Assembly: GCA_023266095.1 (NCBI GenBank)
Contig: JAHFRV010000019.1
Coordinates: 1 to 55,165 of the forward strand
DNA from: Gammaproteobacteria bacterium
GTDB lineage: Bacteria; Pseudomonadota; Gammaproteobacteria; DRLM01
Length of the DNA stretch: 55,165 nucleotides
Direction of reading: 5' to 3'
In this document: positions 1-55,165 of the stretch, one piece after another
How the letters are laid out: every line of letters starts with the position of its first letter
Position numbering within the stretch: the first letter of the stretch is position 1
Made by a program: the position numbers and the translations under genes
Notes under the pieces: generated by a model
What the model saw: the letters and a program-made list of their open reading frames with translations, nothing else
Database searches by the model: none
What the model was told of the DNA's origin: nothing

Positions 1-117
1 GTCACTGAGCAATAATCGGGGCATCTAGCAAACTCTTTTTTTGTTTTTTGGCGAATCCAAGAATACGAGTTTGCTTTTTTATTTCAATACCTTAAAACGA
101 AACGTCAACAGGCCCTA
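1..117. repeat. Contig-terminal inverted repeat, left copy
   Basis: These 117 bases are the exact reverse complement of 55047-55163; identity stops abruptly at 117/118. Inside it AGCAAACTC (27-35) and GAGTTTGCT (67-75) can pair as a hairpin, next to T-rich runs. The inward boundary reads GGGCCTGTTGAC when read outward from the window, which resembles an insertion-sequence terminus, and it abuts YTAR-type tetramers (CTAG here, TTAG on the right). I infer the end of a multicopy mobile element whose body lies outside the window. No transposase is visible here. Confidence 0.8.
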
Positions 118-211
118 GTCAGTTAATAAGGCGTCACTTCCCCTTGTCCCGTCCTCTGCGCAGAAGGCGGGACAGACGGGAGTACATGAGCTGGCGACAC
201 TGGCGGCGCGG

Positions 212-955
212 ATGAAAATGAGCAAGCAACAGCATCACCCTCGCATCGACGCCTTCGATTTCCCGCCGGGCAAACTGTTGCGCGGGCGTTATGAAGTCGT
301 TCACCACCTCGGCGCCGGCTGGGAGGGCGAAGTGTATCTGATCCGCGAACGCGTCACCGGCATCGAACGCACCGCCAAGTTTTTCTTCCCCCACCGCAAC
401 CAGCGCGACAAGGCCGCTGTGTTTTACGCCAAGAAATTACACAAGTTGCGTCAGTGTCCGATCGTAATTCAGTATTACACCCAGGACAGCATTCTCCATC
501 GCGGCGTGCCGATCACCTTTCTGGTTTCCGAGTTCGTGGAGGGGGAACTGCTCAGCGGCTTTCTGGCGCGGCAACCACGCAAACGCCTCAGCCCCTTTCA
601 AGCGGTGCACCTCCTGCACGCCCTGGCCATGGGCATGGAGGCGATACACCAGTTGGGTGAATATCACGGTGACCTGCATGCCGACAACGTGATCGTGCAG
701 CGTTACGGCCTCGGATTCGAATTGAAGCTGCTGGATATGTTTCACTGGGGCGCGTCCAGCCCCCAGCACATTCACGACGACGTCATCAATCTCATCCGCC
801 TCTTTTACGACGCAGTGGGTGGCCCCAAGCTTTACGCCCGGCAGCCACCGGAGGTGAAGGACATTTGCTGCGGGCTCAAACGTTCGTTGATCTTGCGCAA
901 ATTCAAAACCGCGGGCCAGTTGCGCCACTATCTCGAAACCCTGCAGTGGAGTTGA
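212..955 (+). CDS. Small protein kinase-like protein
   Basis: A 247-residue protein with one kinase-type fold. A glycine-rich loop (LGAGWEGEVYL, about residues 33-43) is followed by a candidate ATP-binding lysine in TAKFFFP, a catalytic loop HGDLHADNV (about 150) and LLDMFHWG where the DFG motif belongs; the magnesium-binding Asp is kept but Phe-Gly is not. There is no transmembrane segment, so it should be cytosolic. The catalytic loop recalls the aminoglycoside phosphotransferase and atypical kinase style as much as Hanks kinases. The PP2C phosphatase gene starts 3 bases after its stop, so the two probably form an opposing pair in one operon. Start is either ATG 212 or ATG 218; neither has a strong ribosome site. 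The substrate is unknown. Confidence 0.8.
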   Translation: MKMSKQQHHPRIDAFDFPPGKLLRGRYEVVHHLGAGWEGEVYLIRERVTGIERTAKFFFPHRNQRDKAAVFYAKKLHKLRQCPIVIQYYTQDSILHRGVPITFLVSEFVEGELLSGFLARQPRKRLSPFQAVHLLHALAMGMEAIHQLGEYHGDLHADNVIVQRYGLGFELKLLDMFHWGASSPQHIHDDVINLIRLFYDAVGGPKLYARQPPEVKDICCGLKRSLILRKFKTAGQLRHYLETLQWS

Positions 956-958
956 TGC

Positions 959-1783
959 TTGACCTCCCCGCCGCCCATCCTGACCGACACACTGATTCAT
1001 TCGCAAATCGATCTGAACCGCGTCGAGACCTATCTATTTGCCGGCGGCACGGCGGCGGCGTTCACTCGGCGCTCGCCATTCAAGGATACGGTGAACGAGG
1101 ACGCGTTGGCCTTGATCCCCGCCGGTCCCCATGCCGGGGTATTGGTGGTGGCGGACGGCTTGGGCGGTTTGCCGGCCGGCGAGACGGCCGCCCGGCTGGC
1201 CGTGCAACGTCTGGCCGAGGCGGTGAGGGCCGCACATCAAGACAATGTGGCGCTGCGCGACGCCATCCTCAACGGCATCGAACAGGCCAATCAAGAGATC
1301 ATCGCCCTCGGCAGCGGCTCTGCCACCACCCTCGCGGTGGTGGAATTGCAGGGCCGGCTGATGCGTTCCTACCACGTCGGTGATTCGCTGATCTTGGTCG
1401 CCGGCCAGCGCGGCAAACTAAAATACCAAACCCTGCCCCATTCGCCGGTGGGCTACGCGCTGGAATCCGGCATGCTGGACGAGAGCGAGGCGATTCATCA
1501 CGCCGAACGCAATATCGTGTCCAACGTCATCGGTTCACCGACGATGCGTATCGATATCGGCCCGACCTTCGCCCTGGCGCCGCGCGACACGTTGATGCTG
1601 GCCAGCGACGGCGCGCCTGACAATCTTTACATCAGTGAACTGGTGGACTGCATACGGGCCGGACCGTTGCGCCGGGTGGGCCGCGAACTGGCGACGCGCT
1701 GCCATGAACGGATGCGCCATCCCCGGCCGGGTGCGCCGTCCCATCCGGACGATCTCAGTTTTATCCTCTATCGTTCACGATAG
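959..1783 (+). CDS. PP2C-family serine/threonine phosphatase
   Basis: A 274-residue metal-dependent phosphatase. PP2C motifs run in order: VNEDALAL (first metal-binding Asp), VVADGLGGLPAGE (second Asp), a Ser/Thr-rich SATTLAVVEL strand, LASDGAPDN, and the terminal PDDLSFILYR with the last metal Asp. It should remove phosphate from Ser/Thr, most likely on targets of the kinase encoded 3 bases upstream. The only start that keeps the N-terminus and does not overlap the kinase is TTG at 959; no ATG lies before the first motif. There is no signal peptide or membrane segment. It ends 50 bases before the convergent glycoside hydrolase gene. Confidence 0.88.
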   Translation: MTSPPPILTDTLIHSQIDLNRVETYLFAGGTAAAFTRRSPFKDTVNEDALALIPAGPHAGVLVVADGLGGLPAGETAARLAVQRLAEAVRAAHQDNVALRDAILNGIEQANQEIIALGSGSATTLAVVELQGRLMRSYHVGDSLILVAGQRGKLKYQTLPHSPVGYALESGMLDESEAIHHAERNIVSNVIGSPTMRIDIGPTFALAPRDTLMLASDGAPDNLYISELVDCIRAGPLRRVGRELATRCHERMRHPRPGAPSHPDDLSFILYRSR

Positions 1784-1833
1784 CCGATTGACGGGCGCCG
1801 CTAGTCAGCGCCGCGGCCGCGGCGATTCACCGC

Positions 1834-3558
1834 TCACAGCGGCACGCCGCCGCACTTCAAAATGGCGATGGCATGTCCCGCCAACGCCACTTGCACGCAG
1901 GCCCGCCCGCCGCGTTCTTGCACCACACTCTGCCGGCCGCCCGGCAATAAATCCGCCATCAGCTGTCCGGGACCGCTCAAGTGGTAATCGACAGTGATGA
2001 AATCCGCGCGCGCTTGATCGTCGAGATTGAGCAGGACCAGGACCTCCTCGCTGTCGAGTATCCGCGAATAGGCCAAGGTGCAACGGCCGTTGAAGGGATA
2101 CCCGAAGTCGACACCGTTGCCGGAGATCTCCCTGAAATAAAGCCGACCGTAACGCAAGGCCGCCTCCTGTTGCCGGACCTGCGCGACGGCGCGGATGGCC
2201 TGATAAAGCGCATGGTTCTCGTTGAAGAAGTGCTGGCCGGTGGTGCCGAAAGGCCCCCATTGGCCGCCGAACATGCATTCGCGGACATAACTGTCATGGG
2301 GACCGCCGCCGTCGAAACCTTGTTCGGTGCCGTAATAGATGCACGGCACGCCGTGGCTGGTGAGCAGATAGGCGATCGCCAGCGCCGCTTGCCGCCAGTG
2401 CGGGTTGTTGTGCAGAAAACGGCGGTAGGGCCGGCTCATTTGATCATGGTTATCGACGAAAGTGACGAAATAGCTGCCCGCCGCGCCGTGGTCCGCATAG
2501 CGTTCGCGGAAGGCGTCGTAACGAAAACGAAGCACCGCGGGATTCACAAAGCCTTTGATGACCTCTTCGAGCATGAAGTACAGCGGAAAGTCGAGGGCCG
2601 CGTCCAAGGCGGGAAAGCGCTCCTCAGTGCCTTCGATACGGGCGTTGCGGCCGATGTAACGCTGGATGAAGTCATCGTCGGCGACGATCTCGCCGAACAG
2701 AAAGAAATTGTGCTTGCCGATCCGTTGCGCGTATTCGCGAACGGCGTTGCAAAAAATCGCGGTGGCCGAATCCTCCATGTGTTTGACGGTGTCGATGCGG
2801 AAGCCGTCGAGGTCCGCGGCGACGATCCAATATTTGTAGGCCTTGATCAGGGCGTCGAGCACCGGCGGGTTGGGCAGGTCCAGTTCCTTGAGGCTGAGGA
2901 AATCGCCGTTGCGGCTTTCCTCAGTAGCGTTCCAATCACGGATCTGACCGCGCCGCTTGAAGGCCTCGGGCGTTTGCAGTTCCCGCGGCCAAACACCGTC
3001 ATCGAATTGCAGACCGCCGGCCGGGTCCACCTCACGCCAAAAGCCAAAGGGGAAACGCTGGTTTTGATAATAGTAATAATCAAAGTCGCCCGGATAGGCC
3101 CAGACGTCGCCCGTGTGGTTGAGCACCACGTCGAGGATCACGTACATGCCGCGCCCGTGGGCCGCGCGGGTCAGCGCTTGCAGGTCGGCGAGACTGCCGA
3201 AGCGCGGATCGACTTGGAGAAAATCCTGGATGCCGTAGCCGTGATAACTGTCCGCCTTGTCCACCCGGTTTTTGAGGATGGGGCTCAACCAGATCGCCGT
3301 ACAACCCAAACCCTGGATGTAATCGAGCCGGCGGGTGATGCCCTTGAGATTGCCGCCTTGGAATCGATGACCCGCGCCGGGCGGCGGAGACGCGCTCGCC
3401 GCGCCACTCATGAAGGCGGGCGTGGCGGGGTCATTGTTATCGAAACGGTCCACCAGCAGGAAATAAACGAATTGGTCCCGCCAGTCAGGTGGCGAGGCGT
3501 GCAAGGGTGAACGCGGGGTGAAGTCGAGCCCCGTGACGGAGTCCATGAGCGCGGGCAT
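1834..3558 (-). CDS. GH13 alpha-amylase-family glycoside hydrolase
   Basis: A 574-residue enzyme of glycoside hydrolase family 13, acting on alpha-glucans such as maltodextrins or glycogen. All four conserved regions are present: DVVLNHTGD, DGFRIDTVKH (Asp nucleophile), LFGEIV (Glu acid/base) and FVDNHD (transition-state Asp). The start WRDQFVYFLLVDRFDNND is typical of secreted or periplasmic amylases and cyclomaltodextrinase relatives, but no signal peptide is visible, so cytosolic action on storage glucan is likely. ATG 3558 follows a strong AAGGAGGG site. The C-terminal 90 residues look like the usual beta-sandwich domain C. It is transcribed alone, convergent to the phosphatase. Exact specificity cannot be read from sequence. 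Confidence 0.92.
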   Translation of the reverse strand: MPALMDSVTGLDFTPRSPLHASPPDWRDQFVYFLLVDRFDNNDPATPAFMSGAASASPPPGAGHRFQGGNLKGITRRLDYIQGLGCTAIWLSPILKNRVDKADSYHGYGIQDFLQVDPRFGSLADLQALTRAAHGRGMYVILDVVLNHTGDVWAYPGDFDYYYYQNQRFPFGFWREVDPAGGLQFDDGVWPRELQTPEAFKRRGQIRDWNATEESRNGDFLSLKELDLPNPPVLDALIKAYKYWIVAADLDGFRIDTVKHMEDSATAIFCNAVREYAQRIGKHNFFLFGEIVADDDFIQRYIGRNARIEGTEERFPALDAALDFPLYFMLEEVIKGFVNPAVLRFRYDAFRERYADHGAAGSYFVTFVDNHDQMSRPYRRFLHNNPHWRQAALAIAYLLTSHGVPCIYYGTEQGFDGGGPHDSYVRECMFGGQWGPFGTTGQHFFNENHALYQAIRAVAQVRQQEAALRYGRLYFREISGNGVDFGYPFNGRCTLAYSRILDSEEVLVLLNLDDQARADFITVDYHLSGPGQLMADLLPGGRQSVVQERGGRACVQVALAGHAIAILKCGGVPL

Positions 3559-3677
3559 AAGCTCCCTCCTTAGAGATAGACCTGTGGCTAATAATAGCGC
3601 TTTAAACCCCAGGGGGAAGTTATTTCGCCGTAGCCTGACTGGTGCGGCGGATTAGGGAGCGGAAAAGAGACGGGCTA

Positions 3678-5327
3678 TCAAATTTTAAATGACCCCACCA
3701 AACCTTGCAGCTGTGTCGCCAGTTCGGCCACACCCAGATTGGCATCCATCACCTGCCGGGTAGCTTTGGCACTTTGCTCCGCCGCATCCCGAATGTTGTC
3801 GACATTGTGGCCCACCTCCTCAGTCACGGCATTTTGCTGTTCCGCCGCCGCCGCGATCTGGGTCGTCATATCGGTGGCGGTGCGCACCGCCTCCGCGATG
3901 GTGCGGAAGGCCTCGTTGGCGGCTTCAAATTGCGTGACGCTGTGCTGCGCCTGCTGGCGGCCCTTATCAATGGCCACCACGGCCTTGCTGGTGCCTTCTT
4001 GCAAACGTTGGATGATGCTCTGGATTTCCAGGGTGGAGGACTGGGTACGCTGCGCGAGGGTGCGCACTTCGTCCGCCACCACCGCGAAACCGCGGCCCTG
4101 CTCGCCGGCGCGAGCGGCCTCGATGGCGGCGTTGAGCGCCAGCAGATTGGTTTGTTCCGTGACGTTGCGAATCACATCCAGTATCTTGCCGATTTTTTCG
4201 CTTTCCTCGGCGAGGTCGCTAATCACGTCACTTGCCATGCCCACTTCGCTCGCCAAGGAATGAATGGCGTTCATGGTATTGATAACAATTTTATTGCCTA
4301 ACTGAGTTTTTTCATCGGCGCGATGCACCGCCATGGCGGCGCCCTCGGCGCTACGCGCCACGTCGTGCGCCGCTTGCGCCATTTCGGTGACAGCGGTAGC
4401 GACCAGCTCCGATTCTTGTTTCTGGCGGTCCACTTCCTTGCCGGCGGCGGTGGTGATCTGCGCGGTTTCTTCCGATGAAGCAGCGAGCTGGGAAGTGGCG
4501 TCCGCGACCTTGAGGACCATCGCATGGATCTTGGCGGTGTAGGCGTTAAACGCCATGCTCAGCTCGGCAAGCTCATCATGCCCCTTAACGTCCAAGCGTG
4601 CGGTGAGATCACCTGCCCCTTCGGCGATGTCGCGCATCCTTTTAGTCACCTTGGTGATCGGATACACCACCATGCGAGTGCTGAATAATATAATGCCAAC
4701 GCCTATTATGATGCCGATTAACAGGGTAACGGCGATGGTGATTTTAACACCCGAGGTGATCTCCGCGATCTCATGGGTTTTATTTTCCACCTGGCTGTCG
4801 CCGAGTTCCTCAAGCTGGCCGACAAAGTCGAGCAACTCCGCGGTTTTTTCGAAATAGCGGTCTTTCGCACTTTTTAGCGAGACGGCCTCAGGCGCATCAT
4901 CCCCGCTTTGAGAGCTTGCGAAGAATTTTTTGGATTGACTGAGCAACTCGTCACGCACCTGGGTTTCGTCGGCAAGCAATCTATCCAAGTCGGCCAGGTG
5001 CCGGCCATCGATGAGCCCGGAATCCCGCATGCGGCCTAATGCTTCGTCAGCGAAGCTGATCGCTTTCGCCAGCTCATCATGATGGTGCTGAATTTGTCCT
5101 GGCGTCAAACCGGGAGCCAGGATACGGTCTACTTCAAGCATTTGCCGCTGGATGCCTATGGTGCCCTCCATGGAACCATCGGCCGCGTCCCACGCCTTGG
5201 TGGTGATGAATGACAATTCATCGGCCAGTTTGCCCGCCCCGGCATAACCTACGATGCCGCAAAGTATGAGCAGCGCCCACACCGTACCAATGGAAAGCCC
5301 CATCTTGGCGCCAATTTTTAGCTGCAT
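3678..5327 (-). CDS. Methyl-accepting chemotaxis protein
   Basis: A 549-residue chemoreceptor. TM1 spans about residues 10-30; a roughly 170-residue helical periplasmic sensor domain (four-helix-bundle type) follows; TM2 is about 195-215. A HAMP domain ([16 protein letters not shown]) leads into a long coiled-coil signalling domain. The hairpin tip is nearly canonical, with [20 protein letters not shown] and [15 protein letters not shown], and binds CheW/CheA. No C-terminal CheR/CheB tether pentapeptide is present; it ends LVGSFKI. ATG 5327 follows AAGGGG. No che genes are nearby, so this is an orphan receptor; its ligand is unknown. Confidence 0.95.
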
Positions 5328-5452
5328 GATCTACCCCTTATTAACAAGCACGGCAATAGCCTCGCATGACTCATCCCCCTCTCTTCTGTATGAGGGATTT
5401 AGTTTGCTATTAGGCCTTGCCTCCTGGCTTGATCCAATACCGTGTACCCGCG

Positions 5453-5478
5453 ATATTTTCGGCGGTCACCGAAATATA
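5453..5478. promoter_or_regulatory. Short imperfect palindrome upstream of the chemoreceptor gene
   Basis: ATATTTTCGG and CCGAAATATA flank a six-base loop about 130 bases upstream of the chemoreceptor start. It could be a regulator site or a transcript hairpin. Nothing more can be supported. Confidence 0.3.
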
Positions 5479-5498
5479 GCGTTTTGAGCACAAAATAC

Positions 5499-5540
5499 TT
5501 TAAGGAAGCTCTGAATAATTCCATCCGGGAATTTTCAGAG
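5499..5540. repeat. Palindromic repeat unit, copy 1
   Basis: TTTAAGGAAGCTCTGAATAA begins a unit whose core CTCTGAATAATTCC (5509-5522) pairs with GGGAATTTTCAGAG (5527-5540). A related sequence in inverted orientation, ATAACTCAGAGGTTCC followed by TTAAG, lies at 5790-5810, and a further related palindrome lies at 7232-7345. Together they look like ends of a short non-autonomous element family around the EAL locus. No transposase gene is present. Confidence 0.55.
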
Positions 5541-5699
5541 TAAGGGGAGCGAAAAATGTGATTTTCACTTTCCTTCGTTTTCAAGCCCCTGCCGCCATGG
5601 GAAATGGCGGCCCATCCTTGTGTCGCAGGAGCCGCCGGATAAATCAGAACTTCCTTTACAAAACAGGAGGCGGCTACGGGCTCTATTCCTCATTTCTCA

Positions 5700-5790
5700 C
5701 CAGCAAAGCTTTGTCGATAGGGCCCAGGGCCGGCGAAGTCCTGCCAAAAAGCTAACCGACCATACGGACCCCGAGTTGCCGGGGGTCATA
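5700..5790 (-). pseudogene. Decayed 3' fragment of a second EAL-domain gene
   Basis: Read on the minus strand, this stretch translates as LGVRMVG-stop-LFGRTSPALG, then PIDKALL. It lines up with the C-terminus of the intact neighbour (LGVPYGQGYLFGRPSPTLD, then PIDKTLLAAE). An in-frame stop replaces the Gln-Gly before LFGR, and upstream similarity ends at about 5790. It is a relic of a tandem duplicate or of a related EAL gene, bounded by the palindromic repeats at 5499-5540 and 5790-5810. Confidence 0.75.
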
Positions 5791-5837
5791 TAACTCAGAG
5801 GTTCCTTAAGATTAGGGAAGGCTGGGCATGCCCGCCG

Positions 5838-7160
5838 CTATTCAGCGGCCAGCAAAGTTTTATCGATGGGATCGAGGGTCGGTGAGGGCCTGCCGAAGAG
5901 ATAGCCTTGGCCATACGGCACACCGAGCTTGCGAAGGGTATGGTATTCCTCTTTGGTCTCGATACCTTCGGCAATAATCTGCGAACCGATACCCTGTGAC
6001 AGGCTGACCATGGATTTGATGATCTCGCGCTTGATGTAACTATTATTGATACCGCGCACCAGACTGATATCGATCTTCATGTAACCGGGATTGAGCTCCA
6101 TGATGCGCTCCAGATCGGAGTAACCATTGCCAATGTCGTCACTGGCATGCACGATGCCGATATCGGAGTAATCCTGCATGGCGCGCCGGAACACTTCGTA
6201 GTTATCAATGGCTAACTTTTCATTGATTTCGAAGATGACATTCTCAGGCTTGATCTCCAGATCCTTCAGCAGATCTTCGAGATATTTACCGCGAAACTCG
6301 GGATCGTGGATGGTCATGGTGAGAGTATTGACGAAAATCTTGGTGTCCTTGGTCAGGTCGCGCGCACGGCGAAATGCTTCTTGCCGGCATAAGGAATCCA
6401 GCTCGAATGACAAGCCGAATTCACCCGCGAGGAGGAACAACAAGAGCGGGCTGGCGAATTCAGAGTCTTTGGGGCCCCGCGTCAAGGCCTCATATCCGAT
6501 GGGATCGAGAGTGTTAAGGTCCACCACCGGTTGAAAGACGGTTTGGATATTGCGCTGGATAATGAGTTTTTGCAGCGCGTACTTGCTTATGTAACCGTGG
6601 CGGGTGGAGAGAAATTCGCCCATGCGTTTGGAGTGCGTCACCAGCTGGGTGATCAATCTGGTATTGTTGATCATCGGATTGTTGATAGTCATGGCGTAAC
6701 CCGCCGCCGGCCGCAAATATTCATGGGTGTACGGGTAGAACATGTCAAACACCCGCTGCGTGAGAGTGAGCCGGGTACGCTCGCAGATCGCTTCCAGATG
6801 ATCGAGCAGGGTGGTATTGCTGTCACGCGGCGGTGAGAGAAAAATGACGAAAGTGTCGATGTCGAGTAGATCGACCACGAAGATGTCCGTGCCGCGAAAC
6901 GCCTGTTCTTTTACCTCGCGGATCAGCGCGGTCACCTCGGTCAGCAGCTTGCCGTAGAGCTGGCTGCCGTAATTGTATTCGATGTGATGCAATTGCGGCA
7001 CCTGGATGGTGATGCAGGCCAAGTATTGCGCCTCGACCAACAATTTTTCCACATTGGCGTATTCTTTAATGAGCGTGGGGGTACCCAGAGCGTTGTTGTA
7101 ATAAAAGTCGCGGTGAATGGAGGCGGAAACATAATCCCGCGGATCTAGCTGACCGGACAT
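5838..7160 (-). CDS. EAL-domain protein, probable c-di-GMP phosphodiesterase
   Basis: A 440-residue cytosolic protein. The first ~190 residues look like a degenerate GGDEF-type alpha/beta domain without a GG(D/E)EF motif. The EAL domain follows: FQPVVDL, EALTRG, KIFVNTL, VIFEINE, SDDIGNGYSDL, MKIDISLVRGI, and AEGIETKEEY with GYLFGRP. The metal ligands and the DD(F/I)G loop are kept, so hydrolysis of c-di-GMP to pGpG is plausible. ATG 7160 has GGAG eight bases upstream. A broken copy of its 3' end lies just downstream at 5700-5790. No sensor domain is obvious, and the signal it answers to is unknown. Confidence 0.92.
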   Translation of the reverse strand: MSGQLDPRDYVSASIHRDFYYNNALGTPTLIKEYANVEKLLVEAQYLACITIQVPQLHHIEYNYGSQLYGKLLTEVTALIREVKEQAFRGTDIFVVDLLDIDTFVIFLSPPRDSNTTLLDHLEAICERTRLTLTQRVFDMFYPYTHEYLRPAAGYAMTINNPMINNTRLITQLVTHSKRMGEFLSTRHGYISKYALQKLIIQRNIQTVFQPVVDLNTLDPIGYEALTRGPKDSEFASPLLLFLLAGEFGLSFELDSLCRQEAFRRARDLTKDTKIFVNTLTMTIHDPEFRGKYLEDLLKDLEIKPENVIFEINEKLAIDNYEVFRRAMQDYSDIGIVHASDDIGNGYSDLERIMELNPGYMKIDISLVRGINNSYIKREIIKSMVSLSQGIGSQIIAEGIETKEEYHTLRKLGVPYGQGYLFGRPSPTLDPIDKTLLAAE

Positions 7161-7231
7161 GCTGCATGCTCCAAAGCCGATTGATGGGGTGACGATTGCT
7201 ATAGCCTTGTTTACGGCCGAAGAGTGTCGAT

Positions 7232-7345
7232 TCTTTAAGCTCCTTAAAGAACCTGTGATTTATTCAGCGGTTCCTGCGGCACATGGCATGCCGCGCTCTG
7301 AGAATTCCAGAATGGAATTATTCAGTTTCTTCAAACAGGTTTGTA
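7232..7345. repeat. Palindromic repeat unit, copy 2 (MITE-like)
   Basis: It begins with the perfect hairpin TCTTTAAG-ctc-CTTAAAGA (7232-7250), then CTTAAAGAACCTGTGATTTA, and ends with a hairpin of CTCTGAGAATTCC (7296-7308) against GGAATTATTCAG (7314-7325), then TTTCTTCAAACAGG. The outer arms are imperfect inverted copies of each other and of the unit at 5499-5540. The TGA stop of the adjacent methyltransferase (7331-7333) lies inside the repeat, so the insertion probably set the end of that gene. Confidence 0.55.
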
Positions 7346-8149
7346 GGCGGTCGCCAAAACAGCCTGATGAGGAATGATGAGCTGCTCCTCGTGCATATGG
7401 GCTTGCGCGTAACCCGCGATTTCCTCTCTTACCACCGTGAGTAAAGCAGGAGTAAGCGCATCAAATTGCATTTTCATGATGCCCGACGTCTCGACCAGCC
7501 GCCAATACTCCGCGAACGATGAAAAACGGTAATGAAAATCAAAGTATTGAACGATGCAGCGAGTGAAACCGGCCGTTTCCAGCAAGCCCTGCAATATGCC
7601 CGGCGCACCCAACGAAGTGGCCTTAACGAGGGGCGGTTGTTTGTCTTCCGGCAGACGGTCCCGGAAGGCAAGATGGGCCCAATATAAAGTCGTCATACTG
7701 GCCGGCGGCCCCCACACCGCCGACACCAAGCGGCCGCCGGGTTTCAGCACCCGCAAAATCTCCTCCAAACCTTTTTGTGGATGGTCGAACAACATGACAC
7801 CGAAACGGCACATGGCGCGATCGAAGTGATGCGCGGGAAAATCGAGCCGCTCGGCCGGCATGCAACTGAAACGGAGATTGGTCCAGCCTTCTTGCTTGGC
7901 CTTGGCTTGAGCAACCTTCACCATGCCATTGGCCGCATCCACGCCCTCCACCACAAGGTTGCCGCGCAGACGCCGTACCAGGCTTAACGCCGGCTCGCCA
8001 GTACCCGCAGCCACATCTAAAATCACTTCGCCACGACGGGCTTCTAAAGCGTCAAGCAACGCCTCGCCTACCGGGGCAAGGTACGGCAGCCACAGATCGA
8101 ATTTTTCCGCGATCTTATCCCAATCCGGCTGCGTATCGACGTGACGCAT
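7331..8149 (-). CDS. SAM-dependent class I methyltransferase (UbiE-like)
   Basis: A 272-residue Rossmann-fold methyltransferase. Motif I is VILDVAAGTGEPAL; the acidic end of strand 2 is VEGVDAANGMV; then RFSCMPAERLDF and FDRAMCRFGVMLF, followed by ILRVLKPGGRLVSAVWG. This matches the Methyltransf_11/UbiE-COQ5 group acting on small molecules; the acceptor is unknown. An upstream ATG at 8158 sits only two bases after GGGAGG, too close, whereas ATG 8149 (MRHVDTQ) is correctly spaced, so I chose it. The C-terminus (TAYKPV) runs into the palindromic repeat. It is transcribed alone. Confidence 0.85.
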   Translation of the reverse strand: MRHVDTQPDWDKIAEKFDLWLPYLAPVGEALLDALEARRGEVILDVAAGTGEPALSLVRRLRGNLVVEGVDAANGMVKVAQAKAKQEGWTNLRFSCMPAERLDFPAHHFDRAMCRFGVMLFDHPQKGLEEILRVLKPGGRLVSAVWGPPASMTTLYWAHLAFRDRLPEDKQPPLVKATSLGAPGILQGLLETAGFTRCIVQYFDFHYRFSSFAEYWRLVETSGIMKMQFDALTPALLTVVREEIAGYAQAHMHEEQLIIPHQAVLATAYKPV

Positions 8150-8499
8150 GATAGCCATTCCTCCCGTGGCGGCACTCGACCGCGCTTTCTCGACACTTCT
8201 CTAAACCTCCAAATTATGGCTAGGCTTTCTCAAATAAAGAACCTGAACTTTCGGCGATGGCCTAAAGAAACGGATTGTCCGGCCGTGTAATTAGGCGTAA
8301 GCTCGGCTTTGGCCGAAAAGACTATAACGCGTTTCTTCTCGGTTGGATCAATAAGATTTATTGGTTGCCTGTGGATTCGCGCGATAGCCTGGGCCGGTTG
8401 CAGCATGTTGCAGCACCTCCATCGTCGCCGCTAATCCATCATCAGGTCAAGATGCGAGAGGGACGCAGCATCTGCGTTTGTCAGTGTAGGTTCGCTGTC

Positions 8500-8517
8500 T
8501 TGACGATACTACGTCAA
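8500..8517. promoter_or_regulatory. Perfect palindrome in the leader of the RNA-binding protein gene
   Basis: TTGACG and CGTCAA arms flank ATACTA, 38 bases before the RRM gene start. It could be an operator or an mRNA hairpin, and the left arm could double as a -35 box. The rest of the 8159-8548 gap shows no convincing gene. Confidence 0.4.
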
Positions 8518-8554
8518 ACGTTAGGAACCGCTTCTTAGAGAGTGATTCGTGATT

Positions 8555-8830
8555 ATGAAGTCTATTTATGTCGGCAATCTGCCATTTACCTCCACCGAAG
8601 ACGAAGTGCGTAACATGTTCAGCCAATACGGCTCCGTGCACTCCGTCAAAATGGTTTCAGATCGGGAAACCGGCAGGCCGCGTGGTTTCGCCTTCGTGGA
8701 AATGGACGACTCCGCCGCAGGCAACGCAATTTCAGCGCTGAACGGCAAAGAAATTAACGGCCGTCCTTTGCGCATCAATGAAGCGCGCGAGCGCGAGCGT
8801 GCGCCACGTCAAGATCGGCAGCGTTTCTAA
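8555..8830 (+). CDS. RRM RNA-binding protein (cold-shock Rbp type)
   Basis: A 91-residue single RNA-recognition-motif protein. RNP2 is IYVGNLPF (residues 4-11) and RNP1 is RGFAFVEM (about 43-50), with aromatic residues in the RNA-contacting positions. A short basic tail (RERERAPRQDRQRF) follows. Such proteins bind single-stranded RNA and are often induced by cold. Start is ATG 8555; an in-frame GTG two codons earlier (8549) sits better behind TTAGAGAG and is a real alternative. It has a long leader with a palindrome and a strong hairpin downstream. Confidence 0.93.
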   Translation: MKSIYVGNLPFTSTEDEVRNMFSQYGSVHSVKMVSDRETGRPRGFAFVEMDDSAAGNAISALNGKEINGRPLRINEARERERAPRQDRQRF

Positions 8831-8846
8831 ACCAAAATAATTTTAA

Positions 8847-8872
8847 AGAGGAGTGGCGACCGCCGCTCCTCT
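8847..8872 (+). terminator. Hairpin downstream of the RRM gene
   Basis: AGAGGAGTGGC pairs with GCCGCTCCTCT across a four-base loop, 16 bases after the stop codon. It is a strong stem but lacks a clean T-run on the plus strand; the left side is TTTTAAAG. It may stop transcription or protect the 3' end. Confidence 0.6.
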
Positions 8873-9095
8873 GCTTCATCTCCCCCCACGCCTCCCGGGC
8901 AAGAACCGTCCCGGCCATTTTTTGTGGTTACCCGATCAAAACGCTTCCGTTGGCCGGATAAGGTTTGCGGATCAACGCATCGCTTTACTTCCGCCTCCGC
9001 TAAAGAACCCAGCCTTTCGTCCGAATTAAAGATAAATCGACAATCCGCGATGTGATGCCGCAGATCAGCACTCACACGGCGGCGGGAGAAACTTG

Positions 9096-9335
9096 ATGCT
9101 GAGCTTTATTCTTGCCCTCACCTTTCGGTTCGAACGCGAACATGGCCACGCACCCAATCTGGTCTATTTGAATACGGAACAGTTCCAGACTTTGCGTGGA
9201 GAATTGGAGATATCCCCACACGGCACGCTCGCCCATGCGCTCGGCATGCAGGTGGTGATCATTCCCAGCTTGATCCATCCCGAAGTGATGTTCCGCACCC
9301 TGATGGCGCCGGGTGGCTTGGCGAGTCTGCACTAA
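9096..9335 (+). CDS. Small conserved-looking protein of unknown function
   Basis: A 79-residue protein. ATG 9096 follows GGGAG at the right distance; a TTG one codon earlier is less likely. The sequence reads like a folded alpha/beta protein: a hydrophobic start MLSFILALTFRFE, then HGHAPNLVYLNTEQFQTL, and HALGMQVVIIPSLIHPEV near the end. It has no recognisable catalytic motif. Protein-like residue use, a good ribosome site and no overlap support a real gene. I do not recognise its family. Confidence 0.65.
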   Translation: MLSFILALTFRFEREHGHAPNLVYLNTEQFQTLRGELEISPHGTLAHALGMQVVIIPSLIHPEVMFRTLMAPGGLASLH

Positions 9336-9488
9336 AGCGCCCCGGCATTCATTGCCCGACACCCGGTTCATACAACTTGTTTTGCCGCACAATCAATGCG
9401 AAAGTAGCGGCTTGACGCGGCGCGGCAAAAAAAGCCGGGCTTTCTTATCTGCGCCTTTGCGACCTGAATCAGTGAGGGAGAAACATAA

Positions 9489-10373
9489 ATGAAAGTGTTG
9501 GTCATTGGTGGCACCGGTACGCTGGGCGGTGCGGTGATACATAGCCTGCGGCAACGCGGCGTCAGCGTGCGCTGCATGTCCCGCTACGCCAATAAAGCCA
9601 AGTCCCTGCCCGACGGCATCGAAGGTGTGGTAGGTGATCTGGAAAAACCCAGCTCGCTGGGCATGGCGTTTGATGGCGTCGATGGGGTGTTTCTGATCAC
9701 CCCTCTCAGCCGCAACGAAACGCAATTGGGCCTGGTCGCGGTGGAAGCAGCCAAGGCAGCCGGCATCACCAAACTGGTCTATCTGTCCGTACCCATGCCG
9801 CCGGGCTCGGAGAACATCCCCCATTTCCGCAGCAAACTCGCCATTGAGCAGGCCATTAAACAGGCGGGCTTCGATTACACTCTGTTACGACCCAATAACT
9901 TTTTTCAGAACGATTTTCTGTGGTGCCGTGCCGCGATCATGTCTTATGGCGTCTATCCCCCGCCTATCGGTTCGGTGGGTTTGAGTCGGGTGGATATCCG
10001 CGATGTGGCCGAAGCCGCCGCCAACGCCTTCATCGAACCCGGCCACGCAGGTGCTGAATATCCCTTGCATGGACCGGACGCACTCACCGGCGAAGCGGTG
10101 GCCGCGGTATTCAGCAAACATCTGGGACGCCCCATCCGCTACGCAGGCAATGACTTGGACGAATGGGCGAAGCAGTCGCAGCACATGATGCCGGAGTGGA
10201 TGGTCAAAGATCTCCGTGCCATGTACCAGCATTTTCAGCAACACGGCATGATCGCCAGTCCCGCGGATTTCGCGGCACAGCGTAAAATATTAAAACACGA
10301 ACCCCGCAGCTTTGATGCCTTCGTCGCGGAGATTCTGCCGGTGTGGCGGGGAGAGATCGCGAACAAACACTAA
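9489..10373 (+). CDS. NmrA/atypical short-chain dehydrogenase-like NAD(P)-binding protein
   Basis: A 294-residue single-domain Rossmann protein. The dinucleotide motif is GGTGTLGG (residues 8-15), and SRYANKAKSL follows strand 2, consistent with NADP. The lines KLVYLSVPMPPGSENIPHFRSK and DYTLLRPNNFFQNDFLW fit the NmrA-like/QOR2 (NAD(P)H-sensing or quinone-reducing) group, which lacks the Tyr-xxx-Lys of classical dehydrogenases. ATG 9489 follows GAGGGAG. It stands alone between small genes. It may be a redox sensor or a reductase; the substrate is not evident. Confidence 0.85.
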   Translation: MKVLVIGGTGTLGGAVIHSLRQRGVSVRCMSRYANKAKSLPDGIEGVVGDLEKPSSLGMAFDGVDGVFLITPLSRNETQLGLVAVEAAKAAGITKLVYLSVPMPPGSENIPHFRSKLAIEQAIKQAGFDYTLLRPNNFFQNDFLWCRAAIMSYGVYPPPIGSVGLSRVDIRDVAEAAANAFIEPGHAGAEYPLHGPDALTGEAVAAVFSKHLGRPIRYAGNDLDEWAKQSQHMMPEWMVKDLRAMYQHFQQHGMIASPADFAAQRKILKHEPRSFDAFVAEILPVWRGEIANKH

Positions 10374-10398
10374 GCTACTGCCGATTGATTCATCTTGC

Positions 10399-10481
10399 AC
10401 CGCCAAGGCGCCAAGGACACCAAAGGTTTTCTCTTTTTCATCGAAAAAGTTTTTTCTTGGTGTCCTTGGCGCCTTGGCGGT
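10399..10481. repeat. Perfect 25-bp inverted repeat forming a long hairpin
   Basis: The left arm (10399-10423) starts ACCGCCAAGGCGCCAAGG and the right arm (10457-10481) is its exact reverse complement, ending CCTTGGCGCCTTGGCGGT. The 33-base interior itself holds CTTTTTC-atc-GAAAAAG. The arms are built from CCAAGG-type units seen as dispersed intergenic repeats in many bacteria. It lies 26 bases after the NmrA-like gene, so it could act as terminator, REP-like element or MITE. Confidence 0.85.
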
Positions 10482-10499
10482 TAAGAAATTTTTCAGTCT

Positions 10500-10664
10500 C
10501 TAGTTAATCCCGACGGGTTTGCCGGTCGCACGCATCCCTCCACCCCTGTCGGTCGCCATGGTGAAGAGAATCTCGCCTCTACGTCCATAGCGACGGCCAA
10601 TCGCCGCCATTGTAAAAATCAAATTACCTAAAGCCATTTCACCCGCTAGTATTTTTTCGAGCAT
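10500..10664 (-). CDS. Possible 54-residue protein divergent from catalase
   Basis: An open frame of 54 codons from ATG 10664 to TAG 10500 on the minus strand. GGGTG lies only one base before the ATG. The peptide is basic and has two similar halves: LIFTMAAIGRRYGRRG and ILFTMATDRGGGMRATG. The internal similarity and lack of stops suggest it may be coding, but no family is recognised and the start site is weak. It could equally be a relic. It fills most of the gap between the hairpin repeat and the catalase gene. Confidence 0.3.
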   Translation of the reverse strand: MLEKILAGEMALGNLIFTMAAIGRRYGRRGEILFTMATDRGGGMRATGKPVGIN

Positions 10665-10721
10665 CACCCTACACCACCCGGTTCAACAGAACCGTCAATT
10701 GAGTAGAGTCAGGAGGGAATC

Positions 10722-12185
10722 ATGAGCAACAGGACATTAACCACATCCAGCGGGGCACCGGTCGCCGACGACAACAACAGCATCAGCGCCGGCGAACGCG
10801 GTCCTTTAACTTTCGACAATCATCATTTGTTCGAAAAGCTGGCGCACTTCAACCGGGAACGCATTCCTGAACGGGTGGTGCATGCGCGCGGCACCGGCGC
10901 TTACGGCACCTTCACCTTGAACAAGGGCCTCAAGGACTACACCATCGCCCGCTTTCTCCAGCAGCCCGGCCAGAAGACCGAAGTCTTCGTGCGCTTATCC
11001 ACCGTCGGCGGCGGCCAAGACTCCAGCGACTATGCCCGCGACCCACGCGGTTTCGCCATTAAGTTTTATACCGACCAGGGCAATTTCGATCTGGTCGGCA
11101 ACAACACGCCGGTGTTTTTCTTGAGCGACCCAAGCAAATTCCCCGACTTCATCCACTCGCAGAAGAAAAATCCGCGGACCAACCTGCCCGACCCTCACGC
11201 CGTGTATGAATTCTGGGCCAACCATCCGCAATCACTGCATCAGATGATGATCCTGATGTCGGATCGCGGCATCCCTTATTCGCTGCGCCACATGCACGGT
11301 TTCAGTTCGCACACCTTGAGTTTCTGGAACAGCAAAGGCGAGCGTTACTGGATCAAGTGGCACATCAAAACCAATCAGGGCATCAAAACCCTCACCAATG
11401 AAGAAGCCGCCAAAATGCCCGCCTTCGGCGCGCAGAAGGATTTAGTGGACGCCATCGACCGCGGCGAATTTCCGAGCTGGACCGTCAAGCTGCAAATCAT
11501 GAGCGAGGCCCAGGCCAAGACCTATCACATCAATCCGTTCGATCTGACCAAGATTTGGCCGCACGGCGATTTTCCGCTGATCGAGATCGGCCAGCTCGAA
11601 CTCAACCGCAACGTCACCAACTATTTCGCGGAGACCGAGCAGGCCGCCTTCGCGCCCAGCAATCTGGTGCCGGGCATCGGCGCCTCGCCCGACAAAATGT
11701 TGCAGGCGCGCCTGCTGGCCTATCAGGACGCCCACCGTTACCGCATCGGCGTCAACGCCAATCAGCTTCCGGTCAACGCGCCCAAGTGTCCGGTCAATCA
11801 TTACCAACGCGACGGCGCGATGGCGGGCATGTGCCCGGCCCATGGCGGCGGCAACAACCAAGACGGCAGCGTGAACTTCTTCCCCAACGACCAAACCGCG
11901 CAAGGCGCGCCCGCCCCCGCGCCGGAAACCGCGGCGCCGCCGCTGCCGCTGCTGGAAAACGCCTGGGTCCAGGCCTACGACACCAGCGAGGCCGACCACT
12001 ACAGCCAGCCCGGCGATTTATACCGGCTGATGAGCGACGATCAAAAAAATCAGCTGGTCAACAACGTCGCCGACGGCTTGATCCACGCCTCCAAGTCCGC
12101 GCAAGAACGGATGCTCGCCCAATTCGCCAAAGTGGACGCGGACTACGCCAGCCGGGTCAGCAAGGCTTTAAATCAACGGGAGTGA
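10722..12185 (+). CDS. katA: Monofunctional haem catalase
   Basis: A 487-residue small-subunit (clade 3) catalase that turns hydrogen peroxide into water and oxygen. The distal His is in RVVHARGTGAYG (about 54-65), the distal Asn region is DLVGNNTPVFFL, and the proximal Tyr is in RLLAYQDAHRYRIG (about 330-343). A strong AGGAGG precedes ATG 10722. After the haem-binding region it has an unusual low-complexity stretch (CPAHGGGNNQDGS and a Pro-Ala-rich run to PETAAPPLP) where typical members have a shorter linker before the C-terminal helices. It is followed by a good terminator. The symbol is by family, not by orthology. Confidence 0.95.
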   Translation: MSNRTLTTSSGAPVADDNNSISAGERGPLTFDNHHLFEKLAHFNRERIPERVVHARGTGAYGTFTLNKGLKDYTIARFLQQPGQKTEVFVRLSTVGGGQDSSDYARDPRGFAIKFYTDQGNFDLVGNNTPVFFLSDPSKFPDFIHSQKKNPRTNLPDPHAVYEFWANHPQSLHQMMILMSDRGIPYSLRHMHGFSSHTLSFWNSKGERYWIKWHIKTNQGIKTLTNEEAAKMPAFGAQKDLVDAIDRGEFPSWTVKLQIMSEAQAKTYHINPFDLTKIWPHGDFPLIEIGQLELNRNVTNYFAETEQAAFAPSNLVPGIGASPDKMLQARLLAYQDAHRYRIGVNANQLPVNAPKCPVNHYQRDGAMAGMCPAHGGGNNQDGSVNFFPNDQTAQGAPAPAPETAAPPLPLLENAWVQAYDTSEADHYSQPGDLYRLMSDDQKNQLVNNVADGLIHASKSAQERMLAQFAKVDADYASRVSKALNQRE

Positions 12186-12226
12186 GCGCGTTGCCGATCT
12201 AAACTTTCAGTAGGTCTTTTGAGAAA

Positions 12227-12263
12227 CGGACACCTCGCCGGTAATGGCGGGGTGTCCGCTTTT
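12227..12263 (+). terminator. Rho-independent terminator after catalase
   Basis: CGGACACC-t-CGCC pairs with GGCG-g-GGTGTCCG around a GGTAAT loop, followed by CTTTTG. It lies 42 bases after the catalase stop. Confidence 0.8.
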
Positions 12264-12389
12264 GTGGTGAGCGAGTCGTTTTGGCGTGATTTCAGATCAA
12301 TTGCGGACTGAGTCTCATCTTGCTTGTACTTGTAGAATCTTACGAAGACGCCGCATTTGTTGATTCTTATGACGAAGCGTCAAACGAAT

Positions 12390-13015
12390 GGTTAGGCGCG
12401 CGCGGCTAAAGCCTCAATTATATCTGGCGCCAACGTCGGCACCTGGCAACTCGCCCGCCTTCAGCCTAGTAATGAGCGCACTCAATTCCCTTGCGCCCTC
12501 AATATCAAAGTACATCGGTTTACCCGCAGCACAACTTCCGAGGGCGCACAAGGTTATTGCAAGGTAGTGAGATCTGGCGTTTCCGCTATGAAACTCGAAC
12601 TTCAGTTTCATTCCAAATATCGACGGCACGGTGCCAATTTCCTTATCAAAGGCATCGCCATTAGCTGTTGCCTGCTCGGCCCACTCTAGATACTTGGATA
12701 TGCTCTGAAGATACTCGTCCGCGTACTTAACATAGAAGGTCGCATAGTCATCGCCAGTGAATGATACCCCGCCATACGGGGTATACGTAACCACTAGTTC
12801 CTGCTTACCGGGCTTACCTCTAACCATTACGAAGGTTGGTCGCTCCATGTACTTCTGAGCCAGGTCGTTATATTCGTTAACGCTGAGACCCGTCCTTATT
12901 TCCTCTTGCTTGGCATGCGAAACACCAGAGATGAGCAGCATCAATGCCAGTGCGATTAGCTCTCTCATAGCAACATCCAGTTTCTTGTAATTCTGCGCGA
13001 ACATTTCTTGCGCGC

Positions 13016-13021
<6 letters not shown>
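12390..13021. other. Cassette-like segment bounded by a 12-bp inverted repeat
   Basis: GGTTAGGCGCGC at 12390-12401 and its exact inverse at 13010-13021 enclose a single AT-richer gene. The G/TTAGGC boundary matches the recombination core of integron gene cassettes, and the minus-strand sequence after the gene begins GCCTAAC, like the first box of an attC site. The metH stop codon lies within the right boundary, so the inserted DNA seems to end metH. The second half of an attC site is not convincing and no integrase is present, so this is an inference. Confidence 0.4.
12414..12968 (-). CDS. Secreted protein of unknown function
   Basis: A 184-residue protein starting at ATG 12968 with a classical signal peptide (MRELIALALMLLISGVSHA, cleavage after Ala-Lys or nearby). 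Upstream codons in the same frame overlap metH antisense and are not part of the gene. The mature part is mixed alpha/beta with a segment VTYTPYGGVSFTGDDYATFY, a helical stretch and a paired-Cys segment LCALGSCAAG that may form a disulfide. It is a single-gene unit between metH and a cassette-like boundary, with lower GC and different codon use from its neighbours, suggesting acquisition. I do not recognise the family. Confidence 0.7.
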   Translation of the reverse strand: MRELIALALMLLISGVSHAKQEEIRTGLSVNEYNDLAQKYMERPTFVMVRGKPGKQELVVTYTPYGGVSFTGDDYATFYVKYADEYLQSISKYLEWAEQATANGDAFDKEIGTVPSIFGMKLKFEFHSGNARSHYLAITLCALGSCAAGKPMYFDIEGARELSALITRLKAGELPGADVGARYN

Positions 13022-16681
<3,660 letters not shown>

Positions 16682-16836
16682 CGTTTCATTCACCCGTGCG
16701 CGACGGCGCGGCCGCCGTCAATTCAAAAAGGGGGCTATTCTATCACCCACGCCCCGGTCCGGCATGCCCGCTAGGCGCGACTGGGGTCGGGACCGGAACG
16801 GCTAGTGTAGTGCTTCGTATATTCAGGAACAGAAAT

Positions 16837-16975
16837 CTCCCCTCCTTGTATAAGGAGGGGTGCCCCGGAGGGGCGGGGTGGATGATGCGCCGTGCCCGAG
16901 TAGTCTGCTCACTGCGCCTTTGCACCCAACCACCCCGGCGCTAGCGCGCCACCCCTCCTCGTTTGAGGAGGGGAG
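16837..16975. repeat. MITE-like palindromic element upstream of metH
   Basis: The left end CTCCCCTCCTTGTATAAGGA (16837-16856, then GGGGTG to 16862) and the right end CACCCCTCCTCGTTTGAGGA (16950-16969, then GGGGAG to 16975) are each hairpins and are also near-perfect inverted copies of one another. Interior GGGGTGG/CCACCCC arms extend the pairing. It resembles dispersed CCCCTCC palindromes of bacterial genomes. It occupies the 16694-17083 gap between metH and the DUF2007 gene. Confidence 0.75.
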
Positions 16976-17083
16976 TGATGAAACCGTTTGGTCTTTCATC
17001 GCGGAGCAAATATTCCAGCCATTGCGAAGCGCTACGCTAGAATAGCGGCCTAGCGCAGACAGCGCCCGGACTGGACTCTCCGC

Positions 17084-17320
17084 ATGAAACTGGTTACCGT
17101 CGCCACCTTCGACACTATGCCCGCCGCCCATATCGCCAAGGGCCGCCTGGAAACCGAAGGCATCGCCTGCTGGTTGAAGGACGAACATCTCGGCCAGACC
17201 GATTGGCTGTACAACATCGCGGTGGGCTGGATCAAATTGCAAGTGGACGCGGAACACTTTGAGCAGGCTCGCCTCATCCTCGACACCGATTACTCCGCCG
17301 ATCTGCCCGGCGGCGGCTAA
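17084..17320 (+). CDS. DUF2007 putative signal-transducing protein
   Basis: A 78-residue protein of the DUF2007 family: TVATFDTMPAAHIAKGRLET at the N-terminus and GWIKLQVDAEHFEQARLIL near the end, a ferredoxin-like small fold. Family members are often called putative signal transducers without demonstrated function. ATG 17084 gives the usual family length. The acyltransferase start follows 3 bases after the stop, so they are co-transcribed. Confidence 0.85.
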   Translation: MKLVTVATFDTMPAAHIAKGRLETEGIACWLKDEHLGQTDWLYNIAVGWIKLQVDAEHFEQARLILDTDYSADLPGGG

Positions 17321-17323
17321 GCC

Positions 17324-18202
17324 ATGCGCGCGCATCTGATCCGCTGGCTGCTGCGCGCCCTCGCCGCCCTCCCGCTACCGCTCGCCCATGCCGCGGGTGT
17401 GCTCATCGGCGGCGGTTTGCTGGTCGTGCCCAATCAACTGCGCCGCGTCAGCGCGATCAACGTGGCGCTATGCTGGCCGGAGCTGGACGCCGCGCAACAA
17501 CGGCGGCTGATCCGCGCCAGCCTCATCGAAGCAGGCAAGACGATGTGCGAAGCCGGCGCCTTGTGGTTGTGGTCCGGTGAACGCACGCTGCGGCTGGTGC
17601 GCGCGGTGAGCGGCGAAGAACATTTGCGCGCCGCCCTCGCCGCTGGCAAGGGCGCCATCCTCGCCGCGCCGCACTTGGGCGCCTGGGAAATCATCGGTCT
17701 GTATTGCTCCCATCACTACCCCATGACCAGTCTGTACCGACCGCCGCGCCTAGCGGAAATGGATAGGCTGGTGCGCCATGGCCGCGAACGGCTCGGCGCC
17801 AAGCTGGTGCCGGCCGATGCCGGCGGCGTGCGGGCGCTTTATCAAGCCCTGGGCCGCGGCGAATTGGTGGGCATGTTACCCGACCAGGAACCCGGCGCCG
17901 GCAACGGCCTCTTCGCGCCGCTGTTCGGCGTACCGGCCAACACCATGGTGCTACTGTCGCGGCTCGCCATCAAAACCGGCGCGGCGGTCATCTTCGGCTA
18001 CGCCGAACGCCTGCCGGGCGGGCGCGGTTATCATCTGCATTTCTTTCCCGCCCCGCCTGCGATCAATCGGGCGCCGACCGAAAATTCCGTGCAAGTGATG
18101 AATGCGATGGTGGAGCAGTTGATACGCCACGCCCCGCAACAATATCAATGGGGCTATAAACGCTTTCGCACCCGGCCACCCGGGGACACGAAATTGTATT
18201 GA
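17324..18202 (+). CDS. LpxL/HtrB-family lipid A acyltransferase-like protein
   Basis: A 292-residue membrane-associated acyltransferase of the LpxL/LpxM family. The N-terminus carries a hydrophobic anchor (about residues 7-37). The core motif AAPHLGAWEII (HxxxxE type) is followed by SLYRPPRLAEMDRLV, MLPDQEPGAGNGLF and a C-terminal YQWGYKRFRTRPPG, all hallmarks of the lauroyl/myristoyl transferases of lipid A and related lipids. It acts at the cytoplasmic face of the inner membrane. It is translationally close to the DUF2007 gene. The second acyltransferase usually present elsewhere is not in this window, so LpxL versus LpxM cannot be decided. Confidence 0.9.
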   Translation: MRAHLIRWLLRALAALPLPLAHAAGVLIGGGLLVVPNQLRRVSAINVALCWPELDAAQQRRLIRASLIEAGKTMCEAGALWLWSGERTLRLVRAVSGEEHLRAALAAGKGAILAAPHLGAWEIIGLYCSHHYPMTSLYRPPRLAEMDRLVRHGRERLGAKLVPADAGGVRALYQALGRGELVGMLPDQEPGAGNGLFAPLFGVPANTMVLLSRLAIKTGAAVIFGYAERLPGGRGYHLHFFPAPPAINRAPTENSVQVMNAMVEQLIRHAPQQYQWGYKRFRTRPPGDTKLY

Positions 18203-18499
18203 GGGCGACGGATCCGGCACGCGATCAACGGTCCGTTTGCATTGAGAGCATACTGCGGGCCAGCAATCCTGGTCAGGCGCGATCACGATGCAGCAAAGTG
18301 TGGACATTGTCCGCCTATCTCACCCGCAGCACCACCCGCAAAACATTCCCGAAGGGCTGGCGGATTTCCTTACACGGAACGACGTTGATTTAGAAACGCC
18401 ATCGGGCGATGATTTTCCTGGTCTCGCAGGCGCTAATACGCGAGACTCATCCAATAGTCATCAGCGGCCGGCGCCACTCGGCCTCAAAACCGGTTTCAT

Positions 18500-18535
18500 T
18501 TTAAGATACGATTTAAGATACGATTTTAGATATCA
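18500..18535. repeat. Three 12-bp tandem repeats upstream of dps
   Basis: TTTAAGATACGA is repeated exactly at 18500-18511 and 18512-18523, then as TTTTAGATATCA at 18524-18535. The unit length is close to one DNA turn, so repeated binding on one face by a regulator is plausible. It lies 55-90 bases before the dps start, in a 388-base gap that otherwise shows no convincing gene. Confidence 0.65.
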
Positions 18536-18590
18536 CACTGGCGTCAACGCCCAGTATTTCTATTAACGCCACGCAACGGAGGACGACATC

Positions 18591-19064
18591 ATGGCCATCG
18601 ACATCGGCATCGCCGAAACGGACCGCAACGAGATCGCCAACGCGCTATCGCGCATGCTGGCCGACAGCTACATCCTGTATCTCAAGACCCACAACTTCCA
18701 CTGGAATGTCACCGGGCCGATGTTCCAGACCCTGCACACCATGTTCATGACTCAATACACCGAGTTGTGGAACGCGCTCGACCTCATCGCCGAACGTATC
18801 CGCGCACTGGGTTTCCCGGCGCCGGGTTCGTACCAGCGCTACGTCGAACTCGCCAGCATCAAAGAAGAAAACGGCGTACCCTCCGCGCAGGACATGATCC
18901 GCCAGCTGGTGGCGGGCCAGGAATCGGTGGCGCGCACCGCGCGCGAGGCCTTCCGCGTCGCCGACGCCGCCAACGACCAGCCCACCGCCGACCTGCTCAC
19001 CCAGCGCATGGAGATTCACGAGAAGAACGCCTGGATGCTGCGCTCCTTGCTCGAGAACGGCTAG
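18591..19064 (+). CDS. dps: Dps-family DNA-protection ferritin
   Basis: A 157-residue Dps protein. The ferroxidase signature [13 protein letters not shown] with the following [18 protein letters not shown] supplies the His, Asp and Glu ligands shared between subunits. Dodecamers oxidise iron with peroxide and coat DNA in stress. CGGAGG precedes ATG 18591 well. The N-terminal tail ([17 protein letters not shown]) is short, so DNA binding may be weak. It stands alone between repeats upstream and a hairpin downstream; peroxide or iron control is likely given the tandem sites. Confidence 0.95.
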
Positions 19065-19083
19065 CGAAGAGTATTGCTCGGGA

Positions 19084-19116
19084 GACATCTCCTCTCCCAG
19101 ACGGAGGGGAGATGTC
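19084..19116 (+). terminator. Hairpin downstream of dps
   Basis: GACATCTCCTCTCC (19084-19097) pairs with GGAGGGGAGATGTC (19103-19116) with one mismatch and a five-base loop. It lies 20 bases after the dps stop. The T-run is weak, so efficiency is uncertain. Confidence 0.6.
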
Positions 19117-19320
19117 CTCAAGCAACTCTATTTTGATCATCACCCTCGCCAGGCCCTGCAAACTCATCGACGTTTTATAAGTGATGTAAGACCTGTCGCC
19201 CCAATCTGTCGGGCTCACGCCTCCATGCGAAATCTGATCTCCTGCACGTGAGAAATCCGTATAAAACCAGCGTAATTGCCCCAAAATCCGTTCTAGCTAA
19301 GACGGCATTCAATGTTGTAT

Positions 19321-19340
19321 GTTAAAAACATCTTTTTAAC
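19321..19340. promoter_or_regulatory. Perfect palindrome upstream of the HPP gene
   Basis: GTTAAAAA and TTTTTAAC flank CATC, 43 bases before the HPP start. It may be an operator or the stem of a terminator ending in T residues. The remaining 19117-19320 stretch shows no supported gene. Confidence 0.5.
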
Positions 19341-19383
19341 GGTAGGCCAGCAGCCATAGCCACGACACCCCGCCAAATACCCC

Positions 19384-20334
19384 ATGGATAAACTACGCCG
19401 CTACTTCTTCAGCGATCACGCCGAACCGCCCGCGGGCCATCACGTCGAAAAACTAATCTCCGGCCTGGGCGCGCTCGTCGCGATTTTTTTGGTCGGCGCG
19501 CTCAATTCACTACTGATACCCGAACTGGGGACCCCACTGGTCATTGCGTCGTTGGGCGCCTCCGCGCTGCTGCTGTTCGCCACGCCTCATAGTCCCTTCA
19601 CCCAACCCTGGCCGCTGTTCGGAGGACAACTCATCAGTGCCCTCATCGGTGTTACCTGCGCGAACTACATCGCCAACCTGCATGCCGCTACCGCGCTGGC
19701 GGTCAGCCTTGCGCTCGTCGCCATGTACTATCTGCGCTGCCTGCATCCGCCGGGCGGCGCCACCGCGCTCAGCGCCGTGGTCGGCGATGCGACGATTCAC
19801 GAGCTCGGGTTTGGCTACGTAATCGCGCCGGTCATGCTGGACACCTTGGCGATCATCGTTATCGCGGTCGTGTTTAATTATCTATTCCCCTGGCGGCGTT
19901 ATCCGCTGGGGCTCTCCTCTCTCAAAAAAACCGAATCGCCGGGCTTGGCGTCCGAGATGCCGCCGCCCTACCTCGGTGAAGAAAATTTGCGCTACGCGCT
20001 CCAGCACATGGAGTCTTTCGTAGACGTCAGCACACGTGACCTGGGTGAGATTTACAAACTGGCCGCCCAGCATGCCGAATCGGAGCGGATGTCCCCCGCA
20101 CAAATCTTGCTCGGCCATTACTACAGCAACGGCCGACCGGGCGGCGACGGGTCGGTGCGCAAGGTCATCGATGAAGGGGGCGCGGTCGCATCCCCCGCCA
20201 AAGACAAAATCATTTACCGCGTCATCGTCGGGCCCAACGCGCGCGCCACCGGCACCTGCACCCGCGCCGAGTTCGCCCGCTGGGCCAAGTATGAAGTCGT
20301 GCAGGAAGATGGAACATGGCGGCGGGTAGGCTGA
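19384..20334 (+). CDS. HPP-family integral membrane protein
   Basis: A 316-residue protein. The first ~175 residues form the HPP membrane domain with about five transmembrane helices and the signature CLHPPGGATALSAVVGD (about 119-135). HPP proteins have been linked to nitrite transport in plastids and cyanobacteria, but most bacterial members are uncharacterised. The C-terminal 130 residues are soluble: helices (LQHMESFVDVSTRDLGEIYK) then a beta-rich part ending IVGPNARATGTCTRAEFARW. ATG 19384 is the natural start. It has no operon partner here. Function in this organism is open. Confidence 0.88.
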   Translation: MDKLRRYFFSDHAEPPAGHHVEKLISGLGALVAIFLVGALNSLLIPELGTPLVIASLGASALLLFATPHSPFTQPWPLFGGQLISALIGVTCANYIANLHAATALAVSLALVAMYYLRCLHPPGGATALSAVVGDATIHELGFGYVIAPVMLDTLAIIVIAVVFNYLFPWRRYPLGLSSLKKTESPGLASEMPPPYLGEENLRYALQHMESFVDVSTRDLGEIYKLAAQHAESERMSPAQILLGHYYSNGRPGGDGSVRKVIDEGGAVASPAKDKIIYRVIVGPNARATGTCTRAEFARWAKYEVVQEDGTWRRVG

Positions 20335-20609
20335 TCGGGTCCGGCGGATTTATCGACCCGGCGGTTGAACTACCTCACCTGCGGAGAGAGTAAGGCGAGG
20401 AGAGCGCAGCTGGTAGATGAGAGACCAAGCCGCGGGGACCGCGGGGATTAAAGAGTGAACATACCCTAACCTCAGTACTGATCTTCCGTACCGCTACTTT
20501 TTGCACGATCCTGGGAACCCTGCATATCGAGCTCTCCACGAGTGATAGTGGCGCATGATAATTCAATCCACCAATTGCGCTAGATTCCGGATGGCTATAC
20601 CCGCATTTC

Positions 20610-21749
20610 TTATGCCACGGTACCTAAGGCCTGCACACCCACGGCGAGGCAACGCTCATGGAAGGAACACCGCAGCATGGCCATGGCCGCTTGGGTAGGC
20701 TGCGCATCCGTTGATACCTGCGGGTGGGAAAGCCGCAGCACTACGCAATACTGTCCAGTCAAGGTTCGGCCCGCGAAAACCCCACGTACACCCGGACTGT
20801 TCCCGGCCAATTCCTGGCATTCGCTCAGCAAGCCGGTGAACGCCTGCTCACTCAAATGCTCATCGTTGCATACCCACACTTGCTGCACTACCGCCCAATG
20901 CTTGCAGCGCGAGAGCACTTCCGCCGCGCGGCCAGCGCTGCCATATAGACGCATATTTCGCTCGGCCACTGCGCTGACTTCATCGCGAAAAGCCCGCCAG
21001 AATGACACGCCGTCATTCGCGGTAACACGCGCTAGCACCGCCTTGGCTATATCGTTTATCGCCACATTGACGCGGATTTTGGCCACGCCCTTGAATATCA
21101 CGCGCCGGATTTGATCTTCATTCAATGAGGTGGCGTCATACAAGGCCAAGGGCATCTTCAACACGGAATTGAGAATCTTCAACCGCGGAAAATCGATCTT
21201 GGTTTTAGTAGTGCTAGCGGGCTCGTCGAGAGAGAAAACCGCCAAGCCGGTGCGTTGCGCCAAGGCCGCCGCTTCCGCCGGTGTCGGCCAAACCGGGTCA
21301 TCCGCGCCCTCACTGCCGGACACCACGGTTTCAGCCGAGCGCAACCAAGCACCTTCAAGCGGCACACCGCAATCGCGCGCCGACTCCACCAGCTCGCGCA
21401 TCCTGTTGACCACCGCCGGGAACGCGCCTTGGACACGCGGCATCGCAACGCCATTGCAACCCAAAGCGATGGCGCGGCGCAGCGCTTCCAGCGATGTCAC
21501 CGAACCGCATTCAATAGATACGGGCACGGGCGAGCGCTGCGCAGCAGCCTCAATCGCCGGCATCAACATTTCCAAATCACCATTGCCCACATCTTGGTTT
21601 CCCACCATCAATAACACCGGCGCACGGCAAGTCTCCGCAGCACTCAAAGCGGCCGCGAGCACCTCCACGTTTATCACGTCGAACGCCGCTACCGCATAAC
21701 CATGCTCATAGGCATGGCCCAACATATCGCGCATATCCACTAAAGCCAT
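20610..21749 (-). CDS. Class II aldolase-like pseudoenzyme with C-terminal domain, linked to sbtAB
   Basis: A 379-residue protein. Residues 1 to ~265 follow the class II fructose/tagatose-bisphosphate aldolase fold (start GYAVAAFDVINVEVL; phosphate-loop region AKIRVNVAIND). Against GatY-type enzymes, the catalytic Asp-His of LHLDHH is replaced by SIECGS, the second zinc His (TAHG) by EPAST, and the third (LHGAS) by LYDATS. All metal ligands are therefore gone and aldolase chemistry is not expected. About 110 further residues (HWAVVQQVWVCNDEHL onward) form an extra domain I do not recognise. ATG 21749 follows GGAGAG. It lies 28 bases after sbtB and ends the carboxysome and bicarbonate gene train, so a regulatory or binding role in carbon concentration is inferred. 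Confidence 0.8.
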   Translation of the reverse strand: MALVDMRDMLGHAYEHGYAVAAFDVINVEVLAAALSAAETCRAPVLLMVGNQDVGNGDLEMLMPAIEAAAQRSPVPVSIECGSVTSLEALRRAIALGCNGVAMPRVQGAFPAVVNRMRELVESARDCGVPLEGAWLRSAETVVSGSEGADDPVWPTPAEAAALAQRTGLAVFSLDEPASTTKTKIDFPRLKILNSVLKMPLALYDATSLNEDQIRRVIFKGVAKIRVNVAINDIAKAVLARVTANDGVSFWRAFRDEVSAVAERNMRLYGSAGRAAEVLSRCKHWAVVQQVWVCNDEHLSEQAFTGLLSECQELAGNSPGVRGVFAGRTLTGQYCVVLRLSHPQVSTDAQPTQAAMAMLRCSFHERCLAVGVQALGTVA

Positions 21750-21777
21750 GGCATTACTCTCTCCTGACTCGGCGGGT

Positions 21778-22086
21778 TTATTCGAACTTTTCCGGCCACA
21801 AGACATTCACATCGGACACCAGCACCCTCAAATGATGTCCCTTACGCGCCAAATCCTCCAATGCATCGAGCATGGCGCTCACTTTGGCCAAGGGCACTAC
21901 CACATGAAAAACAATATTAGTATCGATGTCGAGCATGCCGGATTGCTCCCCGGAAGAACCGGCGCCTTGAGCGCGGAAAATGGTGTAACCACTCGCCCCA
22001 CGTTGTTTAACCACCTGCACCAGCCGACCTTCCAACACATCGGAGGTAATCACGGTAATCAATTTCTCTGGATACAACCTATGCAT
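21778..22086 (-). CDS. sbtB: SbtB-like PII signalling protein
   Basis: A 102-residue PII-like protein. EKLITVITSDVLEGRLVQVV opens a ferredoxin-like fold; ASGYTIFRAQGAGSSGE is the T-loop region, and NIVFHVVVPLAKVSAMLDAL completes it. SbtB proteins bind adenine nucleotides and gate the bicarbonate transporter SbtA. The C-terminus ends at VNVLWPEKFE and has no CGPxGC redox loop as in many cyanobacterial SbtB, and no Cys at all. ATG 22086 has GGAGG six bases upstream; the in-frame GTG before it is part of that site. It lies 24 bases after sbtA and 28 before the aldolase-like gene. Confidence 0.9.
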   Translation of the reverse strand: MHRLYPEKLITVITSDVLEGRLVQVVKQRGASGYTIFRAQGAGSSGEQSGMLDIDTNIVFHVVVPLAKVSAMLDALEDLARKGHHLRVLVSDVNVLWPEKFE

Positions 22087-22110
22087 ATCATCCTCCACAC
22101 AGCGTTTCGT

Positions 22111-23121
22111 TCATGCGCCCACCATCATGACTACCATCATATGATAGAGCGGAATCCCAAACACGACATTGAAGGGAAAAGTCACGCCGAGCGAAAGCGT
22201 TAAATATAAAGACGGACTCGCCTCCGGCACGGCCAGGCGCATGGCAGGCGGCACGGCGATATACGAGGCCGACGCCGCGAGCACCGCCACCAGCAGAGTG
22301 CCGCCCACGCCGAAACCGAGCATCTCATGCCCAATTAGCGTACCAATCATGCCGCCGAGCACCGGCATCGCTACGCCAAACACAATCAACACCGCGCCGA
22401 CACGGCGGAATTCACCGATACGCCGCGCCGCCTCCATGCCCATCTCCAAGAGAAACAAGCATAACACGCCCATGAATATATCTTCGATGAAAGGCTTGAT
22501 CTTGGCCATACTTTGCGGCGCCGCCACCGCGCCGATCACCATGGAGCCGAGCAACAATACGACACTGCCGTTGGTGAAGGCTTCACGCAGAATATGCGTT
22601 AATTTATTTCTATCATGTTCATCACCATTCCCCGCTTCGGCCTGAGGCGCGCCTTGCTTCTGCGCCAAACGACGGCGCGACCAAGCCGCGAGCAGCAAAC
22701 CTACCACGATGGCGGGTGACTCCATCACCGCAAGCATGATGACCGGATAAGAATCGTATTCGATTTGCAGGCTATCGAGATAAGCCACCGCGGTCAGAAA
22801 GGTGCCCGCGCTCACCGATCCGTAGTGCGCGGCGATGGCGGCGGCATTCATCGGATCGACTTTTTTCGAGAAAACCAAGATGGCGTAACCTATCAACGGC
22901 ATACCAAAACCGAGGAACAAGGCCCACATCACCGAGTTCATCGCCGTCAACAAATCCGCCTTGCCCAACTCATAACCTCCGTGTAAGCCTATCGCCACCA
23001 GCAAATAGATGGACAAAGCCTTGGCCAGATCAGGGGGGAAGCGCAGATCCGACTTGATGAGCTTCGCGAAAAAACCCAAGGCGAAGAACAACACGGCCGG
23101 TATAAGCAAATTACTCAACAT
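22111..23121 (-). CDS. sbtA: SbtA-type sodium-dependent bicarbonate transporter
   Basis: A 336-residue membrane protein of the SbtA (DUF897) family with about ten transmembrane helices in two inverted halves. Typical segments are PPDLAKALSIYLLVAIGLHGG, the cytoplasmic loop with RRRLAQKQG, and GFGVGGTLLVAVLAASASYI followed by AVPPAMRLAVPEA near the C-terminus. SbtA imports bicarbonate with sodium for carboxysomal fixation. ATG 23121 follows GGGAGG; the longer open frame upstream is not used. It sits between the SulP gene and sbtB, in a train with the carboxysome operon, which supports the assignment. Confidence 0.93.
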   Translation of the reverse strand: MLSNLLIPAVLFFALGFFAKLIKSDLRFPPDLAKALSIYLLVAIGLHGGYELGKADLLTAMNSVMWALFLGFGMPLIGYAILVFSKKVDPMNAAAIAAHYGSVSAGTFLTAVAYLDSLQIEYDSYPVIMLAVMESPAIVVGLLLAAWSRRRLAQKQGAPQAEAGNGDEHDRNKLTHILREAFTNGSVVLLLGSMVIGAVAAPQSMAKIKPFIEDIFMGVLCLFLLEMGMEAARRIGEFRRVGAVLIVFGVAMPVLGGMIGTLIGHEMLGFGVGGTLLVAVLAASASYIAVPPAMRLAVPEASPSLYLTLSLGVTFPFNVVFGIPLYHMMVVMMVGA

Positions 23122-23184
23122 GACAGCCTCCCACTTGGCAGAACGACATAGCATCCCGCGATATCGGGGTTCATACACATATAC

Positions 23185-25494
23185 TTATGCGTCCATATTG
23201 GATGGCAACGCCCCAGCGATATTTTCACGTTGGCTCGATGCCGCATAACAAGCGGCGTTGAATATCTCGGCCAAGACGAACAACAGGGACACGTCATCGG
23301 GCTTGGCCAACTCCTGGTCCTGCCTGAAAGCCAAGAGCACACCATTGCGCACCTCTAAATAAAACCCTTTGTGTCTCACTAAAAAGGCAATCAACTCGGG
23401 CGAAATATAAGGTGACGGGTCATGCCCCACTTGGCCGTGGAGGCGATAACTCTCGGTAAAATTCCGCGGCCCAGGCAAAGGCATTTCCCTGAATTCCACC
23501 AAATACCGCTCCAGATAATGCCCGGGGGCAATTACGAAATCAGGAACCGATACATTAGGTAGAACTGGGCAACTCATGGTAATGATGGTATGCCAGTGTT
23601 TAGAGAAATAATCCGGCGCCGCGGTGTGACTGTAGTCAAACAAGCGCACTTGGCAACCAAGATAATCACCCGACATCACATTGCATTCTTGTTTATCCGC
23701 GCCTCTACGCAAATACACGAAATTGTGTTTATTGAGAATACTCACGCTCGCGGGATTAAAAGCCAGATTACGCCGTTTAGCCAACTTCTCCATCTGCTCT
23801 TCACGCTCGCTATGCTTGGCCTTTTCTTTAATCAAAATAGCGTCCTGCATCCGCGCCGACAGCGAGTGACTGGTGAATTGAAAAAAGTTCTCCAGACCCA
23901 GCAATTCAAAGGTCCGCCCATCGCGCACACATTCTTCTTGCAACTGGTGAAGGTATTCCATAGCGGTGTGATCGATAATGCGGCCCGATTCGGTCACGAT
24001 TAAGGTCAGGCCGACCGATTCCGGCAGACTGGCGAAGAATTTATCCAACGGCAGCAGGTTGAAACAGACGATGGAGGACAAAGAAATCTCATAATGCGCC
24101 CGGCCGTCGCGCGTCTGCTCTTTGACCTTTATTACGGGTGTGGTAAACAAGCCGCGCAAATTGATCCACAACAATGGAAACGACTGCTTGAAGGTCATAC
24201 GGCCGGTCAAGATATAGCGAAAGGAGGGCATGAGCAGATACAACAGCATCACCACCTCGGCGGCGACGCCGATCAATATGCCTGACAGCAGATCGGTAGT
24301 GAGGATCGCCAGCACCGTAATGACGAAAATTACGATTTGGTCACGTCCGATAGCGTAGGTCTTGGTGAATACTTTGTACTCACACAGTTTCCAGCCGACG
24401 AAAATCAGGATCGCGGCGATGGCCGACAGCGGTACTCGCGCGATAACCTCCTTGGCTAAGAACAAAAATATCAACAGGAAGGTCGCACTATAAAAGTTGG
24501 CCCACAAGGTGCGCCCCCCGGCATCGATATTGGCGCGGCTCTTGATGCCGCCGGGAATGATCGTCAGACCGCCGAAAATGCTAGACAGAGAGTTGGACAC
24601 ACCCATCGCGCGCAAGGTGGCATTGGGATCCGATTTACGCTGAAAGGGATCGATCTTGTCCACCGCCTTGATGGTAGCCAAGGATTCAACGCCGTCGATG
24701 AGCGTGAGCGTAATGACGACCACCAGCACACCCCACCATAATTCAGGACGATTCAACACCTCACCGAATGCCGGCATGGTTATACCATTCTCCAGGACAT
24801 CCTCTGGCATGGTGATGAGATATTTGGCGTCGAGATCGAATATGTAGCCCAATACAATGCCGATCACGGCCACTATCAAAGGTGGCGGCAATTTACGCAG
24901 CCACTCATGGCGCGCGCGACTGAGATAGAACATCAGGAAAAGACTCAGCCCGCCGATGAAGAAAACCTCCCACTGCGTCTGCGTGACGACCCGCGGCAGA
25001 TTACCGATCGAGACCAACATGCTTTTGGCTGCCGGGAAAATCGCCCCCATTAAAGGCGGCATCTGTTTGATGATGATGATGAGACCGATGGCGGCGAGCA
25101 TCGCTTCAACCACGGTAACGGGAAGAAAAATCGCGAAACGCCCGGCCTTGAAAAAAGCCAGCACGATTTGCACGAGCCCCGTGATACAGATGGCAACCAA
25201 TAATAGCGGATAGCCCGCCGCCAAATCACCGCCGCCCAACAACAACATGCCCGACAACAAGGCGGGCGCCAAGCCGGCGGCTGGGCCGCTGATAGTGACA
25301 TAGGCGCCACCGAGGAACGGGAAAATCAAACCGGCTATGATCGCTGAAATTAAACCGGTGACCGGCGGCGCACCGGAGGCAATGGCGATGCCGAGAGAAA
25401 GCGGCAAAGACACCAAGGCCACCTGCATTCCCGCCAACAAATCATAGCGCCAGTGCTTCAAACCTTTTATGCCATTCTGTGGCGCCTCAGCCAT
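23185..25494 (-). CDS. SulP-family bicarbonate transporter (BicA-like) with long C-terminal region
   Basis: A 769-residue protein. The membrane part (about residues 15-430) has the SulP signature VSLPLSLGIAIASGAPPVTG and VTISGPAAGLAPAL, with 10-14 helices. A STAS-like module follows (about 490-580: SLPESVGLTLIVTESG, RIIDHTAMEYLHQLQEE). A further ~190 residues (NFVYLRRGADKQECNVMSG to the end) form a region not found in ordinary SulP proteins and not recognised by me. Given its place between mcdB and sbtA, bicarbonate import is the likely role rather than sulfate. ATG 25494 follows GGGGGA at short spacing. The 148-base gap before it could hold an internal promoter. Confidence 0.9.
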   Translation of the reverse strand: MAEAPQNGIKGLKHWRYDLLAGMQVALVSLPLSLGIAIASGAPPVTGLISAIIAGLIFPFLGGAYVTISGPAAGLAPALLSGMLLLGGGDLAAGYPLLLVAICITGLVQIVLAFFKAGRFAIFLPVTVVEAMLAAIGLIIIIKQMPPLMGAIFPAAKSMLVSIGNLPRVVTQTQWEVFFIGGLSLFLMFYLSRARHEWLRKLPPPLIVAVIGIVLGYIFDLDAKYLITMPEDVLENGITMPAFGEVLNRPELWWGVLVVVITLTLIDGVESLATIKAVDKIDPFQRKSDPNATLRAMGVSNSLSSIFGGLTIIPGGIKSRANIDAGGRTLWANFYSATFLLIFLFLAKEVIARVPLSAIAAILIFVGWKLCEYKVFTKTYAIGRDQIVIFVITVLAILTTDLLSGILIGVAAEVVMLLYLLMPSFRYILTGRMTFKQSFPLLWINLRGLFTTPVIKVKEQTRDGRAHYEISLSSIVCFNLLPLDKFFASLPESVGLTLIVTESGRIIDHTAMEYLHQLQEECVRDGRTFELLGLENFFQFTSHSLSARMQDAILIKEKAKHSEREEQMEKLAKRRNLAFNPASVSILNKHNFVYLRRGADKQECNVMSGDYLGCQVRLFDYSHTAAPDYFSKHWHTIITMSCPVLPNVSVPDFVIAPGHYLERYLVEFREMPLPGPRNFTESYRLHGQVGHDPSPYISPELIAFLVRHKGFYLEVRNGVLLAFRQDQELAKPDDVSLLFVLAEIFNAACYAASSQRENIAGALPSNMDA

Positions 25495-25642
25495 ACATCC
25501 CCCGGAGCATCATTCACCCGCTAACGGCCGCCCTATCGCACAGCCATCCATCCTCAAGTTTGTTTACCTCGAGCGCAGGCCGCCGATGTTATGCCATATC
25601 ACTGCCGGCACATTCAGCCGCCATCAGCTCAACGAGTTCAGA

Positions 25643-25852
25643 TCAATCCGGCCATACTCGCCGGCTGCTCAGGATTCGCCGCACGCTCACCTCGGTATTA
25701 TTCTCTTTCGCGTCGAGCTGCGCGGCGGTTTGCGGGGACGCTTCCGTCTTTGATTCGTGGGGTGCAGTCAGATCTTCTACTACATCCGCCGACGCCTTGG
25801 TCTTGCGTATGGAGTCCAGTAATTTCTGGCTGGTCTTATCGCTCTTATTCAT
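25643..25852 (-). CDS. mcdB: Carboxysome positioning adaptor McdB
   Basis: A 69-residue, mostly disordered protein. It opens MNKSDKTSQKLLDSIRKTKA, has a Glu/Gln/Ala-rich middle and ends RRILSSRRVWPD with a single Trp, features expected of alpha-type McdB. McdB marks carboxysomes and stimulates the McdA ATPase so that carboxysomes spread over the nucleoid. ATG 25852 overlaps the mcdA stop in ATGA, showing translational coupling. The longer open frame in this phase runs antisense through mcdA's other frames and is not the gene. Confidence 0.85.
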   Translation of the reverse strand: MNKSDKTSQKLLDSIRKTKASADVVEDLTAPHESKTEASPQTAAQLDAKENNTEVSVRRILSSRRVWPD

Positions 25853-26490
25853 GATGCTATGACCTCCGTCAGTAAACGTTCTATTTCCGCGGCCGCCTCG
25901 CGACCGGGGCCGCCCATATCGAATACAGTCTTGCCTTCCGCCATGGCATTGCGATGAATCGCGCGCCGTCTTACGACACTGCGCAGCACGGCCAGGCCCA
26001 CTTCGTCGATCACCTCGCGGATATCGCGCGACAATACGGTTTGCGCCTCCAATTGATTGAGTACGATGTGCGCCTTTAGGCGCGGATGTTCGCGCCGCGC
26101 GGCACTCACTGCCTCCACCACGCTCAAACTGGCCCACAAATCCAGCGGCGAAGGTTGTACCGGCACTAAGACGTGATCGCAAAGACCGAGTGCATCGCGC
26201 GTTTCCCGCGCATGCACCGAAGGCGGGCAATCCAGCACCAGGTACTGATAACGTTCTTTAAGGTTTGCCACGACCTCGCTAACAGCATCATGGCATTCGT
26301 AGACATGCGCCGCGTGCGCGGGATGTTCGGCGATACGCGACCATTGCCAGGCCGAACGTTGCGGATCCAAATCCAACAATGCGGTCGGCGCTTGCCGCAT
26401 GAGCCCCACCGCCATATTGACCGCCAGCGTGGTCTTGCCGGTTCCGCCTTTGTTTCCCATCATGGCGATGAGCATTGCCGAACCGGACAT
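25849..26490 (-). CDS. mcdA: ParA-type ATPase McdA, carboxysome positioning
   Basis: A 213-residue ParA/MinD-type ATPase. The deviant Walker A is NKGGTGKTTLAVNMA (about 13-27) with the signature Lys, Walker A' follows (ALLDLDPQRSAWQW), and Walker B is YLVLDCPPSV. ATP-bound dimers coat the nucleoid and are displaced by McdB, spreading carboxysomes. Its identity rests on the downstream coupled mcdB and the upstream acRAF and shell genes, since ParA proteins are common. ATG 26490 follows GGAGGG at good spacing, 5 bases after the acRAF stop. Confidence 0.92.
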   Translation of the reverse strand: MSGSAMLIAMMGNKGGTGKTTLAVNMAVGLMRQAPTALLDLDPQRSAWQWSRIAEHPAHAAHVYECHDAVSEVVANLKERYQYLVLDCPPSVHARETRDALGLCDHVLVPVQPSPLDLWASLSVVEAVSAARREHPRLKAHIVLNQLEAQTVLSRDIREVIDEVGLAVLRSVVRRRAIHRNAMAEGKTVFDMGGPGREAAAEIERLLTEVIAS

Positions 26491-26495
26491 GACGC

Positions 26496-26759
26496 TTACC
26501 CTCCTCCGGTCCGCGCCGCGAGCGCGTCGATGAGTCGCGCAACGTGCCAGGTCGCCTCACTCACCTCATCAGCTTCTTCTTGCGAATCGAGGGTGATGTT
26601 GACGTAGGTTCTACCAAAACTGAGGCTGGGGTAGTTCTGTTCCTGTTCGGACATCTCCGCCATCCGGTCGAGGAAGTCCCGTGTCGCGGTATAGTCCGCG
26701 AACTCTATCCGCCGCTCCAAACGCGCCGGCCGTTTGCGCACTTGCCATGCTTCGCTCAT
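26496..26759 (-). CDS. acRAF, PCD-like RuBisCO assembly factor
   Basis: An 87-residue pterin-carbinolamine-dehydratase-like protein. The fold is visible in RLERRIEFADYTATRDFLDRM and YPSLSFGRTYVNITL, with a C-terminal helix ATWHVARLIDAL. True dehydratases have HHP at the start of the second strand; here it is NYP, so the catalytic His pair is lost. Carboxysome-linked PCD-like proteins (acRAF) help fold or accumulate form IA RuBisCO. ATG 26759 follows GAGGTG; the GTG just before it is the alternative. It lies 12 bases after the bacterioferritin-like gene. Confidence 0.88.
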   Translation of the reverse strand: MSEAWQVRKRPARLERRIEFADYTATRDFLDRMAEMSEQEQNYPSLSFGRTYVNITLDSQEEADEVSEATWHVARLIDALAARTGGG

Positions 26760-26771
26760 CACCGCACCTCG

Positions 26772-27242
26772 TTAGAAAAATGCCCGTCTGCCGCTGGCTG
26801 TAGCCAACCCCACCGTGGCGCACCACTGCGCCATCGCGCGGCCGTGGGCGAGCTCCTCCTGCCACAGCGTTTCGAAAAACGCCCCGTTGTCACGATCTTG
26901 AATCCGCCGGCAATAACGCAGCGCGTCCTCATAAAGGGCAATGGCATCCAATTCAACGCAATGATTCTTCTGCAAACACTCGGCGAGATTGGCGCCGAAT
27001 TGCGCGGGACGCAGCTGCGAGGCACTCGGCGCCACACCGAGCGCGATCATCCGCGCGATGATGCGTTCCGCATGCCCCATCTCTTCGGCCGCCTCATCGC
27101 GCAAGCGCCCGGCGGCTTCCAGCAACCCCCACGCCTCGACCAATTTCGATTGCGTGAGGTACTGCTGCACCGCCGACAACTCATGGCTCAATGCACGGCC
27201 CAGATAACCCAATACCCGCGGATTGACACTGGCGCTCATCAT
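26772..27242 (-). CDS. Bacterioferritin-like diiron protein of the carboxysome operon
   Basis: A 156-residue four-helix-bundle protein. Ferroxidase-type ligands appear as HELSAVQQYL (Glu), EEMGHAERI (Glu-x-x-His), the CVELDAIALYEDAL helix (Glu) and EELAHGRAM (Glu-x-x-His). It lacks an obvious haem-ligating Met in the usual position. A bacterioferritin-like gene is a regular member of alpha-carboxysome operons; its role may be iron or redox related but is not settled. ATG 27242 or 27239 both lie behind GGGGGG. It follows csoS1B and precedes acRAF. Confidence 0.85.
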   Translation of the reverse strand: MMSASVNPRVLGYLGRALSHELSAVQQYLTQSKLVEAWGLLEAAGRLRDEAAEEMGHAERIIARMIALGVAPSASQLRPAQFGANLAECLQKNHCVELDAIALYEDALRYCRRIQDRDNGAFFETLWQEELAHGRAMAQWCATVGLATASGRRAFF

Positions 27243-27301
27243 CGCTGTCACGCCCCCCCAATTAAACTCAAGTCTTCACACAAACTCATCATTCACACGA
27301 A

Positions 27302-27628
27302 TCAGCTGCGCTGCGGGCGATTACCACTCGCACCACCCGCGGGTGGTAGTAGCATAGGTTCCACTTCTTTGTGCGGGCGGGCGATGATGTGCGCGGCCAC
27401 CAGGCCGTCACCCACGCGCTCGCATGCATCCGCACCGGCGCGTACCGCCGCGTTCACCGCGCCGGTTTCGCCGCGTACCAGCACGGTGACGTAACCGCCG
27501 CCGACGAATTCGCGCGCCACCAGCCGCACTTCCGCCGCCTTGGTCATCGCGTCCGCCGCTTCGATCGCCGGCACCAAGCCGCGCGTCTCGATCATGCCCA
27601 ATGCAATACCGTATGTTTCGTTAGCCAT
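27302..27628 (-). CDS. csoS1B: Carboxysome shell hexamer protein CsoS1B
   Basis: A 108-residue BMC-domain protein forming shell hexamers. The core ALGMIETRGLVPAIEAADAM and VRAGADACERVGDGLVAAH is identical to its neighbour csoS1A. The C-terminus is extended with LPPAGGASGNRPQRS, as is usual for CsoS1B. ATG 27628 begins MANETYG; the frame continues upstream but the shared MANETYG start across three paralogs fixes it. Third of three tandem csoS1 genes. The DNA differs from csoS1A by a single silent base across about 270 bases. Confidence 0.97.
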   Translation of the reverse strand: MANETYGIALGMIETRGLVPAIEAADAMTKAAEVRLVAREFVGGGYVTVLVRGETGAVNAAVRAGADACERVGDGLVAAHIIARPHKEVEPMLLPPAGGASGNRPQRS

Positions 27629-27666
27629 GGTCGTCTCCAATCTCACTCAGTAGTTCGAATAAACGC

Positions 27667-27969
27667 TTAGATCACGCTGGCAGGCGGTGCCAACATCGGC
27701 TCCACTTCTTTGTGCGGGCGGGCGATGATGTGCGCGGCCACCAGGCCGTCACCCACGCGCTCGCATGCATCCGCACCGGCGCGGACCGCCGCGTTCACCG
27801 CGCCGGTTTCGCCGCGTACCAGCACGGTGACGTAACCGCCGCCGACGAATTCGCGCGCCACCAGCCGCACTTCCGCCGCCTTGGTCATCGCGTCCGCCGC
27901 TTCGATCGCCGGCACCAAGCCGCGCGTCTCGATCATGCCCAATGCAATACCGTATGTTTCGTTAGCCAT
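27667..27969 (-). CDS. csoS1A: Carboxysome shell hexamer protein CsoS1A
   Basis: A 100-residue BMC-domain shell protein with pore loop region REFVGGGYVTVLVRGE. Hexamers tile the shell facets and let small anions such as bicarbonate and RuBP through. The protein core is identical to CsoS1B, with a shorter tail (EPMLAPPASVI). ATG 27969. It lies 38 bases after csoS1C's stop region and 38 before csoS1B's start; the leaders of csoS1A and csoS1B are also near-identical, pointing to recent duplication or conversion. Confidence 0.97.
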   Translation of the reverse strand: MANETYGIALGMIETRGLVPAIEAADAMTKAAEVRLVAREFVGGGYVTVLVRGETGAVNAAVRAGADACERVGDGLVAAHIIARPHKEVEPMLAPPASVI

Positions 27970-28007
27970 GGTCGTCTCCAGTCTCACTCAGTAATTTGAA
28001 TAAACCC

Positions 28008-28310
28008 TTATTTCACGTTGGCGGCCGGGGTCAGCATCGCCTCGACCTCATTATGCGGACGGGCGATGATGTGCGCGGCCACCAGGCCGTCGCCCACGCG
28101 CTCACACGCGTCCGCGCCGGCACGCACCGCCGCGTTCACCGCGCCGGTCTCGCCGCGCACCAGCACGGTGACGTAACCGCCGCCGACGAATTCGCGCGCG
28201 ATCAGACGCACTTCCGCCGCCTTGGTCATCGCGTCCGCCGCTTCGATCGCCGGCACCAAGCCGCGCGTCTCGATCATGCCCAATGCAATACCGTATGTTT
28301 CGTTAGCCAT
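28008..28310 (-). CDS. csoS1C: Carboxysome shell hexamer protein CsoS1C
   Basis: A 100-residue BMC-domain shell protein, first of the three csoS1 genes. It differs from CsoS1A only at a few positions (for example VRLIAREF instead of VRLVAREF, PHNEVEAML, and the tail TPAANVK). Its first 102 bases are identical to those of csoS1A and csoS1B, while the rest has drifted at silent sites. ATG 28310. It follows csoS4B. Confidence 0.97.
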   Translation of the reverse strand: MANETYGIALGMIETRGLVPAIEAADAMTKAAEVRLIAREFVGGGYVTVLVRGETGAVNAAVRAGADACERVGDGLVAAHIIARPHNEVEAMLTPAANVK

Positions 28311-28378
28311 TTTCATTACTCCTGTTAAAGTTCAGTCACACCCATGACACACCGCGTTATCATTACCTTCACATCTTG

Positions 28379-28645
28379 TTACTCTTTCGCATCCGTCTGC
28401 CCGTCGTCCCACTGATCGATGATGCCGACGATGGTCAGATCACTGAGTACCGCGTAATTGCCCATCGCCCAGCGTGCTGCCGACCCGCTCGCGGTGAACA
28501 CCCAGTTGCCGGGATGACAGCCCACCGGATCGGTGGCCACTTGCAGCTGACCATTGCGGTCCTTGAGCACCCGCAGTCCCACGCGATCCAGTCCGGGGAT
28601 TCGGCTGGTACACACCAAGGGACTGACGACTTGCAGAATGTCCAT
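28379..28645 (-). CDS. csoS4B: Carboxysome vertex pentamer protein CsoS4B
   Basis: An 88-residue BMV (EutN/CcmL-type) protein: MDILQVVSPLVCTSRIPGL, DPVGCHPGNWVFTASGSAAR and LSDLTIVGIIDQWDD. Pentamers cap the shell vertices. ATG 28645 follows GGGAG and starts one base after the csoS4A stop. The tail DGQTDAKE is hydrophilic. Confidence 0.95.
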   Translation of the reverse strand: MDILQVVSPLVCTSRIPGLDRVGLRVLKDRNGQLQVATDPVGCHPGNWVFTASGSAARWAMGNYAVLSDLTIVGIIDQWDDGQTDAKE

Positions 28646-28646
28646 C

Positions 28647-28895
28647 TCAGGCTCCCTCGTTCCAGTAGTCGATGATGCCGACGATGGTGAGATCGCTGGG
28701 ATATTCCTTGCTGCCGGCGGCCTCGCGCGCGGCAGAGCTGCCGACGCAAATGACCCAATCACCGGGCTTGCAACCCACCGGATCCACCGCCACGTATTTG
28801 CTCTTACCATCGTTCACCACTTGCAAGAGCTTGTGCTCCAAACCCGCGATGCGATTGGTGGACACTAGCGGTTTTTCAACCTGGCAGATTCTCAT
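28647..28895 (-). CDS. csoS4A: Carboxysome vertex pentamer protein CsoS4A
   Basis: An 82-residue BMV pentamer protein: MRICQVEKPLVSTNRIAGLE, VDPVGCKPGDWVICVGSSAA and SDLTIVGIIDYWNEGA. It seals shell vertices together with CsoS4B. ATG 28895 overlaps the csoSCA stop by one base, so the two are translationally coupled. Confidence 0.95.
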   Translation of the reverse strand: MRICQVEKPLVSTNRIAGLEHKLLQVVNDGKSKYVAVDPVGCKPGDWVICVGSSAAREAAGSKEYPSDLTIVGIIDYWNEGA

Positions 28896-30433
28896 CAATG
28901 CGTCTCCTGTTTGCGGTACTTGTCGGTGACCGAGCAAGCGACGACTTCCAAACCTTGCGGCGCGGCACGGTCACGCACCATCAGCAAGCAATGCAACCAA
29001 CCTTCTTCCACCAATTTCGCATAACGCGTATACGCGGCGGCGCGGATTTGCTGACAGTGCGCCATTGCGCGTTCACGTGCACCCGGCACCTTTCCGTCGT
29101 AATCGAAACGCACCACCACCGGGATGGGTAGGCCGCGGGCGACATTTAAACCCGTGAAGATCTTCACGCCCACGTCCAAATCCTTGGCCCCTTCTTCCAC
29201 GGTGTTGAGGTAAGCGAAGTAAGTGAGGTTACGCAGCTGCACTTCCTCGAAACCCTTGCCCACGCCGATGAAACGCTCATAGTGGCCGATGTCTTGATAA
29301 CAACCGCCGTGATAGGCGCGCACGTAATCAAGTTGGGCGATGTTGTTGATGAGCAGGCGGGTAATGAAGCGCCGCATGCCAGGCACGGTCTCGCCGATGC
29401 CGCCCATGCTTCGCTCGCGCACCCGACGCTCGATCTCGATTTCCGCCTCGGTGGCGCTCATTGCGCGCGTGGCCTCGTACACCTCACGCGCGTCGATAGT
29501 GCGCTCCAACCCCAGATTGCCGGCGGCATCAGGGATGTGAATACGGATCTCGTCGTTATCGGTATCCAAGCCGACCAAGAGCAAGTCGATCGATGCGCCG
29601 CAGCAAAAACTGTTTTCTATCGCCGTGCGGAACGCCAACAGGCGATCCAAACCGGCTTGCGCGGCCTTGCGCGTGTCGCTGCCGTGCGCGGCGCAACCTT
29701 CATGTAAAGGGTCGCTGCCGCTGTAGTGATAAACCACCATCTTTAAATAGCGCGTCGAGGCATCGGAACTATTGGGATTGGCCTCGCGGTAACGGCTGAA
29801 TTCGGTGTGCACCCATTTTTCCGTGGCCTCTTCGACATCAAATATCGCGCCAGCGGAAGATTTACGTCGCACCGCGCCATAGGGCAGACGTAATACGTAA
29901 CTGATGACGTGCGCCAAACGCCCGTCCGCACAAGGCGTGACGGAGAGGGCGTGAAAGCCGCAGGCCTGCAGGAATTTATCGAAGGCCTCGCTGCGCGCAC
30001 CCGCCAAGGGATCATTGGTGAAAAAATCTTCCGCCATCGCTTGCGCGGACTCGAAGACGATGTAGGCGTACAAGGCGCGCATATCCAAGCCCTTCACCCA
30101 GGCGCTCTGCAATAATTCCGGCGGAAATTCACAGCCGAAACGTTCTCGGGCGATGTGCTGCGCACGCTGCTCGAAATCCACCTCGTGTTGCAGGGCTGAT
30201 ATTTCTTTGAGTGTCGGCACGATGTCGTCGAAGACACTCTTCACGCCACGTTCGTAAGCATGAAGGCGCTCGTTCTCCGCGTGACGTGTCAAGGGATGCG
30301 TCGCTTGATAAGAATTCGGGGCGGCAAGAAAAGACGAAGGTGCGGCCACCGGTGAAGTCACCGTCGCACGCGCACTCAGCGGACCTGCCGACCAGCAGAT
30401 GTTGCGAGTGTTTTTGCGGCGTAAGTTCTGCAT
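28895..30433 (-). CDS. csoSCA: Carboxysomal carbonic anhydrase CsoSCA
   Basis: A 512-residue epsilon-type (beta-derived) carbonic anhydrase that converts bicarbonate to CO2 inside the carboxysome. Counting from ATG 30433, the zinc site is C168 in CADGR (with catalytic Asp170 and Arg172), H236 in YHYSGSD and C247 in LHEGCAAHGSD. The C-terminal third is the catalytically inactive duplicated domain. The N-terminal ~50 residues are disordered and basic (MQNLRRKNTRNI), the part that tethers the enzyme to RuBisCO in Halothiobacillus. AAGGTG precedes this ATG; a TTG six codons earlier is less likely. Coupled to csoS4A. Confidence 0.96.
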   Translation of the reverse strand: MQNLRRKNTRNICWSAGPLSARATVTSPVAAPSSFLAAPNSYQATHPLTRHAENERLHAYERGVKSVFDDIVPTLKEISALQHEVDFEQRAQHIARERFGCEFPPELLQSAWVKGLDMRALYAYIVFESAQAMAEDFFTNDPLAGARSEAFDKFLQACGFHALSVTPCADGRLAHVISYVLRLPYGAVRRKSSAGAIFDVEEATEKWVHTEFSRYREANPNSSDASTRYLKMVVYHYSGSDPLHEGCAAHGSDTRKAAQAGLDRLLAFRTAIENSFCCGASIDLLLVGLDTDNDEIRIHIPDAAGNLGLERTIDAREVYEATRAMSATEAEIEIERRVRERSMGGIGETVPGMRRFITRLLINNIAQLDYVRAYHGGCYQDIGHYERFIGVGKGFEEVQLRNLTYFAYLNTVEEGAKDLDVGVKIFTGLNVARGLPIPVVVRFDYDGKVPGARERAMAHCQQIRAAAYTRYAKLVEEGWLHCLLMVRDRAAPQGLEVVACSVTDKYRKQETH

Positions 30434-30467
30434 GCCCGACACCTTCGTCAATCCACCTTAACTACAT

Positions 30468-32795
30468 TTAGCCCCGGGCGCCGCCCGAGACCGTGATCAT
30501 GGCGCCGCGCTCATAGCTGCCGGCCGAACCGGTCACTTTGCTCACTTGCGGCTCCACGTTTTCTTTCTCTCTACGACCGACCCCTTGCGTGCCGGGCATG
30601 GCGTTATTCACCGCGCTACGCCGAGTGGGGTTGCGTCCCGTCGCGGAGCGGCCTTCCGTACCCGTCACGCGATCACCACGATCCCAATCATCGCCGGTGA
30701 TTTTGGAGCCGCCCGACATACCCTCGCCGGTCACACGCGATCGCGGCTCAGCCGCATCGACTTTCATCGGTGCTTGCGCCGCTAGCGCGGCCGCGCCCGG
30801 TGCGTTCATTCCAGCGCCGAAGCGGAATTGCTCAGTGCCGGTCACTTTGCCCGTGCCCATGCCGAACGGACCGGTGATATTGCCCTGCTCGTAGCTGGTG
30901 CCCGTGACCGCGCCCGGTTGGCGTTTGCTGATATGCGCTTCGCGCGCCGGGGTGCTGACGCTGAAGGCCGTCCACGATGCGCCACCGCTAATCGCCTGTG
31001 GAAAATCGGGACTGCCGGGCATGGCCGCCGCGCTGCCGCCGCAGGCTTGGGCGTATTGATCGGCACCCACATAGGGCGTGCCGCTGATGGGCTCGCAGGC
31101 TCCGCGCGCATCACCGCTCATCTTGCCCTTGATACCCGGCTGCAAGCCGGTCATCACCGAGCCGGGCGTCATACGTTGTGCGCGGGTGCGGGACTGCACC
31201 TGCGTCTGTGCGTCGGTATCGCAATAAGCTTCGTACTGCTCGACACCCGCATACGGCGTGCCGGTCACGGTCTTGCACGTTCCCGGCTCATCGCCGGTCA
31301 CCTTGCTGGCGCGGCCGGTCAGGGTGCCGGTGACTGTCTCGCCCTTGAAGGTGCGCGAAAAACCCACCTTGGTGTCTTGCGGCGCCGGGACTTTTTCACA
31401 AAAGGTCTTGAACTGCTCTTGGCCGAGGTACTCATCGCCGGTGATGTTGCGGCAACTGCCGGGTTCGTCGCCGGTCATGCGCTGGCCGCGACCCACCATG
31501 GTGCCGGTCACCGCGCCGCCGCGCAGGGTATTCGTCACCCCCACCTTGGGCGGCACGCTGCCGTCGCCCGGCTGCATGTACTGCGTGCCGGTGGTCTGGC
31601 GTCCGGCGCCCGCCTCGTCACCCGTGACTTTGCCGGAACGGCCCACCAGATTACCGGTGACCGCTTTACCTTTGCGCGTCTCGGTCGTGCCGATCTTGCG
31701 CGGCGCGGGCTCGATTTGCGTGCCGCAATACGCTTGGCCTTGATCGGCGCCGACGTATTCCGTGCCGGTGACGCGCTTACAAGTCCCCGGCTCATCGCCA
31801 GTCACGCGCTCGCCGCGGCCCACCATGGTGCCGGTCACGGTCAAGCCTTGCGAAGTCGGACTCATACCCACCTTGAAAGGCGGCTTGAGCGCTTCGGCCT
31901 TGCAGAAGGCGCGAAAGATGTCCGCGCCCATGTACTCGGTGCCGGTGATGGTGCGGCAGGTACTCGGTTCGTCACCCGTCACGCTATGGCTGCGACCCAC
32001 TATGCTGCCGGTCACGGTCTGCCCCGCGGCGGTTTCACTGACGCCGACTTTCCACGGCGCGTCTTGCGCCGCGCCCGGCGCCGGACGCGTGCGGCCGACC
32101 GGCGCGCTGTTACGTTGACCGCGAGCCCCATTGCGGCTGCGTTCTTCACGCACGCTGCGCGACAGATCGCGCCCGCTGACGTCGGGCTGGGCTTGACGCG
32201 CCAGTTGCGCCACGGACACGCCGCCATTCTTCAATGCGGTCTCCGCCGTTTTACCGCCCTTGGCCAGGGCCTGACGCCGCGCTTGCGCGAGCAAGCGGCC
32301 TTTCCCTAGGGAGTTACTCATCGAAGACCGTTTATTTACCACGCCGCCGCTACTCGGTGTGTTGTTCAGCAACGGGGCATTGCTCTCACTCGGTTCAGTA
32401 CGGCCCGCGCAAGGACTGGCGGCGTCCGCCTTTTTTTCACCCTTGCAGCCGCAACCACAATCACCGCTGTCTTTGGTTTCAGGCGTGCGCACATCGGCTT
32501 CACCACGGGTACGCTCACCCGGCATGATGCCCGCCTTGCCTTTGCTTGATAGGCTGGCGCGACGCGCCAAAGAGACCGCGCGGCCGCCAGAGGTTGCTTT
32601 CGACATGACCGCTGAACTTGAAACCCGGCTGCTAACGACCGGCGTCGCTTCAGGCGCCACGCTTGTTTCAACACGCGTTCGCTGCGCACTGGCCGCGCCA
32701 CCCAGACTGGCCTTGCCTTGCGTGGAGAGCGCGCGGCGCCGTACCAAAGCAGCGGCACGGCCGCTGCTGCTCTGCTGTTTTGTCATTTCTGCCAT
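30468..32795 (-). CDS. csoS2: Carboxysome scaffold protein CsoS2
   Basis: A 775-residue intrinsically disordered scaffold joining RuBisCO to the shell. N-terminal RuBisCO-binding repeats lie near residues 12-32 (SGRAAALVRRRALSTQGKAS), 70-90 and 163-183. Six middle repeats follow, starting near 249, 308, 367, 417, 476 and 535, most with VTGDEP...C and paired Cys. The C-terminal shell-anchoring region starts near 600 (SWTAFSVSTPAREAHI) and includes KVTGTEQFRFG. Middle repeat 3 lacks both Cys residues. ATG 32795 follows GGCGGAG. A candidate -1 frameshift site in repeat 5 could yield a short form, as known for Halothiobacillus CsoS2. Confidence 0.96.
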   Translation of the reverse strand: MAEMTKQQSSSGRAAALVRRRALSTQGKASLGGAASAQRTRVETSVAPEATPVVSSRVSSSAVMSKATSGGRAVSLARRASLSSKGKAGIMPGERTRGEADVRTPETKDSGDCGCGCKGEKKADAASPCAGRTEPSESNAPLLNNTPSSGGVVNKRSSMSNSLGKGRLLAQARRQALAKGGKTAETALKNGGVSVAQLARQAQPDVSGRDLSRSVREERSRNGARGQRNSAPVGRTRPAPGAAQDAPWKVGVSETAAGQTVTGSIVGRSHSVTGDEPSTCRTITGTEYMGADIFRAFCKAEALKPPFKVGMSPTSQGLTVTGTMVGRGERVTGDEPGTCKRVTGTEYVGADQGQAYCGTQIEPAPRKIGTTETRKGKAVTGNLVGRSGKVTGDEAGAGRQTTGTQYMQPGDGSVPPKVGVTNTLRGGAVTGTMVGRGQRMTGDEPGSCRNITGDEYLGQEQFKTFCEKVPAPQDTKVGFSRTFKGETVTGTLTGRASKVTGDEPGTCKTVTGTPYAGVEQYEAYCDTDAQTQVQSRTRAQRMTPGSVMTGLQPGIKGKMSGDARGACEPISGTPYVGADQYAQACGGSAAAMPGSPDFPQAISGGASWTAFSVSTPAREAHISKRQPGAVTGTSYEQGNITGPFGMGTGKVTGTEQFRFGAGMNAPGAAALAAQAPMKVDAAEPRSRVTGEGMSGGSKITGDDWDRGDRVTGTEGRSATGRNPTRRSAVNNAMPGTQGVGRREKENVEPQVSKVTGSAGSYERGAMITVSGGARG
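31359..31365 (-). other. Candidate -1 ribosomal frameshift heptamer in csoS2
   Basis: On the coding strand the frame reads GTG GGT TTT TCG, giving G-GGT-TTT, a perfect X-XXY-YYZ heptamer at codons 477-479. Slippage to -1 would add 23 residues and stop at TGA (31288-31290), giving a form of about 502 residues lacking the C-terminal shell anchor. Programmed frameshifting in csoS2 is established for Halothiobacillus; that this heptamer is the site here is inferred. Confidence 0.5.
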
Positions 32796-32878
32796 GATGA
32801 ACTCCGCCCTAGTTAATGGAGCATCGTCTCCGTTGCGGACGTCGGCCCTATGCCGGCATCACGCCCTCTGCGCCGTAC

Positions 32879-33226
32879 TCAGCCGCGGCCGCGGAACACC
32901 ACCAGCTGCATGCCTTGCGATTGGGCGTAGTTGTCATAGCCAATCAAGCGGATGAGGTGATCGGGGTAAGCGCGGCGGCAGGCTTCCAGCTCCGACCAAA
33001 CCCGCGCGGGATCTTTCTCACCGAAGAAGGGTAGCTTCCACATCGGCCAGTAGTGACTAAAGGCCGTGCTGGGATGTTCGTGTTCGATACCCGGATTCCA
33101 ACCTTGGGCGATGATGTATTCCACTTGGGCATACACGTCCTGCTGCGAAAACTGCGGCAGAAACGAGAAGGTCTCGAAGGTCTGCTTGGTTTGATAATCA
33201 CCCATGGTGCTTGCGTCGTTTCTCAT
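32879..33226 (-). CDS. cbbS: RuBisCO small subunit, form IA
   Basis: A 115-residue small subunit. Typical segments: [55 protein letters not shown] and [20 protein letters not shown]. Eight copies cap the L8 core. ATG 33226 has GAGGTAA five bases upstream; the ATG at MGDYQTK is an alternative. It lies 52 bases after cbbL and 83 before csoS2. Confidence 0.98.
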
Positions 33227-33278
33227 GATGTTTACCTCGTGGTTCCGTTAGTTGATTTTTTGCGTGGGAGACGCGGCC

Positions 33279-34691
33279 TTAGGCCACGTCCAACTTGTCC
33301 ACGGTGTCGAATTCAAACTTGATCTCTTTCCAGGTCTCGAGCGCGATGGCCAGCTCAGGCGCGGACTTACCCGCTTCCATCAGAATGTCGCGGCCTTCCT
33401 TCTCGATCTCGCGGCCTTGATTACGCGCCTTGACGCAGGCTTCCAGCGCGACACGGTTGGCGGCGGCGCCGGCGGCGTTGCCCCAAGGATGACCTTGCGT
33501 GCCACCACCGAATTGCAGGCAGGAATCGTCACCGAAAATGGCGACCAAGGCGGGCATGTGCCACACATGGATACCACCGGAGGCGACGGCGAAGACACCG
33601 GGCATGGAGCCCCAATCTTGATCGAAGAAAACACCACGGCGACGGTCTTCAGGGATGAAGGACTCACGCAGCAAATCGACGAAACCCAAGGTCGCGGCGC
33701 GGTCGCCTTCGAGCTTGCCGACCACGGTGCCGGTGTGAATGTGATCACCACCCGACAAACGCAGGCACTTGGCCAAGACGCGGAAGTGGATACCGTGTTT
33801 GGGGTGACGGTCGAGCACGGCGTGCATGGCGCGATGGATGTGCAGCAACATGCCGTTCTTGCGACACCACTTGGCCAGACCGGTGTTGGCGGTGAAGCCG
33901 CCGGTGAGGAAGTCGTGCATGATGATGGGCATGCCGATGTCTTTGGCGAATTGGGCGCGCTCGTACATCGCTTCCGGGTCCGGCGCGGTGACGTTGAGGT
34001 AGTGACCCTTACGCTCGCCGGTCTCGGCCTGCGCCTTCAGCACGCCCTCGGCGACGAACTCGAAACGGTTCTGCCAGCGCATGAAGGGCTGGGAGTTGAT
34101 GTTCTCGTCGTCCTTGGTCAAGTCCAAACCGCCGCGCAAACACTCGTACACCGCACGGCCGTAGTTCTTGGCGCTCAAGCCCAGCTTGGGCTTGATGGTG
34201 CAGCCCAGCAGCGGACGGCCGTATTTGTTGAGCTTGTCGCGCTCGACCTGAATGCCGTTGGGCGGCCCCAAGCAGGTCTTGACGTAGGCGATGGGGAAAC
34301 GGATGTCTTCCAGGCGCAAATAACGCAGCGCCTTAAAACCGAAGACGTTACCCACCAGCGAGGTCAGCACGTTGACGACGGAGCCTTCCTCGAACAGGTC
34401 GATGGGGTAGGCGATGAAGGCATAGAACGCCTCTTTGTCGCCGGGCACGTCTTCAATGCGATAGGCGCGGCCTTTGTAGAACTCCATGTCGGTCAACAGG
34501 TCGGTCCACACCGTGGTCCAGGTACCCGTGGACGACTCGGCGGCCACGGCGGCCGCGGCCTCTTCCCGGGGTACACCGGCCTGGGGGGTGATCTTGAAGC
34601 ACGCCAGTAAATCGGTATCTAAGGGCACGTAGTCCGGCGTCCAGTACATCTGCCGGTAATCTTGCACGCCCGCTTGGTAAGTCTTGGCCAT
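33279..34691 (-). CDS. cbbL: RuBisCO large subunit, form IA
   Basis: A 470-residue large subunit that carboxylates ribulose bisphosphate. Active-site residues are seen: K167 in TIKPKLGLS, the carbamylated K193 with D195/E196 in [16 protein letters not shown], and the P-loop [11 protein letters not shown] near 395. L191 stands where most form I enzymes have Phe ([10 protein letters not shown] instead of GGLDFTKDDE). ATG 34691 follows GAGAGGA. It heads the carboxysome operon, divergent from cbbR, with a 202-base regulatory region between. Confidence 0.99.
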
Positions 34692-34734
34692 GATTTAGTC
34701 CTCTCGAAATCTAGCTTCCGCAACGTCCGGGCGT

Positions 34735-34787
34735 GGGGGCCGGGACGACCATGACGAATCCGTTAGGGATCGATCTTGCCGGCCCCC
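34735..34787 (-). promoter_or_regulatory. Long-range hairpin in the cbbL leader
   Basis: GGGGGCCGG (34735-34743) and CCGGCCCCC (34779-34787) are perfect 9-base complements separated by 35 bases, wholly inside the untranslated leader of cbbL. It ends 43 bases before the start codon. It could stabilise the mRNA or act as an attenuator; no U-run follows. Confidence 0.5.
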
Positions 34788-34815
34788 GTCTTGGACTGGT
34801 GGCCAGGTGTGCTTG

Positions 34816-34842
34816 ACTATAGAGAGGCCGTTTGATAAACAA
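34816..34842 (-). promoter_or_regulatory. Possible cbb operon promoter
   Basis: On the minus strand TTGTTT (34842-34837) and TATAGT (34821-34816) lie 15 bases apart, resembling -35 and -10 boxes with short spacing. Such spacing would fit an activator-dependent promoter. Confidence 0.35.
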
Positions 34843-34861
34843 CACTTAAATGTTTTTTGGT

Positions 34862-34881
34862 TATACATTTACTTATGTATA
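34862..34881. promoter_or_regulatory. Probable CbbR operator between cbbR and cbbL
   Basis: TATACAT (34862-34868) and ATGTATA (34875-34881) are perfect inverted arms around TTACTT. AT-rich inverted repeats containing T-N11-A are the usual LysR-type sites; T34869-N11-A34881 fits. It lies 13 bases before the cbbR start and about 20 upstream of the proposed cbbL -35 box, ideal for autorepression and activation. Confidence 0.6.
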
Positions 34882-34893
34882 TGGAACGACACC

Positions 34894-35886
34894 ATGCACC
34901 TGACCCTGCAACAAATGAAATTGTTCGAGGCTGTGGCACGGCATCGCAGCTTCACCCGCGCCGCGGAAGAACTGTTTCTCACCCAGCCGGCCGTCTCCAT
35001 CCAAGTCAAACGACTGGAGGACAGCGCCGGCATCCCGCTGTTCGAGCTAGTGGGCAAACGCATCTACCTCACCCCGGCGGGACGCGAGATGTACGATGCC
35101 TGCCATGATGTACTCAAGCGCTTGGAAGCCTTGGACGAAGAAATCGCAGCGATGCAAGGCAGCGTGCGCGGGCCGCTCAATATCGCCGTGGTGACCTCGG
35201 GCAAATACTTCATGCCGCATTTACTCGGCGCATTTCTGCACCTCTATCCCGCCGTGCAACCGCGCCTCACCGTGACCAATCGCGCGCGCGTCATCAACCG
35301 CCTGTCCAACAACGAGGACGACATCCTCATCATGGGGCAGGTCCCCGAGCAATTCGACGTGGCAGCGGAACCCTTCCTGGATAATCCGCTGGTGTGTATC
35401 GCCCACCCGGATCACCCGCTCACCAAGGAAAAAAATATTTCTCTGGAACGCTTACTACAAGAACGCCGCCTGACGCGTGAGGCCGGCTCCGGCACACGCA
35501 TGGCGTTTGATCGCCTGCTCGCCGAACGCAAGCTCACATTCGAACCCTATATGGAATTGGGTAGCAGCGAGGCCATCAAGCAAGCGGTGATGGCCGATCT
35601 CGGCATCTCCGTGCTCTCGCTGCACAATATGCGGCTTGAATTGGCTGCTGGCCTGATTGCACTGCTCGATGTCGACGGCCTACCACTCCACCGCAGGTGG
35701 TACGCAGTACACCTGAAAAGCAAGAAATTGCCGCTGGTGGTGAAAACTTTTCTCGACTTCATCCTCGAGAACAGCCCCCACATTCTGGAAAATTGGCGCG
35801 TCAATATGGAAGCGAGATTTCCCCTGAGTAAAGCACCCGCAAAAACCGCCGCGGGTCAGCGGATTCGCAAAACGGCGCCAAAATAA
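34894..35886 (+). CDS. cbbR: LysR-type regulator CbbR
   Basis: A 330-residue LysR-family regulator. The winged helix is MHLTLQQMKLFEAVARHRSF and AAEELFLTQPAVSIQVKRLE; the effector domain follows (GPLNIAVVTSGKYFMPHLL). CbbR activates cbb operons in response to Calvin-cycle metabolites such as RuBP. ATG 34894 gives the family start; the longer open frame covers the operator and is not used. It diverges from cbbL. The tail is short and basic (KTAAGQRIRKTAPK). Confidence 0.95.
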   Translation: MHLTLQQMKLFEAVARHRSFTRAAEELFLTQPAVSIQVKRLEDSAGIPLFELVGKRIYLTPAGREMYDACHDVLKRLEALDEEIAAMQGSVRGPLNIAVVTSGKYFMPHLLGAFLHLYPAVQPRLTVTNRARVINRLSNNEDDILIMGQVPEQFDVAAEPFLDNPLVCIAHPDHPLTKEKNISLERLLQERRLTREAGSGTRMAFDRLLAERKLTFEPYMELGSSEAIKQAVMADLGISVLSLHNMRLELAAGLIALLDVDGLPLHRRWYAVHLKSKKLPLVVKTFLDFILENSPHILENWRVNMEARFPLSKAPAKTAAGQRIRKTAPK

Positions 35887-36057
35887 TTCCAGTCACCCAC
35901 CCAACGGACAAGGTTCACCGGTAGCGTGCTGATTACGAATTGGCGCGCATGCACGCTGACGCGTCGCGAGAAACCACGGCAGCTGGCTCGTTAAGCGGAT
36001 CACTGGAGAAAGACCGCGGAGAACAGCCGCGGGATACGGCGGCACGCTACAGCAAGA

Positions 36058-36678
36058 TCAAACGTCGGTGCCCGAGAGACTGTGCAGAGCATCAATGGCC
36101 GCATGAGCGGCGGCATCGATATCGGCCTCTTTGCCGGCCAGGGTGAGGCGGCCGAAAGCGCCGACGGCTTTGACGTCGACCAGGGTGATGTTGGCGGCCT
36201 TCTCGGCTTCATTGGCGGCGTAGACGATATAACCGGCGGGCTCGGTTTCGAGGATGAACATGCTTTGCCCGGGCAGGATCATCGAACCGCGGCGGTCCTG
36301 GCGGTTGATAACCACGGCGTGATCGGGCGTGATGGAGCGAATCGTTTCGGCCCAGGCGATACGGCACTTCTGCCGCGCACCTTCACTGGTCTTGAGATGA
36401 TTGAGCACGATATGCCCCGCCTCGAGCACATCGCTCTGATCGCGATGATGGATCAACATGGAGCCGAAGGCGCGCTCGACGACTTGCTGCACGAGCCGCA
36501 CGCGCGTGGCTTTGAGCGCGGCGTCGGTGAGACGGTGGATGGCCATGCCCGGGGCGACTTCCAGCCACAGGCAGGCATCACCGGGAATGGGTAAAAAGCC
36601 CTGCGAGACGGTGCCCAAATATTCGGCCAACTGCGGTTGCAGCGAGTCGATGAAAACGTAGGTGCGTAACTTAATCAT
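36058..36678 (-). CDS. csoS1D: Tandem-BMC shell protein CsoS1D
   Basis: A 206-residue tandem BMC-domain (BMC-T) shell protein. Conserved blocks include [57 protein letters not shown] and [19 protein letters not shown]. Trimers form pseudohexamers that stack and have a large gated pore thought to pass RuBP and 3-phosphoglycerate. The N-terminus starts directly at the first BMC fold, without the ~50-residue extension seen in cyanobacterial CsoS1D. It is outside the main operon, convergent with cbbR. Confidence 0.94.
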
Positions 36679-36917
36679 GGCCGGACTTCCAATATTGGGC
36701 AGCGCGCTGTATACCTTGCCCGTGGCGGGGAGTCAATGCCTCGCCCGTGCCGGTAGCCGCCCATGCGGGGGTAAGCCACCCGCGACAATCGCCCTTGCAA
36801 GACGTGAAGCAGGCCGCCTCTATCTCAAGGTATTTCAGCGCAATGACCTGGCGAACCGGCCGGATAAAACCGTGATTATCCTCGGTGAAAAGCCCTCACC
36901 GCTTGCTCGAAACTCGC

Positions 36918-36963
36918 GCGCGCCGAACGCTGGGGCTGCACGCAAAGAAAGGCGCGCTTTTTT
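36918..36963 (+). terminator. Possible intrinsic terminator in the csoS1D-mazG gap
   Basis: GCGCGCC and GGCGCGC (7 bases, 26-base loop) precede TTTTTT on the plus strand. No plus-strand gene ends here, so it may be fortuitous. The rest of 36679-37034 shows no supported gene. Confidence 0.3.
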
Positions 36964-37034
36964 CGCATGAGTGAGGACGTTGTGTTTGCTCATGACAGAC
37001 CGGTCCACGCCGAACCAGCGCCCGCGCGCACTAC

Positions 37035-37826
37035 TCAAGCCTTTTCCTCGCGCTTGGCTTGGCGCCACAGCGTCTCCATTTCTTCCAAGCTGACGCGTTG
37101 GGGGTGTAATTGTTTTTCCGCGAGCAAGGCTTCAATGCGCCGGAAACGCCGCTCGAAGCGCAGATTGGTCTCGCGCAAGGCAGTTTCCGGGTCCACGTCC
37201 ACATGACGCGCCAGGTTGACGCAGGCAAACAGCAGGTCGCCGATCTCGTGGCGCAAGCGGCCGGGGTCGCGCTCACTGAGTTCCTCGCGCACCTCGTCAC
37301 TCTCCTCGGCGATTTTCTCCAGCACTTTGTACGGGTCGTTCCAATCGAAACCGACCCGGGCGACGCGGCGCTGGATCTTCACCGCGCGGCTCATGGCCGG
37401 CAGCGTCACTGGCACATGGTCGAGCGCGCCAGGCGGCCGGCCTTGAGCCTGCTCGGCACGCTCGGCCGCTTTGTTTTCTTCCCAGGCATGACTTTGTTCC
37501 GCGGCGCTGCCGATTTTGGCATCCCCGAATACATGGGGATGACGGCGGGTAAGCTTGTCGACGATGGCCTGCACCACGTCCTCGAAACGAAAATGCCCGG
37601 CCTCTTCGGCCATGCGCGCATGAAACACCACTTGGAACAACAGATCACCCAATTCGTCCTTGAGGTCCGTCATATCCTTCCGGGCGATGGCATCGGCGAC
37701 TTCGTAGGCCTCTTCCAGGGTGTGGGGGGCGATCGTGGTGAAATCCTGGGCCCGGTCCCAGGGACAACCCTCGCGCGGGTCGCGCAAGCGGGCCATGATG
37801 GCCAGTAACTCTTCAATGTGACTCAC
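37035..37826 (-). CDS. mazG: MazG nucleoside triphosphate pyrophosphohydrolase
   Basis: A 263-residue tandem-domain MazG, which hydrolyses (d)NTPs to monophosphate and pyrophosphate. The N-terminal signature is LRDPREGCPWDRAQDFTTIA then TLEEAYEVADAI and DLKDELGDLLFQVVFHARMA (EExxE, ExxD). The second MazG fold has DEVREELSERDPGRLRHEIG and DLLFACVNLARHV. GTG 37826 (VSHIEELLAIM) follows AAGGTG at eight bases and matches the family start; ATG 37844 lacks a ribosome site. It is transcribed on its own. Confidence 0.95.
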   Translation of the reverse strand: MSHIEELLAIMARLRDPREGCPWDRAQDFTTIAPHTLEEAYEVADAIARKDMTDLKDELGDLLFQVVFHARMAEEAGHFRFEDVVQAIVDKLTRRHPHVFGDAKIGSAAEQSHAWEENKAAERAEQAQGRPPGALDHVPVTLPAMSRAVKIQRRVARVGFDWNDPYKVLEKIAEESDEVREELSERDPGRLRHEIGDLLFACVNLARHVDVDPETALRETNLRFERRFRRIEALLAEKQLHPQRVSLEEMETLWRQAKREEKA

Positions 37827-37997
37827 GTCGTCGGCACCTTGCATAAATCATAAATCAAAGACATGGTACCCAGCCCCTCAGCACAAGTGAATAGCGCGGC
37901 CCGCCGTTCCCCCGGCCGGAGTAAGAGATTGACGGGCGCAGGGTCTGGCTCCGCTTGCCGGTATACGCCATTTTTTACACCAGCCTTATGGACACGG

Positions 37998-38639
37998 TTA
38001 CCCGCCCGCGCGCCGATGCCGCCAATACTCGATAACACCCGGCATGATGGACAGGATGATGATGCCGAGGATAACCAGGCTGAGGTTCTCTTTTACCATC
38101 GGCAGGTCGCCGAATAGATAACCACCCATCACGAAAAACGTCACCCAAAAAATGCCGCCGCCGATGTTGTAGGCGAGAAAGCGGGGATAGGCCATGCGGC
38201 CGATGCCGGCCACGAACGGCGCGAAGGTGCGGATGATGGGAATGAAACGGGCGAGGACGACGGTTTTGCCGCCGTGTTTCTCATAGAAACGCTGGGTGCG
38301 CAGCAGATGGGCGGGTTTGAACAGCCGCGCGCGGTCGTCGCGGAATACGTTGGGACCGGTCCAGCGGCCGATCGCGTAATTGACGCTGTCGCCGAGGATG
38401 GCGGCGGTCGCGAGCAACAGCACCAGCACGGCGGGATCGAGCAGGCCGGCGCCGGCCAGCATGCCCGCCACGAACAGCAGAGAATCGCCCGGCAGGAAGG
38501 GCGTGACCACCAGACCGGTTTCGCAAAAGATGATCAGGAACAAAATGCCGTACACCCACGGCCCGTAATCGGCCACCAGCTCGGTGAGGTGGCGGTCGAG
38601 GTGCAGCAGGATATCGAAGAAATGTATGAGCAAGTCCAA
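37998..38639 (-). CDS. DedA-family membrane protein
   Basis: A 213-residue inner-membrane protein of the DedA/VTT family. Marks are [20 protein letters not shown], the loop [36 protein letters not shown] and [20 protein letters not shown], with about five hydrophobic segments. DedA proteins act in undecaprenyl-phosphate or phospholipid flipping and membrane homeostasis. ATG 38639 is the natural start. It lies between mazG and a methyltransferase gene. Confidence 0.93.
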
Positions 38640-38738
38640 TCCGAACTCCTTAACAAGCGTGACAGGCTATTAATCTACGCCGCCGCCAGCGCCGGTTCGG
38701 GCGTGCCGCATCCAACCCAACCGTCATGCTTTTGCATA

Positions 38739-39356
38739 TCAATCGCCCATCGCCCTCATGCAGTCACCGGCACGGGTCATTTCCTTGATCGCCACCAGCA
38801 GCGCCTTGTTGCGGAAGCCTTGGGTGATATCCCCGACGCGGCCTTCCTCGCGATAGACGAGGGGCCGCAGCGGCGCGAACATGGTCAGCAGTTCACCGTC
38901 GGCGAGCCGCCACTCCGGTTTTTCCGGACCTTCGTCGCTCACCGCGGTGCGGGTGAAAGTTTGATAAAACAGCAGGCCGCCCACTTTGAGGCCGTGAATG
39001 ATCGGCTGGGTCAGGACGCGTTCGAGATAATGTGAAACCACGATCACGTCGAACTGCGCCGGCGGGATGGGTGCATGCAGCAGGTCTTTGGCCTCGGCGT
39101 GGACCGGCAACTTGCGTTCCACCGCAATGGCTTGCAATTTTTCCACCGCCACCGGCGAGATATCCCAAGCACGGGTTTCTAAGCCGCGCTCGGCCAGGAA
39201 CAGACTATTGGCGCCGAGGCCGCAGGCCAAGTCCAGCGCAGTGCCGTGTTTCGGTAGAAGATGACTGTTCTCCAGCAGCACCGTAGCCGGCGCGCCGGGC
39301 AGACCCATGTCGCGATAACGGCGGTCCCATCTCTCTTGCGTGGCTTGATCGATCAT
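38739..39356 (-). CDS. TehB-like SAM-dependent methyltransferase
   Basis: A 205-residue class I methyltransferase. Motif I is ALDLACGLGANSLFLAERG, strand 2 ends TRAWDISPVAVEKL, and FDVIVVSHYLERVL follows motif II. The order and size match TehB-like enzymes linked to tellurite or selenite and thiopurine methylation. A late segment LLFYQTFTRTAVSDEGPEKP is conserved in this group. It starts 22 bases upstream of nothing else in frame and is 21 bases after trkH, so it may be the last gene of the trk operon. Confidence 0.85.
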   Translation of the reverse strand: MIDQATQERWDRRYRDMGLPGAPATVLLENSHLLPKHGTALDLACGLGANSLFLAERGLETRAWDISPVAVEKLQAIAVERKLPVHAEAKDLLHAPIPPAQFDVIVVSHYLERVLTQPIIHGLKVGGLLFYQTFTRTAVSDEGPEKPEWRLADGELLTMFAPLRPLVYREEGRVGDITQGFRNKALLVAIKEMTRAGDCMRAMGD

Positions 39357-39377
39357 CGATGTTTACCTCGTTTAGGT

Positions 39378-40823
39378 TCAACGCCGCCAGAAGGCGGGAG
39401 TGAACAATACCAGCAGGGCGAAGATCTCCAACCGTCCCAGCAGCATGGCGAAGATCAAGACCCATTTGCCAAAAGTCGTCACCGACGCGAAGGTCGAACC
39501 GAGTTCATTCAAACCGGCGCCCATATTGTTGATGGAAGCCGACACGGCGGAGAAGGCGGTGACCGCGTCCAGGCCGGTGCCCATCATCACCAGGGTGAGC
39601 ACCAGGGCGCTGATCATATAGAACGAAAAAAAACCCCAGATAGCATCCACCACGTTATTGGGCAGCGACTTGCCACCGACCTTGATCGGAAAAATACCGC
39701 GGGGATGGGCCAGACGCCAGATTTCACGTATACCCTGTTTGTAGAGCAGCATTACCCGCATCATCTTCAAGCCGCCGGCGGTGGAACCGGCGCAGCCGCC
39801 GATGAAGGCGATCAACATCAACAGCACCGGCAGGAACGAAGGCCATTCCGAGAAATTGGCGGTGACGAAACCAGTGGTGGTCAGAGTGGAGATGACGTTA
39901 AACGCCGCGTAGCGCAATGCCTGCCAAAAATCGGGATACTGCGAGGTCCAAGCTAGCATCACCGTAAACACGCTTATCAAGGCGAAGGCGACCCACAGAA
40001 AGGCCCTCAGCTCGCGGTCCTCCCAGTAATAACGCATATTCAAACCGCGCCAGACGAGGAAGTGCGCACTGAAACTGATCGCGCCCAGCAGCATGAAGAC
40101 ACAGGCGACCACATCGATAAGCGGACTGTCGAAGTAGGCGAAACTCGCGTCGTGATTGGAAAACCCGGCGGTGGCGAGCACGGCGAAACTGTGGCCTACC
40201 GCGTCGAAGAGATCCATGCCCGCCGCCCAGAACGCCAGGGCGCAAGCGGCGCACAGGCCGAGGTAGGTGTAGGAGAAAGCCCGCGCGGTCTCGATGATGC
40301 GGGGGGTGAGCTTGGTGTCCTTCATCGGCCCCGGTGTCTCGGCGCGATACAACGACATGCCACCGACGCCCAGCATGGGCAGGATGGCCACCGCCAAGAC
40401 CACGATGCCGATACCGCCGATGAAGGTGAGCTGCTGGCGATAATAAAGAATGGATTTGGGCAGATAATCCAAGCCGGTGAGCACGGTGGCGCCGGTGGTG
40501 GTAAAACCCGACACCGATTCGAATACCGCATAGGTGAAGGACAGATCGAGATCCAGCATAAAGGGGATGGCCCCCGCCATACCCAGCACGGTCCAGAACA
40601 TGACCACGATGACGAAACCATCGCGGGTCCGCAATTCACGCCGCTCACGTCGCACCGGCCACCACACGGCAACGCCGAAGATGAACAGGATGCCGAAGGT
40701 GATCAGGAAATCCGCCCACTCGCGCTCGCCGTAGGCCAGGGCCACCAACACCGGCGGCAGCATGGTCACGCTGTGCATCATGAACAAGATGCCGAGGATG
40801 CGCTGTACGACGAGCAGTTGCAT
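39378..40823 (-). CDS. trkH: Trk potassium uptake protein TrkH
   Basis: A 481-residue potassium channel-like subunit with four M1-P-M2 repeats. Selectivity-filter regions include SGFTTTGATVL (first repeat), ATAGFSNHDAS (second), STLTTTGFVTAN (third) and SINNMGAGLNELG (fourth), each with the key Gly. It works with TrkA, encoded just upstream, for potassium uptake. ATG 40823 (MQLLVVQRIL) is the usual start; ATG 40844 extends it into the spacer repeat. C-terminal FALLVLFTPAFWRR is typical. Confidence 0.96.
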   Translation of the reverse strand: MQLLVVQRILGILFMMHSVTMLPPVLVALAYGEREWADFLITFGILFIFGVAVWWPVRRERRELRTRDGFVIVVMFWTVLGMAGAIPFMLDLDLSFTYAVFESVSGFTTTGATVLTGLDYLPKSILYYRQQLTFIGGIGIVVLAVAILPMLGVGGMSLYRAETPGPMKDTKLTPRIIETARAFSYTYLGLCAACALAFWAAGMDLFDAVGHSFAVLATAGFSNHDASFAYFDSPLIDVVACVFMLLGAISFSAHFLVWRGLNMRYYWEDRELRAFLWVAFALISVFTVMLAWTSQYPDFWQALRYAAFNVISTLTTTGFVTANFSEWPSFLPVLLMLIAFIGGCAGSTAGGLKMMRVMLLYKQGIREIWRLAHPRGIFPIKVGGKSLPNNVVDAIWGFFSFYMISALVLTLVMMGTGLDAVTAFSAVSASINNMGAGLNELGSTFASVTTFGKWVLIFAMLLGRLEIFALLVLFTPAFWRR

Positions 40824-40829
40824 AAAATC

Positions 40830-40953
40830 AGCAGCAAATAACAAGTAGCAAGCAGCAAGAAAGGAAAATTCGGCGGTGGGTTATTTCAAAGTACATTCAT
40901 TTATTCCTTAGCGCTATTACTTGCTATCTGCTAATTGTTGCTACTTGCTGCTC
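40830..40953. repeat. Imperfect inverted repeat in the trkA-trkH spacer
   Basis: AGCAGCAAATAACAAGTAGC (from 40830) and the inverse of TTGTTGCTACTTGCTGCT (about 40936-40953) match with few changes, and further AGCAAG/CTTGCT units lie inside. It fills the spacer between two genes expected to be co-transcribed and could reduce trkH expression or be a dispersed repeat. Confidence 0.5.
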
Positions 40954-42325
40954 AAATAAAGGTGATCCCCACCTGAAACAGCCGTTCCACCTCGCTGATA
41001 CGGCGCTTATCCACCAGGAACATGATGACGTGATCCTCCGATTCGATCACCGTATCATGGTGGGCGATCAACACTTCTTCGCCGCGCACGATGGCGCCGA
41101 TGTTGGTGCCCGGCGGCAATTTGATGTCCTGGATGGCGCGGCCGACCACCTTGGACGTGCGCTTATCGCCGTGCGCCACCGCCTCGATGGCCTCCGCCGC
41201 ACCGCGCCGCAGTGAGTGCACCACCACCACGTCGCCGCGCCGCACATGTGCCAGCAGGCTGCCGATGGTGGCCTGCTGCGGCGAGATGGCGATGTCGATG
41301 TCACCGCTTTCCACCAGATCGACATAGGCCGCGCGGTTGATCAACGACATCACCTTGCGCGCGCCCAATCGCTTCGCCAGCATGGCCGATAAAATATTGG
41401 CCTCGTCATCGTTGGTCACCGCGCAGAACACGTCGGTGTTTTCGATGTTTTCCTCCAGCAGCAATTCCTCATCGGCGGCATCGCCCAGCAAAACGATGGT
41501 CTTGCTCAGCTCTTCGGCGATCGCGCGACTGCAGGCCGGATTGTGATCGATGAGTTTAATCTGATAATTATTTTCGAGTACCCGCGCCAAACCGCGGCCG
41601 ATGTTGCCGCCACCGGCGATGATGATACGCTTGACCGGCTTGTCGAGCTTGCGCAGTTCGGCCATCACCGCGCGGATGTGTTGGCGCGCGGCGATGAAAA
41701 AGACTTCATCGTCCACTTCGATGACGGTATTGCCCTCGGGGATGATCGGTTTGCCGCGGCGGAAGATCGCCGCCACCCGGGTATCAACACCCGGCATGTG
41801 ATTGCGCAGTTCGCGCAGTTCGTGTCCCACCAGCGGTCCGCCGTAATAGGCCTTCACCGCCACCAGCTGGACCTTGCCGCCGGCGAAATCCAGCACCTGC
41901 AACGCGCCGGGGTAGTCGATCAGCCGCTGCACGTAATCGATCACCACCTGTTCGGGGCTGATCAATACGTCGATGGGCAGGGCCTCCTGGGTGAAGAGTT
42001 GCGGATGGGCCAGATAATCGCGGGCCCGCACCCGCGCGATCTTGGTCGGGGTATGAAACAAGGTGTAGGCCACCTGGCAGGCGATCATATTGGTTTCGTC
42101 GCTGTTGGTGACGGCGAGGATCATGTCGGCGTCTTCGGCGCCGGCCTGCCGCAGCAAGTCGGGATGTGAGGCGTGGCCGGTCACCGTGCGCAGGTCGAAA
42201 CGGTCTTGCAGATCACGCAGTTTTTGCGGATCGGAATCGACCACGGTGATGTCGTTGGCCTCGGAGACCAAGGCCTCCGCCACCGAAGAACCCACTTGTC
42301 CGGCCCCGAGTATAATGATTTTCAC
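40952..42325 (-). CDS. trkA: Trk potassium uptake regulator TrkA
   Basis: A 457-residue protein of two RCK halves, each with a nucleotide-binding domain: [17 protein letters not shown] (N-half) and [18 protein letters not shown] (C-half), each followed by a TrkA-C domain. It binds NAD(H) or ATP/ADP on the inner face of the membrane and gates TrkH. The start is GTG 42325 with GGAAGG upstream. trkH follows after a 128-base spacer. Confidence 0.97.
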
Positions 42326-42542
42326 GTTAGACCTTCCCCACTATATCACCCGGCAGATAACTAAACCCTGCTCCCGTCAGCGGAGAGGGTACACATGGCT
42401 ACGACCGCTACGATGGCCGGGTCAGTTAAACCAGACGCCCGCGAGGCCTGGATACTCGCGGGCGGCGCCATCGCCAAAATCCTCGCGGCAAGCCGCGGGG
42501 ATTTTCAAATGAGCGGTGCAACCCCGCCGGTCGCCGCCGCGT

Positions 42543-43919
42543 TTACTCCTCGTCTTCCAGTTTGATCTCTTTCAGGTTGAGCCCCAAGGCGCGCAGCTTG
42601 CGGTAAAGATGAGTGCGCTCCATTCCAGCCAGCTTCGCCACTTTGCCCATGCTGCCACCCGCCGCGCGTAATTGATATTCCAGATAGGCACGCTCGAACT
42701 TGTCGCGCGCTTCGCGCAAGGGCAGATCAAAATCACTCGGCGCCGCCACGCCGGCCTGATCGCCAAACCCCAGCAAAGCGGCTTCCACTTCGTCGACCTC
42801 GATATCTTCGCCGCCGCCCAAGATCAACAAACGCTGCACCAGATTTTTTAGTTCGCGAATATTGCCGGGCCAGCCATGATGGCGCAAGCGATTTTGCGTC
42901 GCGACGCTAAAGCGGCGATACGCCAGACCTTCTTGATTGACCAGCATATCGACGTAATAGCTCAATAGATCCGGGATGTCCTCGGGATGCTCGCGCAGCG
43001 GCGGCACGGTCAGCGGCACCACCGCCAGGCGGTAATAAAGATCTTCGCGGAAACGCTTGGCCTGCACCTCTCTGGCCAGGTCGCGGTGGCTGGCGGCGAT
43101 GATACGCACGTCCAGCTGCACCGGCTCACCGCCGCCCACCCGTAGACAAGCGCCGCTCTCCAGGGCGCCGAATAAGCGGGCCTGGATGGTCAAATCCAGG
43201 TCACCCACTTCGTCGAGAAACAAGCTGCCGCCATTGGCCTGTTCCAGCAAACCGTATTGCAGCTTGCCGCCGGTCTCGGCGCCGAATAATTCCGCGGCGG
43301 AATTCTCCCGCAGCAAAGTGGCGGCACCGACCTCGACGAAGGGGCGGTTGCGCCGCACGCTGCATGCGTGCAGATAACGCGCGCACAAGCCCTTGCCGGT
43401 ACCGGGCTCGCCGCTGATCAAGACCCAGGCGTCGTGCTGCGCCACCCGCTGAATCTGTTCGCGCAACTGCTGCATCAACGCACTTCTACCCAGCGGTTCC
43501 ACAACCGGCGGCGCGTATTTGCGCAATACGATGTTCTCCCGCGCCAGGCGCTGCGCCTCCAAGGCCCGCCCGATGGTCACCAGCAGTTTGGCCATCGACA
43601 AGGGTTTTTCGATGAAGTCATAAGCGCCCAGCCGGGTGGCCTCCACCGCGGTCTCCACCGTGCCGTGGCCCGACATCATGATCACTGGACAAGAGGGTCC
43701 GCGCTCATCGCTCCACTCCTTGAGCAGACTGATGCCATCCACATCCGGCATCCAGATATCCAGCAGCACCAAGTCCGGCCGCCGCGCACGCCGCGCCAGC
43801 CGCGCCGCGCCGCCGTTTTCAGCGGTGCTGATCTGGTAACCCTCGTCTTCGAGAATCTCTTTGAGCAGCTCGCGGATATCCCGCTCGTCGTCCACCACTA
43901 AAATATGTGCCGCGCTCAT
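42543..43919 (-). CDS. ntrX: NtrX-type response regulator
   Basis: A 458-residue NtrC-family regulator: receiver domain (phospho-acceptor Asp in LVLLDIWMPDVDG), AAA+ domain (Walker A GEPGTGKGLCARYL, Walker B GGSLFLDEVGDL), and a Fis-type helix-turn-helix tail (MGKVAKLAGMERTHLYRKLR). The sigma-54 contact loop GAFTGA is missing: after ELFGAE the chain reads TGGKLQYGLLEQA. This is normal for many NtrX proteins, which work without sigma-54. ATG 43919 overlaps the ntrY stop by four bases. It pairs with NtrY to control nitrogen, redox or envelope functions. Confidence 0.94.
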   Translation of the reverse strand: MSAAHILVVDDERDIRELLKEILEDEGYQISTAENGGAARLARRARRPDLVLLDIWMPDVDGISLLKEWSDERGPSCPVIMMSGHGTVETAVEATRLGAYDFIEKPLSMAKLLVTIGRALEAQRLARENIVLRKYAPPVVEPLGRSALMQQLREQIQRVAQHDAWVLISGEPGTGKGLCARYLHACSVRRNRPFVEVGAATLLRENSAAELFGAETGGKLQYGLLEQANGGSLFLDEVGDLDLTIQARLFGALESGACLRVGGGEPVQLDVRIIAASHRDLAREVQAKRFREDLYYRLAVVPLTVPPLREHPEDIPDLLSYYVDMLVNQEGLAYRRFSVATQNRLRHHGWPGNIRELKNLVQRLLILGGGEDIEVDEVEAALLGFGDQAGVAAPSDFDLPLREARDKFERAYLEYQLRAAGGSMGKVAKLAGMERTHLYRKLRALGLNLKEIKLEDEE

Positions 43920-46114
43920 GCCAGCTCTCCATCCCGCGGACTCGCCGCCCCGTCTTCGGCCAGGGCAGTCGCCTCCAAGGGTAATTGAATGACGATACTC
44001 GCGCCGTTCGCCGTGTTCTCCGCGGTGATCACCCCGCTATGTTCCTCGACGATCTTTTTCACGATCGCCAAACCCAGACCCGTACCTTTGTGCTTGGTGG
44101 TGACATAGGGTTCGAACAGCTGGCCGACCAACTCGGCGGGAAAACCCGGACCGTTGTCGTCAACCCGCAATTCCACGTAAGGAAAACCGGAGTGATCGAC
44201 CCGGCGGGTGGTCAGCCGCACATAGGCATCGCTGCGTTCCGCCAAGGCCTCCAACGCGTTTTTGATGAGGTTATGTAACAGTTGGCGGAAACGCCCGGCG
44301 TCGGCCTCCACCGCCGGCAAGGCCGGATCCAATTCCAATATCCAGCGCGCCGGCGAGTGGCCACGGTACAAATCCAGCACTTCGTTGAGCAAGCGATTCA
44401 TATCCAACGCGCGCCGATCCAGCTTGGGACTGCGTGCATAATCGGAAAACGCTTTGACCATCTCCTGCATGGCGTCCACCTGCTGCATGATGGTATGGGT
44501 GGAACGGTCCAGTACATCCGCGTCGGCCGGCGGCATGGCCTTGAGATATTTGTGGCGCAGCCGTTCGGCGGAAAGCCGGATCGGCGTCAGCGGATTTTTG
44601 ATCTCGTGAGCGAGGCGGCGCGCCATTTCGCCCCACGCCGCGTTGCGCTGCGCCTGCACCAGTTCAGTGATGTCGTCGAACACGACCACCGTGCCGGCGC
44701 CTGCGTCACCGCTGGCGGGCAGGGAGGCGCCGCCGCAGATCAGCACCTGACGCCCGGCAGCGCCGAACACGGTGATTTCCTCGCGCCATTCCCTGGCGGT
44801 ATGTCGCGTCTGCTCGATCAGCGCATTCACTAAACCCGCCAAATGAGGATGGTCCGCCGCGAAATCATTCAGCGTCCGCCCCAGCACGTCGTCCGCCGCC
44901 ACGCCGAGGATATGGCCGGCGGCCGCGTTGAGCGTGCGCACCACCTGCCCGTCGTCCAGTGCCAGTACCCCGGACGACAAACGACCCAACACCGCTTCGA
45001 GATAAGCACGTTCGCTTTCGGCGAGGCGCTGACTGAGGCGGGCCTCTTCCTGGACCAGGGCGATCTTGCCGGTCATTTCATTGAAGGAATGCACCAGCAC
45101 GCCGAACTCATCGTTGCTGGGCAAAGGCAGGCGACGGCTGTAATCGCCAGCGGCCACCGCGCGGGTGCCGATCGCCAAGGTACGGATCGGCGCCACCAGC
45201 CGCCGCGCGGCGTAAAACGCCGCCCATACCGCGGTGAGCAGACTGAGCAGCCATACCAGCGAAAGGGTGAGCATGAAACTGAACTTCAACCACTCGCGCA
45301 GATATTGGAGGCGGTCGTAACGGGTGTAGGTGTCCTGCACATTGGCGGCGAGTGTCGCCAAGCGCTCCGGCACCGGATACAACACCTGCAAGAGGCGACC
45401 GCCGTTCACCGGCACCACCACCCGTATGTTCAAACCCTGGCTGGGGATTTGATCGAGCCCGACATAAGTCACCCCTTGACGTAACTGCAACAGGATGGCC
45501 TCGCTGGGATAAGTGGGCAATACCTTGGCGGGATTGATGCCGGTCGAAGTAAGAATGCGGCCGTTCATGGTGAACAAGGAAATTTCCCCCGCTTGGCTGT
45601 CGGCGCTCAGTTCGTTCAAGGTGCTGGCGATGAGTCCGTCGTCGACATGAGCCAATTGATCGGCAATGGCCTCGCTTTGGCGCAGCATGTCGCGCATGCG
45701 GGTGTCGAGCACGCTTCGACTCAGCTCCAAGGCGTCGTCGAGCGCCCGTTCAAAACGCACGTCGAACCAGCTGTCGATGCCGCGCCGGAGGAAGTCCACT
45801 GAAAAGATATACACCATACTGACCGGCACCATGGCCAATATCACGAACATTACCACCAACCGCAAGGTCAGCCGCGCACCGGTGGCGCGCGCCCGGTATT
45901 GCCGCCACAGGCGGACCATGTTGGCGCCGATCAACACCACCAGCACCACCAGCAGGAAGACATTGATGACCAGCAGCACCACGTACAAACGCCCGAACTC
46001 CTCGGAGTTTTGGGTGGCGCGCGCCATGAGGTACAAGGACACCAGCAGCAGGCCGAACAACAGAACGATCGGCACCACTCCCGCGCTCCAGCGTCTGATC
46101 ATTCCAAGGACCAT
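43916..46114 (-). CDS. ntrY: NtrY-type sensor histidine kinase
   Basis: A 732-residue membrane kinase. Two N-terminal hydrophobic segments and a third before a periplasmic sensor of ~150 residues, then another membrane segment, HAMP (RRLVAPIRTLAIG), PAS (about 375-480, YLEAVLGRLSSGVLALDD), the phospho-acceptor His in ARRLAHEIKNPLTPIRLSAE, and the ATPase domain with N box, DNGPGFP and GTGLGLAIVKKIVEEHSG. ATG 46114 is preferred; a TTG at 46141 and ATG 46102 are alternatives. It overlaps the DUF4390 gene by 16 bases and ntrX by four. Confidence 0.95.
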   Translation of the reverse strand: MVLGMIRRWSAGVVPIVLLFGLLLVSLYLMARATQNSEEFGRLYVVLLVINVFLLVVLVVLIGANMVRLWRQYRARATGARLTLRLVVMFVILAMVPVSMVYIFSVDFLRRGIDSWFDVRFERALDDALELSRSVLDTRMRDMLRQSEAIADQLAHVDDGLIASTLNELSADSQAGEISLFTMNGRILTSTGINPAKVLPTYPSEAILLQLRQGVTYVGLDQIPSQGLNIRVVVPVNGGRLLQVLYPVPERLATLAANVQDTYTRYDRLQYLREWLKFSFMLTLSLVWLLSLLTAVWAAFYAARRLVAPIRTLAIGTRAVAAGDYSRRLPLPSNDEFGVLVHSFNEMTGKIALVQEEARLSQRLAESERAYLEAVLGRLSSGVLALDDGQVVRTLNAAAGHILGVAADDVLGRTLNDFAADHPHLAGLVNALIEQTRHTAREWREEITVFGAAGRQVLICGGASLPASGDAGAGTVVVFDDITELVQAQRNAAWGEMARRLAHEIKNPLTPIRLSAERLRHKYLKAMPPADADVLDRSTHTIMQQVDAMQEMVKAFSDYARSPKLDRRALDMNRLLNEVLDLYRGHSPARWILELDPALPAVEADAGRFRQLLHNLIKNALEALAERSDAYVRLTTRRVDHSGFPYVELRVDDNGPGFPAELVGQLFEPYVTTKHKGTGLGLAIVKKIVEEHSGVITAENTANGASIVIQLPLEATALAEDGAASPRDGELA

Positions 46115-46686
46115 GTGAACCACTCGCTGGAAATCCGCCAATCCGACGAGAAATAACCCATGATGCGCATCGGCACCGGCAGCGCTTCCAAGTCCAGACT
46201 GGCGCGCAGGGATACCCGATAATGTTCGCCGCGATTCAGCAAACCCATGTCCAGCAGCGGCAGGCCTCTGATGTGACCCAAGGCGTCGATCGCCGCGTCG
46301 AGGGTGGGATAAAACGCATCGGCACCGCTGTTGAGATTGGTGATGACGTAGCGGCCGATCAGCGCCTCGTAACCGAGTTGGTAACGCTGATGCAAGGAGG
46401 CGATGTTTTCGTTCCAGACATAGTCACGGGCGCGGTCGATCTCGATATCCAGTTGCACTACCAACGGCACGCCGTTATGCAGCGCCTCCAGGGCCTGTTC
46501 GCTGAAGTCGTAATCGATGTCGGCGTTGAGGTGATAGACCTTACTCGTCAAATAGGTCTCGGCGCTTTGCACCACGAACTCCGCGGCCGCCGCCGAACCG
46601 GCGCACACGATAGCGGGCATCAGCAGCAGCAGCGCCCAAAAACGCCGGGCTGCTCTCGCCTTATTCACGCCGCGCGCGCCATTCAC
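46099..46686 (-). CDS. DUF4390 secreted/periplasmic protein
   Basis: A 195-residue DUF4390 protein. The N-terminus is basic, then a signal peptide (FWALLLLMPAIVCAGSAAAA), then a beta-rich mature part with LVVQLDIEIDRARDYVW, RYQLGYEALIGRYVITNLNS and PMRIMGYFSSDWRISSEWF. Its gene regularly precedes ntrY in Beta- and Gammaproteobacteria; the function is unknown but an envelope signal for NtrY is plausible. The frame starts at GTG 46686, three bases after the rsmB stop; GTG 46668 is possible. Confidence 0.88.
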   Translation of the reverse strand: MNGARGVNKARAARRFWALLLLMPAIVCAGSAAAAEFVVQSAETYLTSKVYHLNADIDYDFSEQALEALHNGVPLVVQLDIEIDRARDYVWNENIASLHQRYQLGYEALIGRYVITNLNSGADAFYPTLDAAIDALGHIRGLPLLDMGLLNRGEHYRVSLRASLDLEALPVPMRIMGYFSSDWRISSEWFTWSLE

Positions 46687-46689
46687 CGT

Positions 46690-48021
46690 TCAGGTCTTTT
46701 CCAGACAGGCATAATAAAAACCGTCCATCCCGGCTTCGCCGGGCAGGATCAAGCGGCCGTGGCGCAGAGCGCGGCCCCATCCGGCATCGATGACTTGTTC
46801 GCGGGCGTCGGCATGCTGGTTTAAAAAGCGCTCGATCTGCATCTCGTTTTCCTGCGGCAGCACCGAACAGGTGGCGTACACCAGCTTACCGCCCGCGCGC
46901 AGCAAGGGCCACATGGCGTCAAGTAATCGGCCTTGCAAGCCGGTCAAGGCCGCAATATCCTCCCGCCGGCGCAGATACTTGATATCGGGATGGCGGCGAA
47001 TCACCCCCAGTCCGGCACAGGGCGCGTCCAACAAAATCCGCTCGAAAGACACGCCATCCCACCACGCGTCGGGCCGAGTCGCATCATCGACGATCACCCG
47101 CGCCGTCAAACCCAGCCGCGCGAGGTTTTCATGCACCCGCCCCACCCGTACCGCATCCTGGTCGAGCGCCACCAATTCAAGCAGCGCCGGCTGACGCTCC
47201 AATATATGGCAGGTCTTGCCGCCGGGTGCGGCGCAGGCGTCCAGTATTCGCTCGCCCGCTTGCGGATCCAGCAGCTCCGCCGCCAGCTGCGCCGCGCCGT
47301 CCTGCACCGATACCGCCCCATCGGCGAAGCCGGGCAGCTGATCGACATCCAGCGGCCGCGCCAGCAGTACGCCGCATTCGGTATGCGGCACCGCCGCCGC
47401 CTCAATGCCCGCGGCGGCGAGCCGCGCGAGGTAGACGGCGCGTTCGCCGCGGCGGCGGTTGACGCGCAAAAACATCGGCGCCCGTTCATTATTGGCGGCG
47501 ACGATGCTCCGCCAATCGTCCGACCGGCCGGCACGCAACATGTCCAACAGCCAGACGGGATGCGCGCTGGCCGCGGACTCGTCGCGATCCACTTCGGCGA
47601 GCAAGGCTACGCCCCCTTTTTGCGCACCGCGCAACACCGCGTTGATCAGGCCCGCCGCCCACGGTTTACCCAAAGCGCGGGCCGCGTCCACCGTAGCGGC
47701 CACCGCGGCATAGGGCGGGATGCGGGTGTAGAACAACTGATAGAGGCCCACCAGCAGCAGACCGTACACCGCCCGCTCCTTGTCGCGCAGCGGTTTGGGC
47801 ATCAGACGGGCGAGCAACATTTCCAGGCGGGGGCCCCAGCGCAATACCCCATAACACAGCTCCTGAAGCAGCGCCCGTTCCTGTGCCGGCAACTTGGCGA
47901 GCGCCGGCGGCAAAGCCGCACTCAAGGAACGCCCTTCCGTCATGACCTGGGCCAACACCGACGCCGCCACACCCCTAGCCTCCGCGGCGGAGGGCTTAGC
48001 GCGCATGGGGATGGACGGCAT
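46690..48021 (-). CDS. rsmB: 16S rRNA m5C967 methyltransferase RsmB
   Basis: A 443-residue enzyme methylating C967 of 16S rRNA. The N-terminal NusB-like RNA-binding domain is followed by a class I methyltransferase: ILDACAAPGGKTCHILE (motif I), LLDAPCAGLGVIRRHPDIKY with the PC motif, and the second Cys in LVYATCSVLPQENE. ATG 48021 or 48006 overlaps the end of fmt. It lies 3 bases before the DUF4390 gene. Confidence 0.95.
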   Translation of the reverse strand: MPSIPMRAKPSAAEARGVAASVLAQVMTEGRSLSAALPPALAKLPAQERALLQELCYGVLRWGPRLEMLLARLMPKPLRDKERAVYGLLLVGLYQLFYTRIPPYAAVAATVDAARALGKPWAAGLINAVLRGAQKGGVALLAEVDRDESAASAHPVWLLDMLRAGRSDDWRSIVAANNERAPMFLRVNRRRGERAVYLARLAAAGIEAAAVPHTECGVLLARPLDVDQLPGFADGAVSVQDGAAQLAAELLDPQAGERILDACAAPGGKTCHILERQPALLELVALDQDAVRVGRVHENLARLGLTARVIVDDATRPDAWWDGVSFERILLDAPCAGLGVIRRHPDIKYLRRREDIAALTGLQGRLLDAMWPLLRAGGKLVYATCSVLPQENEMQIERFLNQHADAREQVIDAGWGRALRHGRLILPGEAGMDGFYYACLEKT

Positions 48022-48964
48022 ATTCCGCGGCGCCCATCACACTGCCAGGAACGAGGGGGTGAGCGTTGAGCACCGCCGCGACTGGCAGCGGCCGACCGCC
48101 GGGAAGTTGGATTTCCAAGAGCCGCAGGGCGCCGCTACCGGTGGCCACCTCGATCCCCGCACGGCCGGCGGTGAGCACCGTGCCCGGCGCGGCGCGGATG
48201 TCGGATGAGACGGCGAGAGCGCGCCACACCCGCAGGGTTTTCTCGCCCCACTGGGTCTGCGCCACCGGCCAGGGATTGAAGGCCCGCACTTGGCGCTCGA
48301 TCTCCCGCGCGGGACGCGACCAATTTATCAATGCCTCGGCCTTGTCGAGTTTGGCGGCATAACAGGACAGGCTGTCATCCTGCGCCTCGCGGCGCGCGGT
48401 GCCCCGCTCCACTTGCGCGAGGGCGGCGAGTATCGCCTCGGCGCCGAGCGCGGCCAGTTTGTCGTGCAGGCTTTGCGCCGTGTCATCGGCGGCGATGGGG
48501 CAGGCCAGTTTCAACAACATGTCGCCGGTATCCAGCCCGGCATTCATTTGGATGATGGTGATGCCGGTCTCGTCGTCACCCGCCAGGATGGCACGCTGGA
48601 TGGGCGCCGCGCCGCGCCAGCGCGGCAACAGCGAAGCGTGGATGTTGAGGCAACCGTGACGGGGAATGTCCAGCACCGCCCGTGGCAGAATCAGTCCGTA
48701 AGCCACCACCACCATCACATCGGCGCCCAAGCCGCGTAACGTTTCATGCTCTGCCGCCGGCTTCAGACTGGGCGGCTGATGCACCGCAATATCTGCATCC
48801 GCCGCCAATTGTTTCACCGGGCTCGCGCTCAATTTACGGCCGCGCCCGGCGGGCCGGTCGGGCTGGGTATACACAGCACACACTTCATGCTCCGATTGCA
48901 GCAGCGCCGCCAAGGCGACCCGCGCGAACTCGGGGGTGCCGGCAAAAACGATTTTCAATGGCAT
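47996..48964 (-). CDS. fmt: Methionyl-tRNA formyltransferase
   Basis: A 322-residue enzyme that formylates initiator Met-tRNA with 10-formyltetrahydrofolate. Marks: KIVFAGTPEFARVALAAL, the catalytic Asn-His region CLNIHASLLPRWRGAAPIQR, GITIIQMNAGLDTGDML, and a C-terminal OB-like domain. ATG 48964 starts it. It overlaps rsmB by 26 bases, with def upstream in the usual def-fmt-rsmB order. Confidence 0.97.
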   Translation of the reverse strand: MPLKIVFAGTPEFARVALAALLQSEHEVCAVYTQPDRPAGRGRKLSASPVKQLAADADIAVHQPPSLKPAAEHETLRGLGADVMVVVAYGLILPRAVLDIPRHGCLNIHASLLPRWRGAAPIQRAILAGDDETGITIIQMNAGLDTGDMLLKLACPIAADDTAQSLHDKLAALGAEAILAALAQVERGTARREAQDDSLSCYAAKLDKAEALINWSRPAREIERQVRAFNPWPVAQTQWGEKTLRVWRALAVSSDIRAAPGTVLTAGRAGIEVATGSGALRLLEIQLPGGRPLPVAAVLNAHPLVPGSVMGAAEYAVHPHAR

Positions 48965-49010
48965 ACGGAGTCACTTGAATTAAGGGGCGGGCGGCGGCGC
49001 GCCTGGGGGC

Positions 49011-49514
49011 TCATAAAGTATGGCGCCGCCATTTTTCCATTTTCTTGCGGATGCGGCCGCGTTTCAATTCGGAGAGATAATCCACGAACAGCTTGCCTTC
49101 CAGGTGATCGATCTCGTGTTGTATGCATACCGCCAGCAGGCCGTCGGCCTCCAGCTCGTAAGGCTGGCCGTCGCGGCCGAGGGCTTGCACCCGCACCCAG
49201 GCCGCGCGCTCGACGTTTTCATAAATATTGGGGACCGACAGGCAACCTTCCTCGAACACCTCGTTACCGCGCTGCGTGAGTATCTCGGGATTGACGAAAT
49301 AATGCGGGTCATTGCGTTCTTCGGAGATGTCGATCACGATCACGCGCTTGGCCACATTGACCTGCGGCGCGGCCAGACCGATGCCCGGCGCGGCGTACAT
49401 GGTCTCGAGCATGTCGTCGAGCAAAGCACGCGTTTCGTCGTCGACCTTCGCCACCGGCTGGGCCTGGTTACGCAAACGGGGATCAGGGAAATGCAGAATA
49501 GGGAGGATCGCCAT
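49011..49514 (-). CDS. def: Peptide deformylase
   Basis: A 167-residue metalloenzyme removing the formyl group from new proteins. The three motifs are [15 protein letters not shown] (Cys metal ligand) and [12 protein letters not shown] (two His ligands, catalytic Glu). ATG 49514 ([14 protein letters not shown]) is the family start; the upstream frame is not used. It heads the def-fmt-rsmB-DUF4390-ntrYX operon, divergent from the LysM gene. Confidence 0.97.
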
Positions 49515-49663
49515 ATTTAAATCCATCAAGGTCTTAATCAAACTGCCGTATATATTGCTAGCTTAAGGATCATACCGAACTTGCACGGGTGGATGCCACC
49601 CAGGTAGAGACCGCGGCATGATTCGGCTACACTCCCGCGAAGCAACCTGGAAAAGGGTCGACT

Positions 49664-50749
49664 ATGACGATTCGCAATACCGTGACGGCACTGCTGCTGG
49701 CCTTGGCTTTGGCCTTGAGCACCGCCCACGCCGATACCGTGACGCTCAATCCCGAGCACCCCGATCGCCACGTCGTGGTGAAGGGAGACACACTATGGGA
49801 TATCTCCGCGCGTTTTCTGCGCGATCCCTGGCGTTGGCCCGACGTGTGGGAAATCAATCCCCAAATTGAAAATCCCCATCTCATTTACCCGGGCGACATC
49901 ATCAGCCTGACCTATCGCGAAGGGCAACCGGTGCTGCAATTGGAGCGACCCTCCGCCCAAACCGGCGCGGACGGGGTCGACATGGCAGGCGATGGTGACC
50001 GGGTGAAACTCTCGCCGCAAGTTCGCATCACCAAATTGGAACGGCCCATTCCCACCGTGCCCGTCGAAGTTATCGAACAATTCCTGCTCAACGCCCAAGT
50101 CATTTCTCCCGATGAATTGGCCAAATCCGGCTATGTGCTCTCCATGGAAGAAGGCCGGCTGATCGGCGGCACCGGCAATAAAATCTACGCCCGCGGCGTC
50201 AATGACCGCAGCACGACCCGCTACGAGGTATTTCGCACCGGCACGGCGTACCGCAATCCCAACGCTAAAAAAGACGAGGTGCTCGGTTATGAAGCCCTCA
50301 AAGTGGCGGACGGTCGCCTCGAAGCCTACGGTGATCCCGCCACGCTCACCCTGGTTAAAAGCACCCGCGAGACTCTGCCTGGCGACCGGGTGATCGCCAG
50401 CCCCGAAGACCAGACGCGCGACTTCAATTTCGTCCCCAGCGCCCCGGACAAAACCGTGCAAGGCCATATCGTGGCCCTCTTCGATGCCATCTCCCGCGCC
50501 GGTCGTTACCAAGTGGTAGTGCTCAACCTCGGCCACAACGACGGCGTGCGGCCCGGCCATGTGCTGGCCGCCTACCACGCCGGGGAAACCGTACGCGATC
50601 CGGTGAAACCCAAGGCGGATCCAGTAACGTTGCCGGATGCCCAGGAAGGACTGCTGATGGTATTCCGGGTGTTTGACAAAGTAAGCTATGCTTTAGTGAT
50701 GGAAGCGACCCGGGATATCCGATTGTACGACGCGGTACGCAACCCTTGA
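49664..50749 (+). CDS. LysM-domain secreted protein
   Basis: A 361-residue periplasmic or cell-wall-associated protein. The signal peptide is MTIRNTVTALLLALALALST then AHA; the LysM domain (about 38-86) reads VVKGDTLWDISARFLRDPWR and VWEINPQIENPHLIYPGDII. The remaining ~270 residues are beta-rich and repeat-poor. Such genes regularly lie directly before dprA in Gammaproteobacteria. ATG 49664. Role: peptidoglycan binding; enzymatic activity not evident. Confidence 0.93.
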   Translation: MTIRNTVTALLLALALALSTAHADTVTLNPEHPDRHVVVKGDTLWDISARFLRDPWRWPDVWEINPQIENPHLIYPGDIISLTYREGQPVLQLERPSAQTGADGVDMAGDGDRVKLSPQVRITKLERPIPTVPVEVIEQFLLNAQVISPDELAKSGYVLSMEEGRLIGGTGNKIYARGVNDRSTTRYEVFRTGTAYRNPNAKKDEVLGYEALKVADGRLEAYGDPATLTLVKSTRETLPGDRVIASPEDQTRDFNFVPSAPDKTVQGHIVALFDAISRAGRYQVVVLNLGHNDGVRPGHVLAAYHAGETVRDPVKPKADPVTLPDAQEGLLMVFRVFDKVSYALVMEATRDIRLYDAVRNP

Positions 50750-50917
50750 GGAAACGGCTTAAATTGAGACTCACAGAGCGCGACTGATAACACCTGCACC
50801 GCATTTGGCAAGAGTGTCAGGTAGAAAAACGAAACACGTTTGATTTTCGTCTCTGAAAACTTCATGAATGGATTTTCAGAGGCTACATAAAACAAACCAG
50901 GGGCATGCTAAACAGGG

Positions 50918-52033
50918 ATGGGGGAAACACAGGCCGAGGACGAACGGGCCTATTGGCTCGCGCTGCTCCGCCTGCCCGCTATCGGCGCGGCGGGAGCACG
51001 GCTATTGTTATCCCGCTTCGGCTCACCGCGCCAGCTCTTCGAGGCGGGCGATGCGGCTTGGTATGACGCCAAACTCCCCGCCGCGGCCCGCGCCTACTTG
51101 GGGAATCCGATCTGGGCGGAGATCGGTGCCGATCTCGCCTGGTTAGCTCAACCCCAGCATCACCTCCTCACCTTGAATGATCCGGACTACCCGCCGCTAC
51201 TGCGGGAAATCTCCGACCCGCCACCGGTGCTGTTCATTCACGGCGACCCGGCCCTCCTGCTTACCCCTCAACTCGCGGTAGTAGGCAGCCGCAATCCCAG
51301 TCCCGCCGGCGAACGCACCGCCACCGACTTCGCCGCCCATTTGAGCCGGGCCGGTCTCACCGTCACCAGCGGCATGGCCATCGGCATCGACGCCGCCGCG
51401 CATCGCGGCGCATTACAAGTCCCGGCACCCACTTTGGCGGTGGCCGGCACCGGCCTCGACCGCGTTTATCCAGCCCAGCACCGCGATCTGGCTCACGCCA
51501 TCGCCGAACGAGGCGCGTTAGTCTCCGAATTTCCGATCGGCACGCCACCCCGGCCCGATCACTTCCCGCGCCGCAACCGTATTATCAGTGGCCTCGCGCT
51601 AGGCACCCTGGTGGTGGAGGCCGCGCCGCAAAGCGGCTCGCTGATCACCGCCCGGCTGGCCGCCGAACAAGGCCGAGAGGTGTTCGCCATCCCCGGCTCC
51701 ATCCACAATCCGCTGTCGCGCGGCTGCCACGCCCTGATTCGGCAAGGGGCGAAGTTGGTGGAAACCGGCCAGGACATCCTTGAAGAATTGGCAGGCTTTA
51801 CCTCCAGCAAACTCTCCTTCACACAAAATACCGTCCTTAGCGGCAGCGACGCGGAAAACGTCCATGAATTCTCAAGCCTATTGAATTCACTCGGCTTCGA
51901 ACCCACTTCTATCGATGCGGTGGTAGAACGCAGCGGATTGACGACCGAGCAGGTTTCCTCCATGCTGGTGGTACTTGAATTGCATGGAAAGGTGATATCC
52001 GGACCGGGCGGCTTGTATACCCGCATGCCGTGA
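50918..52033 (+). CDS. dprA: DNA processing protein DprA
   Basis: A 371-residue DprA/Smf protein that loads RecA on incoming single-stranded DNA. The Rossmann-like core includes LAVVGSRNPSPAGE, TVTSGMAIGIDAAAHRGAL, AVAGTGLDRVYPAQHRDLA, EFPIGTPPRPDHFPRRNRII and SLITARLAAEQGREVFAIPG. A C-terminal winged-helix (DprA WH) domain ends the protein. ATG 50918 has only a weak, close ribosome site (CAGGG), so the start is somewhat uncertain. smg follows after 24 bases. Confidence 0.96.
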   Translation: MGETQAEDERAYWLALLRLPAIGAAGARLLLSRFGSPRQLFEAGDAAWYDAKLPAAARAYLGNPIWAEIGADLAWLAQPQHHLLTLNDPDYPPLLREISDPPPVLFIHGDPALLLTPQLAVVGSRNPSPAGERTATDFAAHLSRAGLTVTSGMAIGIDAAAHRGALQVPAPTLAVAGTGLDRVYPAQHRDLAHAIAERGALVSEFPIGTPPRPDHFPRRNRIISGLALGTLVVEAAPQSGSLITARLAAEQGREVFAIPGSIHNPLSRGCHALIRQGAKLVETGQDILEELAGFTSSKLSFTQNTVLSGSDAENVHEFSSLLNSLGFEPTSIDAVVERSGLTTEQVSSMLVVLELHGKVISGPGGLYTRMP

Positions 52034-52057
52034 AACGACCGACCAGAGACGAGAATC

Positions 52058-52537
52058 ATGAAAGAAAATATGCTGGATATCCTGATGTACCTGCTGGAAA
52101 ACTACATTTGCGGGGACATTGACGACAGCGCCGACGAGGCCTCGCTGCGTTCGGAGTTACAGCGCGCCGGTTTCCCGGATCAAGAAATCAATAAGGCCTT
52201 CTCGTGGCTGGAAGGTTTGGCCGCCATGCGCGAAAACGCCGGCGCCGTCACCACGCCTGCCGCCCGTGCGCTGCGTATCTACACCGCCGAAGAAATCAAG
52301 CGCCTTGACACTGAAAGCCGCGGTTTCTTGATGTTTCTTGAGCAGGTAGGCGTCTTGGACCCCTCCAGCCGGGAACTGGTGATAGACCGCATCATGGCCC
52401 TCGACACCGGTGAAACCGACCTGACCGACCTCAAATGGGTTATTCTGCTGGTCCTCTTCAACCAACCCGGCAAGGAAGCCGCCTTCGCCTGGATGGAAGA
52501 CTTGTTATTCGAGGGCAGCCCCGGCTGGCTGCATTAA
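52058..52537 (+). CDS. smg: Smg family protein (DUF494)
   Basis: A 159-residue Smg protein. Features are MLDILMYLLENYICGD, a four-helix N-terminal part with LRSELQRAGFPDQEINKAF, RALRIYTAEEIKRLDTESRG and EQVGVLDPSSRELVIDRIMA. The family is conserved between dprA and topA in Gammaproteobacteria; function unknown, possibly tied to DNA uptake. ATG 52058 lies 24 bases after dprA. Confidence 0.94.
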   Translation: MKENMLDILMYLLENYICGDIDDSADEASLRSELQRAGFPDQEINKAFSWLEGLAAMRENAGAVTTPAARALRIYTAEEIKRLDTESRGFLMFLEQVGVLDPSSRELVIDRIMALDTGETDLTDLKWVILLVLFNQPGKEAAFAWMEDLLFEGSPGWLH

Positions 52538-52674
52538 ACGCCAGCGTGACACGGCGGTACACCTAATCAATCAGAGCGGCCCGCCCATGAGTGGCGGAGG
52601 GGCACCACTGAATCATCTCAGCGGTGCAAAGCAGCATCACGCTGAACATTACGGACTTAAAGATATAGAGTGCG

Positions 52675-54975
52675 ATGAGTAAAAATCTGGTCATCGTCGA
52701 ATCGCCGGCCAAGGCAAAAACCATTAAAAAATATTTGGGCAACGACTTCACCGTCCTCGCCTCGTATGGCCACGTCCGCGATTTACTACCCAAAGAGGGC
52801 GCGGTCGATCCGGCCCATGACTTCGCCATGAAGTATCAGGCCATCGAGAAGAATGAAAAACACTTCTCAGCCATCGCCAAGGAAATGGGCAAGGCCGAAA
52901 CACTTTACCTCGCCACTGACCCGGATCGCGAAGGCGAAGCCATCTCCTGGCATTTGTGCGAACTGCTGCGGGAGAAAAAACTGCTGGGTGACAAACCCGT
53001 TCACCGGGTGGTGTTTCACGAAATCACCGAGCGCGCCATCCAGGAGGCGGTGGAACATCCGCGCGAACTCTCGATGGATTTGGTCAACGCCCAGCAGGCG
53101 CGACGCGCCCTGGATTATCTGGTGGGTTTCAACCTCTCACCCCTGTTGTGGAAAAAAGTCCGGCCGGGCCTATCGGCCGGCCGGGTGCAAAGCCCCGCCT
53201 TGCGCATGATCGTCGAGCGCGAGGAAGAGATCGAGAAATTCCAGGCCCGCGAATACTGGACCATCGAGGCCGACCTCGGCAAAGCGAAAGAAACGTTTAC
53301 CGCCAAACTCAGCCATTACCAGGGCAACAAGCTCACCCAGTTCAGCATCGACAACGAGGCCGAGGCCCGCGCCGCGGAGCAAGCGCTCAGCAAAGCGGCG
53401 AGCGGCAAACTCGTCGTCGCCAAGGTGGAAAAGAAACAGCGTAAACGCAATCCCGCGCCGCCCTTCACCACTTCCACCTTGCAACAGGAGGCCGCGCGTA
53501 AATTGGGCTTCACGACGCTGCGCACTATGCGTATCGCCCAGCAATTGTATGAAGGTATCGACATCGGCGGCAGCACGGTGGGTCTGATCACCTATATGCG
53601 TACCGACTCGGTGAATCTGGCGCAAGAAGCGGTGAACGAAATCCGCGAACTCATCGCCGAACGTTACGGCGCCGACAATCTGCCGGCCGCGCCCAATGTC
53701 TACAAAACCAAATCGAAGAACGCGCAAGAGGCCCACGAAGCCGTGCGTCCCACCGTGGCGGCGCAGACTCCGGATTCCTTGAATGCCCATCTTTCCGCCG
53801 ATCAACTCAAACTCTATGAGTTGATCTGGAAGCGCACCGTCGCCTGTCAGATGATTTACGCCACCATCGACACGGTGAGCGCCGATCTCACTGCGGGTGA
53901 GGGAAACATCTTCCGCGCCACTGGCTCCACAATCACCAATCCCGGATTCCTCGCCGTGTACGAAGAAGGCGTGGACGACAGCAAGGGTGAGGACGACAAC
54001 CGCATCTTGCCCCCGCTCGCCGAAGGCGCGCAGATCAAACTCAATCAGATCCGTCCCGAACAACACTTCACCGAACCGCCGCCACGTTATTCGGAAGCGA
54101 GTCTGGTGAAGGCGCTGGAAGAACACGGCATCGGCCGACCTTCGACGTATGCGGCGATCATCTCCACTTTGCAGGCGCGCGAATACGTCACCATGGACAA
54201 GCGCCGCTTCATTCCGACCGATGTGGCACGGGTGGTGAACAAATTCCTCACCGGTTATTTCACACAATACGTGGACTATGATTTCACCGCCAAGCTGGAA
54301 GACGACTTGGACGCGGTGTCGCGCGGCGAAGGCGAATGGGTGCCATTGCTGCGCGCGTTTTGGCAACCCTTCAAAGACCGGGTGGACGACACCGAGCAAA
54401 ACGTCGCGCGCAAAGATGTCACCCAAGAGGCCATGGACGAGGCCTGCCCTAAATGCGGTAAACCGCTCGCCACCCGCCTGGGACGGCGCGGCCGTTTCGT
54501 CGGCTGCACCGGTTATCCGGAATGCGACTACACCCGCGGCCTCGGCGACGACAAAGAACCGGAAGCCCCTGAAAAAGTGGAAGGCCGCAACTGCCCGCAA
54601 TGCGAATCGGATTTAATCATCCGCCAGGGCCGTTACGGCAAGTTCATCGGTTGCAGCAATTACCCGAAGTGCAAATACATCGAGCCGCTGGAAAAGCCGG
54701 CCGACACGCAAGTCGTCTGTCCCGAATGCCACCAGGGCAATTTGCTGAAACGCAAATCGCGTTACGGCAAGATCTTCTATTCCTGTTCGCGTTACCCCGA
54801 CTGCAAATACGCGGTGTGGAACGAGCCCATCGCCGAAGCCTGTCCGAAATGCAGCTGGCCCTTCCTGACCGTGAAGACCACCAAACGGCGCGGTACGGAA
54901 AAAGTCTGTCCGCAAAAAGAATGCGGCTACAGCGCACCCGCACCGGAATTGGCGCCGGAGCCGCCTCCCGCTTAA
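52675..54975 (+). CDS. topA: DNA topoisomerase I
   Basis: A 766-residue type IA topoisomerase that relaxes negative supercoils. The TOPRIM domain starts NLVIVESPAKAKTIKKYLG and has ATDPDREGEAISWHL (acidic triad). The catalytic Tyr is in ITYMRTDSVNL (about 310). HGIGRPSTYAAIISTLQ follows. Four C-terminal zinc fingers are visible (for example CPKCGKPLATRLGRRGRFVG and CPQCESDLIIRQGRYGKFIG), the last one irregular (CPKCSWPF then CPQKEC). ATG 52675. A hairpin follows the stop. Confidence 0.98.
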   Translation: MSKNLVIVESPAKAKTIKKYLGNDFTVLASYGHVRDLLPKEGAVDPAHDFAMKYQAIEKNEKHFSAIAKEMGKAETLYLATDPDREGEAISWHLCELLREKKLLGDKPVHRVVFHEITERAIQEAVEHPRELSMDLVNAQQARRALDYLVGFNLSPLLWKKVRPGLSAGRVQSPALRMIVEREEEIEKFQAREYWTIEADLGKAKETFTAKLSHYQGNKLTQFSIDNEAEARAAEQALSKAASGKLVVAKVEKKQRKRNPAPPFTTSTLQQEAARKLGFTTLRTMRIAQQLYEGIDIGGSTVGLITYMRTDSVNLAQEAVNEIRELIAERYGADNLPAAPNVYKTKSKNAQEAHEAVRPTVAAQTPDSLNAHLSADQLKLYELIWKRTVACQMIYATIDTVSADLTAGEGNIFRATGSTITNPGFLAVYEEGVDDSKGEDDNRILPPLAEGAQIKLNQIRPEQHFTEPPPRYSEASLVKALEEHGIGRPSTYAAIISTLQAREYVTMDKRRFIPTDVARVVNKFLTGYFTQYVDYDFTAKLEDDLDAVSRGEGEWVPLLRAFWQPFKDRVDDTEQNVARKDVTQEAMDEACPKCGKPLATRLGRRGRFVGCTGYPECDYTRGLGDDKEPEAPEKVEGRNCPQCESDLIIRQGRYGKFIGCSNYPKCKYIEPLEKPADTQVVCPECHQGNLLKRKSRYGKIFYSCSRYPDCKYAVWNEPIAEACPKCSWPFLTVKTTKRRGTEKVCPQKECGYSAPAPELAPEPPPA

Positions 54976-54992
54976 AGCGCGTGCAAACCACT

Positions 54993-55014
54993 AGAGGGCG
55001 CCAGAGCGCCCTCT
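54993..55014 (+). terminator. Hairpin downstream of topA
   Basis: AGAGGGCGC pairs perfectly with GCGCCCTCT across CAGA, 18 bases after the topA stop, followed by GGTTCATTTGTT. A likely intrinsic terminator with a weak T-run. Confidence 0.7.
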
Positions 55015-55046
55015 GGTTCATTTGTTCACTGGCGGACTATTTATAT

Positions 55047-55163
55047 TAGGGCCTGTTGACGTTTCGTTTTAAGGTATTGAAATAAAAAAGCAAACTCGTA
55101 TTCTTGGATTCGCCAAAAAACAAAAAAAGAGTTTGCTAGATGCCCCGATTATTGCTCAGTGAC
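55047..55163. repeat. Contig-terminal inverted repeat, right copy
   Basis: Exact inverse of positions 1-117 (position i pairs with 55164 minus i). The inner boundary is TTAGGGCCTGTTGAC. As on the left, the repeat extends outward beyond the window. Both ends show the same terminus of one element, in opposite orientation. Confidence 0.8.
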
Positions 55164-55165
55164 GA

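What the first reader, a model, noticed from the sequence alone, without database searches (positions are those of the whole stretch)
20610..22086. A metal-site-less class II aldolase fused to an extra domain, placed directly after sbtB
The last gene of the carbon-concentrating train keeps the class II aldolase fold but has lost the Asp-His pair and both other zinc His residues (SIECGS, EPAST and LYDATS replace LHLDHH, TAHG and LHGAS of GatY-type enzymes). It has ~110 extra C-terminal residues. It lies 28 bases after an SbtB-like PII protein and 52 after the bicarbonate transporter block. Losing every ligand at once while keeping the fold and phosphate-loop region suggests a sugar-phosphate sensor or an SbtB/SbtA partner that reports Calvin-cycle metabolite levels. 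I know of no described role for such a protein in carboxysome systems.
Basis: partly seen in the sequence, partly recalled or inferred. Interest (0 to 1): 0.78.

Follow-up and report, generated by a model that had tools for sequence, protein, structure and literature searches.

The report
Dead aldolase in a carboxysome operon
The last gene of a carboxysome and bicarbonate-uptake operon encodes an aldolase-like protein that has lost its metal site but is still kept by selection; it belongs to a little-studied family of aldolases fused to a small Dabb domain that occurs almost only in bacteria carrying the CO2-fixing enzyme RuBisCO, so it probably has a non-catalytic job in CO2 fixation.

Summary
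Window 20613-21749 (-), 379 aa, matches class II aldolases (PF01116, 2.9e-31) but lacks the catalytic Asp, all three metal His and the phosphate-site motifs. It follows SbtB by 28 bases at the end of a carboxysome operon (cbbLS-cso-McdA-SulP-SbtA-SbtB). dN/dS of 0.21-0.25 across three genomes argues against a pseudogene. The extra C-terminus is a degenerate Dabb domain (PF07876, recognised in relatives). In a draw of 369 gammaproteobacterial genomes, 60 carry this aldolase-Dabb fusion and 58 of these also have RuBisCO (p = 4e-19, not corrected for phylogeny). Most members keep the metal site and often sit directly behind cbbO or cbbX. Metal-less copies concentrate in carboxysome-bearing genomes (11 of 13, against 11 of 50 other copies), beside cso, dab or sbt genes; one origin or several is unresolved. 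One member, with both Pfam domains, was listed as 'cbbA' in the Acidithiobacillus ferrooxidans carboxysome operon in 2010. Best reading: a non-catalytic regulator or scaffold derived from a RuBisCO-linked aldolase. 'Sugar-phosphate sensor' is weakened because the phosphate-binding motifs are gone too. A direct SbtB link is untested beyond adjacency (4 of 4 close relatives).

The parts
20613..21749 (-). metal-less class II aldolase barrel fused to a degenerate Dabb domain (379 aa); stop codon 20610-20612
   Evidence: PF01116 E 2.9e-31; ligand columns replaced; dN/dS 0.21-0.25
20922..21740 (-). aldolase barrel region, residues 4-276
   Evidence: Pfam match residues 4-274; barrel profile score 0.42 of the intact median
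20613..20909 (-). degenerate Dabb (dimeric alpha/beta barrel) domain, residues 281-379
   Evidence: aligned to PF07876 domains of relatives; predicted beta-alpha-beta-beta-alpha-beta; top Foldseek match olivetolic acid cyclase, weak, E 1.3e-3
21781..22086 (-). SbtB-like PII protein, 28 bases upstream of the aldolase-like gene
   Evidence: PF00543 3.1e-13; SbtB crystal structures matched at E about 7e-5
22114..23178 (-). SbtA Na+/bicarbonate symporter
   Evidence: PF05982 6.8e-115
23188..25494 (-). SulP-family transporter, probable bicarbonate carrier
   Evidence: PF00916 1.3e-48
25852..26490 (-). ParA/McdA-type ATPase of the carboxysome operon
   Evidence: PF13614 9.2e-17
26496..28810 (-). acRAF-like, bacterioferritin-like, three CsoS1 and a CsoS4 shell gene
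   Evidence: CsoS4 by Pfam EutN_CcmL; the others assigned by reading the ORFs and by blastp neighbours in related cso loci
28898..34691 (-). csoSCA, csoS2, cbbS and cbbL: head of the carboxysome operon
   Evidence: Pfam CsoSCA, CsoS2_M, RuBisCO_large; cbbS 32879-33226 by reading
34807..35883 (+). divergent LysR (CbbR-like) regulator
   Evidence: PF03466 2e-50, PF00126 7.5e-23

Best explanation
The protein is a pseudoenzyme branch of a RuBisCO-linked 'aldolase-Dabb' fusion family. Shown: the ancestral-type protein is a class II aldolase barrel with a C-terminal Dabb domain, found almost only in RuBisCO-bearing genomes and often encoded directly behind the RuBisCO activase genes cbbO or cbbX. 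Shown: in the window lineage the general base Asp, the three metal His, the phosphate-site motifs and much of the Dabb pocket are gone, yet the protein is still under purifying selection and co-encoded with carboxysome, SulP, SbtA and SbtB genes. Inferred: it cannot do metal-dependent aldol chemistry and instead acts as a non-catalytic regulator or assembly partner of the inorganic-carbon uptake/carboxysome system, by protein contacts (SbtB/SbtA or a RuBisCO-associated partner) or by binding a ligand unlike the ancestral ketose bisphosphate. Ordinary aldolase flux is supplied by the canonical CbbA elsewhere in the genome.
For: PF01116 match with complete loss of Asp/His/His/His and phosphate motifs. 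Same loss and same SulP-SbtA-SbtB-aldolase order in G001 and G003, and SbtA-SbtB-aldolase in G002 where the contig ends. dN/dS 0.21-0.25 in barrel and Dabb alike. Family: 58 of 60 carriers have RuBisCO against 117 of 309 other genomes, Fisher p 4e-19. 25 of 59 loci directly downstream of cbbO/cbbX on the same strand, 32 of 59 near a RuBisCO-locus gene. Metal-less copies: 11 of 13 in CsoS2+ genomes against 11 of 50 others, p 6e-5; 11 of 14 copies beside cso/dab/sbt genes are metal-less against 2 of 49 elsewhere. Canonical CbbA (TIGR01521, 668 bits) on contig C51.
Against: No binding, complex or phenotype data. The tree cannot tell one loss from several (minimum 4 changes; AU test does not reject one clade, p 0.615), so the carboxysome correlation may rest on few events. 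Two metal-less copies (G066, G273) lie in genomes without CsoS2, and G040, G337 and G240 keep the metal site beside dab or cso genes. The aldolase copy in G003 is frameshifted. Degeneration of both domains is also what slow decay looks like, although dN/dS argues against that.
Confidence: 0.5

Rival explanations
1. A decaying remnant: the ancestral RuBisCO-linked aldolase-Dabb became dispensable in carboxysome-bearing lineages, and the gene is drifting towards loss, carried along at the end of a well-expressed operon.
For: Frameshifted copy in G003; broken or truncated copies in G155, G050 and G267; very long branches for metal-less copies; window-clade constraint (0.21-0.25) looser than neighbouring sbtB (0.07-0.09) or sulP (0.09).
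Against: Three orthologs at 70-75% identity keep full-length frames, dN/dS 0.21-0.25 and conserved linker and Dabb-core motifs. A drifting gene at dS 0.6-0.8 would have collected stops.
Confidence: 0.2
2. A direct SbtB partner or reader: the aldolase-like barrel binds SbtB (or the SbtA-SbtB complex) and modulates bicarbonate uptake.
For: Adjacent to sbtB in 4 of 4 close genomes. PII-like genes also lie in dab loci that hold family members (G040, G337, G244, G160, G239).
Against: Adjacency only. 51 of 59 family loci have no PII neighbour in the stretch held. No complex prediction could be run, and the full-length model is poor (pLDDT 44).
Confidence: 0.15
3. An enzyme with a new chemistry: the barrel lost the aldolase metal site but acquired another active site (the clade keeps a Cys in the former His-loop and the Glu of PxEG), acting on a metabolite of CO2 fixation.
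For: Cys in the [QE]C[GS][SA]V motif and the Glu of PxEG kept in the window clade (and translations).
Against: No conserved cluster resembling a known active site. The Dabb pocket His residues are also lost. Other metal-less lineages do not share the Cys.
Confidence: 0.1

Closest known systems
CbbA of the A. ferrooxidans cbb1 carboxysome operon (AFE_1676, ACK80290.1)
   Same: Same two Pfam domains (PF01116 + PF07876) and same place as the last gene of a CbbR-controlled carboxysome operon (PMC2942843); the operon's transcripts fall as CO2 rises (PMC6458275).
   Different: Annotated as an active fructose-bisphosphate aldolase; no assay is reported in the passages read. It lies behind cbbQO rather than sbtAB.
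GatY/KbaY-type class II ketose-bisphosphate aldolases (PDB 8q57, 6ofu, 1gvf)
   Same: Homologous barrel over residues 1-276 (E down to 2e-22).
   Different: The window protein lacks the catalytic Asp, all metal His and the phosphate motifs, and carries a Dabb domain.
Canonical Calvin-cycle CbbA (TIGR01521)
   Same: Same superfamily; one copy in the same genome on contig C51.
   Different: Window protein scores 43 bits against a cutoff of 496; far diverged paralog.
Dabb domain proteins (olivetolic acid cyclase, At3g17210)
   Same: C-terminal domain of relatives matches PF07876 and olivetolic acid cyclase by sequence; the window domain is predicted to have the same element order.
   Different: Window copy is below Pfam detection and has lost the conserved HPxH motif; function in this fusion unknown.

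Membership tests
class II (metal-dependent) aldolase, PF01116 | homologous barrel above the curated cutoff | tested here: met
   109.4 bits against 25.5
class II (metal-dependent) aldolase, PF01116 | catalytic Asp and three metal-ligand His | tested here: not met
   D,H,H,H replaced by G,S,T/S,Y; hence homolog, not an active class II aldolase
class II (metal-dependent) aldolase, PF01116 | phosphate-binding GG[ST]G and N..T motifs | tested here: not met
   DATS and R..V in their place
Calvin-cycle CbbA equivalog TIGR01521 | score above 496 bits | tested here: not met
   43.1 bits
Dabb domain PF07876 | Pfam match of the C-terminal domain | tested here: inconclusive
   No match for the window protein itself; relatives G006 (two copies), G027, G050 and G041 match at 3e-7 to 1e-11 and align with it throughout
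Dabb domain PF07876 | beta-alpha-beta-beta-alpha-beta dimeric alpha/beta-barrel fold | tested here: inconclusive
   Predicted element order fits (pLDDT 64); best Foldseek hit olivetolic acid cyclase at E 1.3e-3, but VIA-align ranks several unrelated ferredoxin-like folds as high or higher
RuBisCO-linked aldolase-Dabb fusion family (defined here) | aldolase barrel, GSAGRAAEVL linker and Dabb C-terminus in one chain | tested here: met
   Profile match E 2.9e-43 (the profile included this protein); E 1.7e-29 with a profile built without it; linker conserved
SbtB (PII-like) neighbour | sequence similarity to SbtB of solved structure | tested here: met
   6wue, 6mm2, 5o3p at E about 1e-4

The most novel reading that the evidence does not exclude
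The ancestral aldolase-Dabb is a RuBisCO repair enzyme that removes misfire inhibitors such as xylulose-1,5-bisphosphate (cleaving it to DHAP and glycolaldehyde phosphate) as a partner of the activases CbbQO/CbbX, and in carboxysome lineages a metal-less descendant was re-used as a regulator of bicarbonate uptake next to SbtB.
Probability: 0.1. Interest if true: 0.85.

Novelty: new variant of a known kind. Interest (0 to 1): 0.58.

Why it matters
Operons of the carboxysome and of RuBisCO activases are studied intensively, yet a fusion protein often encoded directly behind cbbO or cbbX, in genomes that almost all carry RuBisCO, has been passed over as 'fructose-bisphosphate aldolase'. If it is a repair enzyme or a regulator it is a missing part of bacterial CO2 fixation, relevant to efforts to rebuild the CO2-concentrating mechanism in other hosts. 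The metal-less form at SbtA-SbtB gives a clean genetic and biochemical test.

Tried and rejected
Full-length structure prediction with the two sequences allowed: mean pLDDT 44, unusable for the barrel. VIA-align of the C-terminal model does not single out Dabb proteins. Order-level searches around G239, G041 and G244 gave no new genomes. The phylum-wide search shows the fusion is rare in that draw (4 of 398 besides the window; five further hits were short stand-alone Dabb proteins). Independence of metal-site losses: sign test without power and one-clade test not rejected, so 'repeated convergent loss' is not claimed. Assembly artefact rejected because three other genomes share the sequence features. 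A role as the main Calvin-cycle aldolase rejected because a canonical CbbA is present. Promoter/terminator scans were at or near chance level. Literature searches found no paper on a Dabb-fused aldolase beyond the table entry in PMC2942843.

Full report
What is there. The gene runs from 21749 to 20613 on the minus strand (379 aa) with a clear ribosome-binding site. It is the last gene of one long same-strand train: cbbL, cbbS, csoS2, csoSCA, csoS4, three csoS1, a bacterioferritin-like gene, acRAF, McdA, SulP, SbtA, SbtB and then this gene, with a divergent LysR regulator upstream of cbbL. The first 276 residues match class II aldolases (PF01116, E 2.9e-31; PDB KbaY E 2e-22). Every position that holds the metal or starts the chemistry in intact relatives is replaced.

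The extra domain. Nothing in Pfam matches the last 100 residues of the window protein itself. The relatives answer the question: the same region in G006, G027, G050 and G041 is a Dabb domain (PF07876, E 3e-7 to 1e-11) and, for G006, matches olivetolic acid cyclase by sequence. The window sequence aligns along all of it, sharing W, PGVR, G and HP..V. The predicted element order fits and Foldseek's best hits are Dabb proteins, though weakly; a second aligner does not discriminate. I call it a degenerate Dabb domain on homology, not on fold.

A family linked to RuBisCO. A profile of the linker plus Dabb region found genuine fusions in 60 of 369 gammaproteobacterial genomes (leaving out two short stand-alone hits). 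Of these 60, 58 carry RuBisCO, against 117 of the other 309 (Fisher p 4e-19, not corrected for phylogeny). Of 59 loci read, 32 have a RuBisCO-locus gene in the stretch held, 14 have cso, dab or sbt genes, 20 have neither, and in 25 the fusion gene lies downstream of cbbO or cbbX on the same strand within 1.4 kb, in several cases 13-27 bases away. These include form IA loci with cbbO, form IC loci with cbbX and loci with a distant RuBisCO (32% identity to form IA) that I take to be form II. Most members keep Asp, His, His, His and GG[ST]G and probably are active aldolases of unknown substrate. A further group of eight has Gln or Arg in place of one His and Val for a conserved Glu. No member tested reaches any NCBIfam equivalog cutoff.

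The metal-less branch. Thirteen copies have lost the site wholly or largely. Eleven of them are in genomes with CsoS2 (against 11 of 50 other copies; p 6e-5) and the same eleven lie beside cso, dab or sbt genes: the window lineage (4 genomes), G041, G125/G239, G093, G210, G244 and G160. Exceptions are G066 and G273 (metal-less, no CsoS2) and G040, G337 and G240 (intact, beside dab or cso genes). The tree cannot say whether this is one divergent subfamily or several losses. In G041, G066 and G273 the barrel has collapsed (0.25-0.36 of the intact profile score) while the Dabb domain is nearly untouched (0.81-1.02), so the Dabb domain can be the constrained part; in the window lineage both have drifted (0.42 and 0.19).

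Is it alive? Pairwise dN/dS among window, G001 and G002 is 0.21-0.25, about equal in barrel (0.22-0.27) and Dabb (0.18-0.20); intact relatives give 0.15-0.18, sbtB 0.07-0.09. That is purifying selection. The G003 copy is split by a frameshift, genuine or an assembly error.

How it most likely works. Ordinary aldolase flux is covered by a canonical CbbA on another contig. A protein that keeps the shell of an aldolase, is under selection, and is co-encoded with the carboxysome, bicarbonate carriers and SbtB is best read as a non-catalytic regulator or assembly partner. That it acts through SbtB is possible but rests on adjacency in four related genomes. For the intact family I note, as inference only, that aldolase chemistry can join DHAP and glycolaldehyde phosphate to xylulose-1,5-bisphosphate (used to make it enzymatically; PMC10212915), a RuBisCO misfire inhibitor, and that the fusion often sits behind the activases that strip such inhibitors; cleavage of that inhibitor is a testable ancestral role.

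What is known. A. ferrooxidans has such a gene at the end of its cbb1 carboxysome operon, co-transcribed with it, listed with both Pfam domains as cbbA (PMC2942843); cbb1 transcripts fall with rising CO2 (PMC6458275). I found no paper that discusses the fusion, its function, or a metal-less form (open-licence papers only). The kind (an aldolase-Dabb in CO2-fixation operons) is therefore on record though unstudied; the metal-less SbtAB-linked form is a new variant.

Noticed in passing
window 25646-25850 (-): A small reading frame after McdA ending in ...RRILSSRRVWPD looks like a McdB-type carboxysome positioning protein with a C-terminal Trp.
   Followed up: no
window 23188-25494 (-): The SulP transporter is 769 aa; only residues 17-393 match the Pfam transporter domain and about 370 C-terminal residues have no Pfam match; conserved at 90% in G001 and 83% in G003.
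   Followed up: no
window 27302-28316 (-): Three near-identical CsoS1 shell genes in tandem.
   Followed up: no
window 19384-20331 (+): A TM_HPP membrane protein converges on the aldolase-like gene and is also there in G002 (L024 3276-4226).
   Followed up: partly
L032 8574-10744 (G041): Two different metal-less aldolase-like genes side by side in opposite directions between cbbL of a cso operon and dabA.
   Followed up: partly
L094 9117-10178, L077 2856-3899: Barrel collapsed but Dabb domain fully conserved (profile scores 0.98 and 1.02 of the intact median).
   Followed up: partly
L064, L068, L076, L098, L101, L105, L108, L110: A supported subgroup, mostly behind cbbO, with Gln (Arg in L110) in place of one metal His and Val in place of the conserved Glu of PVEG: a possible third functional state.
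   Followed up: no
L095 8417-10308 (G155), L031 8533-9635 (G050), L070 5361-6140 (G267): Broken or truncated copies of otherwise intact-type members.
   Followed up: no
L025 5808-6961 (G003): The aldolase-like gene is split by one frameshift near codon 110; could be real or an assembly error.
   Followed up: partly
G000 contig C29 3574-4500: The own genome holds at least one further RuBisCO large subunit outside the carboxysome operon.
   Followed up: no
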